Below, one piece after another: positions 1 through 64,000 of a stretch of 64,000 nt of DNA. The stretch is from Serinicoccus chungangensis (GTDB lineage Bacteria; Actinomycetota; Actinomycetes; Actinomycetales; Dermatophilaceae): NCBI RefSeq assembly GCF_001483745.1, contig NZ_LQBL01000008.1, forward strand, positions 51,467-115,466, given 5' to 3'. Under the pieces are notes generated by a model. The model made no database searches. It was given only the letters and a program-made list of their open reading frames with translations, and was not told where the DNA came from. Made by a program: the position numbers and the translations under genes. The first letter of the stretch is position 1; each line of letters opens with the position of its first letter.

Positions 1-1032
1 GAAAGAACGCCGCGCGAGGTCGATGCCGGCGAGCACGACGTCAAAGGTGGGCGTTCTGCCTCTGGAGACGGTACTCACGGCGTAGTGGACGGCGTCGAGT
101 CCGACTAGCCCGTCCACATCGAATCGCTCGAAATCCCATAATGCCAGCCGATCCCCGTTCCACGACATATTCCACGGAGTCCAGTCGCCGTGCCAACCTC
201 CGGTTTCCACGACAACATCACCCACGCAGTGTTCAACTGCTGCCACCGCACTAGAGAAGTGCGGACCCAACGGGGTGCCTGCCAGTCGAGATGCGCCACT
301 ACGGACAGATGCCCAAAAGGGGGAGGCCTGAAGAGTGGTTGGCCCATTGCCAAAAGCCTTTGAGAACTGCTGCATGTGGCCCTGTGGCGGCTGGCCGTCC
401 CTCTTCCGCGGCACACCAGGCTTCGTGCGCAGGGCCGTCATCGACAACACGGTTAGCCCCTCCCACGATGCCATGTCCAGCAGTTGCGGGGTGATGATGC
501 ACGCCGGTACTCGACCTTCCAGATGGTCGAAACTTCTCGCCTCTTGAGTCACGTCGTGACGAGATCCCTCGTCCACGCCCACCTTGGCAAATCCCAAGAG
601 TGCCCCGTCTTGCCCGAAAACCCCGAGCACGGGCTTCCGGTTGGTCCGGGGGGTGCCGACCCCGATCGAGATCGCGACCTGACGGCCGTAGACACCCGCC
701 AAGTGGTCGAGTATCGACTCCCGCCCCGAGTCCGTCACCTCTACCGAATGCGGGAGGAAGCGACCAGCACCCAACGTCAACCCCACTCCAGCTCCCCACC
801 GCAACAACGCCTCCCGCTTCTCAACTGCGGCACTGAATCGGCGTACCGCTTGGGCGGTTGCTCGTCGTGGTCGCGAAGGCAACAGGAGGCGGGGTGATGC
901 CGCATCAGGAAGAAAGGTCCAGGTCATCGCCGATGCAGTGGTGTGCGACCCTACATCGACGGAACATCCTGGAAACAGCGTTTCTAGGGTTTCGACTAAC
1001 GCGGCGGCGCCCTCTGAGTGCTGCGTCGTCAC
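1..1032 (-). CDS. Phosphotransferase-family protein (partial, runs off the left edge)
   Basis: An open frame of about 344 codons runs from a GTG at 1032 off the window edge with no stop. Near its visible end it carries HGDWTPWN, the HxDxxxxN catalytic loop of aminoglycoside/choline-kinase-like phosphotransferases. This is followed about 12 residues later by WDFER, which fits the metal-binding aspartate block. The upstream limit is an in-frame stop at 1039-1041; a later ATG inside the frame is also possible. The substrate is unknown. Placement divergent from a polysaccharide co-polymerase and flippase suggests a role in an exopolysaccharide locus, which is inference. Base composition is lower in GC than the rest of the window, as in its two neighbours. 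I am fairly sure it is a real gene; the family call rests on the two motifs. Confidence 0.7.
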   Translation of the reverse strand, partial: MTTQHSEGAAALVETLETLFPGCSVDVGSHTTASAMTWTFLPDAASPRLLLPSRPRRATAQAVRRFSAAVEKREALLRWGAGVGLTLGAGRFLPHSVEVTDSGRESILDHLAGVYGRQVAISIGVGTPRTNRKPVLGVFGQDGALLGFAKVGVDEGSRHDVTQEARSFDHLEGRVPACIITPQLLDMASWEGLTVLSMTALRTKPGVPRKRDGQPPQGHMQQFSKAFGNGPTTLQASPFWASVRSGASRLAGTPLGPHFSSAVAAVEHCVGDVVVETGGWHGDWTPWNMSWNGDRLALWDFERFDVDGLVGLDAVHYAVSTVSRGRTPTFDVVLAGIDLARRSF

Positions 1033-1232
1033 CGCGAGTCACCACCAGCGTGGGCATGGGAGCGTTTGGTGGCCGCATGCAGTTCCTGAGAAGACCGCCC
1101 GGAGTCCACATGGTTGGCTGTGATGCGACCGCTCATGCGACGATCCTACAGGCCGGCAACGTGCCCGCCGGCCGTCTGCCGTGCTCGCGCCTAGGGCGAG
1201 GCCTTGGTGTCCGCTCCGCGTGGTCGGGTAGG

Positions 1233-1238
1233 TAGTGT
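1233..1238 (+). promoter_or_regulatory. Possible -10 box upstream of the polysaccharide operon
   Basis: TAGTGT in the 262-bp divergent gap (1033-1294) fits TANNNT and would start a transcript near 1245, leaving a leader of about 50 nt before the co-polymerase gene. No convincing -35 was seen. Confidence 0.3.
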
Positions 1239-1294
1239 TCCGACCGGAAGAGACACGTGCACCTCAGTAGGGGCCAGGATGAACGAAGCGGGTA

Positions 1295-2872
1295 ATGGCT
1301 GGAAGCCGATCTAGGGCACCGAAGGTGTCGACACTCGAGGTCGCGGTCAAGCGGCATGTCATCGCAATTGTCGTCTGCGGGCTACTCGGAGGCGCCATCG
1401 GATGGCTAGCCGGGGTGAGCCGCAGCCATGACAAGGTTGCGAGCATGTCAATTCTGATCAACCCGCTGGAGGGCAACGCGTTCTCCCCACTTGGTAGGGG
1501 GGATGAGTTGATCAACATGCGCACAGAAGCAGAGTTGGTGCGCTCGATGGCCGTGGCTGAGATAGCGAATGACAGTCTCACAAATACATTGGAGCCAGAA
1601 GAAGTTTTCGAAGGGTTGTCAGTTAGCACTCCCGAGAACACGCAACTCCTTGACCTTGAATACGTCAGCGACTCCGAGGAAGAGGCCGTTGAGCGGGTCT
1701 CAGTAATCGGGCAAGCCTTTCTTGAGTACCGGAGGGTCCGCGCGCAGTCGCAAGCGGACGCCCAGACGTCCTCCGTGAAACAACAGATCGAACAAAGACT
1801 TGAAGAGAGGGAAGAAGCCAGTGTCGAGCTCCGCGACCTAGAACCTGGGTCTGTCGACGCTGGCTCCTTGTCTGACCAAGTTGCCTCACTGACAGCGCAG
1901 ATCGACCTCCTGCGTGCTCGATTGATCGATTTGGAGACGGTCCCCCAGGATCCAGGCGAGGTAGTGACCCCTGCCACCGCTGATGCGCCACCGCCTATCC
2001 CGATCGCGGTGCTGTTCGGTCTCATCGGCTTGACTGGCGCTACTGTCACGGCGCTGGGTCTCGCGCTGCTCTCTGTCAGAGCAGCCGGCAGAATTCATCA
2101 ACCGGACGACCTCGGACCGATCGGCATTCAACTCCTTGGAGAGATTGAGGCCGAGAATCGGGTCACAGACTACGCCTCACTCGCCGCTTACAAACCTAGC
2201 GAGAGCGCTCGTCGGCTTCGAAACCGTCTGCTGAGCATGACCGATAGCAGGTCCTTCTCTTTGCTCCTCAGTTCTCCCACCGGCGAATCTTGTGAAGACA
2301 ACACGGCACTGGCGCTGGCCCAGGCCTTCGCGGCGGCCGAAATACCAACCGTCTTGATAGACGTCACGTCTGCCTTACCTTCGGACCCTGATGCTCAAGG
2401 CGCTACCGTCGAGGGTATTTCCGACATCTTGGACGGTGCCATGAGCCGCGACGCTCTGTCCACCTTCGCGACGCGCCACTTACAAGTCATCGGAGCGGGG
2501 AACGAGGGCCCGGGTAGCCAAGATTCCTACCTGGCTCCGGCAATGGTGGAACTTCTTCGCCAATACAGAGCAGATGGCAAAGTTGTGATCTTCCGGTCCT
2601 TTGAGGTGCACGATGTCAGCACTGTGGGCCTGGCCAGCCTCGTCGACTATTTCGTGCTACAGATCCATGAGGGAATCACAACCCGTCGTACTGTGACCTC
2701 ATGCGTCGCTGAGTGTCAGACGTTTCCGAGCCGTTTTCTCGGCGTGGTCTACATCCACGGGGAAAGCCTCGACCAGCAGTCTCGCCCGCCAATCAAACCG
2801 CGGCACCTCAGGAGGAAGCCGGGCGAGCCCCCGCTTGCAGGTCCAACGGACTCCGACGCATCGTTGCGATGA
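1295..2872 (+). CDS. Wzz-like polysaccharide co-polymerase with degenerate tyrosine-autokinase domain
   Basis: 525 aa. A first membrane segment lies at about residues 22-41 and a second at about 225-247. Between them is an extracytoplasmic region with a Glu/Gln-rich coiled-coil stretch (about 160-200), the architecture of chain-length regulators that control exopolysaccharide polymerisation. The C-terminal cytoplasmic part looks like a bacterial tyrosine kinase fold, but the P-loop reads SPTGESCEDN where an active kinase has a GKS/T, and the second Walker motif reads VLIDVT rather than DxD. The kinase is therefore probably inactive or regulatory. Translation is coupled to the flippase gene through an ATGA overlap. 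GC is lower than in genes after 4.4 kb, suggesting transfer with the polysaccharide locus. An out-of-frame ATG at 1279 was not chosen. Confidence 0.75.
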   Translation: MAGSRSRAPKVSTLEVAVKRHVIAIVVCGLLGGAIGWLAGVSRSHDKVASMSILINPLEGNAFSPLGRGDELINMRTEAELVRSMAVAEIANDSLTNTLEPEEVFEGLSVSTPENTQLLDLEYVSDSEEEAVERVSVIGQAFLEYRRVRAQSQADAQTSSVKQQIEQRLEEREEASVELRDLEPGSVDAGSLSDQVASLTAQIDLLRARLIDLETVPQDPGEVVTPATADAPPPIPIAVLFGLIGLTGATVTALGLALLSVRAAGRIHQPDDLGPIGIQLLGEIEAENRVTDYASLAAYKPSESARRLRNRLLSMTDSRSFSLLLSSPTGESCEDNTALALAQAFAAAEIPTVLIDVTSALPSDPDAQGATVEGISDILDGAMSRDALSTFATRHLQVIGAGNEGPGSQDSYLAPAMVELLRQYRADGKVVIFRSFEVHDVSTVGLASLVDYFVLQIHEGITTRRTVTSCVAECQTFPSRFLGVVYIHGESLDQQSRPPIKPRHLRRKPGEPPLAGPTDSDASLR

Positions 2873-4386
2873 CACCGTCGACGCAAGCTCATCTTGAGCG
2901 AGTGGCCCGGGGTGGGTCAGTCAACCTGGCAGGCGCCGCCGTGGCCGCCGGCAGCCAGTTTGTCCTCGTCCTCATATTGACAAATTTCTTCGACGCCGAA
3001 CTCGCCGGAGTTGTCTTCGCCGCAACCTCGCTGATTCTGATCCTGGCCGGACTTGCGGCCTTGGGGACAGACACCGGGCTCGCGCGCTTCCTCCTGAGGT
3101 TCGAGGAACTCGGGCGGCATGGGGATGTGCGCACGGCTGTCTGGGTGGCTGGTCTACCCGTGTTGGGCATCAGCGTCACGCTCGCCGCCGCCCTCTTCTT
3201 CGGCGCAGAAGCTCTCGCTCTGGCGATGGGTCTCGAGCGTGCAGAAAGTGCCCAGGCGTTGCGATTTCTAGCCTTGGTGCTCCCGGCCATTGCGCTAAAT
3301 GACTTTGGGCTGGCTGGCACCCGTGCGCTAGGAACGATGCGGACCACTGTCCTTGTCGACAAGTTCATGCGAACCTTGATGCAGCCCCTCCTGATCTTGG
3401 GGGTAGCTGCCATCAGCGGAGGACTTCTCCTCGTGGTTTCTGCCTGGGCCATCCCTTATGCCGCATCCTCCTTGACCGCGCTGTTCCTGTTGCGCAGGAT
3501 GCTGCACCGCAGGGGGGCATTGCGTATGCACCTCGACCGGATGCCGCCTCGGGCGGTCTGGCGGGAGTTCTGGGCTTTTACCTGGCTGCGTGGTGTCGCA
3601 CGGTTCTTGCAAATCGTCTTGCAGCGGGCCGACATCGTCATCATAGGCGCTTTGCTGGGGCCGATGGAGGCGGCACTCTACACGGCGGCGACGCGCTTCG
3701 TTGTCCTCGGCCAATTTGTAGTCCAGGCCATCCAGAATGTCCTGCTTCCGCAGTTCAGCAAACTACTAGCCCGCCGAGAGAATGCAGTCGTCCAGAACCT
3801 GCTGCACATTGCTACCGCCTGGAGCAGCACTCTTGCATTACCCATATACGCGATAGCGGCCCTATCGGCTCCTCTTTATCTTGGACTCTTCGGCTCTTCT
3901 TACGCGAAGAGCGGTGGGGCCGAGGCGGTCGTCGTCATCATGTCCATCGCCATGGCAGTCTCGGTCATCGCCGGGCCCCTTGACACGCTCCTCATCATGT
4001 CCGGCCACAGTGGTGCCAGCCTGGCGAATATTTGCGTGGCGCTGGCCGTCGACCTCACCCTGTGTCTGTTCCTCATTCCTCAGATCGGTGTAGCGGGCGC
4101 CGCCATTGCCTGGGCGGCGGCAATAGTTAGCAAGAACCTATTGGCATACCTGCAGGTCCAGCGATGGCTCGGGATGACGCCGCAAAGTCTGGCAGGGGTG
4201 TTCGTAGTAGGAAGTGCGTTGATTGCCTTTGCACTTCCCCTCGGAATCATAAGAGCGTTCGATGTGCTGAGCTGGTCGAGCCTCGCGGCGGCAGTCGCAG
4301 GCGGCTCTACGGTCTACCTGTTGGCTCTCTTCTTGCTTCGTCAGCGCCTCCAGTTGGCCGCCCTGAAGGCGGTTGTGCGGCGCTGA
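2869..4386 (+). CDS. Wzx/MATE-type polysaccharide flippase
   Basis: 505 aa, almost entirely hydrophobic, with about 12-14 predicted membrane segments beginning with the stretch after VNLAGAAVAAGSQ. This is the pattern of lipid-linked oligosaccharide flippases (Wzx/MurJ/MATE superfamily), which move undecaprenyl-linked repeat units across the membrane. An upstream in-frame ATG at 2713 would extend the protein through the end of the preceding gene and add a non-hydrophobic, low-complexity leader. The ATG at 2869, overlapping the previous stop as ATGA, is much more likely. Functionally it pairs with the Wzz-like protein encoded just before it. Polymerase and glycosyltransferase genes are not in the window, so the locus must continue to the left or be incomplete. 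Confidence 0.8.
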   Translation: MTPSTQAHLERVARGGSVNLAGAAVAAGSQFVLVLILTNFFDAELAGVVFAATSLILILAGLAALGTDTGLARFLLRFEELGRHGDVRTAVWVAGLPVLGISVTLAAALFFGAEALALAMGLERAESAQALRFLALVLPAIALNDFGLAGTRALGTMRTTVLVDKFMRTLMQPLLILGVAAISGGLLLVVSAWAIPYAASSLTALFLLRRMLHRRGALRMHLDRMPPRAVWREFWAFTWLRGVARFLQIVLQRADIVIIGALLGPMEAALYTAATRFVVLGQFVVQAIQNVLLPQFSKLLARRENAVVQNLLHIATAWSSTLALPIYAIAALSAPLYLGLFGSSYAKSGGAEAVVVIMSIAMAVSVIAGPLDTLLIMSGHSGASLANICVALAVDLTLCLFLIPQIGVAGAAIAWAAAIVSKNLLAYLQVQRWLGMTPQSLAGVFVVGSALIAFALPLGIIRAFDVLSWSSLAAAVAGGSTVYLLALFLLRQRLQLAALKAVVRR

Positions 4387-4428
4387 GCGCATCGTAGAGT
4401 CTGGCCGCATAGCCGGGGTCTCGACTCC

Positions 4429-5370
4429 TCAGCGAACATTTATCCGCACGGCGATCTTGCCGCCCGGGCTGCCCTCCTGGGAGAGACGGTGCGCGTCGGC
4501 GATCTGGTCGAGGTCGAAGGTGGCGGCCACGGTGACCCGCAGCTCGCCGCGGTCCACGAGCTCGGCGAGCGCGTCGAGGTGCGCGCGCTCAGGACGGACG
4601 AAGACGTAGCGCCCGCCGATCTGGCCCATCTGCTCGGCATCGATGACCGAGGCGACCCGGGCGGTGTCCTTGACCTGCGCCGAGATGTCCGCCATCGCGT
4701 CGCCGCCGACGAGGTCGAGGACTGCGTCCACAGGTCCGCCGACGGTGCCGAGCTGCTCGCCGACCGGCCCGGCTCCGTGGTCGAGGACGTGGGTCGCGCC
4801 GAGCTCGCCTACGAGGTCGTGGTTGGCTGGCGAGGCGGTGCCGATGACCTCGGCGCCCAGGGAGCGGGCGATCTGGACGGCGAACTGGCCGACACCGCCG
4901 GACGCCGCGTGCACGAGCACGCGGTCCCCCTCGCCGACGGCCAGGGCCTCGGTCAGCGCCTGGTATGCCGTGAGCCCGGCGAGCGGCACCGAGGCCGCCT
5001 CCTCGAAGCTCAGTCCGGCGGGCTTGAGCGACACGGTCCGCTCAGGGGCGGGCACCAGCTCCGCGGCCGTCCCGGCGTGGACGTCGTCGCGACGGACGTA
5101 GCCCCATACCTCGTCCCCGACCTGCAGCCCGGTGCGCACGGCCGGCCCCACGGCCTCGACGACGCCGGCGACGTCCCAGCCCGGGACGATCGGCAGGTGG
5201 TGGGGGAAGGCGCCCTGCAGGTAGCCCTCCCGGACCTTCCAGTCGACGGGGTTGACGCTGGTCGCCTTCGCCCGCACCAGCACGGTGTCGGGGCCGACCG
5301 GCGGGTCGGGCAGCTCACCGACGGTGAGGACCTCGGGGCCGCCGTAGGTGTCGTAGCTGGCTGCGCGCAT
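4429..5370 (-). CDS. NADPH-dependent MDR-family oxidoreductase (quinone oxidoreductase type)
   Basis: 313 aa, zinc-free medium-chain dehydrogenase/reductase. The N-terminal GroES-like half contains ATSVNPVDWKVREG. The Rossmann half carries the nucleotide-binding run LVHAASGGVGQFAVQIA, typical of NADP(H)-using quinone oxidoreductases and enoyl reductases. No catalytic or structural zinc cysteines are visible. The start is the ATG at 5370: an AGGAGG lies 8 nt before it, whereas the ATG two codons upstream is only 2 nt from the same Shine-Dalgarno. The gene stands alone between the flippase and a divergent LysE gene. The physiological substrate cannot be read from sequence; reduction of quinones or alpha,beta-unsaturated carbonyls is typical of the family. 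Confidence 0.85.
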   Translation of the reverse strand: MRAASYDTYGGPEVLTVGELPDPPVGPDTVLVRAKATSVNPVDWKVREGYLQGAFPHHLPIVPGWDVAGVVEAVGPAVRTGLQVGDEVWGYVRRDDVHAGTAAELVPAPERTVSLKPAGLSFEEAASVPLAGLTAYQALTEALAVGEGDRVLVHAASGGVGQFAVQIARSLGAEVIGTASPANHDLVGELGATHVLDHGAGPVGEQLGTVGGPVDAVLDLVGGDAMADISAQVKDTARVASVIDAEQMGQIGGRYVFVRPERAHLDALAELVDRGELRVTVAATFDLDQIADAHRLSQEGSPGGKIAVRINVR

Positions 5371-5523
5371 GACCATCTCCTCCTGGGATCGGGACGCCCG
5401 GACCGGGCTCGGGGAGGTCAACACCACAGCCTGCTCGCTATTCCGGCGAGAAGCGTCCGGGGCCGGACAGGACCGACGGCGCAGGCCGGAGGTCCGGGAC
5501 TTTCCGCAGGGGCCACCCGGCCC

Positions 5524-5529
5524 TACCCT
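5524..5529 (+). promoter_or_regulatory. -10 box, leaderless lysE-family gene
   Basis: TACCCT followed by 6 nt and the GTG at 5536. There is no Shine-Dalgarno, so the transcript is probably leaderless. Confidence 0.5.
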
Positions 5530-5535
5530 GGTCCT

Positions 5536-6186
5536 GTGCTCCTGGGGATCCCTGACTACGGGACGTTCTTCGTCGCCGCGCTGCTCATCGTCCTGCTGCC
5601 CGGACCGAACTCCATGTTCGTGCTCTCCGAGGCGGCCCGCAACGGGGTCCGCCGCGGCTGGGCGGCCGCCCTGGGCGTCTTCGTCGGCGACGCGGTGCTC
5701 ATGGGCCTCACCTTCCTCGGCGCCGCCTCGCTGCTGCGCGGCAACCCGGTCGTCTTCAGCGTGGTCAAGTACCTCGGCGCCGCCTACCTCGCCTGGATCG
5801 GGCTGCGCCTCGTGCGCGCCGGGCTCGCCGCGCTGCGCCGCCCCGGCCGGGCCGAGGCCGAGCCGGCGCCCGTGCCCACGCGCCCCGGCGGCTCCTTCAC
5901 CACCGCGCTCGTGCTCAGCCTGCTCAACCCCAAGGCGATCCTCTTCTTCGTGGCCTTCTTCGTGCAGTTCCTCCGCCCGGACTCCGCCCGGCCGCTGGCC
6001 GACTTCCTCGTCCTGGCGACCACGATGCAGGTGCTGAGCATGCTCTACCTCGGGGCACTCATCGTCGCCGGCACCGCCCTGGCCCGCGGCTTCCGGCAGC
6101 ACCGACGCACCGCCGGCGGGCTCACCGGCGCCGTGGGGGCGGTCTTCGTCGGCTTCGGCGTCAAGCTCGCCGCCACCTCGCTCTGA
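5536..6186 (+). CDS. LysE/RhtB-family amino-acid exporter
   Basis: 216 aa, six predicted membrane segments, starting from GTG. The LysE-family signature is visible: LLPGPNSMFVLSEAARNG near the N-terminus and LNPKAILFFVAFFVQF near the middle of the second half. Members export basic or neutral amino acids or homoserine-type compounds from the cytoplasm. LeuE/RhtB-like members are about this length. A -10 box directly before the GTG supports this start over longer in-frame extensions reaching back to 4489, which only run antisense to the MDR gene. It is divergent from that gene, and the specificity is unknown. Confidence 0.85.
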   Translation: MLLGIPDYGTFFVAALLIVLLPGPNSMFVLSEAARNGVRRGWAAALGVFVGDAVLMGLTFLGAASLLRGNPVVFSVVKYLGAAYLAWIGLRLVRAGLAALRRPGRAEAEPAPVPTRPGGSFTTALVLSLLNPKAILFFVAFFVQFLRPDSARPLADFLVLATTMQVLSMLYLGALIVAGTALARGFRQHRRTAGGLTGAVGAVFVGFGVKLAATSL

Positions 6187-6210
6187 GGCCGCCGGCCGGG
6201 CCCCGAGGGC

Positions 6211-7473
6211 TCACCCGTGCCGGTGCGCGCGCGGCAGCCGCAGCGGCAGGTGGCTGGTATGCCGGTGCTCGGGGCGCTCCTTCGACGCCCGGTCGACGCT
6301 CGCGCCGTAGCGCCGGCTGGCCCAGGCCGCGCTGAGGCCGTGCAGGTAGACGCTGAGCAGGATGGTCCAGCCGGCGACGACGAAGATCTCCTCCCCCATG
6401 GCCAGCCCCGCGGTCGTGACGACGAGGACGGCGTAGACGATCGAGGCCAGGCCGCGCGGACCCGCCCACCCGACGTAGAGCACCGTCGCGGCGCTCACCC
6501 CGCTGCCGAGCAGGGCGAGCGCCGTGGCCAGCATCCGCACGACGAGCAGGCTCGCCAGGGCGTAGACGACGTAGCGCCACTCCAGGTCGGCGAGGATGTC
6601 CCCGACGATCGCCACCCCGAAGAGCAGGAAGGTCAGCAGGGCCAGCAGCTGGCCCTCGGACCGGGCGAAGGTCGTCGTGTGCTCGAGCACCGGCCGGGCC
6701 GTCGCCCCGACGACGGCCCCGGCGACGAAGGCGGCCACGAAGCCGTTGCCGCCGAGCACCTCCGCCGCGGAGTAGGCGACCCCGGCCACGGCGACCACCC
6801 CGAGGCGCAGCGACGCCGCGGTGGTCCACGAGCGGTCGTGCGCCCAGCGGAGCAGCCGGCCTCCGAGCCACCCGCTCAGCCCGCCGACGAGGAAGCCCAG
6901 ACCGACGATCTGGGCGAGGAGCACGGCGTAGTCGCCGGACGAACCGGTCCGGCCCAGCGCCACGTCGATGAGGATGACGACGAAGGGCACGGCCAGCCCG
7001 TCGTTGAGCCCGCTCTCCACGTTGAGGGTCTGCCGGATGCGGCTCGGCACCGAGGGGCTCTCGACGAAGGACTGGCCGAGGGCCGCGTCGGTCGGGGCCA
7101 GGGTGGCGGCCAGGACCGCCAGGGCCACCAGCGGCAGACCCGGCAGCAGGAGCCACCCGGCGCCGGTCCCGATGAGCACCGCGGCCGGCAACCCGACCAG
7201 GAGCAGCCGCAGGGCCATGCTGTGCTCGCGGACCACCGTGCGCAGGTCCAGCCGGGAGGCGTCGGTGAAGAGGACCACGACGAGGGTCGCCTCGGCGAGG
7301 ACGCTGACCAGCTCGTCCTGGGGGTCGAGGCGCACGACGTCCAGCAGCGCGGGACCGAGCAGGATCCCCGCGGTCGTGAAGATCATCGGCATGGTGACTG
7401 GGGTGCCGCCGAGCCGCCCGGCCAGCACGCTGAAGGCCAGCACAGCCAGGGCCACCACGAGGATGTCGGTCAT
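6211..7473 (-). CDS. CPA1/CPA2-type monovalent cation/proton antiporter
   Basis: 420 aa with about 11-12 membrane segments. The segment ATLAPTDAALGQSFVES and the following LNVESGLNDGLAVPFV carry the charged residues (TD and ESGLND) that form the ion-translocation site in NhaP-like cation:proton antiporters. The protein would exchange Na+ or K+ for H+ across the membrane for pH and osmotic homeostasis. The ATG at 7473 lies 4 nt after the stop of the Lrp gene, so both may be co-transcribed. Longer frames that start inside the Lrp gene are antisense-type extensions. The C-terminal tail after about residue 395 is hydrophilic and short, so no large regulatory domain is present. Confidence 0.85.
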   Translation of the reverse strand: MTDILVVALAVLAFSVLAGRLGGTPVTMPMIFTTAGILLGPALLDVVRLDPQDELVSVLAEATLVVVLFTDASRLDLRTVVREHSMALRLLLVGLPAAVLIGTGAGWLLLPGLPLVALAVLAATLAPTDAALGQSFVESPSVPSRIRQTLNVESGLNDGLAVPFVVILIDVALGRTGSSGDYAVLLAQIVGLGFLVGGLSGWLGGRLLRWAHDRSWTTAASLRLGVVAVAGVAYSAAEVLGGNGFVAAFVAGAVVGATARPVLEHTTTFARSEGQLLALLTFLLFGVAIVGDILADLEWRYVVYALASLLVVRMLATALALLGSGVSAATVLYVGWAGPRGLASIVYAVLVVTTAGLAMGEEIFVVAGWTILLSVYLHGLSAAWASRRYGASVDRASKERPEHRHTSHLPLRLPRAHRHG

Positions 7474-7477
7474 CCGC

Positions 7478-7972
7478 TCAGCGCTCCCACTCGTCGAAGA
7501 CCAGCCAGGTGCGGGTGGCGCGGACCCCCGGGACACCCTGGATCCGGCCCAGGACGACGTCGCGCAGCTCGTGGTTGTCGCGCGCCCGCACCTCCACGAG
7601 CATGTCGAACTCCGCACCCACCAGCGCCACCTTCTCGACCCCGGGCAGCGTCTCGAGCGCGTCCAGGACCTCGCGCCACGCCCCCTGCTCGATGGAGACC
7701 GACACGTAGGCCGCGGTCGCCAGGCCGAGCTTGTCCGCGTCGACGCGGGCGGCATACCCCGTGATCACCTGCTCGCGGTGCAACCGCTCGAGCCGGGAGT
7801 ATGCCGTCGCCCGGCTGATGTGCACGCGTTCGGCGAGCGCACGGACCGACAGCCGGCCGTCGCGGCGCAGCTCGGCGACGATGGCGTGGTCGGTCTCGTC
7901 CAGGGCCGCGGCAACCTGTCCGGTCCCCCTCCGGAGGACCGGACCGTCACCGGACGTACGGTCCTCTGCCAT
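7478..7972 (-). CDS. bkdR: Lrp/AsnC-family regulator, probably of the bkd operon
   Basis: 164 aa. After a short disordered N-terminus there is an AsnC-type helix-turn-helix (about residues 25-75, including LSVRALAERVHISRATAYSR). An alpha-beta RAM ligand-binding domain follows, with the characteristic run VRARDNHELRDVV. It is divergent from the branched-chain 2-oxoacid dehydrogenase genes with only about 107 bp between them. This arrangement is typical of BkdR-type regulators that respond to branched-chain amino acids. The adjacent antiporter gene follows 4 nt downstream. The family is certain; the symbol is inferred from position. Confidence 0.75.
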   Translation of the reverse strand: MAEDRTSGDGPVLRRGTGQVAAALDETDHAIVAELRRDGRLSVRALAERVHISRATAYSRLERLHREQVITGYAARVDADKLGLATAAYVSVSIEQGAWREVLDALETLPGVEKVALVGAEFDMLVEVRARDNHELRDVVLGRIQGVPGVRATRTWLVFDEWER

Positions 7973-8079
7973 GCGCCCATCCTGCCACTCGTCCAGGATT
8001 CTCGCCTGATGTCGTCACAGTGTGCGCCGACGCGGGACGATGACCCCTAGACGTCTACGTGAGGACCGAGGACTCGACG
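7973..8079. promoter_or_regulatory. Divergent lrp-bkd control region
   Basis: This 107-bp gap lies between the regulator and the E1 alpha gene. TAGACG at about 8048 resembles a -10 box and lies 5 nt before an in-frame GTG at 8059, so a leaderless start there is an alternative to the ATG at 8080. Lrp-type proteins usually bind such regions; no clear dyad was recognised. Confidence 0.35.
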
Positions 8080-9207
8080 ATGAGTGACATCACCGAACTG
8101 CTCCCCTGCCCCACCCCGGTGCAGCTGCTCGCCGCCGACGGCAGCGCCGTCGACCCGGGCGAGCAGGCGCGGGCCCGCGGCTACGCCATGCCGGCACCCG
8201 AGGACCTGCTCGCCGTCTGGCGCGCCATGGTCGTCGGCCGCCGCTTCGACGCCCAGGCGACCGCGCTGACCAAGCAGGGCCGCCTGGCGGTCTACCCCAG
8301 CTCGCGTGGGCAGGACGCCTGCCAGGTCGCGCCGGTCCTGGCGCTGGCCCAGCAGGACTGGCTCTTCCCGACCTACCGCGACTCGATGGCGCTGGTGACC
8401 CACGGCATCGACCCGGTCGAGGTGCTCACCCTGCTGCGCGGGGACTGGCACTGCGGCTACGACCCACGGGCCACCCGCACCGCCCCCCAGTGCACGCCGC
8501 TGGCCACCCAGGCGGTGCACGCCGCCGGTGCGGCCCACGGGCTGACCCGGCGCGGCACCGACGGCATCGCGCTGTGCCTCATCGGGGACGGCGCGACCAG
8601 CGAGGGGGACTTCCACGAGGGCCTCAACTTCGCCGCGGTCTTCGGGGCCCCGGCGGTCTTCCTCGTCCAGAACAACAAGTACGCCATCTCCGTGCCGCTC
8701 GCCAAGCAGACCAAGGCCCCGGCCCTGGCCTACAAGGGCGTCGGCTACGGCGTGCGCAGCGAGCAGGTCGACGGCAACGACCCCGCGGCGGTGCTGGCGG
8801 TCATGCGGGAGGCCTACGCGCACGCCCGGTCCGGGCACGGCCCGGTGCTGGTCGAGGCGCACACCTACCGCATGGAGGCGCACACCAACGCCGACGACGC
8901 CACCCGCTACCGCACCGCCGACGAGGTCGACGGGTGGACCGGGCAGGACCCGATCGTCCGGCTCCAGGCATACCTGGTCGAGCAGGGGCACCTCGACGAC
9001 GCGCGCATCCAGGAGGTCCGCGACGAGGCCGACGCCCTGGCCGCCGACCTGCGCACCCGGATGAACGCCGAACCGACGGTCGAGCCGCTCGAGCTCTTCG
9101 ACCACGTCTACGACCGGCCGACGCCGCAGCTGCTCGAGCAGCGCGAGATGGTCCGCAGCGAGCTGGACAGCCACGTCACCCAGCAGGAGATGGAGAGCGC
9201 GCGATGA
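8080..9207 (+). CDS. bkdA: Branched-chain 2-oxoacid dehydrogenase E1 component, alpha subunit
   Basis: 375 aa from the ATG at 8080; an in-frame GTG at 8059 would add 7 residues. The thiamine diphosphate signature runs from GDGATSEGDFHEG to LVQNN (residues about 169-199). The substrate-loop region YPSSRGQDA and the HTNADDATRYR phosphorylation-loop equivalent are also present. With E1 beta it decarboxylates 2-oxoisovalerate, 2-oxoisocaproate or 2-oxo-3-methylvalerate (or pyruvate, in PDH-like members), giving precursors for branched fatty acids. It is translationally coupled to the beta subunit (ATGA overlap). The Lrp neighbour and the alpha/beta split favour the branched-chain assignment over pyruvate dehydrogenase. 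Confidence 0.85.
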   Translation: MSDITELLPCPTPVQLLAADGSAVDPGEQARARGYAMPAPEDLLAVWRAMVVGRRFDAQATALTKQGRLAVYPSSRGQDACQVAPVLALAQQDWLFPTYRDSMALVTHGIDPVEVLTLLRGDWHCGYDPRATRTAPQCTPLATQAVHAAGAAHGLTRRGTDGIALCLIGDGATSEGDFHEGLNFAAVFGAPAVFLVQNNKYAISVPLAKQTKAPALAYKGVGYGVRSEQVDGNDPAAVLAVMREAYAHARSGHGPVLVEAHTYRMEAHTNADDATRYRTADEVDGWTGQDPIVRLQAYLVEQGHLDDARIQEVRDEADALAADLRTRMNAEPTVEPLELFDHVYDRPTPQLLEQREMVRSELDSHVTQQEMESAR

Positions 9208-10229
9208 GCCCGACCACCTACGCCAAGGCCCTCAACACGGCCCTGCGCGACGCGCTCACCGAGGACCCGGACGTGCTCGTGCTCGGTGAGGACGTCGGTG
9301 CGCTCGGCGGCGTCTTCCGCATCACCGACGGCCTGACGAGGGACTTCGGCGAGGACCGCTGCGTCGACACGCCCCTGGCCGAGGCGGGGATCGCCGGTTT
9401 CGCGGTCGGCCTGGCCATGCAGGGCTTCCGCCCGGTCGTCGAGATGCAGTTCGACGCCTTCGGCTACCCGGCCTTCGAGCAGGTGGTGTCGCACATCGCC
9501 AAGATGCGCAACCGCACCCGCGGCGCGCTGCCGATGCCGATCACCATCCGGATCCCGTACGCCGGGGGGATCGGTGGCGTCGAGCACCACTGCGACTCCT
9601 CCGAGGGCTACTACGTGCACACCCCCGGTCTGCACGTCGTCACCCCGGCGACGCCGGCCGACGCCTACTCGTTGCTGCGCGAGGCGATCGCCTCCGACGA
9701 CCCGGTGGTCTTCATGGAGCCCAAGAGCCAGTACTACGCGAAGGCCGACCTCGAGCTGCCCACCCGTACCGAGCCCATCGGGCAGGCCGTCGTGCGTCGC
9801 GAGGGCGCCGACGTCACGCTGCTCACCTACGGCCCGCAGGTCGCGGCCGCGCTCAAGGCCGCCGAGGTCGCGGCCGCGGAGGAGGACTGGGACGTCGAGG
9901 TCGTGGACCTGCGCTCGCTCGTGCCCTTCGACGACGCGACGGTCGAGGCGTCGGTGCGCCGGACCGGCCGGGCCGTCGTCCTCGCCGAGGCGCAGGGCTT
10001 CGCCGGCATGGGTGCCGAGATCGCCGCGCGGGTGCAGGAGCGCTGCTTCCACAGCCTGGCCGCGCCCGTCCTGCGGGTCACGGGGCTCGACATCCCCTAC
10101 CCGCCCCCCAAGCTCGAGCACACCCACCTGCCCGGGATCGACCGGATCCTCGACACCATCGCCCGGCTGCAGTGGGACGACGAGCCCGACCTCACCCACG
10201 CCCCCGACGAGCACGAGGTGTCGGCATGA
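9204..10229 (+). CDS. bkdB: Branched-chain 2-oxoacid dehydrogenase E1 component, beta subunit
   Basis: 341 aa, with an N-terminal pyrimidine-binding transketolase domain (LVLGEDVGALGGVFRIT, then DTPLAEAGIAGFAVG) and a C-terminal transketolase domain (LLTYGPQV, then LRSLVPFDDATV). It forms the alpha2beta2 E1 heterotetramer with the upstream product. The ATG overlaps the stop of the alpha gene as ATGA, and its own stop overlaps the E2 start as ATGA, so subunit stoichiometry is likely set by translational coupling. Full length for the family, with no anomalies seen. Confidence 0.9.
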   Translation: MSPTTYAKALNTALRDALTEDPDVLVLGEDVGALGGVFRITDGLTRDFGEDRCVDTPLAEAGIAGFAVGLAMQGFRPVVEMQFDAFGYPAFEQVVSHIAKMRNRTRGALPMPITIRIPYAGGIGGVEHHCDSSEGYYVHTPGLHVVTPATPADAYSLLREAIASDDPVVFMEPKSQYYAKADLELPTRTEPIGQAVVRREGADVTLLTYGPQVAAALKAAEVAAAEEDWDVEVVDLRSLVPFDDATVEASVRRTGRAVVLAEAQGFAGMGAEIAARVQERCFHSLAAPVLRVTGLDIPYPPPKLEHTHLPGIDRILDTIARLQWDDEPDLTHAPDEHEVSA

Positions 10230-11764
10230 CGCAGGTCTTCCGCTTGCCCGACCTCGGCGAGGGCCTGACCGAGGCGGAGATCGTCGAGTGGCACGTCGCC
10301 GCCGGTGACGAGGTCGGCGTCGACCAGGAGGTCGTCACCGTCGAGACCGCCAAGGCCGCCGTGTCGGTGCCCTGCCCGTATGCCGGCACCGTCGCCCGGG
10401 TGCACGCCGAGGCCGGCCAGGTGCTGCCCGTCGGCGAGCCGCTCATCACCATCGGCGAGCCGGACGGGTCGGAGGGCGCCCCGTCGGGCGCGACCGGCGG
10501 CGCCGGGGCCACGGGCGGGGCCGGGGCCACGGGCGGGGCCGGAGGCGGGGCCGGGGCCGGGGGCGAGCAGTACCGCGAGGAGGAGCAGGCCGGTGCCCGC
10601 CCCTCCGGCGGCCCGGCCCCGGGCGGCCAGGGCGAGGACCAGCCGGAGCGACCGCTCATCGGCTACGGCGCCGGCGAGGGCCCCGCCCGCCGCACCGGCG
10701 GCCGCCGCCGCCGAGGCCGCACCACCACGCCCCCGACCGCCCCCACCACCCCACCGAGCGCCGCCAATGGTTCCCCCACCACCCCACCGAGCGCCGCGAA
10801 TGGTTCCCCCAGCACCCCACCGAGCGCCGCCAATGGTTCCCCCACCACCCCACCGAGCGCCGCGAATGGTGGTCGCGCCGTGCGCGTCATCTCTCCCCTC
10901 GTCCGCCGGCTGGCGCACGAGCACGGTGTCGACCTGACGACGGTGACGCCCGGCCCGACCGGGGTCGTCCGCCGGGCGGACCTGGAGGCATACCTCGCCA
11001 CCCGGGACGCCGGTGACCAGCAGCGCAACGCGCCGGCCGCCGACCCGGTGCCGCCGGCCGGCCGGGACGGGAGCGACACGCGGATCCCCATCCAGGGCGT
11101 GCAGCGGCTCATGGTCGAGCGGCTGTCCACCTCGCGGCGCGAGATCCCCGACGCCACCACCTGGGTCGACGTCGACGCCACCCGGCTGATGAAGGCCAAG
11201 GACGCCCTCAAGGCCGCGCGGCCCGACGCCGGGATCGGCGTGCTGCCGCTCCTGGCCCGCATCGCCGTGGCGGGCCTGCAGGCCTACCCGGCGCTCAACT
11301 CCTCGGTGGACACCGAGGCCGGCGAGATCGTCCACCACGGCGCGGTCAACCTCGGCTTCGCCGCGCAGAGCCCCCGTGGTCTCGTCGTGCCGGTCGTGCA
11401 CGACGCGGACGCGATGACGACGAGCGAGCTGGCCGCCGCGCTGCGCGAGCTCACCGTCAAGGCCCGCGACGGCAAGGTGTCGCCCGCCGAGCTGACCGGC
11501 GGCACGTTCACCCTCAACAACTACGGCGTCTTCGGCGTGGACGGCTCGACACCGATCATCAACCACCCCGAGGCCGCGATGCTGGGCGTGGGGCGCATCG
11601 TCGACAAGCCGTGGGTGCACCGGGGCAAGGTCAGAGTCCGCAAGGTCACCCAGCTGTCGTTCTCCTTCGACCACCGGGTGTGCGACGGCGGGACGGCGGG
11701 TGGCTTCCTGCGGTTCGTCGCCGACTGCGTCGAGCAGCCGGCCGCCCTGCTCGCCGACCTCTGA
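10226..11764 (+). CDS. bkdC: Dihydrolipoamide acyltransferase E2 of the branched-chain complex
   Basis: 512 aa. A single lipoyl domain (about residues 1-78) has the modified lysine K43 in VETAKAAV. A Gly/Ala-rich linker of GAT/GAG repeats is followed by an 11-residue Pro/Ala repeat. Next come a peripheral-subunit-binding domain (ISPLVRRLAHEHGVDL) and a catalytic acyltransferase domain ending in FDHRVCDGG, whose His and Asp are catalytic. It transfers the acyl group from E1 to CoA. The E3 (lipoamide dehydrogenase) gene is not adjacent, so a shared genomic E3 is presumably used. The unusually repetitive linker is described separately. A small hairpin follows the stop. Confidence 0.9.
   Translation: MTQVFRLPDLGEGLTEAEIVEWHVAAGDEVGVDQEVVTVETAKAAVSVPCPYAGTVARVHAEAGQVLPVGEPLITIGEPDGSEGAPSGATGGAGATGGAGATGGAGGGAGAGGEQYREEEQAGARPSGGPAPGGQGEDQPERPLIGYGAGEGPARRTGGRRRRGRTTTPPTAPTTPPSAANGSPTTPPSAANGSPSTPPSAANGSPTTPPSAANGGRAVRVISPLVRRLAHEHGVDLTTVTPGPTGVVRRADLEAYLATRDAGDQQRNAPAADPVPPAGRDGSDTRIPIQGVQRLMVERLSTSRREIPDATTWVDVDATRLMKAKDALKAARPDAGIGVLPLLARIAVAGLQAYPALNSSVDTEAGEIVHHGAVNLGFAAQSPRGLVVPVVHDADAMTTSELAAALRELTVKARDGKVSPAELTGGTFTLNNYGVFGVDGSTPIINHPEAAMLGVGRIVDKPWVHRGKVRVRKVTQLSFSFDHRVCDGGTAGGFLRFVADCVEQPAALLADL
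10745..10873 (+). repeat. 33-bp in-frame tandem repeat in the E2 linker
   Basis: Four copies encode TTPPSAANGSP-type units; the last is truncated at NG. Copies 1 and 3 share the codon pair gcc-gcc and copies 2 and 4 share gcc-gcg. This suggests a 66-bp dimer was duplicated. It lies just after a Gly/Ala-rich stretch at about 10490-10560. Confidence 0.9.
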
Positions 11765-11779
11765 GGGGGCGGCGCCCCC
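11765..11779. terminator. Short GC hairpin between convergent genes
   Basis: Six-base perfect arms GGGGGC and GCCCCC with a GGC loop lie directly after the E2 stop and before the convergent stop at 11782. It has no U-tract. It is a plausible weak bidirectional terminator. Confidence 0.4.
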
Positions 11780-11781
11780 GT

Positions 11782-13656
11782 TCAGGAGGTGAGCCGGAGC
11801 AGGGCTCGCCGCACGTCCTCGCCGACCGCGCCGGAGCCACCGGTGAGCACGACCCGCTCGGGCCGGATCCGCTCCAGCGCCTCGCGGGTCGCGGTGGGGA
11901 CCCGGTCGGGCGCCGTCAGCAGGACCGAGCCGCCCTGGGCGGCGGCGACCGGCCCGGCGGCGAGCGCGTCGGCGAAGGACACCCCGGACCCGACGTGCAG
12001 CACCTCGGCGCCCTGCCCGGCGAGCAGCGCCGCCGTGGCGTAGCGGTCGCTGCCCCCGATCCGCTCGACGCTGCTGCCCAGGGACTCCAGGTCCTCCGCG
12101 ACCGCGCTCGACACGGCCCCCTCACCGCCGACGACGACGATCCGCGCCGGGTCGAGGTCCCGCAGGGCCGCCGCGGTGGCCTCCGGGACCTCCGTCTCGC
12201 GCACCAGCAGGATCGGGGCGCCCTGCTGCCCGGCCCGGCCCGCCGCGGCGAGCGCGTCCGGGAAGTCCGCGCCGGTCGCGACGACGACGATGCCCCGCTC
12301 CTGCACCGGCTCGACGAGGGCGAGCGCCGCCGCGGTCTCGTGCCGGTCACGGCCCGACACCCGGTCCACCGGGGCCAGCTCGGCGACCTGCTCCGCGACC
12401 GTCTCGGGGACGGCGTCCTCACCACCGACCACGACGACCTCGCTCGGGGCCAGCCGCAGCAGCGCCTCGCGGGTCGCGGACGGCAGCGCCGGGCCGCCGG
12501 TGAGCAGCACCGCCTCGCCGCCGGCGCCGGCCTTGGCCGCCGCGGCGAGGGCGTCCGGGAAGTCGCGTCCGCTGGTGAGGAAGACCCGGCCACCGGGCTC
12601 GACGTCGCGCGTCAGCAGGGCGGCCGTGGCATACCGGTCCGCACCGCCCACGCGGTCCACGGAGGGCCGGTATGCCGCCACCCCGGCCTCGTGCAGGCGC
12701 TGGTGCAGCGGGTCGGTCAGGGTGGCGGTGTAGGTCGGGACGAGGTGGGAGCCGCTGCCGTAGAGCTGGGCGCGGCCGACGACGGCAGCGCACCGCGGGC
12801 TGAGGTAGGTGGTCGGGCACACCCAGTCGCGCAGGTCGACGAACATCGCGCCCGGCACCCGGTCGGCCGCCTCGCGCATCGAGGGGTTGCCGCTGCGCGA
12901 CTCCCGCAGCGACACCGCGCAGGACCGCAGGTCACCCCCGTCCGCCAGGGTCTCGGCGACGCAGGCCGAGGGGTTGCCGTCGCTGGGGACCGGTGAGTCC
13001 CACAGCCCCACGACCTGCTCCACCCCGAGCTCCTCGCGCAGCCACGTCCAGGTGCGGGTGTAGCCCTCCGGGACCTCGCGCCGCATCCCCCCGGTGAGGA
13101 CGAGGTCGGGCCGGTGGTCCTGGAGGTGCTCGCGGAGAGCGACCTTGTAGGCGTCGCACTCGGGGTAGCTCGGCTCCGGCTCGTCGACGAAGGAGCAGGC
13201 GAGCTTGGTGTACATCCGCAGCCGCCAGCCCTCGCGCAGCGCGATCTCCTCCAGGGCGGGGAAGTACTGCCCCACCTTGGAGGAGCCGAGCACGGCCACC
13301 TCGACGTCGCCCTCGGGATCCCCGTAGACGCACCCCTGGGCGACCTCCGTGCCTCGTCGCCCGACGTGGCAGCCGTCGGCGTAGTAGGAGGGGTACATCC
13401 GCGTCACGGCGCTCAGCGGCGGTGTCATGGGGTGCACCGGCGCAGCCTGCGTCAGGTCGGCGAGCTCCAGCGACGGCTCGCTCCACCCCTCGTCCCGCAG
13501 CGCGCGGGCCCCCAGGTCGTCCTCGTCGCCGGTGAGGGCGGTCGCGGGCAGCGCGGTGAGCGCGGTCAGCGCCACGACGCCGCCGAGCAGGGCGGCGAGG
13601 CCGGTGCGCCGGGCAGCACCACGGCGGGGGCGCCGTGCGCGGGGTCGGGGGGACAC
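11782..13656 (-). CDS. Exported SGNH-hydrolase-like protein with three cell-wall-binding repeats
   Basis: 624 aa. An Arg-rich N-terminus and hydrophobic core (about residues 18-41, ending ALPATALT) form a signal peptide. The middle (about 110-330) resembles the SGNH domain often fused to acyltransferase-3 proteins: VAVLGSSKVGQYFPALEEIA corresponds to the GDSH block, but here it reads GSSK. The C-terminal catalytic region has GSGSHL without the usual Asp. The last 290 residues are three CW_binding_2-type repeats, recognisable by VDRVGGADRYATAALL, VDRVSGRDRHETAAAL and VERIGGSDRYATAALL. It is probably anchored non-covalently to wall polymers. The start is the GTG at 13656, which has a -10 box 7 nt upstream; an ATG at 13692 is an alternative. 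Confidence 0.75.
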   Translation of the reverse strand: MSPRPRARRPRRGAARRTGLAALLGGVVALTALTALPATALTGDEDDLGARALRDEGWSEPSLELADLTQAAPVHPMTPPLSAVTRMYPSYYADGCHVGRRGTEVAQGCVYGDPEGDVEVAVLGSSKVGQYFPALEEIALREGWRLRMYTKLACSFVDEPEPSYPECDAYKVALREHLQDHRPDLVLTGGMRREVPEGYTRTWTWLREELGVEQVVGLWDSPVPSDGNPSACVAETLADGGDLRSCAVSLRESRSGNPSMREAADRVPGAMFVDLRDWVCPTTYLSPRCAAVVGRAQLYGSGSHLVPTYTATLTDPLHQRLHEAGVAAYRPSVDRVGGADRYATAALLTRDVEPGGRVFLTSGRDFPDALAAAAKAGAGGEAVLLTGGPALPSATREALLRLAPSEVVVVGGEDAVPETVAEQVAELAPVDRVSGRDRHETAAALALVEPVQERGIVVVATGADFPDALAAAGRAGQQGAPILLVRETEVPEATAAALRDLDPARIVVVGGEGAVSSAVAEDLESLGSSVERIGGSDRYATAALLAGQGAEVLHVGSGVSFADALAAGPVAAAQGGSVLLTAPDRVPTATREALERIRPERVVLTGGSGAVGEDVRRALLRLTS

Positions 13657-13663
13657 GCCGGCG

Positions 13664-13673
13664 AGTCTACGGT
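13664..13673. promoter_or_regulatory. Back-to-back -10 boxes sharing one TA step
   Basis: On the minus strand TAGACT (13669-13664) lies 7 nt before the GTG at 13656. On the plus strand TACGGT (13668-13673) would start the APH-like gene near 13680. The two boxes overlap by two bases, so the promoters should be mutually exclusive. Confidence 0.45.
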
Positions 13674-13699
13674 CGGGGACATCTGGCACCATCGCCCGC

Positions 13700-14641
13700 G
13701 TGGACCAGTCGGAGGTGGTGGCGGTGGCGCGGGCCCGCCCGTGGGCCGACCAGGAGTGGGCGGCCGCGCTGCTGCAGCGGTTCCCGGACGTCCTGGCCGC
13801 GACGGTGCGACGGTGGGACCTGGTCATCGAGCGGGCGCACACCGACGGCGTCGGGCTGCCGGTGCTCGAGGTCCGACGCGGCGGGGAGCCGGCCGCGGTG
13901 AAGTTCGACGACGCGGGCACGGACCTGGGCCAGCAGGTACGGGTCATGCAGGCGGCGGCAGGGCGCGGCTACTGCCGGGTCCTGGACCACGAGGCCGACC
14001 TCGGCGCAGCCCTCCTCGAGCGACTGGGGCCCTCGCTCGCCCGCACCACCGCCGACGGTCTCGCCCAGGTCGAGGTCCTCGTCGGCCTGCTCGAGCAGGC
14101 GTGGGAGCTGCCGCTGGAGGTCGCGCAGGACGAGCAGCCCGGCGAGAAGGCCAGCCAGCTGCTCGCCATCGTGGAGACCGAGATCGCCGACGGCGGCTGG
14201 GTGCACCGGCACACCGCGGCCTTCGACCGGGCCGCCGCCCTGTCCCGCGAGCTGGTCGAGCACCCGGACCCGGACCGGGTGGTCGTCCACGGCGACGCCC
14301 ACAGCCTCAACGCGCTCCAGCGTCCCGGCGGCGGGTATGCCTTCATCGACCCCGACGGCTTCCTCTGCGAGCGCGACTACGACGTCGGCGTCGCGCTCCG
14401 CGACCTCATGGCCGAGCTGGAGCAGATCTCCGGCGCCGACGGACCGGCGGCGGCGCGGGAGTGGCACCGCCGGCAGGTCGCCTCGGTGAGCCGACGGCTC
14501 GGGCTGGAGCCGGACCGGGTCGACGCCTGGGCCTTCGTGGAGCGGGTGACGACAGGGGTGTGGCTGCACCGGCTGGGCTACGTCGAGGAGGGCGAGCGCT
14601 GGCTGAGCACGGCCGGCCTCCTCACATCGCACGCACGGTAG
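13700..14641 (+). CDS. Aminoglycoside/hydroxyurea phosphotransferase-like kinase, APH(6)-type
   Basis: 313 aa from GTG. The catalytic loop is VVHGDAHSLNAL (HGDxxxxN) followed by the metal-binding aspartates in FIDPDGFLCERDYDVG. That arrangement matches streptomycin 6-kinase and hydroxyurea phosphotransferase families. An N-lobe with a conserved lysine in PAAVKFDD (about residue 73) is also visible. It would phosphorylate a small hydroxylated compound using ATP. A role in actual antibiotic resistance is not supported by anything seen here; many actinobacteria carry such kinases of unknown substrate. It is divergent from the cell-wall protein gene, with overlapping promoters, and is followed by the 22-bp tandem repeat. 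Confidence 0.75.
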   Translation: MDQSEVVAVARARPWADQEWAAALLQRFPDVLAATVRRWDLVIERAHTDGVGLPVLEVRRGGEPAAVKFDDAGTDLGQQVRVMQAAAGRGYCRVLDHEADLGAALLERLGPSLARTTADGLAQVEVLVGLLEQAWELPLEVAQDEQPGEKASQLLAIVETEIADGGWVHRHTAAFDRAAALSRELVEHPDPDRVVVHGDAHSLNALQRPGGGYAFIDPDGFLCERDYDVGVALRDLMAELEQISGADGPAAAREWHRRQVASVSRRLGLEPDRVDAWAFVERVTTGVWLHRLGYVEEGERWLSTAGLLTSHAR

Positions 14642-14642
14642 G

Positions 14643-14790
14643 TCGCGCGTCCGGTGTGTCCCCGTCGCGCGTCCGGTGTGTCCCCGTCACGCGTCCGGTG
14701 TGTCCCCGTCACGCGTCCGGTGCGGCCCCGTCACGCGTCCGGTGCGTCCCCGTCGCGCGTCCGGTGCGTCCCGGACGCGCGTCCGGTGCA
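14643..14790. repeat. Seven-copy 22-bp tandem repeat in a convergent intergenic gap
   Basis: The core GCGTCCGGTG recurs at 14647, 14669, 14691, 14713, 14735, 14757 and 14779, an exact 22-bp period, with the rest of each unit reading TGTCCCCGTC or close variants. The array fills the whole gap between the kinase stop (14641) and the etfA stop (14803). There are no unique spacers, so it is not a CRISPR array. No gene is visible here on either strand. Confidence 0.9.
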
Positions 14791-14802
14791 GATGAAGCAG
14801 GG

Positions 14803-15789
14803 CTAGGAGAGCTCCTCCAGGACCGCCGGGATGACCTCGTGCATGTCGCCGATGACGGCATACCTCGCCTTGGTCACCATCGGGGCCTCGCCGTCGGTGT
14901 TGATCGCGATGATCGTCTTGGACGAGCTGCAGCCGGCCCAGTGCTGGATCGCGCCGCTGATGCCGCAGGCCAGGTAGAGGTCCGGCGCGATCCGGCTGCC
15001 GGTCTGCCCGACCTGCTCGTGGTGCGGCCGCCAGCCCAGGCTGGTGACGACGCGCGAGACACCGACGGCGCCGCCGAGCCGCGCCGCCAGGGCCTCGACG
15101 TCGTCGAACTGGTCGGCCCCGCCGACACCACGACCCGCGCCGACGACGACGTTTGCCCCGGTCAGGGCGGAGGTGTCCCCGCCCTCCTTGGCCTCCACGC
15201 GCACCACCTGCGCGACCAGGTCGGCGTCGGTCAGCTCGACGGCGACCTCCTCGACCCGCGCCTCGCCCGGGCTCGGCGCCGGTTCGGGGGCGACAGCATG
15301 CCCGGCCACCGAGGCGACCGCGAGGCCGCCCTCGGCCCGCAGCGCGACCCGCTCCAGGACCGCGCCGCCGACGACCTGCCGCTCCACCTCGAGCGGCTCG
15401 GTCTGCACCACCGCCACGACGTTGCACGGCATCGGCACGCCGCGGCGTGCGGCGACGTGCGCCAGCACCTCGTTGCCGCGCGCGGTTCCGGCCGCGAGGA
15501 GGTATGCCGTTCCACCCGCCTCCGCGGCGGCCTCGACGACCCGCGCCCAGGCGCGGGCGGCATACCGCTCCAGCCGTGGCTCCGAGGTGACGTGCAGCGT
15601 CCGCACCCCCTGCTCGCGGCAGTGCGCGAGCACCGCCTCGGGAGGTGTGCCGACCGCACCCACGAGCACGGCGTCGACGTCCTCGCCCGGCAGCGACCGG
15701 GCGAAGGTGAGGACCTCCTGGGAGACCACCGACAGCCCGGCGCCCGCGTCGCCCACGTCCTCCGGCTCCACCACGACCAGCACGCTCAT
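14803..15789 (-). CDS. etfA: Electron transfer flavoprotein, alpha subunit
   Basis: 328 aa. The C-terminal FAD-binding domain carries the ETF-alpha signature: VVGAGRGVG, then GWRPHHEQVGQTG, then LYLACGISGAIQH and AINTDGEAP. With EtfB it forms a soluble heterodimer holding FAD and AMP that takes two electrons from a dehydrogenase and passes them to an ETF-quinone oxidoreductase. It is the last gene of a three-gene operon with EtfB and the FAD-GcvT dehydrogenase (ATGA overlap with etfB). It is therefore almost certainly the dedicated electron acceptor of that enzyme. The operon runs out into the 22-bp tandem repeat. Confidence 0.9.
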   Translation of the reverse strand: MSVLVVVEPEDVGDAGAGLSVVSQEVLTFARSLPGEDVDAVLVGAVGTPPEAVLAHCREQGVRTLHVTSEPRLERYAARAWARVVEAAAEAGGTAYLLAAGTARGNEVLAHVAARRGVPMPCNVVAVVQTEPLEVERQVVGGAVLERVALRAEGGLAVASVAGHAVAPEPAPSPGEARVEEVAVELTDADLVAQVVRVEAKEGGDTSALTGANVVVGAGRGVGGADQFDDVEALAARLGGAVGVSRVVTSLGWRPHHEQVGQTGSRIAPDLYLACGISGAIQHWAGCSSSKTIIAINTDGEAPMVTKARYAVIGDMHEVIPAVLEELS

Positions 15790-16556
15790 CGCACGACTCC
15801 CAGCTCTCGCAGCACGTCGACCAGCCGCGGCGCGGCGGCCTTCCCCTCGCCGAGCACCTCGACGTCGCTCTCCGGCGGCGGCAGCACCCGCAGCCCTAGC
15901 CGGCCGCTGCCCTGCGGCGCGCCGGAGGGCTCGAGCACCTCGATCCGCGCCTTCTTGGCCCGCATCCGGCCGCTGATGTTGGGGTAGCGGGGCTCGACCC
16001 CGCCCTCCCAGATCGTGAGCACGGCCGGCAGCGGGACGTCGAAGACCTCCGTCGGGCCGGACACGCTGGACCGCACGTCCAGCCGGTCGCCGGACACCGC
16101 GACCTCCTGCGCGCCCGCCACGACGGGCCGGTCGAGCAGGTGCGCCAGCCGGATCCCGACCTGGTGGTCGCCGGTGTCGGCGGCGTCGTTGCCGACGAGC
16201 ACGAGGTCGAACGGCCGCCCCTCGGCCTCCCTGGCCCGGACGACCTCGGCGATGGCGGTCGCGACGTCGGCCGGCCCGTAGTCGTCGGCCACCGCGTCGA
16301 TGCGCACCGCCTCGTCGGCCCCGACGGCGAGCGCGGCGCGCAGCTGCTCGACGCTGTCGTCGTCACCGAGGGTCAGGACGGTGACCGAGCCGCCGGTGTC
16401 CCCGGCGACGGCGACCGCGATCTCGACGGCGCACTCCTCGTGGCTGCTCATGGTCCAGCCGGCGTAGCGGCCGTCGACACCGCTCCCGTCGGCGGTCAGG
16501 ACGACCTCGCCGGAGGTGTCGGGCACCCGCTTCACGCAGACCAGGACGTCGGTCAT
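15786..16556 (-). CDS. etfB: Electron transfer flavoprotein, beta subunit
   Basis: 256 aa, opening with MTDVLVCVKRVPDT, the standard ETF-beta start. It has the AMP-binding region VLVGNDAADTGDHQVGIRLAHLL and the RYPNISGRMRAKK loop that is the recognition surface for partner dehydrogenases in this family. The ATG overlaps the stop of the upstream dehydrogenase gene by one base (TGATG) and its stop overlaps the etfA start, so the three proteins are made in a coupled fashion. Genes for ETF-quinone oxidoreductase are not in the window. Confidence 0.9.
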   Translation of the reverse strand: MTDVLVCVKRVPDTSGEVVLTADGSGVDGRYAGWTMSSHEECAVEIAVAVAGDTGGSVTVLTLGDDDSVEQLRAALAVGADEAVRIDAVADDYGPADVATAIAEVVRAREAEGRPFDLVLVGNDAADTGDHQVGIRLAHLLDRPVVAGAQEVAVSGDRLDVRSSVSGPTEVFDVPLPAVLTIWEGGVEPRYPNISGRMRAKKARIEVLEPSGAPQGSGRLGLRVLPPPESDVEVLGEGKAAAPRLVDVLRELGVVR

Positions 16557-19138
16557 CAGGCCACCCCCACCGGCTCGGCCGCCGCCGCGGGATGCTCGGC
16601 GGGCTGCTCGAGCTCGGCGTACCGGCCCTTGACCCGCAGGTTCTCCGGGTCGAGCAGCGGCGTCGCGTCGACGCTGGCGACGGTCACCGGGTAGAGCTCC
16701 TCCATGTAGGACACGGCGAGCCCGGTGCCGACGACGGCCTGCTCGGGCGGCAGGAAGGCCATGAGCACGTGCTTGCCGAGGCTCGGCGCGGAGGCCGCCG
16801 AGGTGACGTAGGGGTGGTGCCCGTGGCCGTCGGTCAGCGGCTCGCCGTCGCGCCCGAGGATGGGCTCGCCACCGAGCATGTAGCGCTTGACCCCGCTCGC
16901 GGAGGTGTGGTCGTCCACGGTCAGCGCGCAGAGCACCGCCTTCGGGGGCTGCCCGGCCTGGGCCAGCACGGCCTCCTTGCCGATGAAGTCGGCGTCCTTG
17001 ACCTTGGGCCGCTCCATGCCGGTCTCGGAGAGGGTGCGCTCGGCGTCCAGCTCGGCGCCGTAGGCGCGGTAGCCCTTCTCGATCCGCCCGGTCGCGGTGT
17101 AGACCCCGATGCCGACGGGGACGACCCCGTGCTCGCGGCCCGTCTCGATGAGCCGCTCCCACAGCTGCGCGCCGGTCTCGATGGGCACGTAGAGCTCCCA
17201 GCCGAACTCGCCGACGTAGGAGATCCGCGAGGCCAGCACCGACAGGTCGCCCACCTCGATGAGCCGGCAGGTGCCGAACCGGAAGGTCTCCGGCGACAGG
17301 TCGTCGTCGGTGAGCGCACCGAGCACGTCACCGGCGCGCGGACCCCATACCCCGATCGTGGAGTATGCCGAGGTCAGGTCGACGAGCGAGGCGCCCTCGG
17401 GCAGGTGGTCGGCGAACCACTTCTTGTCCACCATGCCGTGCGCCCCGCCGGTGACGACCCGGAAGTGGTCGTGCCCGAGCCGCATGACCGTGAGGTCGGA
17501 GCGGAAGCCGCCGGTCTCGTCCAGCACCGGGGTGTAGACCACCCTCCCGATCGCGACGTCGGCCTGGGCGACGATGATGCGCTGCACCGCGTCGAGCGCG
17601 GCCGGTCCGACGACGTCGAAGATCGCGAAGGCGGTGAGGTCGACGATGCCGCCGCGGGCCCGCAGGGCCAGGTGCTCGGCGTTGATGACCGGGCTCCACC
17701 AGCGGGCGTCCCACTCGTGCTCGCGCGGCATGACGGCGTCGCCGAACTCCTCGAGCAGCGGCTCGTTGGAGGCGTACCACTGCGGGCGCTCCCACCCGGC
17801 GGCCTCGTAGAACACCGCGCCGAGCTCGCGCTGGCTGGCGTGCATCGGCGAGAGCCGGATGGGCCGCGAGCTCTGCCACTGCTCGGAGGGGTGGACGATG
17901 CCGTAGGTCTTGTTGAACGCCTCGCTGGTGCGGGCGCGGACGTGGGCGCGGGTGCGCTGGTGGGGGTAGAAGCGGGCGATGTCGCTGTGCCCCAGGTCGA
18001 TCTCCGGGTGGCCGTGGGTCATCCACTCCGCGACCGCGCGGCCGACGCCCGGGCCCTCCTTGATCCACACCGCGGCGCAGCTCCACAGGCCCTTGACCTC
18101 GGGGGTCTCCCCCAGCACCGGTGCACCGTCCGGGGTGAGCGAGAGCAGCCCGTTGATGGCGTAGCGGATCTCGGCGCGCTCGTCGCCGAGCAGCTCGGGC
18201 ATGAGCTCCAGCGCCTGCTCCAGCTGCGGGTCGAAGTCGTCCTCGGTGAAGGGCATCTCGGTCGGCGACAGCTTGGCCTGCGCGATCGAGGGGATCTCGT
18301 CCGGCTCGTGCAGGATCGCGCGGTGGGCGTAGGACCCGACCTCCATGTCCGAGCCGTGCTGCCGCTCGTAGCAGAAGGTGTCCATGTCCCGGATGATCGG
18401 GAAGCTGATCTCGCCCGGCTTCTCGGCGAGCGGCTCGCAGGGGCCGACCGAGATCATCTGGTGCACGGCCGGGGTCAGCGGGATGTGCGCGCCGGCCATC
18501 CGGGCCAGCCGCGGGCTCCAGACGCCGCAGGCGATGACGACGACCGGCGCCTCGATGTCGCCCTTGTCCGTCTGCACGGCGCTGATCCGACCCTCGGTGA
18601 CGGTCATCCCGGTCACCTCGACGTTGGGGACCGTGGTGAGCACGCCCTTGGCCTGGGCGTTCTCCCGCATGATGGTGCCAGCGCGCAGCGAGTCGACGAC
18701 GCCGACGCTGGGCGTGTAGAAGCCGCCGACGATGACGTCGGGGTCGAGGAAGGGCACCATCTCGGCGACCTCCTCCGGCGTCACCAGCCGCGACTCGATC
18801 CCCCAGGCCCTGGCCGAAGACATCCGCCGCCGCAGCTCCTCCATCCGTTCCTCGGTGCGCGCCACCTCGATGCCGCCGGAGGTGGTGAGCACGCCCATCT
18901 CGTCGTACTGCCGCATCGAGTCCAGGGTCAGGTCGGTGATCTCCCGGCTGTGGTCCACGGGGAAGATGAAGTTGGAGGCGTGGCCGGTGGACCCGCCGGG
19001 GTTGGGCAAGGGGCCCTTGTCGATCTGCACGATGTCGGTCCAGCCCAGCTCGGCGAGGTGGTGGACCAGCGAGTTGCCGACGATGCCGGCCCCGATGACG
19101 AGGACGTCGCAGCGGACGGGGAGGGAGGAGGTGCTCAT
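16556..19138 (-). CDS. FAD-dependent dehydrogenase fused to a GcvT (aminomethyltransferase) domain; dimethylglycine/sarcosine dehydrogenase family
   Basis: 860 aa. The N-terminal DAO fold has a Rossmann GxGxxG (LVIGAGIVGNSLV, about 14-26). The sequence GGSTGHASN places His53 at the position that covalently binds FAD in mammalian dimethylglycine and sarcosine dehydrogenases. An FAO_M-type middle domain (about 370-430) leads into a GcvT folate-binding domain (about 430-720, with GEFGWELYVP) and a GcvT C-terminal barrel. The enzyme would oxidatively demethylate an N-methylated amino acid and transfer the one-carbon unit to THF as methylene-THF. Co-transcription with etfBA argues for a dehydrogenase rather than an O2-using oxidase. 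Two IclR boxes lie 17 nt before the ATG. The exact substrate (dimethylglycine, sarcosine or another methylamine) is not determinable. Confidence 0.85.
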   Translation of the reverse strand: MSTSSLPVRCDVLVIGAGIVGNSLVHHLAELGWTDIVQIDKGPLPNPGGSTGHASNFIFPVDHSREITDLTLDSMRQYDEMGVLTTSGGIEVARTEERMEELRRRMSSARAWGIESRLVTPEEVAEMVPFLDPDVIVGGFYTPSVGVVDSLRAGTIMRENAQAKGVLTTVPNVEVTGMTVTEGRISAVQTDKGDIEAPVVVIACGVWSPRLARMAGAHIPLTPAVHQMISVGPCEPLAEKPGEISFPIIRDMDTFCYERQHGSDMEVGSYAHRAILHEPDEIPSIAQAKLSPTEMPFTEDDFDPQLEQALELMPELLGDERAEIRYAINGLLSLTPDGAPVLGETPEVKGLWSCAAVWIKEGPGVGRAVAEWMTHGHPEIDLGHSDIARFYPHQRTRAHVRARTSEAFNKTYGIVHPSEQWQSSRPIRLSPMHASQRELGAVFYEAAGWERPQWYASNEPLLEEFGDAVMPREHEWDARWWSPVINAEHLALRARGGIVDLTAFAIFDVVGPAALDAVQRIIVAQADVAIGRVVYTPVLDETGGFRSDLTVMRLGHDHFRVVTGGAHGMVDKKWFADHLPEGASLVDLTSAYSTIGVWGPRAGDVLGALTDDDLSPETFRFGTCRLIEVGDLSVLASRISYVGEFGWELYVPIETGAQLWERLIETGREHGVVPVGIGVYTATGRIEKGYRAYGAELDAERTLSETGMERPKVKDADFIGKEAVLAQAGQPPKAVLCALTVDDHTSASGVKRYMLGGEPILGRDGEPLTDGHGHHPYVTSAASAPSLGKHVLMAFLPPEQAVVGTGLAVSYMEELYPVTVASVDATPLLDPENLRVKGRYAELEQPAEHPAAAAEPVGVA

Positions 19139-19154
19139 GGTCGCCCTTCTGGTG

Positions 19155-19188
19155 GTGCGTATCGCGCAACTGTGCGCGTATCACGCAA
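19155..19188. promoter_or_regulatory. Paired IclR-type operator of the dehydrogenase-etfBA operon
   Basis: On the plus strand box 1 is GTGCG-TATCG-CGCAA (19155-19169) and box 2 is GCGCG-TATCA-CGCAA (19174-19188), 19 bp apart start to start. The same 34-bp layout occurs in front of three other units of this region. The dehydrogenase ATG at 19138 is 17 nt away. The rest of the gap (19189-19309) shows nothing else recognisable. Confidence 0.75.
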
Positions 19189-19309
19189 CCAGTCTCATCA
19201 CTGGCGACGAGGGTGTCAAGCGTTCGCGCCGCCCGGCGTGCACACGGACGACCACTGCGGGTATGCCCTCACGCACCGCAGACGTGCACGTCGGGTGGTC
19301 CAGCGCCGG

Positions 19310-19735
19310 TCACCGGCAGGGATTGATCCATGGCACCTCGGGGAAGCGGGCGAAGTCGCTGTCGGCACTGACCACCGGCACGCCGTGCTGGAGCGCGAGC
19401 GCGGCCAGCTGGGCGTCAGGGATGAGGTTGCCGGTGACACCGTCCTTCATGATCAGCCGTCGCAGGATCGCCCAGGTCGAGGCGTTGGTCTCGGGCATCC
19501 AGGCCGCCGGAGCGTGCATCCAGTCGTCGACCAGGGTCGCCGCGAAGGCCGGCTCGAGCGGCTCGGCCATGATCCGGGGGTGGGTCGAGATCCGCAGGAA
19601 GGCGGTGACGCTCTGCGACGGTATGCCGACGCGGACATCACCGTTGAGCCGCTCCTCGAGGAAGGCCCTGCTCGACTCGTGGTGGGACGAGGTGCTGTCG
19701 ACGGCATACAGCAGGATGTTGGCGTCGACGATCAC
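19310..19735 (-). CDS. vapC: VapC-type PIN-domain toxin
   Basis: 141 aa. A PIN ribonuclease fold is indicated by the opening MIVDANILLYAVD (first catalytic Asp), an internal Glu region, and the C-terminal acidic pair in GVPVVSADSDFARF. VapC toxins cleave tRNA or rRNA, and their activity is masked by VapB. The ATG overlaps the antitoxin stop (ATGA), the canonical vapBC layout. It sits inside the one-carbon regulon but reads as an independent cassette with its own promoter and dyad. It looks intact, since length and acidic residues are as expected. Confidence 0.85.
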   Translation of the reverse strand: MIVDANILLYAVDSTSSHHESSRAFLEERLNGDVRVGIPSQSVTAFLRISTHPRIMAEPLEPAFAATLVDDWMHAPAAWMPETNASTWAILRRLIMKDGVTGNLIPDAQLAALALQHGVPVVSADSDFARFPEVPWINPCR

Positions 19736-19956
19736 TCGGCGTCCAGAAGGTCGAGCACCTCGCCGATGTTGGTCACATCGACGCGGGAACCGAGGCGCGA
19801 GGTGCGTTGCGTGAAGGGCATCGGGGAAGTCTGCCGCGACCGCAGCATCCCGCGACGGGCGAGGAGGACGACGGCCTCGCTCACGCTGAGGCCTGACTCC
19901 CGCAGCCGGGCCACTTCAGCTTCGACGTCCGGCGTGAGATTCACCGTGGTGCGCAT
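19732..19956 (-). CDS. vapB: VapB-type antitoxin
   Basis: 74 aa from the ATG at 19956; a GTG one codon upstream is possible. The N-terminal MRTTVNLTPDVEAEVARL fits a ribbon-helix-helix DNA-binding domain. The C-terminal tail (VDVTNIGEVLDLLDAE) is the probable toxin-wrapping segment. A TAGATT -10 box 6 nt before the ATG suggests a leaderless message. A perfect 10-bp dyad about 30 bp upstream is the likely autoregulatory operator. Confidence 0.8.
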   Translation of the reverse strand: MRTTVNLTPDVEAEVARLRESGLSVSEAVVLLARRGMLRSRQTSPMPFTQRTSRLGSRVDVTNIGEVLDLLDAE

Positions 19957-19962
19957 CACACC

Positions 19963-19968
19963 AATCTA
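19963..19968 (-). promoter_or_regulatory. -10 box of vapBC
   Basis: TAGATT on the minus strand with 6 nt to the ATG at 19956, giving a probable leaderless start. Confidence 0.5.
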
Positions 19969-19986
19969 CATCAATGACGCGCATCA

Positions 19987-20007
19987 AGGTGCATCATTGA
20001 TGCACCT
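19987..20007. promoter_or_regulatory. Perfect dyad, likely VapB(C) operator
   Basis: The arms AGGTGCATCA and TGATGCACCT flank a single central T. A related CATCAATGACGCGCATC lies just downstream towards vapB. The position directly upstream of the -10 box fits conditional autoregulation. Confidence 0.65.
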
Positions 20008-20021
20008 CAGACCCCTCCACC

Positions 20022-20305
20022 TCAGGAGGGGCGGGTGCCCTCCGGGGCGACACCGTGGAGGTCGGCCCAGACCTCGGTCATCTCCCGGGTCGCCCCCTCG
20101 GCCCCGTCCACGAACATCGCCAACTCGACGTGGGCCGTCAGCCCCTCGACCAGACCGGTGACGTGGGTCCGGCACGCCGCGCGCCCGCGGTCCGCGACGA
20201 GGTCTCGCCGGTAGGCACGAGGCGGCTGGTGAAGCCCGGCGCCAGCAGGTCGGGCAGGTCCTCCCATCGGTGGGCGTCGATCGTCTGGACGAGCCGGCGG
20301 ATCAC
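20022..20305 (-). pseudogene. Broken SnoaL-like/NTF2-fold gene
   Basis: One frame from a GTG at 20305 encodes VIRRLVQTIDAHRWEDLP, continuing to LVPTGE, the N-terminal half of a SnoaL-like protein. A different frame encodes THVTGLVEGLTAHVE and EMTEVWADLHGVAPEGTRP, the C-terminal half ending at 20022. The join near 20205-20215 needs a frameshift, and about 20-25 residues normally present between the halves (the F/W-x-D-x-D-Y-P stretch) are missing. This looks like a small deletion, not a single sequencing error. SnoaL-like proteins are small cone-fold enzymes or scaffolds of diverse function. The gene starts just after the beta-propeller gene on the same strand. Confidence 0.6.
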
Positions 20306-20327
20306 GTCATCGGCATGCGTGGCCCAC

Positions 20328-21500
20328 TCAGGTGCGTTCGAGGACCTCCACCGACAGGACCGTCGGCAGGTGCCGCGCGATCTCCTGCCAGCTCTCCCCC
20401 TCGTCGGCGGTGGCGAAGACCGACCCGGTGTTGGTGCCGAAGTAGAGCCCCGCCGGGTCCCCGGTGTCGCCCGCCATCGCCTGGCGCAGCACGGTGAAGA
20501 AGCACGACTCCTGGGGCAGCCCGGCCCGCTGCGCCTCCCACGTCGACCCGCCGTCGGTGGAGCGCCAGACGGCTGCGGCGGCGTCCGGCGGGTAGCGGCC
20601 CTCCATGTCGCCGTTGAGCGGGATGGTCCAGATCGTGTCGGGGTCGCGCGGGTGCACCCGCATCGGGAAGCCGAAGGTGGAGGGCAGACCGGCGGTGATG
20701 TCGCTCCAGGTCAGTCCGCCGTCACCAGAGCGCCACACCCCGACGTGGTTGCGCTGGTAAAGGACGTCGCCCGGCCCGGGCGCACGGACGATGTGGTGGA
20801 CGCACAGCCCCACCTCCCCGCCGCCCGGTCCCCCCGGGTGCTCGGCCGCGGCCGCGGCGTCCGGCTCGTCGGGCAGGGCCAGCGCGTTGCGCCGCTCCCA
20901 CTGGCCGCCGGCGTCCTTCGTGGCGAAGACCCCGGCGGCGGAGATCCCGAGCCACACCCGGGACGGGTCTCCGGGGTCGGCCAGGATGGTGTGCAGCACC
21001 AGCCCCGCCGCGCCCGGGTTCCAGTCCTCCGCCGAGGGGTGCTGGCGCAGGCTCTCGACCTCGGTCCACGTGACCCCGCCGTCGTCGCTGGCGAGGAGCG
21101 CGGCCGGCTTGGTGCCGGCATACACCCGGTCCCCGGCGAGGCCGAGCGACCACACCTGGCTGAACTCCTCGCCGAACGGCACGTCCTTCGGGCTCCACCC
21201 GACCGCCGTGGCGAAGTCGGGGTCGCCCGCGGCCCAGGCGTCCATGGCGCCGGTCGTCAGCTGGCTGAGCTCCCACGTGCCGCCGCCGTCGGTGGAGCGC
21301 CAGACCCCCGCGCCCGACCACTCGCCCCCGCCGCCGGCCCAGATCGTCCCGGTCACCGGGTCGCCGACGACATGGTTGATCGGCCACCCGTCGCAGAAGG
21401 GGCCCCGCACCGCCCAGCCGACACCGCCCTCTCCCTCGCGCTGCTCGAGGACGAACGCCCCTTTGGTCGTGCCGACCAGCAGCACCGGCCCCCTCGCCAT
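20328..21500 (-). CDS. BNR/Asp-box beta-propeller protein (sialidase-like fold)
   Basis: 390 aa without a signal peptide. At least four Asp-box motifs are visible (STDGGGTW, SDDGGVTW, SGDGGLTW and STDGGSTW), with a fifth degenerate one (TADEGESW). This indicates a six- or seven-bladed propeller of the exo-alpha-sialidase/Vps10-like type. No sialidase catalytic Arg triad or FRIP motif was recognised, so the enzymatic role is unknown. It is divergent from the stand-alone methyltransferase, and the shared 240-bp gap contains an IclR box pair. Possible co-regulation with the one-carbon genes is inferred from this position only. Confidence 0.75.
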   Translation of the reverse strand: MARGPVLLVGTTKGAFVLEQREGEGGVGWAVRGPFCDGWPINHVVGDPVTGTIWAGGGGEWSGAGVWRSTDGGGTWELSQLTTGAMDAWAAGDPDFATAVGWSPKDVPFGEEFSQVWSLGLAGDRVYAGTKPAALLASDDGGVTWTEVESLRQHPSAEDWNPGAAGLVLHTILADPGDPSRVWLGISAAGVFATKDAGGQWERRNALALPDEPDAAAAAEHPGGPGGGEVGLCVHHIVRAPGPGDVLYQRNHVGVWRSGDGGLTWSDITAGLPSTFGFPMRVHPRDPDTIWTIPLNGDMEGRYPPDAAAAVWRSTDGGSTWEAQRAGLPQESCFFTVLRQAMAGDTGDPAGLYFGTNTGSVFATADEGESWQEIARHLPTVLSVEVLERT

Positions 21501-21617
21501 GGCTCCGCCCTCTCCGCGCCGCCGCCGTGGCGGCGCCTCCGTCCCGATCCTGGCACGGCTTACCGACAGACGTCAGCCCTCACCGGGAGCAAAGACACGG
21601 CGGCGACACGCCATACG

Positions 21618-21651
21618 TTGCGTATGACGAAGTTCATTGCACAAGACGAAA
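21618..21651. promoter_or_regulatory. Paired IclR-type operator before the methyltransferase gene
   Basis: Box 1 TTGCG-TATGA-CGAAG (21618-21632) and box 2 TTGCA-CAAGA-CGAAA (21637-21651) are again spaced 19 bp. A separate perfect dyad CATACG-TTG-CGTATG (21612-21626) overlaps box 1. Box 2 covers the expected -35 region of the TAGCGT -10 at 21661. Confidence 0.75.
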
Positions 21652-21660
21652 CCTCGGGTG

Positions 21661-21666
21661 TAGCGT
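21661..21666 (+). promoter_or_regulatory. -10 box of the methyltransferase gene
   Basis: TAGCGT preceded by TG (extended -10) would give a start near 21673 and a leader of about 70 nt containing the AGGAGG at 21727. Confidence 0.45.
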
Positions 21667-21741
21667 CCGAAGTACGCTGGAAAACAGCCCACCACCCCGT
21701 CGACGCCGATGTCGACCCCGCACGACAGGAGGGCGACGCCC

Positions 21742-23109
21742 ATGGCGGCAACCCCGATCATCACCACGACCGACGACGCGTCGCGGGCCTCGGCCCCGGA
21801 GCACGACCAGCCGGTCAACCACAACCACCCGACGGTGCAGCAGGGACGCTCGGTCCCCGTCAACCTCCGGCAGACCGGGCCCACCCCGATGCAGCTGCTC
21901 ATCTCGACCCGCATCCGCAAGTCGCCCTACTGGCACCTCTCGGTCGAGGCGGGGGCCTGGCGGGCGGAGGTCTACAACCGCGTCTACCACCCCCGGGGCT
22001 ACCTCTCCATGGAGGAGGGCGGGCCCCTGGCCGAGCACCGGTCGGTCGTCGAGGACGTCACGCTGTGGAACGTCGCGGTCGAGCGGCAGATCCAGGTCAA
22101 GGGCCCGGACGCGGAGGACTTCGTCAACTACGTCATCACCCGGCAGGCCAAGACCATCACCCCGATGCACGCCCGCTACGTCATCCTGTGCAACGAGGCC
22201 GGGGGGATCCTCAACGACCCGGTGCTGCTGCGGATCAGCGAGGACGAGTTCTGGTTCAGCCTGTCCGACTCCAGCCTGATGTTCTGGCTGCAGGGGGTCA
22301 ACATCAGCAAGGGGTACGACGTCACCATCGACGAGATCGACGTCTGCCCGGTGCAGATCCAGGGGCCCAGGTCCGAGGCCCTCATGCGCGACCTCATCGG
22401 CCCCATGGTCTCCGACATCCCCAACTACGGTCTCGCCGCCGCCGAGGTCGCGGGGCTGCCGGTCATCGTCTCCCAGACCGGGTTCACCGGGGAGAAGGGC
22501 TACGAGATCTACCTCTACGACGCCACGCTGCACGCCGAGGAGATGTGGAACGCCATCCTGGAGGCGGGCGAGGCGCACCACCTGCGGGTCATCGCCCCGG
22601 CCCACCCGCGCCGCGTGCAGGCGGGCATCCTCTCGTGGGGGCAGGACATGGACGCCGAGACCTCGCCGCTGCAGACCAACCTGGCCTACCAGGTGCCACG
22701 CAAGAAGGAGGAGGACTACATCGGCAAAGCGGCGCTCGAGGCGCAGCGCGAGCAGCTCGAGGCCGGCCAGCCCCCGTTCGACCTCATGCTGGTCGGGCTC
22801 CGGCTGGGCGGCAAGCCCATCACCGACTACGCCCCCGACTTCTGGCTGGTCAGCACCACGGACTCCGACGACCCGGTCGGTTACCTGACCTCTCCGTGGT
22901 ACTCCCCCGAGCTCGAGACCAACATCGCCCTGGGCTACGTGCCCGTCGGCATGAGCGGCACCGGCACGCAGGTGCGCGTGTGGCTGCCGGAGGAGTATGC
23001 CGAGACGCCCGGGCAGCCGGTCGACGCGGTGATCGTGGACGTGCCGTTCCGCCCGTCCGTCAACCCGAACACCCGCGAGGTGCTCAAGCAGGGACAGCAG
23101 TCGTTCTGA
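21742..23109 (+). CDS. GcvT/DmdA/LigM-superfamily THF-dependent methyltransferase (demethylase), substrate unknown
   Basis: 455 aa. The start is the ATG at 21742, with AGGAGG 8 nt before it; an in-frame ATG at 21709 lacks such a site. The fold is that of aminomethyltransferase: a GCV_T-like N-terminal domain (VYHPRGYLSMEEGG, VTLWNVAVERQIQVKG, then GFTGEKGYEIYLYD) and a C-terminal barrel (IALGYVPVGMSGTG). It is longer than glycine-cleavage T-protein (about 365 aa) and in the length range of LigM-type O-demethylases, and no other gcv gene is nearby. Such enzymes move a methyl or methylene group from a methylated substrate to THF. The neighbouring MTHFR and the shared operator support a catabolic demethylase. 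It could act on a methyl ether, a sulfonium compound or an N-methyl compound. Confidence 0.75.
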   Translation: MAATPIITTTDDASRASAPEHDQPVNHNHPTVQQGRSVPVNLRQTGPTPMQLLISTRIRKSPYWHLSVEAGAWRAEVYNRVYHPRGYLSMEEGGPLAEHRSVVEDVTLWNVAVERQIQVKGPDAEDFVNYVITRQAKTITPMHARYVILCNEAGGILNDPVLLRISEDEFWFSLSDSSLMFWLQGVNISKGYDVTIDEIDVCPVQIQGPRSEALMRDLIGPMVSDIPNYGLAAAEVAGLPVIVSQTGFTGEKGYEIYLYDATLHAEEMWNAILEAGEAHHLRVIAPAHPRRVQAGILSWGQDMDAETSPLQTNLAYQVPRKKEEDYIGKAALEAQREQLEAGQPPFDLMLVGLRLGGKPITDYAPDFWLVSTTDSDDPVGYLTSPWYSPELETNIALGYVPVGMSGTGTQVRVWLPEEYAETPGQPVDAVIVDVPFRPSVNPNTREVLKQGQQSF

Positions 23110-23123
23110 GCCCCTGCCGCCGG

Positions 23124-23165
23124 CCCGCCGGGCCCTGACCGCCGCCGCGGTCGGGGCCCGGTGGG
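23124..23165. terminator. Strong bidirectional hairpin between convergent genes
   Basis: 18-base arms (23124-23141 and 23148-23165) pair fully when two G-U pairs are allowed, with a 6-nt CCGCCG loop. It lies between the methyltransferase stop and the iclR stop. The right arm ends 4 nt before the iclR stop codon on the opposite strand. Confidence 0.75.
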
Positions 23166-23168
23166 GCG

Positions 23169-23972
23169 TCAGGCCGGTTCGGGCGCGGAGGCGGCGGGGC
23201 CGCGGTGCCAGCCCAGCCGCGACGACACCTCGTCCGCGGCGCTCAGCAGCGACGGGACGAGCTCTCGGATCCGCTCGGCGTCCATCCGGAAGCTCGGACC
23301 GGACACGCTCATCGAGGCGCAGACCTCGCCGTGCGCGTTGCGCACCGGTGCGGCCACCGCACTGAGCCCCACGTCGAGCTCGTCCTGCACCACGGCATAC
23401 CCCTGCTCCCGTGCCGCGTCGACCAGACGGTCGAGCTCGTCGGGATCGGTGACCGTGCGCTCGGTGTATGCCGTGAGGTCGCCCCAGGTGGCCCGCCTCT
23501 CCCGGGCAGGCAGCTCGCTCACCAGCACTCGCCCGTTGCTCGTCGCGTGCAGCGGGATGTGCTGGCCGACCCAGTTGTGCGAGGTGATGGTCGACGGTCC
23601 GATGACCTGGTCGATGTAGAGCGCCGAGCGTCCGCCGAGAACCGCGATGTTGACCGTCTCGTTGGTGTCGGAGGCCAGCTCCTGGCAGACCGGGCGAGCC
23701 TCCTGCACCAGGTCCAGCCGTGCGCTGGTCGACCCCGCCAGGCGCAGGACGCCCACCCCGAGGCGAACCCGCCCACGCTCACCCGTGAGCTCGACGAGAT
23801 CGTGGGCGGCGAGCGTCGACACGAGGCGGCTGGCCGTGGACTTGTGCACGCCCAGAGCCGCCGCCACCTCACCGACCCCCGCCTCGCCCACCCTGGCCAG
23901 GATCTCGAGAACCGTCAGGGCGCGGTCCACGGACTGGACCGCAGACCCGGTGGTCTCCTCGTGATTGCGCAT
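23169..23972 (-). CDS. IclR-family transcriptional regulator of the one-carbon regulon
   Basis: 267 aa. A winged helix-turn-helix at about residues 12-70 (ALTVLEILARVGEAGVGEVAAALGVHKSTASRLVSTL, split here by reading) is followed by an IclR effector-binding GAF-like domain with NWVGQHIPLHATSNGRV and GLSAVAAPVRN. It is convergent with the methyltransferase gene. Its own promoter has the TAGAGT -10 box wedged exactly between two operator boxes, with box 1 covering the ATG. This is strong sequence evidence for autoregulation, and identical box pairs occur before the methyltransferase, MTHFR and dehydrogenase genes. The ligand is presumably a methylated substrate or product of the pathway. Confidence 0.9.
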   Translation of the reverse strand: MRNHEETTGSAVQSVDRALTVLEILARVGEAGVGEVAAALGVHKSTASRLVSTLAAHDLVELTGERGRVRLGVGVLRLAGSTSARLDLVQEARPVCQELASDTNETVNIAVLGGRSALYIDQVIGPSTITSHNWVGQHIPLHATSNGRVLVSELPARERRATWGDLTAYTERTVTDPDELDRLVDAAREQGYAVVQDELDVGLSAVAAPVRNAHGEVCASMSVSGPSFRMDAERIRELVPSLLSAADEVSSRLGWHRGPAASAPEPA

Positions 23973-23998
23973 GACGCAACTCTACGCGTCCTGCGCAA
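23965..23998. promoter_or_regulatory. Paired IclR-type operator and -10 of iclR
   Basis: Box 1 is the perfect dyad TTGCG-CATGA-CGCAA (23965-23979), overlapping the start codon. Box 2 is ACGCG-TCCTG-CGCAA (23984-23998), with 19-bp spacing. The minus-strand -10 TAGAGT (23984-23979) sits between them and is 6 nt from the ATG at 23972, so the mRNA is probably leaderless and directly blocked by the bound regulator. Confidence 0.8.
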
Positions 23999-24049
23999 CG
24001 GGGTGCGAGACCGACGCGCCACCCCTTCTGCGCCGGTTTCCCCACCCTC

Positions 24050-24916
24050 TCACGGACCGACGCTCCGGTCGCGCAGCCGCGCCACAGCGCCCAGCTGCTC
24101 GCGACGCCAGGCCTCGGTCTTCTCGATCTGGTTGAAGCTGTAGAGGTGGAGCCCGCCGATGTTGAGGCGCTGGGTACCGGCCAGAGCGGCGATGCGTCGC
24201 ACGAATCGGGTGGTCGAGAACCCGGGCAGCGCGATCCTGGCGAAGACACCGCGCTGCTTGCGCAGAAAGCGCACCGAGTCCCCGACCCCGATCATGCTCG
24301 CCATCCGCAACAGCTTGGCCGGGTCGACCGGTCCGGGAACGCCGACCCAGACCGGGTGCTCGATGCCGCGGCGGCGGACCCGCTCGAGCCACTGGCCCAC
24401 CTGCTCGTCGTCGAAGGTCATGTTGGAGACGATGTCGGTCGCGTAGCGCCGCTTGTCCCACATGGACTGGACGATGACGTCGTCGTCGATGCCCGGGTGC
24501 GACTCGGGGTAGCCGGTGATCCCCACCCGCTCGAAGGGGCGGCCCATCTGCTCCAGCTCGACGAGCAGGTCCAGGGCGTTGGTGAAGGTGGTCTCGGTCG
24601 GCACTGCGTCACCCCCCGGAACGAAGACCTCGGTGACCCCCAGGCCCTGGAGGTGCTCCACGAGGCCCGGCAGGTGGTCGCGCTGGATCATGCGCGCCGC
24701 CAGGTGGGGCACCACGTGGTAGCGGTCGGCGAGCTGCTCGGTGACCGCGAGGGTGGCCTCCAGCCCCTTGGCGGGGGAGGCCGTCACGGTGACCGTCCGG
24801 CCGGGCTCGACGTGAGCATGGACCTGCTCGGCCACCGACGCCGTGGGCAGGATCTCCAGGCGCGCCCGCTCCAGCAACCACTCCAGGGAGGCGGAGGGAT
24901 ATCTGTTGCTCATCAT
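24050..24916 (-). CDS. Methylenetetrahydrofolate reductase family protein
   Basis: 288 aa, a TIM-barrel of the MetF type. It contains VTVTASPAKGLEATL and later HLAARMIQRDHLP (folate-side residues), FVPGGDAVPTE, GYPESHPGI, TFDDEQVGQWLERVRRRGIEHPVWVGVPGP and the C-terminal LHLYSFNQIEKTEAW. It is atypical compared with housekeeping MetF and resembles paralogues found next to THF-dependent demethylases. Those are thought to run in the oxidative direction (methyl-THF to methylene-THF). Two IclR boxes lie at its start, one in the predicted 5' leader and the other overlapping the first codons. The start may be either of two adjacent ATGs (24916 or 24913). Confidence 0.8.
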   Translation of the reverse strand: MMSNRYPSASLEWLLERARLEILPTASVAEQVHAHVEPGRTVTVTASPAKGLEATLAVTEQLADRYHVVPHLAARMIQRDHLPGLVEHLQGLGVTEVFVPGGDAVPTETTFTNALDLLVELEQMGRPFERVGITGYPESHPGIDDDVIVQSMWDKRRYATDIVSNMTFDDEQVGQWLERVRRRGIEHPVWVGVPGPVDPAKLLRMASMIGVGDSVRFLRKQRGVFARIALPGFSTTRFVRRIAALAGTQRLNIGGLHLYSFNQIEKTEAWRREQLGAVARLRDRSVGP

Positions 24917-24939
24917 GCAATGCGATTCGTCATACGCAC
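24906..24939. promoter_or_regulatory. Paired IclR-type operator at the MTHFR start
   Basis: On the minus strand box 1 is GTGCG-TATGA-CGAAT (24939-24925) and box 2 is TTGCA-TGATG-AGCAA (24920-24906), with 19-bp spacing. Box 2 runs over the start codon into codon 4. The 22-bp layout TGCGTATGACGAA-N3-CATTGCA is identical to the one before the methyltransferase gene. Confidence 0.75.
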
Positions 24940-24946
24940 AGCATCA

Positions 24947-24952
24947 GCCTAG
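24947..24952 (-). promoter_or_regulatory. -10 box of the MTHFR gene
   Basis: TAGGCT on the minus strand predicts a start about 7 nt downstream, at the first base of operator box 1, so the operator would lie at +1 to +34. Confidence 0.45.
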
Positions 24953-24987
24953 GAGCAGCCTGGGCCCCTGACAAGACCCCGCCGGGC

Positions 24988-25605
24988 TCAGGTGAGCCGC
25001 AGTGTGGTGATGCAGGTCGCGCCCTGCGGGCCGGTGTCGAAGGCCGCCGATCCCGTGTCGCCCTCTCGGGTCATGGTCACGGTGCCCGAGGTACCGCTGG
25101 GGAGCCAGTAGCCGACGAATCCGTTGGCGTAGGTCGTCGCCGTCTCCTCGACCAGGACCTCGCCCTGCTCGTCGGTGATGCGCACCTGCACCTCGGTGTC
25201 CGCCAGCTCGCCCTGGCACCCCCCGAGCGCGTGGTGGAAGCAGTCGTGCGTGGTGCTCTCGTACGGGGCGACCGACACGTAGACCTCGTCGCCCGGGATG
25301 GGCACGACCACCTCCTCCTCGCCGTCGCTGAAGACCACCTCCTGCGCCCGCACCGACCCGGTCACGGCCAGCGGACGCTGCTCCGGCACCTGGTCGAGCG
25401 CCTCGATCGCCTCGCGCACGTCGTCACCAGGGATGCCGTAGGGCTCGAGCATGGCGGTCAGGTCCGACACCCCCTCCTCACCCCCTGGTGACGCGGCCAC
25501 ACCCGGATCCTGCGCGTCGGCCGAACAACCCCCGACCACCGCCGTCAGTGCCACCAGCATGGCCGCACCCACCATCCTGCCTACTGCCACCCATCCGTAC
25601 CGCAT
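24988..25605 (-). CDS. CueP-family copper-binding lipoprotein
   Basis: 205 aa. A lipoprotein signal ends at VGGC (lipidated Cys about residue 28 from the ATG at 25605). The mature part matches the CueP pattern: HDCFHHALGGCQGELADTEVQV with two spaced cysteines, NGFVGYWLPSGTSGTVTM, and a third conserved cysteine in GATCITTLRLT near the C-terminus. In Salmonella CueP binds periplasmic copper and supplies it to superoxide dismutase. Here it would face the outside of the membrane on a lipid anchor. Upstream in-frame extension to 25695 is not supported. It has no functional link to the adjacent MTHFR gene that I can see. Confidence 0.75.
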   Translation of the reverse strand: MRYGWVAVGRMVGAAMLVALTAVVGGCSADAQDPGVAASPGGEEGVSDLTAMLEPYGIPGDDVREAIEALDQVPEQRPLAVTGSVRAQEVVFSDGEEEVVVPIPGDEVYVSVAPYESTTHDCFHHALGGCQGELADTEVQVRITDEQGEVLVEETATTYANGFVGYWLPSGTSGTVTMTREGDTGSAAFDTGPQGATCITTLRLT

Positions 25606-25649
25606 ACCTCCCCAGGGTACGCACCCGCCCCCTGATTCCGGGGCAGGGG

Positions 25650-26342
25650 TCAGCGCCGCAGGTGGGTGTCGAGGAACGCCAGGGTGCGCGGCCACGCCGC
25701 CGCCGAGGCCTCGGCGTGGTGGAAGGCGGGGTGCGGGTTGTCGAAGGCGTGCCCGGCGCCCTCGTGCCGGACGAACTCCACCCCGTCCCGGTCCAGGGCA
25801 CGCTCGATCTCCTCGACCGTGGCCGGGGGGATGAACGCGTCCTCGGTGCCCCAGTGGTGCAGGCTCGGGGCGGTGACCTGGGGCGCGAGGTCCAGCAGCT
25901 GCGGCAGCGCGGACCCGTAGTAGGACACCAGGGCGTCGACCTCGGTCCGCGCGGCGGTCGCGAAGGCGACCCCGCCGCCGTAGCAGAACCCGACCAGACC
26001 GACCCGTCCCGCGAGCTGCCCGCGCAGGTGCTCGGTCGCCGCGAGGGTGTCACTGACCGCGTCGTCCCAGTCGGTCGCGGCCATGAGCTCCATGCCGCGC
26101 TCCAGCATCCCCTCGGCCTCCTCGTCGACCTCGTGGTCCGGGATCCGCCAGTAGAGCTCGGGGACGTGTACCTCGTACCCCTGCGCGGCGAGGTCCCTCG
26201 CACGGTCGCGCACGTAAGAGGAGACGCCGAAGATCTCCTGCACGAGGACGATGCCGGCGCCGGACGGTTCGGCGGGGCCGAAACGGTGCACCGGCAGGTC
26301 GCCGTCCGGTCGGGTCAGGGTGATGACGTCAGGGGTGGACAT
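25650..26342 (-). CDS. Dienelactone hydrolase family alpha/beta-hydrolase
   Basis: 230 aa. The nucleophile elbow is GFCYGGG with a cysteine nucleophile, as in true dienelactone hydrolases. The catalytic Asp probably lies in WGTEDAFIPP and the His in GAGHAFDNPHP. VLVQEIFGVSSYVRDRARDLAAQGY near the N-terminus is the family's oxyanion/glutamate region. It is cytoplasmic and hydrolyses cyclic esters such as dienelactone in chlorocatechol-type degradation, though many members have other ester or lactone substrates. It is divergent from recC. A frame of more than 1400 residues containing it is only an antisense extension through recC. Confidence 0.85.
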   Translation of the reverse strand: MSTPDVITLTRPDGDLPVHRFGPAEPSGAGIVLVQEIFGVSSYVRDRARDLAAQGYEVHVPELYWRIPDHEVDEEAEGMLERGMELMAATDWDDAVSDTLAATEHLRGQLAGRVGLVGFCYGGGVAFATAARTEVDALVSYYGSALPQLLDLAPQVTAPSLHHWGTEDAFIPPATVEEIERALDRDGVEFVRHEGAGHAFDNPHPAFHHAEASAAAWPRTLAFLDTHLRR

Positions 26343-26413
26343 GGGCCCAGTCTGCGCGGCGGCGGGCGCGGGGGCCACCGGACCGGGGCCCCGGGTCCGT
26401 CGGTCGGCGTGGA

Positions 26414-26419
26414 TAGGGT
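26414..26419 (+). promoter_or_regulatory. -10 box, leaderless recCBD operon
   Basis: TAGGGT followed by 7 nt and the GTG at 26427. Confidence 0.55.
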
Positions 26420-26426
26420 CGGCGCC

Positions 26427-29400
26427 GTGACCCTGTTCGTGCACCGCGACACCAGCACGGCGGCCCTGGCGGAGGGCCTGGCCGACCTGCTGGCGACGCC
26501 GCTGCCGGACCCGTTCGCCGAAGAGGTGGTGGCGGTCCCCGCCAAGGGGGTCGAGCGCTGGCTGGCGCAGCGGCTCTCGCACACGCTCGGGGCCGGGCCG
26601 GCGGGGCACGACGGGGTGTGCGCCGGGGTCCGCTTCCTCCACCCGCACTCGCTGGTCTCGATGGTCCTGGGCATCGAGCGCGACGACCCGTGGCACCCGG
26701 ACCGCCTGGTCTGGCCGGTGCTGGAGTCGATCGACGCCAGCCTGGACGAGGGGTGGGCGGGCACGCTCGCCACCCACCTGGGTCACGGCTCGACCGACCC
26801 GACTGCCGGGCTGCGCCGCGGTCGGAGGTATGCCGTGGCGCGCCGCCTGGTGGGCCTGTTCGCCTCCTACGCCTCCTCCCGCCCGGCGATGCTCACCGAC
26901 TGGCGGGGCGGCGGTCAGAGCGACGGTCTGGGAGGAACGGTCGAGCCGGACCTCGCCTGGCAGCCCCCGCTGTGGCGGGAGGTGCTGCGCCGGGTGGACG
27001 CCGAGCCACCGGACGTGCGTCACGACCGGGTGGTCGGGGCGCTGCGGGCAGCCCCGGGCGACCCGACCGGGGCGGGCACCCCGCCGCTCGACCTGCCGGG
27101 CCGGCTCTCGCTCTTCGGGCACACCCGCATCGCCCGCAGCGAGGTGGAGGTCCTTGCGGCCATCGCGCAGCGGCGCGACGTCCACCTGTGGCTGCCGCAG
27201 GCGTCCCCGGCGGCGTGGGACGCCCTGGCCGGTACCCACCCCGCAGGGCCGGTCCCGCGCGAGGAGGACGACAGCGCCCTGCTCGTCGACCACCCGCTGC
27301 TCGCCAGCCTGGGGCGGGACGCCCGCGAGCTGCAGCGCACCCTGGCGCTGGCACCCCATACCCCCGGCGAGCCGCACGCGCGGACCCCGGCCGCCTCCGG
27401 CCCACCCGGTCGCGCCGGCGGCCGCACCCCCTCCTCCCCCACGCTCCTGCAGCTGCTCCAGGCCGATCTCGAGGCCGACCACGTCCCCACGGACGCCGAG
27501 CGGACCGACCGGCAGGTCCCCGCCGAGGACCGCAGCGTCCAGGTGCACGCCTGCCACGGGCGGTCGCGCCAGGTCGAGGTCCTGCGCGACGTGCTCGCCG
27601 ACCTGCTGGAGCACGACCCCACCCTGGAGCCGCGCGACATCCTCGTCATGTGCCCGGACATCGACACCTACGCGCCCCTCGTCCACGCCGGGTTCGGGCT
27701 GGGCGAGGTGGCGCGCGAGACCGGTCCCGGTGGGGAGGTTCCCGCCACGCACCCCGCGCACACGCTGCGGGTCCGGCTCGCCGACCGCTCCCCGACCGTG
27801 GCCAACCCCCTGCTCGCGCTGGCCGCCCGGCTGGTCGGGCTCGCGGGGGGCCGGCTCGGCGCCGGAGAGGTGCTCGACCTCGCCCGCACCGCGGCGGTGC
27901 GTCGCCGCTTCGGGCTGGACGACGACGACCTGGAACGGATCGGTGACTGGGTGGGTGCCGTCGCGATCCGGTGGGGCCTGGACGACGCCCACCGCTCGGA
28001 CTACGCCCTGCCCGGGCTGAGCCAGAACACCTGGGAGTCCGGGCTCGCCCGGGTGCTCGTCGGCGCCGCCGTCGACGGCGAGGAGCTCGACCACCTCGGT
28101 ACGACCCTCGGCCTCGACGACCTCGACAGCGCCGACCTCGACCTGGCCGGGCGGCTGGCCGAGCTCGTCGCCCGGCTGGGCGCCACCCTGCGCGCCCTGC
28201 GCCGGGCCGACACGGTCGCCGAGTGGGTCGGGACGCTCACCGACGGCGTCCTCGGGCTGGCCGACGTCGCCCTGTCGGACGGCTGGCAGGTCACCCAGCT
28301 GCGTCGCGAGCTCGACCTCGTCGGGACGCACGCCGGCACCCGGGCGGGGGACGGTCCGGGGCTGTCCCTCTCCCTCTCCGACGTGCACGCCCTGCTCGAG
28401 GAGCACGCGGCCGGGCGGGCCACGCGGTCCAACTTCCGCACCGGCACGCTCACCGTCTGCACCATGGTGCCGATGCGCTCGGTCCCGCACCGGGTCGTCG
28501 CCCTCGTCGGCCTCGACGACGGCGTCTTCCCCCGCACCACGGCCCCGGACGGTGACGACGCCACCGCGCGTCGCCCGGTCACCGGGGAGCGCGACCCGCG
28601 CAGCGAGGACCGCCAGCTGCTGCTCGACGCGGTCATGGCGGCCGGCGACACGCTCGTCATCACCTACACCGGTTTCGACGAGCACACCGGTGCAGCGCGT
28701 CCGCCGGCGGTGCCGCTGGGCGAGCTGCTTGACGCGGTCCGGCGGACCGCGGACCCCTCCTCCCCGGGGGTATGCCGCGTGCTGGCCCACCATCCGCTGC
28801 AGCCCTTCGACCCGCGCAACCTCGGCGCCTCGCACCCGGGCGCGCCGGCGCTGCTGCCCGACGGCGGGCCGTTCAGCTACGACCCGGCGGCGCTGGCTGG
28901 GGGCCGGGCCGCCGTCTCCCCCCGGGCGCCGCGACCCCGACCCGTCGACCCGGGCCTGGAGCCCCTCCCCGGTGACCAGGTCGAGCTGGACGCGCTGCTG
29001 CGCTTCTTCGACCACCCCGCCCGCGCCTACCTGCGCGACCGGCTGGGCCTCGTGCTCCCCGAGGTGCCCGAGGAGCAGGGCGAGGGCATCCCCATCGACC
29101 TGGGCGGGCTGCAGAAGTGGGCGGTCGGCGACCGGGTGCTGCAGGCGGTGCTGGCCGGGCGCGACCCGGGGGCCACCGTCGACGCCGAGCTGTGGCGCGG
29201 CGAGCTGCCGCCCCGCGCGCTCGGGGCCGGTGTCCTGCGCGAGGTCACCGAGCAGGCGCAGATCGTGGCCGAGGCCACGTGGCGCACGGCCGGGCGGGGC
29301 GGCTGGGGGGTGCCCCTGGAGCGGGAGACCCTCGACGTCGACCTCGTGCTGCCCAGCGGCACCCGGCTGACCGGCACCCTCACCGGGTTGGTCGGCAGCC

Positions 29401-29957
29401 GCGTCGTCACCGCGACCTACTCCACCGTGCGGGCCAAGCAGCGGCTGCGCTCCTGGATCACCTCCCTGGTCCTCGCCGCCGCGCTGGGCCCGGAGGCGAC
29501 CAGCCACCTCCTCGGGGCCCAGAAGCGCGGGCGTCGGCCGGGGGGTGTGCACCTCACCCACGGCCCGCACGACCCCGACCGCGCCCTCGCGCTGCTGGAC
29601 CAGCTCGTCGACCTGCGCTCGCGCGGGCTCGTCGAGCCGCTGCCGCTGCCGCCGCGGACCGCGCTGACCTGGGCGGAGGCATACCTCCGGGGCCCGGGCG
29701 ACGCGCACGCCGCGACCCTGGACGCGGTGCGCGAGTGGCGCACCGACGACACCTTCGAGACGGCCTTCCCCAAGGAGCAGGACGACCCGAGCCACGCCTA
29801 CGTCCACGGCGACGCGGTGCCCCTGCGCGACATCCTCGGCGTCCCCCGCGACGACGAGCGGTGGACCCCGGGCGTGGAGCACCGGCTGGGGCAGCTGGCG
29901 CTGCGGGTGTGGGGCCCGGTGCTGACCGACGGCGCCGAGCGCAAGGAGCGGCTGTGA
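26427..29957 (+). CDS. recC: Exodeoxyribonuclease V subunit gamma
   Basis: 1176 aa from a leaderless-type GTG. It begins VTLFVHRDTSTAALAEGLADLL and has PAKGVERWLAQRLSHTLG, ILVMCPDIDTYAPLV and RTGTLTVCTMVPMRSVPHRVVALVGLDDGVFPR, which are RecC landmarks of the inactivated helicase folds. RecC splits the strands and recognises Chi. The length is close to the E. coli protein (1122 aa). The stop overlaps the recB GTG as GTGA. Longer in-frame extensions upstream overlap the divergent hydrolase and are rejected. It acts with RecB and RecD in double-strand break repair and degradation of foreign linear DNA. Confidence 0.9.
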   Translation: MTLFVHRDTSTAALAEGLADLLATPLPDPFAEEVVAVPAKGVERWLAQRLSHTLGAGPAGHDGVCAGVRFLHPHSLVSMVLGIERDDPWHPDRLVWPVLESIDASLDEGWAGTLATHLGHGSTDPTAGLRRGRRYAVARRLVGLFASYASSRPAMLTDWRGGGQSDGLGGTVEPDLAWQPPLWREVLRRVDAEPPDVRHDRVVGALRAAPGDPTGAGTPPLDLPGRLSLFGHTRIARSEVEVLAAIAQRRDVHLWLPQASPAAWDALAGTHPAGPVPREEDDSALLVDHPLLASLGRDARELQRTLALAPHTPGEPHARTPAASGPPGRAGGRTPSSPTLLQLLQADLEADHVPTDAERTDRQVPAEDRSVQVHACHGRSRQVEVLRDVLADLLEHDPTLEPRDILVMCPDIDTYAPLVHAGFGLGEVARETGPGGEVPATHPAHTLRVRLADRSPTVANPLLALAARLVGLAGGRLGAGEVLDLARTAAVRRRFGLDDDDLERIGDWVGAVAIRWGLDDAHRSDYALPGLSQNTWESGLARVLVGAAVDGEELDHLGTTLGLDDLDSADLDLAGRLAELVARLGATLRALRRADTVAEWVGTLTDGVLGLADVALSDGWQVTQLRRELDLVGTHAGTRAGDGPGLSLSLSDVHALLEEHAAGRATRSNFRTGTLTVCTMVPMRSVPHRVVALVGLDDGVFPRTTAPDGDDATARRPVTGERDPRSEDRQLLLDAVMAAGDTLVITYTGFDEHTGAARPPAVPLGELLDAVRRTADPSSPGVCRVLAHHPLQPFDPRNLGASHPGAPALLPDGGPFSYDPAALAGGRAAVSPRAPRPRPVDPGLEPLPGDQVELDALLRFFDHPARAYLRDRLGLVLPEVPEEQGEGIPIDLGGLQKWAVGDRVLQAVLAGRDPGATVDAELWRGELPPRALGAGVLREVTEQAQIVAEATWRTAGRGGWGVPLERETLDVDLVLPSGTRLTGTLTGLVGSRVVTATYSTVRAKQRLRSWITSLVLAAALGPEATSHLLGAQKRGRRPGGVHLTHGPHDPDRALALLDQLVDLRSRGLVEPLPLPPRTALTWAEAYLRGPGDAHAATLDAVREWRTDDTFETAFPKEQDDPSHAYVHGDAVPLRDILGVPRDDERWTPGVEHRLGQLALRVWGPVLTDGAERKERL

Positions 29958-32900
29958 GCGCACTGACCCCCTTCTCGATCACCGACCCCCTGCCCACCGG
30001 CACCGTGCTGCTCGAGGCCAGCGCGGGGACCGGCAAGACGTGGACCATCGCGGCGCTGGTGACCCGCTACGTCGCCGAGGGTGTCGTGACCCTCCCGGAG
30101 ATGCTGGTCGTCACCTTCGGCCGGGCCGCGAGCCAGGAGCTGCGCGCCCGGGTGCGCGAGCAGCTGGTCGCGGCCGAGCGCGCCCTGGCCGACCCGCCGA
30201 CCGGGGGCGGGGACGACGACCTGGTCACGCTGCTGCTGGACGCCGACGAGCAGGAACGGACGGTCCGCCGCCGACGGCTGCGGACGGCCCTCTCCGACAT
30301 CGACGCCGCCACCATCGCCACCACGCACCAGTTCTGCCAGCAGGTGCTGCGCAGCCTGGGTGTCGCGGGGACGGCGGACGCCGACGCCGAGCTCGTGGAC
30401 GACCTGGACCGGCTGCTCGTCGAGGTCGTGGACGACCTCTACCTGCGCGCCTTCGCGCTGCGCGACGACGAGCCCTTCTTCACCCGCCGGGAGGCGCTGC
30501 AGATCGCCCGGACCGTCGTCGACGACGTCCACGCCGAGCTGCGCCCCACCGCCGCCGAGCCACGCTCGGTGCCCGACCGACGGGTCCGCTTCGCCCGGGC
30601 CGTGCGGGAGGAGCTCGACCTGCGCAAGCAGCGGCTGCAGGTGCTGCACTACAACGACCTGCTCACCCAGCTCGCCGGCGCGCTGGAGGGCGAGCAGTCC
30701 CCTGCGCGGACCCGGATGCGGCAGCGCTGGCGGGTCGTGCTCGTCGACGAGTTCCAGGACACCGACCCCATCCAGTGGTCGGTGCTCGACCGTGCCTTCT
30801 CCGGCCACGCCCACGCGATGGTGCTCATCGGCGACCCGAAGCAGGCGATCTACGCCTTCCGGGGCGGCGACGTCCCGACCTACCTCACGGCCGCAGGGAC
30901 GGCGGACCAGCGGCGCACCCTGCTGCGCAACTACCGCTCCGACCCCGGCGTGGTGCAGGCGCTGGGGGCGATGCTCTCCGGGGCCCAGCTCGGCGACGAG
31001 CAGATCGTCGTGCACCCGGTCACGGCGCACCGGGACGGTCCACGGCTGCACGGCGCCCCCAGCACCGCGCCCGTCCGGCTGCGGCAGGTGCTGCTGCGTG
31101 ACCACCTCGGCGGCGACACCCGGATGCCGACCGTCCGACCGTGGATCGCGCGCGACCTCGCCCACGACGTGGCCGCCCTGCTGGCCTCCGGGGCCACCTT
31201 CGACAGGCGGCCGGTGCAGGCGCGTGACGTCGCCGTGCTGGCCCACCGCGCCAAGGACCTGCACGAGGCGCAACGCGCGCTGCGCGAGCTCGGGATCCCC
31301 GCCGTGAGCACCGGCGGCTCCACGGTCCTGCACAGCCGCGCCGCGCACGAGTGGCTCGCGCTGCTCGAGGCGATGGCCGCGCCGCACCGCCCCGTGCTGA
31401 CCCGGGCGGCCGCGCTCACCGACCTGCTCGGGTATGCCGTCGCCCGGGTCGGCGACCGCGGCGAGCGGCAGGACGACGAGCTCGAGGACGAGCTGGCCCT
31501 CACCTGCCGGGAGCTGGCCGGGCTCTACGCCCGGCAGGGGATCGCCGCGGTCCTCGAGCTGCTCACCGCCCGCGGGCTGCCCGGGCGGGTGCTGGCCCAG
31601 GTCGGCGGAGAGCGCACGCTCACCGACCTGCGGCACGTCGCCCAGCTGCTGCACGAGACCGCCCGGCGCGACCAGCTCGGCCTGGTCGCGCTGCTGGAGT
31701 GGCTGCGCGCCGGGATGGCCGAGGACTCCCCGCAGAGCGCCGGTGCGCGGACCCGTCGCCTCGACAGCGACGCCGCCGCGGTGCAGCTGGCGACGATCCA
31801 CGGCAGCAAGGGCCTGCAGTACCCCGTCGTCTACCTGCCCTCGCTGGGCGACCGGTGGGTCAGCGACTCCCCCGCCATCCCGCTGTTCCACGACGAGCCG
31901 CCGGAGCGCACCCGCTGCCTGGACGTCGGTGGCGACGACCGCGCCAACCCTGGCTGGGCCGAGGCGGTGCGGCGGCACAAGGAGGAGGACGCCGGGGAGT
32001 CGCTGCGGCTGCTCTACGTCGCGCTCACCCGCGCGCAGAGCCAGGTGGTGACCTGGTGGGCGCCGGTCAACAACGCCAGCAGCTCGGGCCTGCACCGGGT
32101 GCTCTTCGGGCGCGAGCCGGGGGAGGGCGAGGTGCCGCACCAGGTGCCGGTGCAGCGCCAGGACGACGCGGCGACGCAGCGGCTGGGGCGGTGGGCGCAG
32201 CAGGGGGCCTTCGCCCTCGAGCGGGCCGACCACGCGGGCGACGTCGTGCCCGCGCCGTCACCGGAGGCGCCCGGGCTCGCGGTCGCCCGGTGGACGCGCC
32301 GGGTCGACCACGACTGGCGGCGCACGTCCTACACCGCGCTGTCCACGCCCGCCGAGACCAGCCTGGACACCGCCGCCGGGGTGGCCTCCGAGCCCGAGGT
32401 CGGCCTCACCGGCCGGGAGGACGAGCCCGGCGGCCCCGACCCGGTGGCCGAGAGCGTCCCCGCCCTGCCCGGCCTGGGCGAGGTGGTCCCTGCGCCCGGC
32501 GCCGGGGTGCCCTCGCCGATGGCCGACCTCCCGGTCGGCGCGACCTTCGGCTCGCTCGTGCACGCGGTGCTGGAGCACGCGGACCCCGGCGCCGAGGACC
32601 TGGCCGGCGAGCTGCGCGTCCACCTGCGCGAGCAGCGGGTCCAGTGGCCGGTGGACCTGGGCGAGGACGGGGAGGACCAGCTCGTCGACGCCCTGGTCGC
32701 CGTCTGCCGCACGCCGCTGGGGCCGCTCGCCGGTGGCGCCACGCTGCGCGACGTCGGGACCTCGGACCGCCTGTGCGAGCTCGACTTCGAGCTGCCGCTG
32801 GGCGGCGGCGACCTGCGCCGTGGGCTCCCGGGCGACGGCGCGGCCGTGCTCGGGGACCTGGTGCCGCTGCTGCGCGGCCACCTGCCGCCGGGCGACCCGG

Positions 32901-33379
32901 TGCGCGGATGGGCCGAGGTGCTCGAGGCGGCTCCGGACCTCGCGGGTCAGCAGCTGCGCGGCTACCTCACCGGGTCGGTCGACGTCGTGCTCCGGGTCCG
33001 CGCGACGGGCGGTGACACCTTCCTCGTCGTCGACTACAAGACCAACTGGCTGGGCAGCCCGGAGGAGCCGCTGACCGCCGCGGACTACCGCCCGGAGCGG
33101 TTGGCCGAGGCCATGGGGCACTCCTCCTACCCGCTGCAGGCGCTGCTCTACGCCGTCGTCGCCCACCGCTTCCTGCGCTGGCGGCTGCCCGGCTACGACC
33201 CCGAGCAGCACCTCGGCGGCGTGCTCTACCTCTACCTGCGCGGCATGTGCGGACCGGACACCCCGGTCGTCGACGGTGTGCCGTGCGGCGTCTTCTCGTG
33301 GCGACCGCCGGTGGCGCTGGTCGTCGGCGTCTCCGACCTGCTCGACGGGGCGGACCGGACGACGGGGGTGGTCGCGTGA
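29954..33379 (+). CDS. recB: Exodeoxyribonuclease V subunit beta
   Basis: 1141 aa. An SF1 helicase of the UvrD type has Walker A in LEASAGTGKTWTIAALV (about 20-36), motif II VLVDEFQDTDPIQWSV (about 259-274), IGDPKQAIYAFRGGDV and the later motif LATIHGSKGLQYPVVYLPSL. The C-terminal RecB nuclease domain is present with VDVVLRV and VVDYKTNWLG (about 1024), containing the Asp and Lys of the catalytic site. It is the 3'-5' motor and nuclease of RecBCD. Coupling to recC and recD is by GTGA overlaps on both sides. Slightly shorter than the E. coli protein (1180 aa), with all motifs intact. Confidence 0.95.
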   Translation: MSALTPFSITDPLPTGTVLLEASAGTGKTWTIAALVTRYVAEGVVTLPEMLVVTFGRAASQELRARVREQLVAAERALADPPTGGGDDDLVTLLLDADEQERTVRRRRLRTALSDIDAATIATTHQFCQQVLRSLGVAGTADADAELVDDLDRLLVEVVDDLYLRAFALRDDEPFFTRREALQIARTVVDDVHAELRPTAAEPRSVPDRRVRFARAVREELDLRKQRLQVLHYNDLLTQLAGALEGEQSPARTRMRQRWRVVLVDEFQDTDPIQWSVLDRAFSGHAHAMVLIGDPKQAIYAFRGGDVPTYLTAAGTADQRRTLLRNYRSDPGVVQALGAMLSGAQLGDEQIVVHPVTAHRDGPRLHGAPSTAPVRLRQVLLRDHLGGDTRMPTVRPWIARDLAHDVAALLASGATFDRRPVQARDVAVLAHRAKDLHEAQRALRELGIPAVSTGGSTVLHSRAAHEWLALLEAMAAPHRPVLTRAAALTDLLGYAVARVGDRGERQDDELEDELALTCRELAGLYARQGIAAVLELLTARGLPGRVLAQVGGERTLTDLRHVAQLLHETARRDQLGLVALLEWLRAGMAEDSPQSAGARTRRLDSDAAAVQLATIHGSKGLQYPVVYLPSLGDRWVSDSPAIPLFHDEPPERTRCLDVGGDDRANPGWAEAVRRHKEEDAGESLRLLYVALTRAQSQVVTWWAPVNNASSSGLHRVLFGREPGEGEVPHQVPVQRQDDAATQRLGRWAQQGAFALERADHAGDVVPAPSPEAPGLAVARWTRRVDHDWRRTSYTALSTPAETSLDTAAGVASEPEVGLTGREDEPGGPDPVAESVPALPGLGEVVPAPGAGVPSPMADLPVGATFGSLVHAVLEHADPGAEDLAGELRVHLREQRVQWPVDLGEDGEDQLVDALVAVCRTPLGPLAGGATLRDVGTSDRLCELDFELPLGGGDLRRGLPGDGAAVLGDLVPLLRGHLPPGDPVRGWAEVLEAAPDLAGQQLRGYLTGSVDVVLRVRATGGDTFLVVDYKTNWLGSPEEPLTAADYRPERLAEAMGHSSYPLQALLYAVVAHRFLRWRLPGYDPEQHLGGVLYLYLRGMCGPDTPVVDGVPCGVFSWRPPVALVVGVSDLLDGADRTTGVVA

Positions 33380-35412
33380 GCGAGCCGACCGGTGACCCGA
33401 CCGGCACGGCGGACGTCGTGGACGCTGTGACCACCGGAGGCGGAACCGGGACGGCGGCCGGTGCGGCCGGTCCCCGTGACGACGTCGAGGCCGGTGCGGC
33501 CGTGCTGGACCTCGTCGCGCCCCTCGACGAGCACGACCGCCGCCGGGCCCTGACGACGGCCCCCGGCACCGTGCTGCGTGCCTTCAACGACGCCGGTCTG
33601 CTCACCGCCGCCGACGTGCACGTGGCCACCGGGCTGGCACGGGCCGCCGACGAGAAGGACGTCCACGTCGTCCTCGCCGCGGCGGTCGCGACCCGGGCCG
33701 TCCGCTCGGGGTCGGTGGCCGTCGACCTCGCCGCCCTCGCCACCCAGGGGGCGCAGGCCCTCCCCGACCTGCCGTGGCCGGACCCGGCGGGGTGGGCCGA
33801 GGAGGTCGCCGGGAGCCGGCTCGCGGCCGCGGGCGGGCTCGTCGTGGAGGAGGCCAGCGGTCTCGTCTACCTCCAGCGCTACCACCACCAGGAGGGCCAG
33901 GTGGCGGCCGACCTGCGGGCCCGGGCCGCGCTCGGCCCTCCCGAGGTGGACGAGGAGGTGCTGAGCGCCGGGCTGGCCCGGATCTTCCCGGGGGCGGGAT
34001 ACGCCGAGCAGCGAGCGGCGGCCGAGGTGGTCGTCCGCTCCCGGACCGGCGTCATCACCGGCGGTCCGGGCACCGGCAAGACGACGACCGTGGCGGGCGT
34101 GCTGACCCTGCTGGCCGAGCAGGCCCTCGCCGCCGGTGAGCGACCACCCCGGGTCGGGCTGGCCGCGCCGACCGGCAAGGCCGCCGCGCGGGTCAAGGCG
34201 GCGGTGGACCGGGCGCTGGACGAGATCGAGGCCCGCACGCCGGCGTCCTCGGACAGGGCCGTCGTCGACCGGCTGCGCGAGGTCGAGCCGCGCACCCTGC
34301 ACCGGCTGCTCGGGTGGCGGCCCGGCTCCCGCAGCCGCTTCCGGCACCACCGCGGCAACCGCCTCCCCCACGACGTCGTCCTGGTCGACGAGGCCTCGAT
34401 GGTCTCGCTCACCCAGATGGCCCGGCTGCTGGAGGCGCTGCGGCCCACCGCCCGGCTCGTGCTCGTGGGGGACGCCGACCAGCTCGTCTCGGTCGAGGCA
34501 GGCGCGGTGCTGGCCGACCTGGTGGCCGCCGTCCCCGAGCGGGACGCCCCCGGTCGGGACACGACCGACCACGACGCGCCCGAGACCTCCGGCAGCCAGG
34601 ACGGCCCCGCCAGCCAAGACGCCCCCGCCGAGGCGCCGCGGCCGGCTCCGCTCGCCCTCGTCCGGCTGCGGACGGTCCACCGCTTCGGGGAGACCATCGG
34701 CGCGCTCGCCCACGCCCTGCGGGTCGGTGACGCGGACGCCGTGGTGGCCGCGCTCTCCGCGGGCAGCGACGAGGTGCGCTGGGAGCGCGGGAACGAGCCG
34801 GAGGCATACCTGCGGCAGGTCCTCACCGGGCAGGCCCTCGACATCCTGCGGGCCGCCCGGACGGGGGACGACGACGCCACCCTCGCGGCGCTGCACCGCC
34901 ACCGCCTGCTCTGCGCCCACCGGGAGGGTGAGCGCGGGGTGCGCCGGTGGAACCACCTCGTCGAGACGTGGATGGCCGAGGAGACCGGGCTGAGCTTCTA
35001 CGAGCCGATGTACCTCGGCCGGCCGCTGCTCGTCACCGCCAACGACTACGCCACCGGCGTCCTCAACGGCGACACCGGCGTGGTCGTGGCCTCGCAGACG
35101 CCCGCCGGGGTCCCGGTGCGGATGGCAGTCATCGACGGCACGGGGGGACGCACCCGGTATGCCCCCTCCCGCCTCGGCGACGTCGAGACCATGCATGCCA
35201 TGACGATCCACAAGGCGCAGGGCAGCCAGGCCCGGGAGGTCACCGTGCTGCTCCCCGAGCTGGACAGCCCGCTGCTGACCCGGGAGCTGTTCTACACCGC
35301 CGTGACCCGCGCCGAGCGGCAGGTGCGGGTGGTCGGGTCCGAGGAGGAGGTCCGGGCCGCCGTCCAGCGACGGGTCGTCCGCGCCAGCGGGCTGCGCCAG
35401 CGGCTGAGCTGA
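33376..35412 (+). CDS. recD: Exodeoxyribonuclease V subunit alpha
   Basis: 678 aa. An SF1B helicase has Walker A ITGGPGTGKTTTVAGVL (about 229-244), motif II VVLVDEASMVSL, GDADQLVSVEAGAVLADLV, and the C-terminal motifs MHAMTIHKAQGSQARE and ELFYTAVTRAERQVRVVG. An insertion rich in Asp, Ala and Pro (around 400-425) separates motifs and is probably disordered. RecD is the 5'-3' motor of the complex. The gene closes the operon and is followed by a compact hairpin. Confidence 0.95.
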   Translation: MSEPTGDPTGTADVVDAVTTGGGTGTAAGAAGPRDDVEAGAAVLDLVAPLDEHDRRRALTTAPGTVLRAFNDAGLLTAADVHVATGLARAADEKDVHVVLAAAVATRAVRSGSVAVDLAALATQGAQALPDLPWPDPAGWAEEVAGSRLAAAGGLVVEEASGLVYLQRYHHQEGQVAADLRARAALGPPEVDEEVLSAGLARIFPGAGYAEQRAAAEVVVRSRTGVITGGPGTGKTTTVAGVLTLLAEQALAAGERPPRVGLAAPTGKAAARVKAAVDRALDEIEARTPASSDRAVVDRLREVEPRTLHRLLGWRPGSRSRFRHHRGNRLPHDVVLVDEASMVSLTQMARLLEALRPTARLVLVGDADQLVSVEAGAVLADLVAAVPERDAPGRDTTDHDAPETSGSQDGPASQDAPAEAPRPAPLALVRLRTVHRFGETIGALAHALRVGDADAVVAALSAGSDEVRWERGNEPEAYLRQVLTGQALDILRAARTGDDDATLAALHRHRLLCAHREGERGVRRWNHLVETWMAEETGLSFYEPMYLGRPLLVTANDYATGVLNGDTGVVVASQTPAGVPVRMAVIDGTGGRTRYAPSRLGDVETMHAMTIHKAQGSQAREVTVLLPELDSPLLTRELFYTAVTRAERQVRVVGSEEEVRAAVQRRVVRASGLRQRLS

Positions 35413-35420
35413 GCGCAGGC

Positions 35421-35440
35421 TGCAGGGAGCCCTCCCTGCA
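35421..35440. terminator. Hairpin after recD
   Basis: Perfect 8-bp arms TGCAGGGA and TCCCTGCA with a GCCC loop begin 9 nt after the recD stop. No U-tract follows. Confidence 0.5.
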
Positions 35441-35525
35441 CGCAGCCATGGGCCTCGTCACGGACGACGACGTCCGGACAGAAGTCTCGGCGAGCCCTCG
35501 GACCCCGCCGTGCACTGACGTCCCC

Positions 35526-36311
35526 TCAGCCGGGTGGGGTCGCCCATCCTGGCAGCGGGTCCGACGACTCGTCCGCCTCCCACGACTCCAGGATCTCGAA
35601 GCCGCTGGCGGTGCCCGTCAGGCGAAGAGCGCCGCTGGGTTCGGGGCCGGGAGCGCCCGGCCATCTGCCCACGGCGATGATCTCGGTGTTCCCTGAGATG
35701 TACCAGGTGTCCAGGCACGGGTTCTGCGGCGACGCCACGTCGCACGTCTCGGCCTCGCCCAGCTCCCAGAACTCGCTCACCGCGACGCGCGGGTCCCATC
35801 CCTCCAGGACCTCCCCCACCGGGTAGTTCGCCAGCCGTTCCTCCTCAGCGGCCTCGGCCTCCGACTCCTGGGCGTCCAGCTGGGTCTGGTACTCGTGGAG
35901 GCCCAGTGCGAAGCCTGCTCTGTATGCCTGCTCCGCCTCCACGCCGGCGAACGAGCCCTGCTCGCTCACGGTCCTCGGGTCGTAGTAGTCCTCCCGGCCG
36001 TAGAGCCCTGCCTGGTGGCCGCTGCGGAACGCCCCCTCGAATCCTGGATGGTCCTCGGCCGACGCGTCGGCGTCCGGCTCCGGCGGCATGTCCATGTCGA
36101 CGGCATCACTCACCTCGACGGCGGACCCGGAGCCGTCGTCCGCTTCGTCCATGGCAGCGCCCTGCGGCGCCTCGTCCTCGGCCTCGGTCGGCGCCGCCTC
36201 AGTCGTGGACCCGCCCGCGCCTCCGACGTCCTCGCTCTCGCCGCACCCAGCCAGGACGACCAGCAGTGCCAGGGCCGGGATCGATGACGCCCCGGACGAA
36301 CGTCGAGTCAC
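35526..36311 (-). CDS. Putative lipoprotein of unknown function
   Basis: 261 aa from a GTG at 36311 with GGGAGG 5 nt before it. The signal peptide ends ALLVVLAGCGES, a clear lipobox. A long acidic low-complexity stretch (Glu/Asp/Ala-rich, about 30-95) follows, typical of a spacer through the wall. Then comes a domain with FRSGHQAGLYGREDYYDPR and YRAGFALGLHEYQTQL, and a C-terminal part with DVASPQNPCLDTWYISGN. I do not recognise the family. The conserved-looking G-x-x-A-G-L pairs suggest a small repeated motif. It is convergent with recCBD and lies beyond the ABC-transporter operon. Confidence 0.7.
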   Translation of the reverse strand: MTRRSSGASSIPALALLVVLAGCGESEDVGGAGGSTTEAAPTEAEDEAPQGAAMDEADDGSGSAVEVSDAVDMDMPPEPDADASAEDHPGFEGAFRSGHQAGLYGREDYYDPRTVSEQGSFAGVEAEQAYRAGFALGLHEYQTQLDAQESEAEAAEEERLANYPVGEVLEGWDPRVAVSEFWELGEAETCDVASPQNPCLDTWYISGNTEIIAVGRWPGAPGPEPSGALRLTGTASGFEILESWEADESSDPLPGWATPPG

Positions 36312-36339
36312 GTGTGCCTCCCACGGATGAGGTGCAGCG

Positions 36340-36345
36340 AGCGTA
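36340..36345 (-). promoter_or_regulatory. -10 box of the lipoprotein gene
   Basis: TACGCT on the minus strand predicts a start about 22 nt before the GTG, consistent with the Shine-Dalgarno present. Confidence 0.35.
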
Positions 36346-36607
36346 GCGGTGCCGGCCGCCCACGCGCCAGTGCCCGACGGCACCCGGAGACGGCGGATGC
36401 GACACCCGCCCCGACGGTGTCCTCGGCCGGTCCTCCTCCGGCCCGGAAGGGCGCGACTGCGCCGGGTATGCCGTGGAATCACCCTGGTGGACGACATCAC
36501 CGCTGCAGTCGCGCACCAGCGGACGCAGGACGTGCCAGGGGCCGGCCGGGAGTCCCTGCCCGACCGGCCCCGTCGGGCCTGCCACCCGCCACGCGGGGAG
36601 ACCCCAG

Positions 36608-36643
36608 GGTCGGGGGCGATGAGTCCCTGCACCGCCCCCGACC
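36608..36643 (-). terminator. Terminator hairpin of the ABC-transporter operon
   Basis: Perfect 11-bp arms GGTCGGGGGCG and CGCCCCCGACC enclose a 14-nt loop, starting 4 nt beyond the ftsX-like stop codon. Confidence 0.65.
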
Positions 36644-36647
36644 GGTC

Positions 36648-39131
36648 TCAGGCGGCCGCCAGCCCCTCCGCGGGGCTCACCCGGGCCGCCCGCCGGGCGG
36701 GCAGCACGCTGGCCAGCACCCCGGCCAGCAGCGCCACACCGACGATGACACCGACGCGGGCCCAGGGCACCGCCAGCGACAGCGGGGTGCCCTCCGGGAG
36801 GATCGTCTGGACGCCGAGCGCGGCATACCCGATCCCGAGCGCGAGGCCCAGCCCCGCGCTGACCAGCGCCAGCAGGACGCCCTCGGTGAGCAGCATCCCC
36901 CGCATCTGGCCACGGGTGAGCCCGAGCCCGCGCAGCAGGGCGTGCTCGCGGTGCCGCTCGATGACCGACAGCGACAGGGTATTGGCGATCCCGACGACCG
37001 CGATGAGGACCGCCACACCCAGCAGGGCGGTGGCCACGAGCACCATGACGTCCAGCACCTGGGCGACGAGCGCGCGCTCGGCGGCCGCCCCCTGGACGGT
37101 CATGCCGCTGTCCTCGGCGACCTCGCCGACCGCGGTCATCGTGTCGCCGACGTCCGCGTCGTCGTCCAGCCGGAGGAGCACCGCACCGGGCTGCGGCGCC
37201 TCGCCGGTCAGCGCCTCCAGGTCCGCGGGCTGCACCGCGAGCCCCGCGGCGCCCAGGCCGAGCTCGATGACGGTGAGGTCGCGGCTCCCGCCGGGGCCAC
37301 TCACCGTCAGGGTGTCCCCCGCCTCGACGCCGTAGGCGACGCGGTCGAAGGACCCGAGGCCCACGGTGCCCGGCTCCAGCGCGTCGACGAGCCGCTCGCT
37401 GCGCAGGACCTGCCGCGCGGTGTCCGGGTCGAGGACGGCCACCGGGACGGCGCCGAGGTCGCCGTCGCCGACCTCGAGGTATGCCGTCTCCACCAGCTCC
37501 GCGGCACGGACGCCGTCCACCGCAGCCAGCCGGCCCACCAACCCCTCGTCGACGGGGGTGGGCACCGGCACGTCCGCCTCCATCCCTGGCTCGGTCTGCG
37601 CGACGAGGTCGACGGCGTAGGCCTGGTCGATCTCGCCGAGCGCGGTGCGCTCGCCGGAGGCGGCGCCCACCGAGGTCATGGTGATGAGGGTGACCCCGAC
37701 GAGGAGGGCGGCGCTGGTCGCGGCGGCCCGTCCCGGGTTGCGCACGGCCCCGGCGACCGCGAGGCGGCCCGGCACGCCGGCCGGCCGCGCGGCCACGCCG
37801 AGCAGCCGCACCAGCACGGGCACCAGCACCACCGCCGCCAGCAGGACGCCGGCGAAGGAGACCAGCCCGCCGGCGACGCCGATCAGCACCTGCCGCAGGA
37901 GGGCGGCGAGCACCATGAGGACGGTGCCGCCGGCGACGAGGAGCACGGCGAGCAGCACCCGCACCCGGCTCACCCGCGTGGCGGCGGCGGGCTCCCCGCT
38001 GGGACGCAGCGCCGCCAGCGGCGACACCCGGGTGGCGCGACCCGCCGGCCACCAGGAGGCCAGCAGGGTGATCACCACACCCACGACCACCGGCACCACC
38101 AGGCTGAGCCAGCCGACCTCGAGGCCGGTGCCGAGCGGGATGCCGAGGTCGGTGCCCCGGGCCAGGCTCAGCAGCAGCTGGGCGACCCCGATCCCGGCGC
38201 CGACCCCGACGACGGAGGCCGCCGCCCCGAGCACCAGCGCCTCCAGGAGGACCGAGCGCCGCACCTGCCCCCGGGTGGCCCCGACGCAGCGCAGCAGCGC
38301 CAGCTCTCCGGTCCGCTGGGCCAGGGTGATGGTGAACGTGTTGGCGATGACGATGGCGGCCGTGGCCAGCGACACCGCGCCGAAGCCCAGCAGGACCGAC
38401 CCGAGCACGAAGGTCTGCCCGGTCAGGCCGGCGACCCGCTCCGCGGCCGCCTCCGACCCGGTCCGGATGACCCCACCGGGCACCGCCTCGGCCAGCGCGT
38501 CCCGCACCTCGTCCACCGTGGCGGTCCCGGCCACCGTGACCTGCGCGGACTGGTAGGACAGCCCCGGGTCCAGCTTTCGCAGGGCGGCGTCGGCGGCGAG
38601 GAACCCCTCGTTGTAGCTGAGCGTGTGCACCTCACCGGGGTCGACCACCCCGACCACGGTCAGCGTCAGCGGGTCACCGGGGGCGCCCTCGGCGGTGCGC
38701 GTGGTGAGCGTGAGCTCGTCCCCGACGGCCACCTGGCCGGCCAGGGCCTGGTTGACCGTGGCCTCGTCGTCGGCCGTCGGCATCCGCCCCTCGAGCAGGG
38801 TCATCCCGCCGGCCGGCACCGAGGTGCCCACGAGGAAGCTGCTGCCGCGGTCCACACCCACCGTCGCGTCCGCGACGACCCGGTCCACCCCGGTCGTCCC
38901 GGACACCCGGTCCACCTGCTCGGCCTCCAGCCACGTGTCGTCGGCCCCGCTGACGACCAGGTCGGCGTCGCGGAGCCCGCCGGCCACGGCCTCCTCCAGC
39001 CCGGCCTGGGCGGTGGCGACGACCACCAGGCTGGTGGTGAGGAACCCGACCCCGATGAGGATCGCCACCGCCGCCGACACCAGCCGGCGGCCCCGGGAGG
39101 CCAGTCCGGCGGCCATCCACCGGGCCGCCAT
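36648..39131 (-). CDS. ABC transporter permease, FtsX/MacB-type with two FtsX units
   Basis: 827 aa. An N-terminal membrane helix (AAVAILIGVGFLTTSLVVVA, about 20-40) is followed by a large extracytoplasmic domain and a three-helix FtsX block (about 265-390). A further helix pair, a second extracytoplasmic domain and a C-terminal three-helix FtsX block with GIANTLSLSVIERHREHALLR complete it. This duplicated layout is typical of actinobacterial MacB-like permeases, which work in efflux of peptides or lipoproteins or in envelope stress responses. The ATG overlaps the ATPase stop by one base (TGATG). The operon closes with a strong hairpin. Confidence 0.9.
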   Translation of the reverse strand: MAARWMAAGLASRGRRLVSAAVAILIGVGFLTTSLVVVATAQAGLEEAVAGGLRDADLVVSGADDTWLEAEQVDRVSGTTGVDRVVADATVGVDRGSSFLVGTSVPAGGMTLLEGRMPTADDEATVNQALAGQVAVGDELTLTTRTAEGAPGDPLTLTVVGVVDPGEVHTLSYNEGFLAADAALRKLDPGLSYQSAQVTVAGTATVDEVRDALAEAVPGGVIRTGSEAAAERVAGLTGQTFVLGSVLLGFGAVSLATAAIVIANTFTITLAQRTGELALLRCVGATRGQVRRSVLLEALVLGAAASVVGVGAGIGVAQLLLSLARGTDLGIPLGTGLEVGWLSLVVPVVVGVVITLLASWWPAGRATRVSPLAALRPSGEPAAATRVSRVRVLLAVLLVAGGTVLMVLAALLRQVLIGVAGGLVSFAGVLLAAVVLVPVLVRLLGVAARPAGVPGRLAVAGAVRNPGRAAATSAALLVGVTLITMTSVGAASGERTALGEIDQAYAVDLVAQTEPGMEADVPVPTPVDEGLVGRLAAVDGVRAAELVETAYLEVGDGDLGAVPVAVLDPDTARQVLRSERLVDALEPGTVGLGSFDRVAYGVEAGDTLTVSGPGGSRDLTVIELGLGAAGLAVQPADLEALTGEAPQPGAVLLRLDDDADVGDTMTAVGEVAEDSGMTVQGAAAERALVAQVLDVMVLVATALLGVAVLIAVVGIANTLSLSVIERHREHALLRGLGLTRGQMRGMLLTEGVLLALVSAGLGLALGIGYAALGVQTILPEGTPLSLAVPWARVGVIVGVALLAGVLASVLPARRAARVSPAEGLAAA

Positions 39132-39913
39132 CAGCCGACCTTCCCGAGGTCGCGGATCCCGGCCAGGACCGTGTCGGCGTCCGGGTCGAGGATCTCCCCG
39201 GCGATCCGGCCGTCGGCGATCAGCAGCACCCGGTCGGCCACCGCGGCGGCGTTCGGGTCGTGGGTCACCATGACCACCGTCTGGTGCCACTCCTCGGTCG
39301 ACCGGCGCAGCAGCGCCAGCACCTCGGCGCCGGTCGTGCTGTCCAGGGCGCCGGTCGGCTCGTCGGCGAAGATCACCTCGGGCCGGGTCACCAGGGCGCG
39401 CGCCAGGGCGACCCGCTGCTGCTGACCGCCGGAGAGCTCCCCGGGTCGATGGTCCAGCCGTCCGCCCAGGCCGAGGGCCTCGACCACCGTGCCCTCCCAG
39501 CCGGCGTCGGCGGGGCGGCCGGCCAGGTCCAGCGGCAGGCGGATGTTCTGCCGCGCGGTCAGCGTCGGCAGCAGGTTGAAGGCCTGGAAGACGAAGCCGA
39601 CCGAGCGCCGGCGCAGCCGGGTGAGCTGGGCGTCGGACAGCGAGGTCAGCTCGTGCTCCCCGAGGTAGCTCCGGCCGCTGGTCGGGGTGTCGAGCCCGGC
39701 CAGCAGGTGCATGAGGGTCGACTTGCCCGAGCCGCTGGGCCCCATGATCGCGGTGAACCTGCCCGCCTCGATCCCGACGGACACGCCGTCGAGGGCGGTG
39801 ACCGCGGCCTCGCCGCGGCCGTAGGTCTTGGTGAGGTCGAGGGCGCTCGCGGCCAGGGCGCTGCCCTGCCGGGTCGTGCCGGTCCGTCCGTGCTGAGGTG
39901 TCGTGGTCGTCAT
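39131..39913 (-). CDS. ABC transporter ATP-binding protein, LolD/MacB type
   Basis: 260 aa with Walker A GPSGSGKST (about 58-66), Q-loop in FVFQAFNLLPTLT, signature LSGGQQQRVALARAL, Walker B VIFADEPTGALD and H-loop VMVTHD. It powers the downstream FtsX-type permease. A TAGCGT -10 box 7 nt before the ATG suggests a leaderless message with its own promoter. A dyad at about -61 could be the binding site of the neighbouring response regulator. Confidence 0.92.
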   Translation of the reverse strand: MTTTTPQHGRTGTTRQGSALAASALDLTKTYGRGEAAVTALDGVSVGIEAGRFTAIMGPSGSGKSTLMHLLAGLDTPTSGRSYLGEHELTSLSDAQLTRLRRRSVGFVFQAFNLLPTLTARQNIRLPLDLAGRPADAGWEGTVVEALGLGGRLDHRPGELSGGQQQRVALARALVTRPEVIFADEPTGALDSTTGAEVLALLRRSTEEWHQTVVMVTHDPNAAAVADRVLLIADGRIAGEILDPDADTVLAGIRDLGKVG

Positions 39914-39920
39914 ACCCAGG

Positions 39921-39926
39921 ACGCTA
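39921..39926 (-). promoter_or_regulatory. -10 box of the ABC-transporter operon
   Basis: TAGCGT on the minus strand with 7 nt to the ATG at 39913. Confidence 0.5.
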
Positions 39927-39965
39927 GGGACCAGCCACCACTCAAGACATCATCCACCAGTCGTG

Positions 39966-39983
39966 ACCTGCGACGACGCAGGT
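39966..39983. promoter_or_regulatory. Inverted repeat, possible response-regulator site
   Basis: Perfect 7-bp arms ACCTGCG and CGCAGGT around ACGA, centred about 61 bp before the predicted ATPase transcript start. It could instead be a terminator of the regulator gene that ends at 40049. Confidence 0.45.
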
Positions 39984-40048
39984 CCACCCCCGGTATGACG
40001 TGCGCTCGCCGATCCGCCCGCCGCGGGCGGACCGACCCGCCCGGGAGG

Positions 40049-40750
40049 CTACTCCGGCCGGCCGACGAGCCCGGTCTGGTAGGCGGTGATGACCATCTGC
40101 ACGCGGTCGCGCAGGTCGAGCTTGGCCAGGACCCGCCCGATGTGGGTCTTGACGGTCGCCTCGGCGAGGAAGAGCTCCGCGGCGATCTCGCCGTTGGTCA
40201 GACCTCGGCCCACCGCCTCCAGCACCTCGCGCTCCCGCTCGGTCAGCGGGTCCAGGCGCGACACCGCGGCACGCCGGCGGGCGGCGGTGGTGCTCTCGGC
40301 CCCGGCATCGGGCAGGTCGGGCACGAAGCGTTCCAGCAGCCGCCGGGTCGTCGAGGGCGCCATCGCCGCGTCGCCGGCGTGCACGGCCCGGATCGCGGCC
40401 AGCAGCTCCTCGGGACCCGCGTCCTTGAGCAGGAAGCCGGAGGCCCCCGCCCGCAGCGCGGCGAAGACGTAGTCGTCCAGGTCGAAGGTCGTCAGCACCA
40501 GCACCTTGGGCGGTTCCACCGGGCCGGGGTCGCGCAGCAGGCGGCGGGTCGCCTCGACCCCGTCCATCCGGGGCATCCGGATGTCCATGAGCACGACGTC
40601 CGGGCGGGTCTGGGCGATGGCGTCCAGCGCAGCCGACCCGTCGCCGGCCTCGCCGACCACGCTCATGTCGTCCTGCGCGTCGAGCACCATCCGGAACCCG
40701 GCGCGCACGAGCGCCTGGTCGTCGACGAGGAAGAGGCGGATCGGGGTCAT
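40049..40750 (-). CDS. NarL/LuxR-family response regulator
   Basis: 233 aa. The receiver domain has the acidic pair D10/D11, phospho-acceptor D56 in VVLMDIRMP, the Thr in VLTTFD and the Lys in FLLKDAG. The C-terminal LuxR-type helix-turn-helix (about 168-228) has LTEREREVLEAVGRGLTNGEIA. It overlaps the kinase stop by ATGA, so it is co-translated with it. It is upstream of, and on the same strand as, the ABC transporter genes, its most likely target. This pairing of a DesK/NarX-like kinase with a MacB-type exporter is common in actinobacterial envelope or antimicrobial stress responses. Confidence 0.9.
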   Translation of the reverse strand: MTPIRLFLVDDQALVRAGFRMVLDAQDDMSVVGEAGDGSAALDAIAQTRPDVVLMDIRMPRMDGVEATRRLLRDPGPVEPPKVLVLTTFDLDDYVFAALRAGASGFLLKDAGPEELLAAIRAVHAGDAAMAPSTTRRLLERFVPDLPDAGAESTTAARRRAAVSRLDPLTEREREVLEAVGRGLTNGEIAAELFLAEATVKTHIGRVLAKLDLRDRVQMVITAYQTGLVGRPE

Positions 40751-42063
40751 CGGGTCCCTCCTGAGGTATGCCGTGCTGCCGGTTCGGCGTCGTCGGACCG
40801 GTCGCGCGGCGCACCCGGCTCGTCCGTGGCGCGCGCGACCGGCAGGGTGGCCACGACCTCCCAGCCGCGCCGCGCCCGGGGCCCGGCGCTCACGCTGCCC
40901 CCCAGGACCTCGACCCGCTCGCGCATGCCGATGAGACCGTTGCCCTCGCCGTCGTGGTCGTCCTGGGCGGCTCCGTCGCCGTCGTCGGTGACCCGCACGA
41001 GCAGCACCTCGGGCGTGCGCAGCAGGTCCACGTCGACCGAGGCGCCCGGGCCGGCGTGCTTCATGGCGTTGGTCAGGGCCTCCTGCACCACCCGGTAGGC
41101 GGCGAGGTCGACGTCGCGGGGGAGGTCGGCGACCTCCCCGCGCACGTGCGCCTCCACGTCGACGCCCGACCCGCGGACCCGTTCGACGAGGTCCTCCAAG
41201 TGGCCCACCCCCTCCAGCGGGGCGTACTCCGCGCCGCTGCCGGTGTCCCGCAGCACCCCCACGAGCCGTCGGGTGTCCGCCAGGGAGGTCCGCGCCGTCT
41301 CCGCCAGCGTCTCCAGGGTCCCGGCCGCACGCTCCAGCGCCGCCCGGTCGGCGGCCATGCCCGGCTCCTTCGCCAACGCCTGGCGCGCGGCGTACAACCC
41401 TCCGTCGGCCTGGACCACCACCACGGCGAGGGAGTGCGCGACGACGTCGTGCATCTCCCGCGCGATGCTCGCCCGCTCGTCCTGCGCCGCGAGCCGGGAC
41501 CGCTGGGCCTGGTCCCGGGCGAGGGCACGGTTCTGCTCCTGCAGCCGGAGGACCACCTCGCGGCGGCGGCGCATGACGTCGCCGAGCGCCCAGGCGACCC
41601 CGACGAAGCAGGCCATGAAGAGGGACTGCACGGCCACGATGCTGAGGTAGGAGCCGAGGCCGAAGTAGAACGACCAGCGCAGGGCCCCGAGCACGGCGCC
41701 GGCCAGGGCCATGGCGAGGACCGTGCGGGCGGTCCGGCGGGTGCCGAAGGCCGCGGCGCTGTAGACCACGACGAGCACGGCGATGTTGGTGGGCATCGGG
41801 CCGTCGTTGAGGACCAGCTGCAGCAGGCAGCCCGCGGCGGCCACGACGGCCACCCGCATGGGGTGACGACGCCGCCAGAAGAGGGGCACGATCTGCAGCA
41901 GGCTGTAGAGAATCGAGCCCGGCCCGCCCCAGCCGGTACCGCTGACGAGGTAGAGCAGCAGGAAGGCCACCACGACGGCCGCGTCCGGCAGCCACGCCCG
42001 GGAGCGCACGCCGCGCGCCAGGTCGGACGCCTGCTCCCGGACGGCCTGCAGCGTGTCGCTCAT
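40747..42063 (-). CDS. Sensor histidine kinase, HisKA_3 (DesK/LiaS-like)
   Basis: 438 aa. Five or six membrane helices span about residues 28-165 with very short loops, so the signal is probably sensed within the membrane. A coiled linker leads to the HisKA_3 dimerisation box, with His205 in AREMHDVVAHSLAVVVVQADGG as phospho-acceptor. The HATPase domain has the N-box EALTNAMKHA and G-box DDGDGAAQDDHDGEGNGLIGMRER. A TAGGCT -10 box 7 nt before the ATG suggests a leaderless transcript. It is co-translated with the response regulator. Confidence 0.9.
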   Translation of the reverse strand: MSDTLQAVREQASDLARGVRSRAWLPDAAVVVAFLLLYLVSGTGWGGPGSILYSLLQIVPLFWRRRHPMRVAVVAAAGCLLQLVLNDGPMPTNIAVLVVVYSAAAFGTRRTARTVLAMALAGAVLGALRWSFYFGLGSYLSIVAVQSLFMACFVGVAWALGDVMRRRREVVLRLQEQNRALARDQAQRSRLAAQDERASIAREMHDVVAHSLAVVVVQADGGLYAARQALAKEPGMAADRAALERAAGTLETLAETARTSLADTRRLVGVLRDTGSGAEYAPLEGVGHLEDLVERVRGSGVDVEAHVRGEVADLPRDVDLAAYRVVQEALTNAMKHAGPGASVDVDLLRTPEVLLVRVTDDGDGAAQDDHDGEGNGLIGMRERVEVLGGSVSAGPRARRGWEVVATLPVARATDEPGAPRDRSDDAEPAARHTSGGTR

Positions 42064-42070
42064 CCCTGGA

Positions 42071-42076
42071 AGCCTA
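42071..42076 (-). promoter_or_regulatory. -10 box of the two-component operon
   Basis: TAGGCT on the minus strand with 7 nt to the ATG at 42063. Confidence 0.5.
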
Positions 42077-42140
42077 GGTGCTGACCGGGCGGCGGCGCGT
42101 CATACCGGGGTCGCGGCCTGCTCCGCCCACGGGCGGACGC

Positions 42141-43343
42141 TCAGATCTCCAGCGCCCGCACGATCGGGACCCCGACGCGGTAGGGGATGTGCAGGAAGCT
42201 GGGGGCGGCGACCACCGCCAGGTCCGCGCGCCGCCCGACCCGCACCTGGCCGAGGTCGTCGCGGCGCAGGGCGCGGGCACCGCCGACGGTGGCGGCACGC
42301 AGCGCCTCCGCGGGGGCCATGCCCATCTCCCGCACGGCCAGCGCGATCATCAGCGGCATGGACGAGGAGCTGCACGTCCCGGGGTTGCAGTCGCTCGCGA
42401 GGGCGACGTCGACGCCGGCGTCGAGGAGGCGCCGCGCGTCGGGGTAGGGCTGGCGGGTCGAGAACTCCACGCCCGGCAGCAGCGTCGCGACGGTGCCGCT
42501 GCCGGCGAGCGCGTCGACGTCGGCGTCGGTGAGGAAGGTGCAGTGGTCCACGCTGGCCGCGCCCAGCTCGACGGCGAGCTGCGCGCCCGGCCCCTCGGAC
42601 AGCTGGTTGCCGTGCACCCGCAGCTCGAGCCCCGCGTCCCGGCCCGCCTCGAGGACGCGCCGGGACTCCTGCTCGTCGAAGGCATACCTGCTGGCCGGCT
42701 CGCAGAAGACGTCGACCCAGCGCGCGTGGGGCGCGCAGGCAGCGAGCATCTCGCCGCAGACGAGGTCGAGGTAGGCCTCCCGCCCGCCCTCGCCGCGGGC
42801 GTCCGGCGGCACGACGTGGGCCCCGAGGAAGGTCGTCTCGGTGGTGACCTCGCGGGCCAGGCGCAGCGCGCGCACCTCGTGCTCGACGTCCAGGCCGTAG
42901 CCGCTCTTGATCTCGACGGTGGTGGTGCCCTGGGCGCGCATCTCGGCGACCCGCGCCTGCAGGAGGGCCCGCAGCTGGGCGTCCGTGGCCTCCCGGGTCG
43001 CGGCCATGGTCACGGCGATGCCGCCTCCGTCGTAGGCCTGCCCGGTCATCCGCGCCGCGAACTCGGCCGACCGGTCCCCCGCGAAGACGAGGTGGGAGTG
43101 GCTGTCGATGAAACCGGGCACGACCGCCTGGCCGCCGAGGTCGATGGCCCAGTCGGCCTCGGGCGCCTCACCGGCCGGGCCGACCCACTCGACGACGGGG
43201 GCCGAGTCCTCGCCTCCGCCCCCGACGACGAGGGCGGCGTCCTCGACCACCCCCAGCCCTCGGGTCAGCGGCGACCCGCCGCCGTCCTCGCGGGTGTCGT
43301 CACAGGTGACGAGCTCACTGATGCCGGTGATGAGCATGCTCAT
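42141..43343 (-). CDS. hutI: Imidazolonepropionase
   Basis: 400 aa. Amidohydrolase fold with metal ligands H82 and H84 in [13 protein letters not shown]. Other landmarks are the EIKSGYGLD loop with the conserved lysine and tyrosine, VHGNQLSEG (His), SVDHCTFLT and ASDCNPGT (Asp). It hydrolyses imidazolone-5-propionate to N-formimino-L-glutamate, the third step of histidine degradation. It is the last gene of the M20-hutF-hutI unit. A 66-nt gap separates it from hutF, and a start two codons later is possible. Confidence 0.95.
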
Positions 43344-43409
43344 GCGTCGATCCTCTCGTGTCTCAGGAGTTGCACATCTGCTGCGCGCCGGGCGCGCGGT
43401 GTCGGTGGG

Positions 43410-44828
43410 TCAGTCCTGCCACAGCGGGGCGATGGCCTCGGTGAGCAGGCGGCCGACGTCACCGAGGCGGTGCCGTCCGCCCTCGACGACGACGCCGCCG
43501 TCGACCACCACCGTGTCGACGTCGGCCGCGCCGGCCGCCAGCAGGATCTGCGCCGGGTCGGCGCCGGCGGTCCGCACGGTGTCGTCGCGGACGGCGACGA
43601 GGTCCGCCCTCGCACCGACCTCGAGGCGACCCGCGTCGGGCCAGCCGATGCTCTCGTGCGCGGTGGCGGCCGCCAGCAGGTCGGCCGGGGCGAGGCGCCC
43701 GCGCTCGAGCGTGGCGAGCCGCTCGTGCATCTCCAGCGCCCGCGCCTCCTCCAGGAGGTCGACGACGGCGTGCTGGTCGGACCCGAGGGACAGGCGGGCC
43801 CCGGCCTCCCGCAGCGCCCGCGCCGGCCCGATGCCGTCGGCCAGGTCGCGCTCGGTCGTGGGGCAGAAGCAGGCCCAGGCCCGGTGCCGGCCGAGGAGCT
43901 CGACATCGGCCCCGGTGAGGTGGGTGGCGTGCACGGCGGACAGGTCGGGCCCGAGGACCCCCTCGGCCGCGAGCAGCCCGGTCGGGGTGAGGCCGTGGGC
44001 GGCGAGGCAGGCGTCGTTCTCGGCCGGCTGCTCGGACAGGTGCAGGTGCAGCGGCCGCCCGGCCCGGTCGCCAGCACCGCCCGGTCCCCCGTCCACCGCA
44101 GCCCGGTGGCGACCGGCGGCGCCGGCGCCCTGGTCGGCTCGGGCCCAGTCGGCCACCACGCCCAGCTGCCCGCGCGGCACCGCCCGCACCGAGTGGATCG
44201 CCGCCCCCACCCGCAGGTGCGCCGGGCCGCCGTCGGTGTGGTCGCGCACGTCCTCGACCCGCAGCGCCCACGTCTGCGCGTCCAGGTCGCCGAAACGCAG
44301 CTGCGGCCCCTCCAGCTCGGCGTACCCCGCGCCGTCCAGCCCGCCGGCGAGGTAGCACGCGTCCAGCAGGGTGAGCCGGATCCCGGCGTCCTGCGCGGCC
44401 TGCACCAGCGCGTGCCCCATGGCGTTGGGGTCCATGTAGCGCCGGCCGCCCGGGGCGTGGTGCAGGTAGTGGAACTCCCCCACCGCCGTGACCCCGGCGA
44501 GCGCCATCTCGGCGTAGGCCGCCCGCGCGAGGGACAGGTAGGAGTCCGGGTCGAGGCGCGCGGCCACGGCATACATCCGCTCGCGCCACGTCCAGAACGT
44601 CCCGCCGCCGTCGTGGGTCCGCCCGCGCAGCGCCCGGTGGAAGGCGTGGCTGTGGGCGTTCGCGAGGCCCGGGAGGACCACACCGGGCAGCCGGTGGTCG
44701 CCCGCCTGCGCAGGTATGCCGTCGCTCACCTCGAGGAGTCGCCCCGCCTCCACGACGAGCCGGACGTCGCGGCGCACCCCGTCGGGCAGGTGCGCAGCGG
44801 TGGCGTGGAAGGCGGTGCGCCCGCTCAC
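43410..44828 (-). CDS. hutF: N-formimino-L-glutamate deiminase
   Basis: 472 aa from a GTG overlapping the upstream stop (GTGA). Amidohydrolase signatures are LPGLANAHSHAFHRALRG (HxH ligands), LHLHLSEQPAEN, VHATHL and LGSDQHAVVD. It deiminates formiminoglutamate to N-formylglutamate with release of ammonia, defining the five-step HutF route rather than the HutE/formiminotransferase route. The formylglutamate must then be deformylated; the upstream M20 amidohydrolase is the candidate. A glycine- and alanine-rich insertion near residues 240-270 is unusual but lies outside the motifs. Confidence 0.92.
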   Translation of the reverse strand: MSGRTAFHATAAHLPDGVRRDVRLVVEAGRLLEVSDGIPAQAGDHRLPGVVLPGLANAHSHAFHRALRGRTHDGGGTFWTWRERMYAVAARLDPDSYLSLARAAYAEMALAGVTAVGEFHYLHHAPGGRRYMDPNAMGHALVQAAQDAGIRLTLLDACYLAGGLDGAGYAELEGPQLRFGDLDAQTWALRVEDVRDHTDGGPAHLRVGAAIHSVRAVPRGQLGVVADWARADQGAGAAGRHRAAVDGGPGGAGDRAGRPLHLHLSEQPAENDACLAAHGLTPTGLLAAEGVLGPDLSAVHATHLTGADVELLGRHRAWACFCPTTERDLADGIGPARALREAGARLSLGSDQHAVVDLLEEARALEMHERLATLERGRLAPADLLAAATAHESIGWPDAGRLEVGARADLVAVRDDTVRTAGADPAQILLAAGAADVDTVVVDGGVVVEGGRHRLGDVGRLLTEAIAPLWQD

Positions 44829-46084
44829 GACGGCTCGCCCACGAGGTCGGCCACGCAGGCGGCCAGGGCGTCCACCCCGGCGTGGCAGTCGTCGGGCTCG
44901 GCGTGCTCGGCCGGGCTGTGCGACACCCCGGTGGGGTTGCGGACGAAGAGCATGGCGGTGGGCACGCCGGCCCCGGCGAGGATGCCGGCGTCGTGCCCCG
45001 CGCCGGTCCCCAGCACGGGGACGCTGAGCTCGTCCTCGCGGCCGAGCACCCCGCGCAACCGGGCGGCGAGGTCGGTGTCGAGGCGGGTGGTGGGGGTCCA
45101 CGACTCACGGGTCACCGTGGCGCCCGCCGCGGCAGAGCTCCGGGTGAGGTCGGCGACGAGCGCCTCGACCTGCGTCTCGTCGGCGCCGCGGGCGTCCAGC
45201 CAGCCGGTGACGTGGGAAGGGATGGCGTTGACGCCGCCCGGGGTGACCGCGACCTTGCCCACCGTCGCGACGCAGCCACGGCGCTCGGCGGCCTCACGGG
45301 CTCCGAGCACGAGGCCGGCGTACCCGAGCATCGCGTCGCGGCGGTCCTCCAGCCGCGTGGTGCCGGCGTGGTCGGCCTCCCCCGGGAAGTCGAAGCGCCA
45401 GCGGCCGTGCGGCCAGATGTCGCTGCCGACCGCGACCGGGGCGTCGAGATCGACCAGGGCCCGGCCCTGCTCGACGTGCAGCTCGACGAAGCACCCGACC
45501 CGGGCGAGGGCCTCGTCGTCGCGGCCGAGCCGGCCGGGGTCGCGACCGGCGGCCGACAGGGCCTGCGCGTAGGTCACGCCGTCGGCGTCGGTGAGCGCCC
45601 GGGCCCGGTCCGCGTCCAGCGCCCCGGTGAGCACGCGGGAGCCGGCGCAGGCGATCCCGAAGCGGGCCCCCTCCTCGTCGACGAAGTGGACGACGGCGAC
45701 GGGAACGGCGGGGACGACCCCCTGGGCCCGCAGCGCGTCCAGGGCCGCGAAGGAGCTCACCACCCCCAGCGGCCCGTCGAAGGCGCCGCCGTCGGGCACC
45801 GAGTCGAGGTGCGACCCGATGACCACCCCGCGGTGCCCGGCGCGCGCGGCGTCGTCGACGCTGCCGGGCCCGTCCCACCACCAGGCCCACTGGTTGCCGA
45901 CGCGGTCCTCGACGAGGTCCAGCCTGCGCGCGGCCGCCTCGCCGGCGAACCACTCCCGCAGCGCGGCGTCCTCCCTGGTCCACACGAAGCGGCGGTAGCC
46001 CCCGCTCCCCACCCGGCCGACCGGGTCGAGGTCGGCCCACAGGCGGTCGAAGGTCCTCAGGTGCTCGTCGCCGGGGGTGCTCAC
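44825..46084 (-). CDS. M20-family amidohydrolase (AllC/HyuC-like), candidate N-formylglutamate deformylase
   Basis: 419 aa. Binuclear-metal motifs are GSHLDSVPDGGAFDG (His, Asp), VDEEGARF (acidic pair) and FVELHVEQG (His). The lid domain residues HAGTTRLEDRRDA and VNAIPSHV and the C-terminal GTGAGHDAG are also present, as in allantoate amidohydrolases and N-carbamoyl-amino-acid hydrolases. It is translationally coupled to hutF. No HutG of the arginase-like or hydrolase type is in either hut unit, so this protein probably releases formate from N-formylglutamate. That assignment is inference from context. The start is a leaderless-type GTG with TAGAGT 7 nt upstream. Confidence 0.85.
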   Translation of the reverse strand: MSTPGDEHLRTFDRLWADLDPVGRVGSGGYRRFVWTREDAALREWFAGEAAARRLDLVEDRVGNQWAWWWDGPGSVDDAARAGHRGVVIGSHLDSVPDGGAFDGPLGVVSSFAALDALRAQGVVPAVPVAVVHFVDEEGARFGIACAGSRVLTGALDADRARALTDADGVTYAQALSAAGRDPGRLGRDDEALARVGCFVELHVEQGRALVDLDAPVAVGSDIWPHGRWRFDFPGEADHAGTTRLEDRRDAMLGYAGLVLGAREAAERRGCVATVGKVAVTPGGVNAIPSHVTGWLDARGADETQVEALVADLTRSSAAAGATVTRESWTPTTRLDTDLAARLRGVLGREDELSVPVLGTGAGHDAGILAGAGVPTAMLFVRNPTGVSHSPAEHAEPDDCHAGVDALAACVADLVGEPS

Positions 46085-46091
46085 CTGCCCG

Positions 46092-46097
46092 ACTCTA
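46092..46097 (-). promoter_or_regulatory. -10 box of the M20-hutF-hutI unit
   Basis: TAGAGT on the minus strand with 7 nt to the GTG at 46084. Confidence 0.55.
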
Positions 46098-46139
46098 GGG
46101 GCGCCGACGCCCGGCCGGCAGGGGTGCGCGGGCCCCAAG

Positions 46140-46156
46140 GTCTCGGATCCCGGACG
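46140..46156 (-). promoter_or_regulatory. Shared hut element, copy 1
   Basis: On the minus strand CGTCCGGGATCCGAGAC-type sequence, core beginning 57 nt before the first start codon of the M20-hutF-hutI unit. It contains the symmetric GTC-N3-GATC-N3-GA pattern. Copy 2 lies at the same distance before hutH. Confidence 0.55.
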
Positions 46157-46159
46157 GCC

Positions 46160-46165
46160 TACGCT
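46160..46165 (+). promoter_or_regulatory. -10 box, leaderless ybaK-like gene
   Basis: TACGCT followed by 7 nt and the ATG at 46173. Confidence 0.5.
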
Positions 46166-46172
46166 GGTCCGC

Positions 46173-46658
46173 ATGAGTGAGGAGCGCGCCGTCGCGGCGG
46201 TCGAGGCCGCCGGGCTGGAGTATGCCGTGACCCGGCACGGCCGGGTCGGCAGCCTGGAGGAGGCGGCCCGGGCCCGAGGGGTCGAGCCGCGTGACATCGT
46301 CAAGACGCTGGTCGTGCGCCGCGGGGAGGGCGACCACCTCTTCGTGCTCGTGCCCGGCGACCGGGAGATCTCCTGGCCGCGGCTGCGCGCGCTGCTGGGC
46401 GTGAACCGGCTCTCCATGCCGGACGCGGAGACGGCACGGGAGGCGACGGGCTACGAGCGGGGCACGATCACGCCGTTCGGCTCGACGACGGCCTGGCCGG
46501 TCGTCGCCGACGCCTCGCTGGTCGGCGACCCGGGGCGGCTCATCTCGCTGGGGGCGGGCGCCCACGGCGTCGCGGTCACCGTGCCCGCCGAGGCCGCGCT
46601 GCAGGCCCTGGACGCGCAGGTCGCCGAGGTGACCGAGGTCGTCGGCGCCAGCGGGTGA
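46173..46658 (+). CDS. YbaK/EbsC-family aminoacyl-tRNA deacylase
   Basis: 161 aa. The family is recognised from the conserved lysine in RDIVKTLVVRR, the LVPGDREISWPRLRALLG segment, ATGYERGTITPFGST (the YxxGxxxPFG motif) and the C-terminal ISLGAGAHGVAV. Such proteins hydrolyse mischarged aminoacyl-tRNAs (for example Cys-tRNAPro). Full length for the family. It is divergent from the hut unit and shares the region holding the hut element, but functional linkage is not implied. Confidence 0.85.
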   Translation: MSEERAVAAVEAAGLEYAVTRHGRVGSLEEAARARGVEPRDIVKTLVVRRGEGDHLFVLVPGDREISWPRLRALLGVNRLSMPDAETAREATGYERGTITPFGSTTAWPVVADASLVGDPGRLISLGAGAHGVAVTVPAEAALQALDAQVAEVTEVVGASG

Positions 46659-46677
46659 GGTCGGCGAGCGGGCCGCG

Positions 46678-47229
46678 TCAGCGGGTGAGGTCGACCGGAC
46701 GCAGGCTCACGGCGAACGGCTCGGCGACAGCAAGGCTCTCGTCGCCCTCCGCGACCTGCTCGGGCACGTAGGCGCCGTCCTCGAGCCGGAGCACCCGGAC
46801 CGCCGGCTCGTCCGGGTCCACCACCCAGTAGTGGGGACACCCGAAGCGCGCGAGGACCTGCGGCTTGGCGACGAGGTCGGTGCGCCGGCTCGACGGGGAG
46901 AGGATCTCCACGGCCAGGACCGGCGGGGTCTCGACCTGGCCGCCGCTGCGCAGCTCGCGGGGGACGACCAGCAGGTCCGGCTGCAGGATGCTGCGCTCGC
47001 CCGCACGGACGTCGAGGGGTGCGGCGAGGACGCGCAGGTGGGGAGGGCAGGCAGTGCGGAGGACCGCGAAGAGCTCTCCGCTGACGACCTGGTGCAGGAC
47101 CGCCGGGCTCGGTGACACGACCAGCTCACCCTCGATGAGCTGGATGGTCATGTCGTCGCGCTGCTCGCGGTAGGCATACAGGTCCTCGATCGTGTAGATG
47201 CCCACCTCGGTGATGCTCATGGCGCCCAT
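46678..47229 (-). CDS. Uma2-family (PD-(D/E)XK-like) protein
   Basis: 183 aa; the start at 47229 has GGGGAGG 6 nt upstream. Landmarks are MTIQLIEGELVVSPSPAVLHQVVSGELF, the LQPDLLVVPREL strand with the conserved Asp, and AVEILSPSSRRTDLVAKPQVLARFGCPHYWVVDPDEP with E-x-K-like residues. The Uma2/DUF820 family has a restriction-endonuclease fold and is abundant in cyanobacteria and actinobacteria. Its biological role is unknown and it often occurs singly, as here. It is convergent with the ybaK-like gene, with only about 20 bp between the stops. Confidence 0.85.
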   Translation of the reverse strand: MGAMSITEVGIYTIEDLYAYREQRDDMTIQLIEGELVVSPSPAVLHQVVSGELFAVLRTACPPHLRVLAAPLDVRAGERSILQPDLLVVPRELRSGGQVETPPVLAVEILSPSSRRTDLVAKPQVLARFGCPHYWVVDPDEPAVRVLRLEDGAYVPEQVAEGDESLAVAEPFAVSLRPVDLTR

Positions 47230-47308
47230 CGTGCCCCTCCCCCGTCATGCCGTCCAGCATGGTGCATCCGCGGACACCCCGGCCGCGTCGTCCACAGCCG
47301 CACGGCCA

Positions 47309-47734
47309 TCAGGCGGCAACGTCCTCCTCGGGCCGGACGAGGACGACCACGTCGCCGTAGCTCAGCTTCTTGCGACGGCCGGCGAGCGTGCCGAGGACGC
47401 GGAAGACCCGAGCCTGCCAGCCGTACTTCGCCCGCACCGCGGCCTGGACCTCCTCGAACTCCGGCCCGGCCTGCACCATCTCGGCGGTGGCCTGGACCGG
47501 CACGGTGCCGGGCGTCGGGGTGCCGGTGCGCGAGCACGGCTGAACGAGGACGCGCGGGGTGTGCCGCATCCGCTTGGTCTTGCCCGTGCCCATGGTCGTG
47601 TAGAACCCGATGCGATCGCCGTCGCGCAGCGGCACCACCCAGACCGGCGTCGGCACACCCTCGCCGCTGCGCCGGAAGGTGGTGACGAGGATGAACTCCT
47701 CGGCGCCGAGCCGCTGCACCTGTGGTGTCGTCAT
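47309..47734 (-). CDS. PPOX-class split-barrel, F420- or FMN-dependent oxidoreductase
   Basis: 141 aa. The opening MTTPQVQRLGAEEFILVTTFRRSGEGVPTPVWVVPLRDGDRIGFYT is the split beta-barrel of the pyridoxamine-phosphate-oxidase-like superfamily. The following TGKTKRMRHTPRVLVQPCSRTG has the cofactor-phosphate-binding Lys/Arg cluster seen in F420-dependent actinobacterial members. Substrate unknown. A TAGGTT -10 box 7 nt before the ATG gives it its own leaderless promoter, although it lies 24 nt after the permease gene on the same strand. Confidence 0.8.
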   Translation of the reverse strand: MTTPQVQRLGAEEFILVTTFRRSGEGVPTPVWVVPLRDGDRIGFYTTMGTGKTKRMRHTPRVLVQPCSRTGTPTPGTVPVQATAEMVQAGPEFEEVQAAVRAKYGWQARVFRVLGTLAGRRKKLSYGDVVVLVRPEEDVAA

Positions 47735-47741
47735 GACCCCG

Positions 47742-47747
47742 AACCTA
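47742..47747 (-). promoter_or_regulatory. -10 box of the PPOX-class gene
   Basis: TAGGTT on the minus strand with 7 nt to the ATG at 47734. Confidence 0.45.
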
Positions 47748-47758
47748 CGCCGCTGCGG

Positions 47759-49078
47759 CTAGAAGAGCAGCAGCCCCACCGGGATGGCGATGACCAGGCT
47801 GAGGCACACCCGCTCGAACCAGATGAGCAGCAGCCGCGGGATCGAGACCGGGATCTGGGTGCCGACCAGCGAGGGCACCATCGCGGAGAAGAAGATGACC
47901 TGGCTGACGCAGACCACCCCCACGACATACTTCACCGACATCGCCGAGTCGGCGACCAGCGCGGCAGGCAGGAACATCTCGGAGACGCCCAGCGCGGCGG
48001 CCTTGGCGACGAGCAGCGGCTCGGGGATCTGCAGCGCCCAGGTGATGGGGTAGAAGAGGTAGCCGAGCCAGTCGAACAGCGGCGTGTACTCCGCCAGCAC
48101 CAGCCCCAGCAGCCCGATCGACAGGATGCTCGGCAGGATCGCCATCGCCATCTTCACCCCGTCGACGAAGGTCGAGGCGACCACCCGGCCGATGCCCGGG
48201 TCCGCGGCGACGGTATGCCGTGCCTCACCCCACGCGGCGGCGAGCCGGCTGCCCTCGACGTCGCGCTCGGGGCGCGCCTCGACCCCGGGTGCCGTCTCGT
48301 CCGGCATCCGGCCCAGCGGCGGGATCCGGACCGTGACGGCGGTGACCACGAAGGTGATGAGCAGGGTGGACCAGAAGTAGAGCGACCAGTGCTGCATGAG
48401 GTCGAGGGCGTTCGCCACGACGATCATGAAGGTCGCCGACACGGTCGAGAAGCCGGTCGCGACGACCATCGCCTCCCGGCGCGAGTACTTCCCCTCCAGG
48501 TAGACCCGGTTGGTGATGAGCAGGGCCAGGGAGTAGGACCCGACGAAGCTGGCGACCGCGTCGATGGCCGAGCGGCCGGGGGTGCGGAAGACGGGGCGCA
48601 TGACCGGGCGGGCCAGCACCCCGATGAACTCCATCAGCCCGTAGCCGGTGAGCAGCGCCAGGAAGATCGCCCCGATGGGCACCAGCAGCCCCACCGGGAC
48701 GACCAGCGAGTTCAGCAGGAACGGGCCCATGCCGTCGGCGAAGAGCCAGGCCGGGCCGATGCCCAGCACGAGCATGACGCCGACGACCAGCCCGACGACG
48801 CGGGCCAGGGAGAAGACGAGGTCGGTCGTGCTGCGTCGCCAGCTGCCGGTGACCCAGGGCTGGACGGCACCGGCGAGGATGAGGGCGAGGGCGTACCACG
48901 GCAGGACGGCCGGGACCGCCTCGCGCAGCCAGGACACCACGTGGTCCAGGGGGATGGTGCTGCGACCCCCGAGGGTGACCGGCACGAAGAACATGAGGAC
49001 GCCGACGGCGGAGTAGACGACGAACTTCCACATCGGGGCCCGCTCGGGAGCGACGCCTTGCCCGGTCTCGACGCTCAC
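47759..49078 (-). CDS. YjiH/Gate-domain membrane protein, candidate histidine or urocanate permease
   Basis: 439 aa with about 9-11 membrane segments. The sequence IDAVASFVGSYSLALLITNRVYLEGKYSRREAMVV and the later LPSILSIGLLGLVLAEYTPLF identify the nucleoside-recognition (Gate) YjiH family. It starts at a GTG one base after the hutU stop, so it is the third gene of the hutH-hutU operon. That coupling strongly suggests uptake of histidine or urocanate, or handling of a pathway product, but no member of the family with proven histidine transport is known to me. A long hydrophilic loop is present around residues 255-295. Confidence 0.8.
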   Translation of the reverse strand: MSVETGQGVAPERAPMWKFVVYSAVGVLMFFVPVTLGGRSTIPLDHVVSWLREAVPAVLPWYALALILAGAVQPWVTGSWRRSTTDLVFSLARVVGLVVGVMLVLGIGPAWLFADGMGPFLLNSLVVPVGLLVPIGAIFLALLTGYGLMEFIGVLARPVMRPVFRTPGRSAIDAVASFVGSYSLALLITNRVYLEGKYSRREAMVVATGFSTVSATFMIVVANALDLMQHWSLYFWSTLLITFVVTAVTVRIPPLGRMPDETAPGVEARPERDVEGSRLAAAWGEARHTVAADPGIGRVVASTFVDGVKMAMAILPSILSIGLLGLVLAEYTPLFDWLGYLFYPITWALQIPEPLLVAKAAALGVSEMFLPAALVADSAMSVKYVVGVVCVSQVIFFSAMVPSLVGTQIPVSIPRLLLIWFERVCLSLVIAIPVGLLLF

Positions 49079-49079
49079 C

Positions 49080-50738
49080 TCACTCCCCCTCCCGCATGGG
49101 CACCCGCACGCCGCGCTCGGCGGCGACCTCGTCGGCGCGGTCGTAGCCGGCGTCGACGTGCCGGATGACGCCCATCCCGGGGTCGTTGGTGAGCACCCGC
49201 TCGAGCTTGCGCCGGGCCAGGTCGGTGCCGTCGGCCACGCTGACCTGTCCGGCGTGCAGCGAGCGCCCGATGCCGACACCGCCGCCGTGGTGCAGCGACA
49301 CCCAGGACGCCCCGGACGCGGTGTTGACCATGGCGTTGAGCAGCGGCCAGTCGGCGATCGCGTCGGAGCCGTCGGCCATCGCCTCGGTCTCCCGGTAGGG
49401 GCTGGCGACGGACCCGCAGTCCAGGTGGTCGCGGCCGATGACCAGCGGGGCGCTGACCTCGCCGGAGGCGACCATGTCGTTGAAGCGCACGCCGGCCAGG
49501 TCGCGCTCCCCGTAGCCCAGCCAGCAGATCCGCGCCGGCAGGCCCTCGAAGGCGACCTTGTCCTGCGCTCCGCGGAGCCACGTCTGCAGGTGGTCGTTGT
49601 CGGGGAAGAGGTCCATGACCGCCCGGTCGGTGGCGGCGATGTCCTTCGGGTCCCCGGAGAGCGCGGCCCAGCGGAACGGGCCCTTGCCCTCGCAGAACAG
49701 CGGCCGGATGTAGGCCGGGACGAACCCGGGGAAGTCGAAGGCCCGGTCGAAGCCGCCCTGCCGGGCCTCGTCGCGGATGCTGTTGCCGTAGTCGAACACC
49801 TCGGCACCGGCGTCCAGGAACCCCACCATCGCCTCGACGTGGCGGGCCATGGACTCCTGCGCCCGGTCGGTGAACTCCTCGGGCTTCTTCTGCGCGTAGT
49901 CGTGCCAGTCGGCGAGGTCGATGCCCGTCGGCAGGTAGGACAGCGGGTCGTGGGCGGAGGTCTGGTCGGTGACCACGTCGATGTCGACACCCCGGCGCAG
50001 CAGCTCGGGGAACACCTCCGCCGCGTTGCCGACGACGCCGACCGAGAGCGCCTCGCGGCCACCCTTGGCCGCGAGGACCCGCTCCAGCGCGGCGTCGAGG
50101 GAGTCGGCGACCTCGTCGAGATAGCGGGACCGGACCCGACGCCGCAGCCGCGCCTCGTCGACGTCCACGACGAGGCATACCCCGCCGTTGAGGGTGACCG
50201 CGAGCGGCTGCGCGCCACCCATGCCCCCGCAGCCGCCGGTGAGCGTGAGGGTGCCGGCCAGCGAGCCGCCGAACCTCTTGGCGGCGACCGCCGCGAAGGT
50301 CTCGTAGGTGCCCTGGAGGATGCCCTGGGTGCCGATGTAGATCCACGACCCGGCGGTCATCTGGCCGTACATCGTCAGCCCGAGCTGCTCGAGCCGCCGG
50401 AACTCCGGCCACGTCGCCCAGTCGCCGACGAGGTTGGAGTTGGCGATGAGCACCCGCGGCGCCCACTCGTGGGTCTGCATGACGCCGACCGGGCGGCCGG
50501 ACTGGACCAGCATGGTCTCGTCCTCGCGCAGGTCGGTGAGGGTGCGGACCATGGCGTCGAAGCTGCGCCAGTCACGGGCGGCGCGGCCGGTCCCGCCGTA
50601 GACGACGAGGTCGTCCGGACGCTCGGCGACCTCGGGGTCCAGGTTGTTCATGAGCATCCGCAGCGGGGCCTCGGTGGCCCAGGAGCGGGCCGTGAGCCGG
50701 GTGCCGCGAGCTGCGCGGACGGGGCGGGCGCCTTCCAT
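49080..50738 (-). CDS. hutU: Urocanate hydratase
   Basis: 552 aa, essentially the standard length (556 in Pseudomonas). Landmarks are [100 protein letters not shown] (the NAD+-binding Gly-rich loop) and [13 protein letters not shown] with the conserved active-site cysteine. It adds water to urocanate with tightly bound NAD+, giving imidazolone propionate. It begins 30 nt after hutH and is followed after one base by the permease gene. Confidence 0.96.
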
Positions 50739-50768
50739 GGTCGTCTCCTTCGACGTGTCGGTGTGCGG

Positions 50769-52376
50769 TCAGGCGAGCAGGCCGGTGACCCGCTCGGCGG
50801 CGGCGCGGACGCGGCCGTCCGCCACCAGGTCGACGACGGTCTCGATCTCCGGACTGAGATGGCGGTCGGGGCCGGGCCCCTCGACGCCGGACTCCCGCAG
50901 CAGCGCCACGACGGCGGCGGTGGCGGGCGCGGGGGTGAGCGGGGCCCGCAGGTCGAGCGCGCGCGCAGCCGTGAGCACCTCGACCGCGACGACGCGGGCC
51001 AGGCCGTCGACGGCACGGCGCAGGGCGCGGGCCGCGCCCCACCCCATGCTCACGTGGTCCTCCTGCATGGCCGAGGACGGTATGGAGTCCACGCTCGCCG
51101 GGGCGGCGAGCCGCTTGAGCTCGGCGACGACCGCGGCCTGGGTGTACTGCGCGATCATGAGCCCGCTGTCGGTGCCGGGGTCGTCGGCGAGGAAGGGCGG
51201 CAGCCCGTGGCTGCGGGCGACGTCGAGGAACCTGTCGGTGCGCCGCTCGCTGATGCCGGCGACGTCCGCGGCGACGATGGCCAGGAAGTCCAGCACGTGG
51301 GCCACCGGGGCGCCGTGGAAGTTGCCGTTGGACTCCACCCGCCCGTCCAGGGTGACGACCGGGTTGTCGATGGCGGCGGCGAGCTCGCGGTCGGCGACGG
51401 TGCGGGCATACCCGCAGGTGTCGCGGGCCGAGCCGTGCACCTGCGGCGAGCAGCGCAGGGAGTAGGCGTCCTGCACGCGGGTGCACGCGTCGGTGCGGTG
51501 GGACTCCCGGATCGCGCTGCCGGCCAGGAGGGCACGCAGGTTCTCGGCGGAGCGGGCCTGGCCGGGGTGGGGACGCAGGGCCTGCAGGTCGGCGGCGAAG
51601 ACGTCGTCGGTCCCCAGCTGGCCCTCGACGCTCATGGCGGCGGCGACGTCGGCGCTGGTGAGCAGGGTGCCGAGGTCGTGCAGGGCGAGGACGAGCATGC
51701 CGAGCATGCCGTCGGTGCCGTTGATGAGGGCGAGCCCCTCCTTCTCGGCGAGCTCGACCGGGGCGATGCCCGCCCGGGCCAGGGCCTCGCCGGCGGGGAG
51801 GAGCTCCTGGGGCGTCTGCGTCCAGGTCGCGTGGTCGGCGCCGGCCGCCGGCCCGACGCGCACCATGCCCTCGCCGATGACCGCGAGCGCGCAGTGGGCC
51901 AGCGGCGCGAGGTCGCCGGAGCACCCGAGGGAGCCGTGCTCGCGCACGACCGGGGTGATGCCGGCGTCGAGGAGCGCGGCATACGCCTGGGCGGTCTCGA
52001 GCCGGACGCCGGTCCGGCCGGTGGCCAGCGTGGACAGCCGCAGCAGCATGAGGGCCCGGGTCACCTCGCGCTCCACCTCCGGGCCGGAGCCCGCGGCGTG
52101 GCTGCGGACCAGGCTGCGCTGCAGCTGGGCGCGCTTGTGCGGCGGGATGCCCGTCGTGGCGAGGGCCCCGAAGCCGGTGGAGATGCCGTAGTGCGGCCGG
52201 TCGTCGCCGGCGAGGTCCTCGATGATGCGGCGGGTCGCGGTGATGCCGTCGACGGCCTCGGCGGACAGGGTGACGCGGGCGCCGTGGCGGGCGACGGCCA
52301 CCACCTCGGTGAGGGACAACGGGCCGACGCCGACGACCACCTCGGTCGGGCTGTCGGGTTCGGGAAGGCGGCTCAT
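50769..52376 (-). CDS. hutH: Histidine ammonia-lyase
   Basis: 535 aa from the ATG at 52376; an ATG three codons upstream is possible. The MIO-forming region reads HGSLGCSGDLAPLAH, so the autocatalytic triad is Cys-Ser-Gly rather than Ala-Ser-Gly; the family pattern tolerates this. Other landmarks are YGISTGFGAL (catalytic Tyr), QDAYSLRCSPQVHG, ESNGNFHGAP and the QEDHVSMG region. It deaminates histidine to urocanate, the first step of the pathway. No TANNNT box is visible upstream. The shared hut element lies 57 nt before the ATG. Confidence 0.95.
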   Translation of the reverse strand: MSRLPEPDSPTEVVVGVGPLSLTEVVAVARHGARVTLSAEAVDGITATRRIIEDLAGDDRPHYGISTGFGALATTGIPPHKRAQLQRSLVRSHAAGSGPEVEREVTRALMLLRLSTLATGRTGVRLETAQAYAALLDAGITPVVREHGSLGCSGDLAPLAHCALAVIGEGMVRVGPAAGADHATWTQTPQELLPAGEALARAGIAPVELAEKEGLALINGTDGMLGMLVLALHDLGTLLTSADVAAAMSVEGQLGTDDVFAADLQALRPHPGQARSAENLRALLAGSAIRESHRTDACTRVQDAYSLRCSPQVHGSARDTCGYARTVADRELAAAIDNPVVTLDGRVESNGNFHGAPVAHVLDFLAIVAADVAGISERRTDRFLDVARSHGLPPFLADDPGTDSGLMIAQYTQAAVVAELKRLAAPASVDSIPSSAMQEDHVSMGWGAARALRRAVDGLARVVAVEVLTAARALDLRAPLTPAPATAAVVALLRESGVEGPGPDRHLSPEIETVVDLVADGRVRAAAERVTGLLA

Positions 52377-52431
52377 GCAGACCATTGGACCGCCGCCGGG
52401 CCTCCACGTCACCAGCCCTGGGCGTCTCGGT

Positions 52432-52448
52432 GTCTCAGATCCCGGACG
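52432..52448 (-). promoter_or_regulatory. Shared hut element, copy 2
   Basis: On the minus strand CGTCCGGGATCTGAGAC. Sixteen of the seventeen bases match copy 1 if the single C/T difference is excluded, and its distance of 57 nt to the start codon is the same. Confidence 0.55.
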
Positions 52449-52515
52449 CCATGCCGTCCGTGCGACGCCGACCCGCCCCGACCCGCCCCCGAGCCCGACC
52501 CGCCCCCGGAGGCAA

Positions 52516-52643
52516 CCTGAGCAGAGAAATGCTCCCGAGGCAGGCGCTGCAACCCCTGCCTCGGGAGCTCTTCTCTGCTCAGGTCGGCAGGAGAGGGGTT
52601 TGCGCTGCTCAGGCTGGCGGGAGTAAGGCCTTCTGGGCTCAGG
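52516..52643. repeat. Long near-perfect palindrome plus phased 30-bp units
   Basis: The arms 52516-52544 and 52555-52583 are inverted repeats matching at 27 of 29 positions around a 10-nt loop. Continuing rightwards, the sequence GCTCAGG recurs with its end at 52583, 52613 and 52643, exactly 30 bp apart. The last unit covers the stop codon of the amidotransferase gene. The palindrome could act as a terminator for that gene, but its size suggests a mobile or REP-like element. The remaining part of the gap (52449-52515) is Pro/Arg-like low-complexity GC repeats with no gene. Confidence 0.8.
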
Positions 52644-53370
52644 CCGGCCGTCCGAAGCGCTGGACGAAGGCGGGCAGCAGGCCGCGGACGGGCCCGAGGT
52701 CCACCGACCTCGCCTGCGCCACGATGGGCGCGACCTCCTCGGGCTCGCAGTAGCCGTGCCCCGCGTAGATGTGCAGCCGGCGCTCCAGCGACTCCGCGTC
52801 CAGCTCGGGGTGGAACTGCGTGGCGTAGACGTGCCGCCCGATCCGGAACATCTGCGTCGGGCAGCCCGCCGAGGACGCGAGCAGGACGGCCCCCGGCGGC
52901 AGCACGGCGCAGGCCTCCTTGTGGCCGACGATCGCGTGGAACGGGTCCGGCACACCGGCGAGCAGGGGGTCGGTGCGGCCCTCCTCGGTGAGCGAGACCT
53001 CCACCGCGGCGGGCGCCTCGCCGTACCTGCGGTCGACCGTCCCCCCGCAGGCCAGCCCCAGCAGGCCGATCCCGTAGCACGCACCGAGGAACGGCACGTC
53101 CGCCTCGACCACCCGGCGGACCAGCGCGGCGAGGTCACGCTCGACCCGTCGCTGCACCTCGCCCTTGTGCTCGTCAGAGGCGTTGAACGGGCTGCCGCCC
53201 AGGACGATCCCGCTGTATGCGGTGAGGTCGACCTCCGGCAGCGGCGCCGCCTCGACGCGGACCCGATGCAGCTCGCTCTCGCGCAGCCCGGCGTAGCGCA
53301 GGAAGCCCGCGTACTCGTCGTCCGCGGCGTCGTCCTCGGCGCGCGTGCCGAGCAGCAGGAAGGGCCTCAC
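52639..53370 (-). CDS. Class I glutamine amidotransferase-like protein (GuaA-type GATase domain)
   Basis: 243 aa from a GTG. The nucleophile elbow is FLGACYGIGLLG with catalytic Cys, and the His-Glu pair lies in YATQFHPELD. IVLGGSPFNASDE marks the oxyanion strand. It is a stand-alone GATase of the YfeJ/GuaA-like family, which either hydrolyses glutamine for an unknown partner or acts as a gamma-glutamyl hydrolase. A TAGGCT -10 box 8 nt before the GTG overlaps the opposite -10 box of the ASCH gene. Its C-terminal coding end merges into the 30-bp repeat array. Confidence 0.8.
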   Translation of the reverse strand: MRPFLLLGTRAEDDAADDEYAGFLRYAGLRESELHRVRVEAAPLPEVDLTAYSGIVLGGSPFNASDEHKGEVQRRVERDLAALVRRVVEADVPFLGACYGIGLLGLACGGTVDRRYGEAPAAVEVSLTEEGRTDPLLAGVPDPFHAIVGHKEACAVLPPGAVLLASSAGCPTQMFRIGRHVYATQFHPELDAESLERRLHIYAGHGYCEPEEVAPIVAQARSVDLGPVRGLLPAFVQRFGRPA

Positions 53371-53378
53371 ACCCGCAG

Positions 53379-53388
53379 AGCCTAGGGT
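53379..53388. promoter_or_regulatory. Back-to-back -10 boxes sharing one TA step
   Basis: The minus strand TAGGCT (53384-53379) is 8 nt from the GTG at 53370, and the plus strand TAGGGT (53383-53388) is 7 nt from the GTG at 53396. The two leaderless promoters overlap by two bases, so only 25 bp separate the divergent starts. Confidence 0.5.
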
Positions 53389-53395
53389 GGGCGGT

Positions 53396-54031
53396 GTGGA
53401 CGAGCCGACACCGACCGACCAGGAGCAGAGCCGGCGCGACCGCGCGATCGCGGCCTTCTGGGCCGACGCGCGCATCCGCGGCAAGCTCAACCGCATCGAG
53501 GTGTATGCCGGGGGGCAGGTGAGCGACACCCTCCCGCCCCCGGCGTGGAGCTTCGGCGACGAGGACGACCCGGCCACCGCCGACCGGCTGCTCGAGCTCG
53601 TCCTCGACGGCCGCAAGACCGCGACCGCGAGCGCCTACCGCGACTACGAGGAGGAGGCGCGGCAGCGGGGGCCCGGACCCGGCGACGACGGGCCCGGCGA
53701 CACCCTCACCCGCGCCGGGGTCGACCTCGACCTGGCGCTGCCCGAGCCTGGGCTGCTGTCGATCATCCTCGACGGGGCCGGGCAGCCGCGGGCCCTGGTA
53801 CGGATCACCGACGTGCAGGTGTGCCGTTTCGCCGACGTCACCGAGGAGCACGCCCGCCTGGAGGGCGAGGGCGACCAGAGCCTGGAGGAGTGGCGGGCCG
53901 TGCACCGCGACGCCTTCGCCGCCACCGCGCCGCACGGCGAGCCGGTCGACGACGACACCCTCGTGGTGCTCGAGCGGTTCGAGGTGCTGGTGCCGGCCTC
54001 CGCCCGCAGGGCCGCTCGACGGCATACCTGA
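53396..54031 (+). CDS. ASCH-domain protein
   Basis: 211 aa from a leaderless-type GTG. The central ASCH beta-barrel is recognisable: WSFGDEDDPATADRLLELVLDGRKTATASAYRDYE (the G-x-K-x-x-T core), then LSIILDGAGQPRALVRITDVQVCRFADV and the C-terminal EGDQSLEEWRAVHRDAF. ASCH proteins resemble PUA domains and bind RNA; a few are amidohydrolases for N4-acetylcytidine or single-strand RNases. Which applies here is unknown. It is convergent with the MDR gene. Confidence 0.85.
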   Translation: MDEPTPTDQEQSRRDRAIAAFWADARIRGKLNRIEVYAGGQVSDTLPPPAWSFGDEDDPATADRLLELVLDGRKTATASAYRDYEEEARQRGPGPGDDGPGDTLTRAGVDLDLALPEPGLLSIILDGAGQPRALVRITDVQVCRFADVTEEHARLEGEGDQSLEEWRAVHRDAFAATAPHGEPVDDDTLVVLERFEVLVPASARRAARRHT

Positions 54032-54040
54032 GGACCCCGG

Positions 54041-54075
54041 GCCCGCCGGCCTGGCCGGGGTCGGGCCCGGCGGGC
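54041..54075. terminator. GC-rich hairpin between convergent genes
   Basis: The arms GCCCGCCGG and CCGGCGGGC are separated by 17 nt, just after the ASCH stop and ending at the MDR stop. Confidence 0.4.
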
Positions 54076-55095
54076 TCAGACGCGCACGAGCATCTTGCCG
54101 GTGTTGTCCCCGCGCAGCAGACCGAGGAACGCGTCGACCGCGTGCTCGATGCCCTCGACGACGGTCTCGCGGGACTCCAGCTGCCCCGAGGACAGCCACC
54201 CGGCGGCCTGCTCGGCGAACTCGCCCGCGAGGTCCTGGTGGTCCGAGACGAGGAAGCCGGTCATCGTGCCGCGCACCTGGATGAGCCGGGCCAGGTTGCG
54301 CGGGCCCGGGGCCGGCTCGGTGTCGTTGTAGCCGGAGATGGCGCCGCAGATCGCGATGCGCCCGCCCTGGCGCAGGGCACCGATCGCGGCCTCCAGGTGG
54401 TCGCCGCCGACGTTGTCGAAGTAGACGTCGATTCCGTCAGGCGCGTGCTCGGCGAGCTGGGCGGCGACGTCGCCGTCCTTGTAGTTGAAGGCGGCGTCGA
54501 AGCCGAGGTCGTCGACGAGGTGGTCGACCTTCTCCTGGGAGCCGGCGCTGCCGACGACCCGGGACGCGCCGAGGGCCTTGGCCACCTGACCGGCCACGCT
54601 GCCGACGGCGCCGGCGGCACCCGAGACGAAGACGACGTCGCCCTCGCGCAGCCGGGCCACCCGTACCAGCCCGGCGTAGGCGGTGAGCCCGGTCATCCCC
54701 AGCACCCCGAGGTAGGCCGAGGCGGGTGCGGCGTCGGTGTCGACGACCCGCGCCGAGGCCGCGTCCACCACCGCCTCCTCGCGCCAGCCGAGCTGGTGCA
54801 GGACGTGGTCCCCCACGGCATACCCCTGCGCCCGGGACTCCTCGACGACCCCCACGGCCCCGCCCTCCATCGCCCGGCCCAGCTCGAAGGGCGGGACGTA
54901 GGAGCGGGTGTCGTTCATCCGGCCGCGCATGTAGGGGTCGACCGAGACCAGCTCGTTGCGCACCCGGATCTGCCCGTCGCCGAGCTCGGGCAGCTCGCTG
55001 GTGGCGAGCTCGAAGTCGGACGGCTCGGGCCAGCCGTGCGGGCGGGCGACGAGACGGACCTCGCGGGCGGGGGCGGACTGGTGGGCAGTGGTCAC
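54076..55095 (-). CDS. NADP-dependent MDR oxidoreductase, CurA/leukotriene-B4-dehydrogenase type
   Basis: 339 aa from a GTG with GGAGG 9 nt upstream. Typical features are ELVSVDPYMRGRMND near the N-terminus, YLGVLGMTGLTAYAGL, the nucleotide-binding VFVSGAAGAVGSVAGQVAKALG, and VYFDNVGGDHLEAAI. No zinc ligands. Members reduce the C=C double bond of enones and enals with NADPH. The gene lies between the convergent ASCH gene and the divergent glycogen phosphorylase, and appears single. Confidence 0.9.
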   Translation of the reverse strand: MTTAHQSAPAREVRLVARPHGWPEPSDFELATSELPELGDGQIRVRNELVSVDPYMRGRMNDTRSYVPPFELGRAMEGGAVGVVEESRAQGYAVGDHVLHQLGWREEAVVDAASARVVDTDAAPASAYLGVLGMTGLTAYAGLVRVARLREGDVVFVSGAAGAVGSVAGQVAKALGASRVVGSAGSQEKVDHLVDDLGFDAAFNYKDGDVAAQLAEHAPDGIDVYFDNVGGDHLEAAIGALRQGGRIAICGAISGYNDTEPAPGPRNLARLIQVRGTMTGFLVSDHQDLAGEFAEQAAGWLSSGQLESRETVVEGIEHAVDAFLGLLRGDNTGKMLVRV

Positions 55096-55187
55096 GGGTG
55101 GGTACCTCCGGTGTCGGGTGCGATCCTCCTGGCTCTCGCTGCCAACACGCGCTTGACGTGAGGTATGCCCCGCCACCCCCGAGGCCC

Positions 55188-55193
55188 TACTCT
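55188..55193 (+). promoter_or_regulatory. -10 box of glgP
   Basis: TACTCT followed by 8 nt and the GTG at 55202. Confidence 0.45.
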
Positions 55194-55201
55194 TACGACT
55201 C

Positions 55202-57751
<2,550 letters not shown>

Positions 57752-57776
57752 GCGCGAGCGGGGACGCGTAGGCGCA

Positions 57777-57782
57777 TACCCT
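57777..57782 (+). promoter_or_regulatory. -10 box of the second IclR gene
   Basis: TACCCT followed by 7 nt and the ATG at 57790. Confidence 0.45.
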
Positions 57783-57789
57783 CGGGCTC

Positions 57790-58572
57790 ATGGCCACCGG
57801 CAACGCCCCCGCCGCCGGGCACGCCCTGGCCATCCTCACCCTGCTGGCCCGGCACGCGACGCCGGTCGCGGCGGCGACGATCGCCCGCGAGCTGGGGCTG
57901 CCGCGGTCCACGACCTACCACCTGCTCGCGGTCCTCGTCGAGCAGGGGTATGCCGTGCACCTGCCCGAGGAGCGGCGTTACGGCCTGGGTGTCGCCGCCT
58001 ACGAGCTGGGCTCGGCCTACACCCGGCAGGCGCCGCTGCAGCGTCTGGCCCGGCCCCGGCTGACCCGGCTCGCGGACGCGTCGGGGCACAACGCCCATCT
58101 CGCGGTGCTGCACGGCCCGGACGTCCTCTACGTCATCGAGGAGCGGGTCGCGGGCCGGCCCTCGCTCGTCTCCGACGTCGGGGTGCGGCTGCCGGCGACC
58201 CTGACCGCGAGCGGCCTGGCCATCCTCGCCGCGCTCCCGGAGGCCCAGGCGCGCGCGCTCTTCCCCTCCCGCGAGTCCTTCGTGCAGCGACACGGCGCCG
58301 GCCCTCGCTCCCTCGTCGAGCTGCGTCGCGAGCTCTCCGCCACCCGCGCCCGGGGGTATGCCGTCGAGGACGGCCTCGTCACGCCCGGTCTGGCGTCGGT
58401 CGCCTCGGCGGTGCTCGACCATGCCGGCCACCCGGTGGCAGGGGTGGCCGTCACCTACCCGGCGGAGCCGGACGTGCAGATCGAGCCCGTGGTGCAGCTG
58501 GTCCGGCAGACCGCCACCGAGCTGTCCGCGCGGCTCGGTCACCGCGACCAGGGGCGCTCCCCGGTGGGCTGA
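57790..58572 (+). CDS. IclR-family transcriptional regulator (second)
   Basis: 260 aa with a winged helix-turn-helix at about residues 8-65 (VAAATIARELGLPRSTTYHLLAVL) and an IclR effector domain (RLPATLTASGLAILAAL, GYAVEDGLVTPGLASVASAV). It has its own leaderless-type promoter without the TTGCG boxes found in the one-carbon region, so it should regulate something else. In some actinobacteria an IclR-type protein controls hut genes; whether this one recognises the hut element is untested. Its 3' end overlaps the opposite-strand hypothetical gene by 34 bp. Confidence 0.88.
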   Translation: MATGNAPAAGHALAILTLLARHATPVAAATIARELGLPRSTTYHLLAVLVEQGYAVHLPEERRYGLGVAAYELGSAYTRQAPLQRLARPRLTRLADASGHNAHLAVLHGPDVLYVIEERVAGRPSLVSDVGVRLPATLTASGLAILAALPEAQARALFPSRESFVQRHGAGPRSLVELRRELSATRARGYAVEDGLVTPGLASVASAVLDHAGHPVAGVAVTYPAEPDVQIEPVVQLVRQTATELSARLGHRDQGRSPVG

Positions 58573-59117
58573 AGGCTGATCCTGCTGTCGTCGCCGACCT
58601 CGACCGTGGAGGAGCGGATCGTCGGGGTGCTGCCGATGTGGTCGGTCCAGCTGAACAGGCTCGACCTGGACTCGTAGCGCACGATCCACGCGTGGTCCGT
58701 GGCGTTCTCCAGCCAGCAGTGATCGGTCAGGGAGCCGAAGAAGAGCGCGCTGATCCGGTCGGCGGGCACCGGCAGCTCGCACCGCCACGGGTGCTCGTAG
58801 CGGAGGTTCTCCACAGTGTCGAGGACGAGCCAGTTCGCCGATACCTCCCGCTGGGCGCCGTCGACATCGCTGAACCTCATGACCTCTGCGGCAGACCACC
58901 CGTCGGGAAGGACCGCACCAGCGGGCTCGTCGAGAACGAGGCCGACGAGGTGCGGGTGCCACGCGCTGACGAAAGTACGCCGGGAGAGCACCTCGAGGGT
59001 GACGACGCCCCGCCGATCCCGGGTCATCGTCCAGGTCAGTGCGCCTTCCGTAGCGCTCGCCACCGAGGAGGACCGACTGACCACCCTCGAGCCCGTGAGC
59101 CATCCCGGAAGCTCCAT
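58539..59117 (-). CDS. Hypothetical protein, unrecognised
   Basis: 192 aa from the ATG at 59117. Soluble and Trp/Ser-rich, with MELPGWLTGSRVV at the start, WHPHLVGLVLDEPAG, WLENATDHAWIVRYES and a C-terminal GDDSRISL. I do not recognise a family. It is the last of three co-oriented small genes between the IclR and nupC genes, with lower GC than either. At least one neighbour looks like an immunity protein, so this one may belong to the same class. Its 3' end overlaps the convergent iclR end by 34 bp. Confidence 0.6.
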   Translation of the reverse strand: MELPGWLTGSRVVSRSSSVASATEGALTWTMTRDRRGVVTLEVLSRRTFVSAWHPHLVGLVLDEPAGAVLPDGWSAAEVMRFSDVDGAQREVSANWLVLDTVENLRYEHPWRCELPVPADRISALFFGSLTDHCWLENATDHAWIVRYESRSSLFSWTDHIGSTPTIRSSTVEVGDDSRISLQPTGERPWSR

Positions 59118-59139
59118 GCTCAGTCCTTCCCTCCGCCGC

Positions 59140-59643
59140 TCAGGTACCCGGGCGGAAGTAGCTGAGCAGCCCTCGGCCCGACGTCTTCTTCTCGCCAGGA
59201 AGGTCGCCGCTGTCCCGCAGCCGATCCACCAGCGCATCGACCTCCTCCCGGTTGAGCTCGAGGTAGTCGTCGACCTGGTGCCAGTACGGGTCGGTTGCCG
59301 AGCCTTCGACCTGACGCCGCCGCTCGTTCGTCACGAACTCGACCTGTCGGCCGCCATCTCGATCCGCGACCAGCCTGAACTGGGTCCAATCGACGTCGCA
59401 GGTCATCTGCGAAATGGCGAGATAGGCGTCGTAGTCGTCGACGCCGGTGTAGTACTTCGTAACGACCTCCCCGTCCTCCCAGCACAAGACGCGATTGAGG
59501 TAGATATCGCCTTCAGCTGGCGTCCCAGCGCTGTCCTGCAGCCGCCCCACCCACGCCACCGCTCGAACCCACTGGGAGTGTTCGGCAGTCAGGACTGCAA
59601 CAACGTGCTCAACGTGTTCATCAATCAGCGTGTCCTGGCTCAT
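59140..59643 (-). CDS. Hypothetical protein, possibly immunity-like
   Basis: 167 aa, acidic and aromatic-rich, with the runs LCWEDGEVVTKYYTGVDDYDAYL, CDVDWTQFRLVADRDGG and DPYWHQVDDYLELNREEV. The mix of Trp, Tyr and acidic residues without catalytic motifs is typical of polymorphic-toxin immunity proteins, but I cannot name a family. It lies 22 nt before the 192-aa gene and about 80 nt after the YezG-like gene on the same strand. GC is lower than the surroundings. Confidence 0.6.
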   Translation of the reverse strand: MSQDTLIDEHVEHVVAVLTAEHSQWVRAVAWVGRLQDSAGTPAEGDIYLNRVLCWEDGEVVTKYYTGVDDYDAYLAISQMTCDVDWTQFRLVADRDGGRQVEFVTNERRRQVEGSATDPYWHQVDDYLELNREEVDALVDRLRDSGDLPGEKKTSGRGLLSYFRPGT

Positions 59644-59724
59644 AGTGCTTCCTTACTTGTTGACGAACGGCCCGAAGCGCCGGAGCCGGCCATCGCCCTC
59701 CCCATCGTCCTGTCTGATCCCTGC

Positions 59725-60147
59725 TCAGCGCTGCGGGCGCTCGCCGTGCTCGGCGACCCACGTCGCGAGGTAGTCCTGGAACCGCCCCATCGACTCCTCG
59801 TCCTCGATCCCGAGGCTGCGCTTGGGCTGACCGTAGCCGAAGCTGGTGCGGAAGGCCCCGTCGGCGTCGACCTCCAGGTCCAGCACCGTCCACCGGTCAC
59901 CGTCGGCCGCCATCGCCTCGTGCAGCTCGACCACCAGGTCGTAGAGCCGCTCGTCGAAGTCGAACTGGCCGGCGCCCCACCGGTCCTGCAGGTCCACGAC
60001 GCCGAGCGTCACGTAGTTGAGGTTGACCCGCCCGTCGACCCGGGTCGCCTCCCAGTTGCCGACGAGCCGGGCCCACCCGGCGGGCGCGATCTCGACGAAA
60101 CGCTGCGCGACCGCGCGCACCGCCTGCTGCTGCTCGCTGGGCTCCAC
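59725..60147 (-). CDS. YezG-like (DUF600) immunity-family protein
   Basis: 140 aa from a GTG at 60147; longer in-frame starts exist. A helix (QAVRAVAQRFVEIAPAGWARL) is followed by strands VNLNYVTLGVVDL and the conserved DGDRWTVLDLEVDADGAFRTSFGY. These resemble the W-x-x-L-x-L-x-x-x-x-x-G-x-F-x-x-x-F-x-Y core of YezG, the antitoxin partner of LXG toxins. No toxin gene is in the window, so it may be an orphan immunity gene. It is divergent from nupC. Confidence 0.6.
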   Translation of the reverse strand: MEPSEQQQAVRAVAQRFVEIAPAGWARLVGNWEATRVDGRVNLNYVTLGVVDLQDRWGAGQFDFDERLYDLVVELHEAMAADGDRWTVLDLEVDADGAFRTSFGYGQPKRSLGIEDEESMGRFQDYLATWVAEHGERPQR

Positions 60148-60220
60148 GACCGCTCCCCTCGCGTCGACTGGTCGTGGGCCCACCCTACCCACCCCCGCCA
60201 CCCGACCCCGCCTCACGCGG

Positions 60221-60226
60221 TACCGT
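60221..60226 (+). promoter_or_regulatory. -10 box of nupC
   Basis: TACCGT predicts a start about 33 nt before the ATG; GGGAGG at 60255 serves as Shine-Dalgarno. Confidence 0.35.
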
Positions 60227-60265
60227 CGCCGCACACCTGCGACGACGCATACCGGGAGGTCCAGC

Positions 60266-61552
60266 ATGGATGTGCTCTGGGGCATCGGCGGCATGGCAGC
60301 CCTCATCGGGCTGGCCCTGCTGCTCTCGACGAACCGACGGGCGGTGCGCTGGCGCACCGTGCTCGCGGCGCTGACGATCCAGGTCGTCTTCGGCGTCCTC
60401 GTCCTCTACTGGTCCTGGGGGCAGCGCGCGCTGGAGCAGGTGTCGCTGGGCGTGCAGGCGGTCATCAACTCCGCCAACGCCGGCATCGAGTTCCTCTTCG
60501 GGCCGGTGCTGCCGCAGGGCGAGGACGCCGGCTCGGTCTTCGCCTTCCAGGTGCTGCCGGTCATCATCTTCTTCGCCTCGCTGACCGCGGTGCTCTACCA
60601 CTTCAAGATCCTGCAGTTCGTCGTCGAGCGCCTCGGCTCGGCGCTCGGCTGGGCGCTGGGCACCCGCAAGGCGGAGTCGGTCAACGCCGCGGCCAACATC
60701 TTCGTCGGGCAGACCGAGGCGCCGCTGGTCATCCGCCCCTACCTGCGCGGTCTCACCACCTCCGGGCTCTTCGCGGTCATGGTGGGCGGCCTGTCGACCG
60801 TGGCCGGCTCGGTGCTCGTCGGCTACTCGCTGCTCGGCGCGCCGCTGGAGTACCTCATCGCCGCCTCGTTCATGGCGGCACCCGGCGCGCTGCTCATGGC
60901 CAAGCTCGTGCTGCCGGAGGAGGTCGACGACGTGCCGCCGGAGGAGGAGGGCGAGGCGGCCGCCGCGGACGAACCGGCCGACGAGAGGGCGACGTCGACG
61001 GGCGACGAGGACGACGACGAGCTCGAGGGTATGGAGTACCGCAACGTCATCGACGCCGCCGCCTCGGGCGCCGCGGACGGGCTCAAGCTCGCGCTCAACA
61101 TCGGCGCGATGCTGCTGGCGTTCATCTCCCTCATCGCGCTGGTCAACCTGCTCATCGGCACGGTCGGCGGGTGGTTCGGGGCGCCCGACCTCACCTTCGA
61201 GCAGCTCCTCGGCTACGTCTTCGCGCCGCTCATGACCGTCATCGGCGTCCCGTGGGGCGAGGCGACCAGCGCCGGCAGCTTCGTCGGGCAGAAGGTCGTC
61301 GTCAACGAGTTCGTGGCCTTCTCCAACTTCGCGCCGGTCATCGACGAGTTCAGCCCGAAGACCGCGGCGATCGTCACCTTCGCCCTCACCGGGTTCGCCA
61401 ACCTCGGCTCGCTCGGCATCCTGCTCGGCGGGCTGGGCGGCCTCATCAAGGACCGGCGTCGCGAGATCGCCCAGCTCGGCATCCGCGCCATCCTCGCGGC
61501 CACGCTGGCCAACCTCATGAGCGCCGCGATCGCCGGCATCCTCATCGGCTAG
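60266..61552 (+). CDS. nupC: Concentrative nucleoside transporter (CNT/NupC family)
   Basis: 428 aa. The family is clear from ALGTRKAESVNAAANIFVGQTEAPLVIRPYL (with the G-Q-T-E-A-P substrate-binding loop), VMVGGLSTVAGSVLVGY and GWFGAPDLTFEQLLGYVFAPL, followed by SAGSFVGQKVVVNEFVAF and the C-terminal FALTGFANLGSLGI. It imports nucleosides by H+ or Na+ symport. An acidic cytoplasmic loop (about 225-250, rich in Glu/Asp) is longer than in E. coli NupC. Start chosen for its Shine-Dalgarno. It is followed by the mraY gene on the same strand after 116 bp containing a separate -10 box. Confidence 0.92.
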   Translation: MDVLWGIGGMAALIGLALLLSTNRRAVRWRTVLAALTIQVVFGVLVLYWSWGQRALEQVSLGVQAVINSANAGIEFLFGPVLPQGEDAGSVFAFQVLPVIIFFASLTAVLYHFKILQFVVERLGSALGWALGTRKAESVNAAANIFVGQTEAPLVIRPYLRGLTTSGLFAVMVGGLSTVAGSVLVGYSLLGAPLEYLIAASFMAAPGALLMAKLVLPEEVDDVPPEEEGEAAAADEPADERATSTGDEDDDELEGMEYRNVIDAAASGAADGLKLALNIGAMLLAFISLIALVNLLIGTVGGWFGAPDLTFEQLLGYVFAPLMTVIGVPWGEATSAGSFVGQKVVVNEFVAFSNFAPVIDEFSPKTAAIVTFALTGFANLGSLGILLGGLGGLIKDRRREIAQLGIRAILAATLANLMSAAIAGILIG

Positions 61553-61602
61553 CGACCACGGCGCGCCCCGCGAGCTCCCCGTCCGACCGGTCGCCGCGGG
61601 TC

Positions 61603-61608
61603 TAGAGT
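61603..61608 (+). promoter_or_regulatory. -10 box of the mraY gene
   Basis: TAGAGT predicts a start near 61615 and a leader of about 54 nt ending in a GGAAGGGA ribosome site. Confidence 0.4.
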
Positions 61609-61668
61609 GATCCGGCTGGGTCGCCCACGGCCCGACCGGGCCGGCGGCAGCGGGCAGGAAGGGACTCG

Positions 61669-62781
61669 ATGGTCAACGTCATGCTCGCCGGCGGGCTCGC
61701 GATGCTGCTCGCGCTGCTCTGCACGCCGCTGTTCATCCGCTTCCTCGTCCGGCGCAGCTACGGCCAGTTCATCCGGGACGACCTGACCCACCACCACGTC
61801 AAGCGGGGCAAGCCCACGATGGGCGGGGCGGTGATCATCGGGGCGGCCCTCGTGGGCTACTTCGGCTCGCACGGCGCGGTCCTGCTCCTCGACCTCACGG
61901 GGCTGATCGACGTGAGCGCCACCCCCGTCTCGGTCAACGCGCTGCTCGTGCTCTTCCTGCTCACCGGCCTGGGCGTCATCGGATTCTTCGACGACTACAC
62001 CAAGATCCGCAAGGAGCGCAGCCTCGGGCTCACCTCGGGACAGAAGCTCGTGGGCCAGACGCTCGTCACGGTCGTCTTCGCGCTCGCCGCGCTGCTCGTC
62101 GAGGACGAGCAGGGTCGCTCCCCGGCCTCGACCGCCATCTCCTTCGTCCGCGACACCCCGCTGGACCTCGCCTTCGCGGGCCCGGTGGTCGGGCTCCTCC
62201 TCTTCCTCCTGTGGTCCAACCTGCTCATCACCGGCGCCTCCAACGGGGTCAACATCACCGACGGCCTGGACGGGCTGGCCACCGGGGCCTGCACGATGGT
62301 CTTCGGCGCCTACGTGGTCATCGCGATGTGGCAGCACAACCAGGCCTGCGGCATCGAGCCCGGCTCCAACTGCTACTCCATCAGCAACGCGCTGGACCTG
62401 GCCGTGGTCGCCGCCGCGATCTCCGGGGCCTGCGCCGGCTTCCTATGGTGGAACGCCTCCCCCGCCGCCATCATCATGGGCGACACCGGCTCGCTCTCCC
62501 TCGGCGCGGCCCTGGCCGGTATGGCGATCCTCACCCACACCCAGCTGCTCCTGGTGGTCCTCGGCGGGCTGTTCGTCATCATCACGGCCTCGGTCATCAT
62601 CCAGGTCATCAGCTTCAGGACGACCGGTCGCCGGGTCTTCCGGATGGCCCCGCTGCACCACCACTTCGAGCTGCTGGGGTGGGCCGAGATCACCATCGTC
62701 ATCCGCTTCTGGATCGTCGCCGGGATCTGCGTCGCCGCCGGGCTGGGGCTGTTCTACGCCGAGTGGGTCGTCACCCTCTGA
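61669..62781 (+). CDS. mraY: Phospho-N-acetylmuramoyl-pentapeptide transferase (stand-alone copy)
   Basis: 370 aa, about ten membrane helices. All catalytic loops are present: HHHVKRGKPTMGG, the GFFDDYTKIRKE loop (D108, D109), SNGVNITDGLDGL (third Asp), GDTGSLSLG and PLHHHFELLGW. It makes lipid I by transferring phospho-MurNAc-pentapeptide from UDP to undecaprenyl phosphate. Unlike the usual mraY it is not flanked by murF, murD or ftsW, but sits between a nucleoside transporter and a quinone oxidoreductase. It may be an extra copy or the sole gene moved out of the cluster. It looks intact. Confidence 0.9.
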   Translation: MVNVMLAGGLAMLLALLCTPLFIRFLVRRSYGQFIRDDLTHHHVKRGKPTMGGAVIIGAALVGYFGSHGAVLLLDLTGLIDVSATPVSVNALLVLFLLTGLGVIGFFDDYTKIRKERSLGLTSGQKLVGQTLVTVVFALAALLVEDEQGRSPASTAISFVRDTPLDLAFAGPVVGLLLFLLWSNLLITGASNGVNITDGLDGLATGACTMVFGAYVVIAMWQHNQACGIEPGSNCYSISNALDLAVVAAAISGACAGFLWWNASPAAIIMGDTGSLSLGAALAGMAILTHTQLLLVVLGGLFVIITASVIIQVISFRTTGRRVFRMAPLHHHFELLGWAEITIVIRFWIVAGICVAAGLGLFYAEWVVTL

Positions 62782-62822
62782 GCCACCGGGCGGCCCGGCC
62801 GCGGGTCGGTCCTGCCGACCGT

Positions 62823-62828
62823 TACGTT
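62823..62828 (+). promoter_or_regulatory. -10 box of the quinone oxidoreductase gene
   Basis: TACGTT followed by 6 nt and the ATG at 62835. Confidence 0.5.
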
Positions 62829-62834
62829 GGGGTC

Positions 62835-63824
62835 ATGCGAGCGATCACCATCCCCGAGCCCGGTGAGGCCGACGCCCTCGTCCCCGCCGACGTGCCCGCC
62901 CCCACCGCCGGCGCCGGCGAGGTGCTCGTCGACGTCGTCGCCGCCGGCGTCAACCGCGCCGACGTCATGCAGCGCAAGGGCGCCTACCCGCCCCCGCCCG
63001 GTGCCTCGGAGCTGCCCGGTCTGGAGGTCAGCGGGCGCATCAGCGCCCTCGGCGAGGGCACCGAGGACGCCGGGTGGTCGGTCGGCGACGAGGTGTGCGC
63101 CCTGCTCGCCGGCGGGGGGTATGCCGAGACCGTCGCCGTCCCGGTCGGTCAGCTGCTCCCCGCTCCCGACGGCATACCTCTCGAGGACGCCGCCGCGCTC
63201 CCGGAGGTGGCGTGCACGGTGTGGAGCAACCTGGTCATGGAGGCCGGGCTGAGCGAGGGTGAGACCGTGCTGCTGCACGGCGGCTCGAGCGGCATCGGGA
63301 CGATGGCCATCCAGGTGGCCAAGGCCCTCGGCGCCCAGGTGGCGGTGACCGCCGGGTCGGCGGACAAGCTCGCGGCCTGCCGCGATCTCGGCGCCGACGT
63401 CCTCGTCAACTACCGCCAGCAGGACTTCGTCGAGGAGGTCAAGGCCGCGACCGACGGCCGGGGTGCCGACGTCATCCTCGACGTGGTGGGCGCGAAGTAC
63501 CTCCCGGACAACATCCGCGCCCTGGCCCGGGACGGCCGGCTCGTGGTCATCGGCCTGCTCGGTGGACGCACGGGCGAGCTCGACCTGGGGGCGCTCCTGG
63601 CCAAGCGTGGCCGGGTCCAGGCCACCTCGCTGCGCTCCCGGCCGCCCGAGGGCAAGGCCGAGATCGTCGCGGCCGTCCGCGAGCACGTGTGGCCCTGGGT
63701 GGCGCAGGGGCGGGTGCGCCCGCTCGTCCAGTCGCGCCACCCGCTGGAGGAGGCCGCCGCCGCGCACCGCGAGATGGAGGCCAGCCAGCACATCGGCAAG
63801 ATCCTGCTCACCGTCGTGGGCTGA
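62835..63824 (+). CDS. NAD(P)H quinone oxidoreductase, zeta-crystallin/PIG3 type
   Basis: 329 aa, with a leaderless-type start. Zinc-free MDR protein with the PIG3-type opening MRAITIPEPGEADALV, GVNRADVMQRKGAYPPPPGAS (the family's conserved block), nucleotide-binding LLHGGSSGIGTMAIQVAKALG, and the C-terminal HPLEEAAAAHREMEASQHIGKILLTV. It performs one-electron or two-electron reduction of quinones with NADPH. Third MDR gene in the window; not closely similar to the other two by eye. It is followed by short repeats to the window end. Confidence 0.92.
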   Translation: MRAITIPEPGEADALVPADVPAPTAGAGEVLVDVVAAGVNRADVMQRKGAYPPPPGASELPGLEVSGRISALGEGTEDAGWSVGDEVCALLAGGGYAETVAVPVGQLLPAPDGIPLEDAAALPEVACTVWSNLVMEAGLSEGETVLLHGGSSGIGTMAIQVAKALGAQVAVTAGSADKLAACRDLGADVLVNYRQQDFVEEVKAATDGRGADVILDVVGAKYLPDNIRALARDGRLVVIGLLGGRTGELDLGALLAKRGRVQATSLRSRPPEGKAEIVAAVREHVWPWVAQGRVRPLVQSRHPLEEAAAAHREMEASQHIGKILLTVVG

Positions 63825-63832
63825 GGACCGGA

Positions 63833-63946
63833 CCCACCCAGCGGGCCAGGCATACCGGGCGGTCCGGGCCCACCCAGCGGGCCAGGCATACCGGGCCGGG
63901 CCGGGCCGCCCGAGCGGGCTAGGCATACCCAGCGGGGGCCTGCGAG
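63833..63946. repeat. Tandem 28-bp repeat (36-bp period) carrying the GGCATACC motif
   Basis: Two near-identical units begin at 63833 and 63869, both containing CCAGCGGGCCAGGCATACCG; a third diverged unit follows around 63905-63930. Each holds one copy of the GGCATACC motif that is over-represented across the window. No gene was seen from 63825 to the window end. Confidence 0.8.
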
Positions 63947-64000
63947 GCCCTGACCGGTGCCCCCGAGACGCAAGCCTGTGCACGGGTGGGCAGCCTGTGC

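Follow-up and report, generated by a model that had tools for sequence, protein, structure and literature searches.

Conserved paired operators suggest an IclR-controlled glycine-betaine regulon in Serinicoccus chungangensis, in which one folate enzyme may stand in for a corrinoid set

In the IclR family of regulators, tandem palindromes of the GTT-11-AAC motif type with centres 18-22 bp apart have been described, with predictions in 94 orthologous groups (Suvorova and Gelfand 2021, PMC8222616), and such tandem sites have been linked to binding by a tetramer (PMC8222616). One family member, BhcR, is the glyoxylate regulator of the beta-hydroxyaspartate cycle and functions in vivo by activation (PMC11323563). 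Aerobic betaine demethylation has recently been reported as cobalamin-dependent, the known alternatives being the oxygenase GbcAB and Bhmt (PMC12478193), and DmdA carries a DMSP-specific Trp at column W171 (PMC7487153). The paired operator considered here is thus an already described feature of the IclR family, found in a further regulon.

The window, that is, the whole 64,000-nucleotide stretch of S. chungangensis DNA that was analysed, contains four such operators (Table 1). A sequence-only reading of this DNA had placed box pairs at these sites with a start-to-start distance of 19 bp, and all four are present with exactly this spacing. Its consensus, KTGCG-N5-CGMAA, holds more loosely: two of the eight boxes match exactly (19155 and 23965), four have one mismatch and two (23984 and 24920) have two. 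The conserved unit is also longer than the 34 bp first given, being a 36-bp (17+2+17) tandem dyad in which GTTGCG-N5-CGNAAC occurs twice, 19 bp apart. The first iclR box, which had been called a perfect dyad covering the start codon, does cover the ATG (23972-23970) of the listed frame and is perfect in its 5+5 half-sites, but not in its central five bases. Because a scan for canonical sigma-70 promoters returned none, promoter hexamers were read by eye: the second box of operator B possibly overlaps a -35 element TTGCAC (21637-21642), with TAGCGT at 21661-21666, and a -10 element TAGAGT (23984-23979) possibly lies under operator C.

Table 1. Operators and associated genes in the window; operator scores in bits are from the held-out matrix and the genome model, respectively.
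Feature	Position	Strand	Details	Score
Operator A	19154..19189		Boxes 19155, 19174; precedes the FAD-GcvT dehydrogenase gene, 16-51 bp from its start	30.9; 22.8
Operator B	21617..21652		Boxes 21618, 21637; precedes the stand-alone GcvT/DmdA-like gene	36.2; 18.8
Operator C	23964..23999		Boxes 23965, 23984; over the iclR start codon	29.0; 23.6
Operator D	24905..24940		Boxes 24939, 24920 (minus strand); over the start codon (24916) of the MTHFR-like gene	32.9; 23.0
Electron transfer flavoprotein alpha subunit	14803..15789	-	Pfam ETF_alpha, ETF	
Electron transfer flavoprotein beta subunit	15786..16556	-	Pfam ETF	
FAD-GcvT fusion dehydrogenase, dimethylglycine oxidase/dehydrogenase family	16556..19138	-	Pfam DAO, FAO_M, GCV_T, GCV_T_C	
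Stand-alone GcvT-fold methyltransferase (DmdA-like)	21742..23109	+	Pfam GCV_T	
IclR-family regulator	23169..23972	-	267 aa; Pfam IclR_C and HTH_IclR	IclR_C 152 bits
MTHFR (MetF)-like protein	24050..24916	-	Pfam MTHFR; NCBIfam TIGR00676	33.1 bits (cut-off 24); 54.7 bits (cut-off 293.7)

The seed pattern came from the window and from DNA upstream of iclR in relatives, read by eye, and the motif is therefore not a blind discovery; furthermore, single boxes with at most one mismatch occur at chance level (the window has 20 and shuffled sequence 13.9 +/- 4.4, not significant). Even so, a chance likeness of GC-rich promoter DNA is extremely improbable. A held-out matrix, derived from 73 loci of other genera (none from Serinicoccus or Ornithinimicrobium), puts exactly these four sites first at 29-36 bits, while the best score in 100 Markov resamples of the window was 14.3 bits (mean 1.8). 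The spacing is likewise preferred among relatives: 80 loci, one of them a near-copy, hold 119 box pairs at 19 bp, compared with 12 at 51, 11 at 20 and 6 at 18, and one Markov resample of this DNA gave a single pair at 19 bp. Such constancy is compatible with the dimer of dimers that had been proposed.

When the 3.56-Mb genome was searched with a sequence model, the same four sites were recovered and the next place scored 12 bits (scores were computed for 150 of the 1159 candidates from a first look). That place, C3:18769 (E 1.07), lies upstream of a gene that is Rpf-like by sequence and was judged to be chance; another candidate, C27:98743, fits only a loose pattern, whose reversed control also yields five matches. 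The betBA genes of this genome (L141) have no site. Matches had been expected at demethylation, transport and formate genes. In this genome only the four sites are convincing; the transport and formate matches appear in relatives, where sites precede proV, BCCT transporter genes, one formate-THF ligase gene and purU, which shares the site of the divergent iclR.

The operator follows the regulator. Close orthologues of the IclR protein have a site at 77 of 79 loci, as do 12 of the 14 same-genus genomes that carry an orthologue; two genomes with an orthologue 57-58% identical (G005 and G028) have none within the stretches read. At 39-49% identity, a site is found at L015 and L017 and is absent from L016, L018 and L019, and the 11 loci of distant paralogues (L020-L030) have none. 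With a matrix from the 79 loci and a threshold of 22 bits, sites were counted upstream of FAD-GcvT genes (57/59), metF (23/28), purU (44/62), betB (48/63, leaving 15 without), iclR (46/75, leaving 29) and genes for BCCT-like, betaine-type transporters (20/35, leaving 15; three of these genes were checked in Pfam). At the same threshold, the corrinoid genes mttB (0/63), mtgC (0/62) and RACo (0/60) have none.

These counts bear on the proposal that a different regulator, for instance another IclR protein, binds the sites, which is unlikely. The genes without a site include those that adjoin the additional iclR which relatives carry in their betaine locus, and this second kind is absent from the labelled genes of the window; in addition, the site sits over the promoter region of the linked iclR itself and is missing around the distant paralogues. 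It should be noted that binding by the linked protein is a prediction and that other IclR proteins are available: at E<=1e-20 the genome yields one more IclR match (39% identity), and a further IclR gene lies in the window at 57790. Comparative genomics thus upholds one regulon of four transcription units with IclR as its likely regulator. The label "one-carbon", as first applied, is too general: since the operators of relatives precede betaine and choline genes (their loci hold betA, betB, proVWX, MttB, MtgC and purU), the regulon reads as glycine-betaine catabolism.

It is therefore very probable that the linked IclR protein uses the four sites as its operators and that the genes behind these sites serve glycine-betaine breakdown through the following mechanism. 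Two IclR dimers would sit side by side on the same face of the DNA, on neighbouring dyads spaced by 19 bp, covering the promoter, the transcription start or the start codon, and bound IclR would repress iclR, the FAD-GcvT/etfBA operon, the stand-alone methyltransferase gene and metF until some metabolite of glycine-betaine breakdown releases it. The position of the operators, and this only, speaks for repression rather than activation, the mode in which BhcR works in vivo. The enzymes would act one after another: through the stand-alone enzyme, tetrahydrofolate would receive one methyl group from glycine betaine; the resulting 5-methyl-THF would be oxidised by the MetF-like protein; and dimethylglycine would give up its methyl group(s), as methylene-THF, to the FAD-GcvT dehydrogenase working together with ETF. 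The best solved relative of the FAD-GcvT protein is N,N-dimethylglycine oxidase 1pj5 (514 bits, residues 12-838 of 860), which we take to be the enzyme of the genus Arthrobacter. This nearly full-length homology and the DAO + FAO_M + GcvT architecture place the protein in the dimethylglycine oxidase/dehydrogenase family; in contrast to the Arthrobacter oxidase, however, its gene abuts etfBA, and the protein is therefore probably a dehydrogenase that uses ETF.

The stand-alone methyltransferase probably starts at the ATG at 21742, behind AGGAGG, although its longest frame opens at 21709. DmdA is the closest of the named NCBIfam and PDB entries (NCBIfam, 231.3 bits, below the cut-off of 410; 3tfh, 132 bits), and the two proteins share membership of the GcvT family, NDP in place of the DDL of GcvT, and the absence of a fusion. 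It is thus a tentative possibility, to which a substantial minority of the weight belongs, that the operators are real and that this enzyme uses another methylated compound, such as DMSP, trimethylamine N-oxide or proline betaine, and has only the later folate and FAD-GcvT steps in common with betaine breakdown. As to DMSP itself, the column of the specific Trp, identified from how far it lies from the Glu and Tyr that bind folate (PMC7487153), holds Phe259 in the window protein and Phe in nine and Tyr in one of ten aligned relatives; with the DmdA score under its cut-off, a DMSP demethylase is disfavoured. Against another substrate in general stands the slot that the gene occupies. Among relatives, the locus holds, under the same operators, either the stand-alone gene or a six-gene corrinoid set for betaine (MttB, a second IclR, MtgC, a methyl-THF transferase, RACo and DUF1638), and one or the other gene, DmdA-like or MttB, accompanies the regulator in 13 of 14 genomes, compared with 0 of 17 without it. 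Two relatives have both genes, with the DmdA-like one elsewhere and without an operator, as an enzyme for another substrate might be. Within the 14 regulator genomes alone the mutual exclusion is not significant (Fisher P 0.10), and at E<=1e-100 the DmdA-like gene occurs in one of 394 sampled genomes of the class, namely that of the window, which leaves a narrow base for judging the exchange.

The main complication for a betaine demethylase free of B12 is a GbcA-like Rieske oxygenase encoded elsewhere in this genome, with OYE-like and ferredoxin-reductase-like genes (L165 6403-10850); it scores 395.7 bits with the GbcA model (cut-off 670) and could already demethylate glycine betaine, leaving the stand-alone enzyme free for another compound. 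However, such a gene is present in 4/6 DmdA-only and 3/5 MttB-only genomes and therefore does not explain the exchange. A Bhmt-like route may also operate: the homocysteine methyltransferase family PF02574 has matches in all six genomes searched, and while the best such protein in G000 scores highest with methionine synthase, a second is encoded at C5:40398 (L166). Given the gene exchange and the shared operators, we infer, with an even balance of confidence and doubt, that the stand-alone protein would be a cobalamin-free, tetrahydrofolate-dependent glycine-betaine N-demethylase, yielding dimethylglycine and 5-methyl-THF in a one-protein route, and that it has repeatedly replaced the corrinoid set under unchanged IclR operators. 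The usual set of vitamin-B12 enzymes may thus have given way to a single folate enzyme in this lineage. If so, this would be a further kind of betaine demethylation, and genomes would have to be read differently for betaine use. A gene of the "aminomethyltransferase family" becomes a testable enzyme.

The regulator, which has both the IclR HTH and the IclR_C effector domain, finds its best NCBIfam model in BhcR (NF045644, 177.5 bits), yet misses the cut-off of 350. Table 1 of PMC11323563 lists five oxygen-binding residues of the pocket, of which the regulator keeps two (Ser239 and Ser241) and differs at three (Gly160 to Ser, Ala161 to Asn and Asp212 to Val); glyoxylate was therefore not adopted as the effector by analogy. 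BhcR itself departs from IclR at pocket position 161. The operators share with the tandem type of PMC8222616 the GTT-11-AAC dyads, the two sites and a centre distance (here 19 bp) within 18-22 bp, but the half-site is GTTGCG here and GKTYCRY there; we assign them provisionally to group 1 of that paper. The words "betaine" and "choline" are absent from the main text of that paper, whose supplements may hold this regulon unnamed. A likely regulator, operator and pathway can now be assigned to an actinobacterial locus common in many Nocardioides and relatives, and the 36-bp matrix is directly usable to search for further members. With the corrinoid glycine-betaine demethylation by MtgBCD described in PMC12478193, the loci of Nocardioides, Mumia and Phycicoccus share the pathway step and the types of neighbouring gene (MttB family, corrinoid protein, methyl-THF transferase and betaine genes), whereas a search of the genome of the window for MttB gave no match, and the stand-alone methyltransferase gene lies under the operators instead.

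Four box pairs, each with a start-to-start distance of 19 bp, had been read from the window as a 34-bp double operator, and all four are present at the positions given in the table. The pairing and spacing of this operator stand, but its length does not: with one more base at either end it becomes a 36-bp unit, GTTGCG-N5-CGNAAC, N2, GTTGCG-N5-CGNAAC. It is the pair, rather than the single box, that carries the significance; single boxes are not rare (20 places in the window with at most one mismatch vs 13.9 +/- 4.4 in shuffles). In a scan of the window with a held-out matrix (205 sites from 73 relatives' loci, without the window, L031-L035, or the short L001-L030 loci), the top four matches are the operators, at 36.2, 32.9, 30.9, and 29.0 bits, followed by a shifted overlap of operator A (16.2 bits) and then by a score of -2.3; the best scores in 100 resampled windows had a mean of 1.8 and a maximum of 14.3. 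It should be noted that the seed pattern was derived by reading the window and the relatives' iclR upstream regions, and the motif is not a blind discovery.

Positions of the features discussed, in window coordinates except for the last line
Feature	Position	Strand	Remark
Operator A, FAD-GcvT/etfBA operon	19154		boxes 19155/19174
Operator B, stand-alone methyltransferase gene	21617		boxes 21618/21637
Operator C, iclR	23964		boxes 23965/23984
Operator D, metF	24905	-	boxes 24939/24920
Weak third dyad	19173-19208		one 19-bp step past operator A; 16.2 bits (held-out matrix)
PIN-domain gene and small upstream partner without Pfam match	19310-19959		between operator A and BNR gene; VapBC-like by look
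BNR-repeat protein (NCBIfam F510_1955 family, below cut-off)	20328-21500		adjoins the exchanged cassette in both locus types (L031, L032, L146)
Stand-alone DmdA-like gene	21742-23109	+	
iclR	23169-23972	-	
Gene starts resembling a histidine-utilisation (hut) cluster	42141-52385		judged from sequence look alone
Carbohydrate phosphorylase (PF00343), then another IclR-family gene	55202-58572		no matrix site there
OYE-like, GbcA-like Rieske, and ferredoxin-reductase-like genes	6403-10850 of locus L165		contig C5 of the window's genome; perhaps an aerobic N-demethylase operon

The fixed spacing is also kept in relatives. Scanning genome contigs with the IclR protein gave loci for the best 80 of 91 relatives, mostly Nocardioides, with Phycicoccus, Marmoricola, Mumia, Jatrophihabitans, Serinicoccus, and Ornithinimicrobium also represented. 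With at least 8 of 10 half-site letters required in each box, these 80 loci hold 119 pairs at 19 bp, 12 at 51 bp, 11 at 20 bp, and 6 at 18 bp; one Markov resample of their DNA yielded 1 pair at 19 bp. By eye, the 51-bp pairs represent an additional dyad over the iclR start codon beside the upstream tandem pair (L036, L038, L045, and similar Nocardioides loci). A first matrix (188 sites from 79 loci, the near-copy L033 having been dropped) found 246 positions of at least 16 bits in the loci and window vs 0 in resampled DNA, and all but L081 and L102 (77 of the 79 loci) contain one or more 22-bit sites.

The site also accompanies this particular regulator. An orthologue (at least 56% identity) is present in 14 of 31 same-genus genomes, and 12 of these have at least one site of at least 14 bits within the stretches read. 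No site reached that score in the stretches read of G005 and G028 (orthologue identity 57-58%), where the operator motif may have changed (loci L012, L013, L147). Where identity is 39-49% (five loci), L015 and L017 have a site and L016, L018, and L019 have none; none was found around 11 distant paralogues (L020-L030).

The sequence-only reading had predicted genome matches at demethylation, transport, and formate genes. In the window's genome (3.56 Mb; its iclR shares 86% identity with its Serinicoccus kebangsaanensis counterpart), the four known units are recovered, and the transport and formate sites are absent in the scans made. A sequence-only model built on 42 relatives' sites, with 150 of 1159 first-look candidates scored, returned the four operators at 23.6, 23.0, 22.8, and 18.8 bits; apart from weaker reverse or partial readings of these, a single further place was found, with 12.0 bits. 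A loose pattern found the four operators plus one more, and its reversed control gave five matches. As far as the scans reach, the regulon in this genome consists of these four units; betA and betB, adjacent on contig C28, lack the operator.

In Mumia locus L040, one of the relatives' loci, the regulator lies amid genes for choline dehydrogenase, methyl-THF:corrinoid transferase, and PurU (all three above cut-off), ProV (above the family cut-off), a betaine-aldehyde-dehydrogenase-like protein (619 bits vs a cut-off of 669), ProW-like and ProX-like proteins, an MttB family protein, an MtgC-like corrinoid protein, RACo, and MetF. At a 22-bit threshold, and with gene starts from a simple purpose-made caller, sites lie upstream of FAD-GcvT (57/59), betB (48/63), metF (23/28), purU (44/62), iclR (46/75), proV (9/68), DmdA-like genes (3/3), and betA (1/62), and no such site precedes mttB (0/63), mtgC (0/62), the methyl-THF transferase gene (0/60), RACo (0/60), or the second iclR (0/63). 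The purU and iclR genes are mostly divergent with a common site (40 sites), and in one locus, L086, a site lies between iclR and formate-THF ligase. A site is also found at 20 of 35 called genes resembling the L036 BCCT gene; the three examined are BCCT (PF02028), and for two the top model is the glycine-betaine BCCT, below cut-off (580 and 587 vs 650). Because of the genes beside and behind the sites, the regulon is read as one of choline/glycine-betaine catabolism.

The operator covers the iclR and metF start codons, lies 16-51 bp upstream of FAD-GcvT, and overlaps what may be the -35 of the stand-alone gene (hexamers picked by eye); a scan for canonical sigma-70 promoters found none. In relatives, 31 of 51 cases have TANNNT 47 bp downstream of the iclR-site start; ahead of the metF-site start, it occurs 18 times in 25 loci at a distance of 15-17 bp, with no single dominant position at FAD-GcvT or betB. 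This placement, together with the TANNNT positions, is read as repressor geometry. Since the window's IclR retains only two of the five oxygen-binding pocket positions of IclR/BhcR, the effector is probably some other pathway metabolite.

Few genomes carry the DmdA-like gene (1 of 394 sampled in the class). Among the 14 regulator genomes in the genus, six have it alone (identity to the window's copy at least 67-100%), five MttB alone, two both, and one neither, a mutual exclusion that is suggestive only (P 0.10). The 17 genomes without the regulator have neither gene at the thresholds used; two of these 17, G013 and G023, carry a 40-44% homologue of the DmdA-like gene near a 46-47% IclR protein, with a site in each. 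Locus position is more telling. In L031 and G022, the DmdA-like gene fills the interval that runs from the BNR-repeat gene or iclR to metF; the matching interval of G011 holds MttB, a second iclR, MtgC, methyl-THF transferase, RACo, and DUF1638, and the same set adjoins the BNR gene and iclR in L032, whose metF end lies beyond the stretch. The DmdA-like gene has the operator ahead of it in five of the six DmdA-only genomes (not G026) and in a Nocardioides MAG, L107; in the two genomes that carry MttB as well, it is located elsewhere and has no operator. The L107 genome gave no MttB match (completeness not stated); those of L040 and L087 did. In a regulator tree of 92 rows (12 without a type label; L018 under the score limit), having a DmdA-like gene instead of MttB requires three changes. 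One covers six Serinicoccus/Ornithinimicrobium rows that group together (support 95/70), one L107, the neighbour of an MttB row (95/86), and one L017, which has a long branch. We infer that MttB is the earlier state and the DmdA-like gene the later one.

Several findings count against the proposal that the DmdA-like protein takes the place of MttB and its corrinoid set: the rarity of its gene, the lack of an operator at betA and betB, and a GbcA-like Rieske oxygenase operon in the window's genome (395.7 bits vs a cut-off of 670). The Rieske gene occurs with either locus type (four of six DmdA-only and three of five MttB-only genomes) and therefore does not follow the exchange, but it may offer a further way of demethylating betaine. 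A second PF02574 protein in this genome may also provide a Bhmt-like route.

In the open-licence PMC literature, nothing was found on an IclR with glycine betaine in Nocardioides, nor, by title or abstract start among the matches listed, on a folate-dependent betaine demethylase of the GcvT fold. The tandem architecture itself is textbook, since PMC8222616 reports paired IclR sites for 94 orthologous groups (centre-to-centre distance 18-22 bp), along with a GTT-11-AAC motif type. The stand-alone protein belongs to the GcvT family with DmdA nearest, below cut-off (231 bits vs 410; 132 bits against DmdA structure 3tfh). It differs from DmdA at the tryptophan named for DMSP in PMC7487153: nine of ten aligned proteins, among them the window's, have Phe at this position, and the tenth has Tyr.
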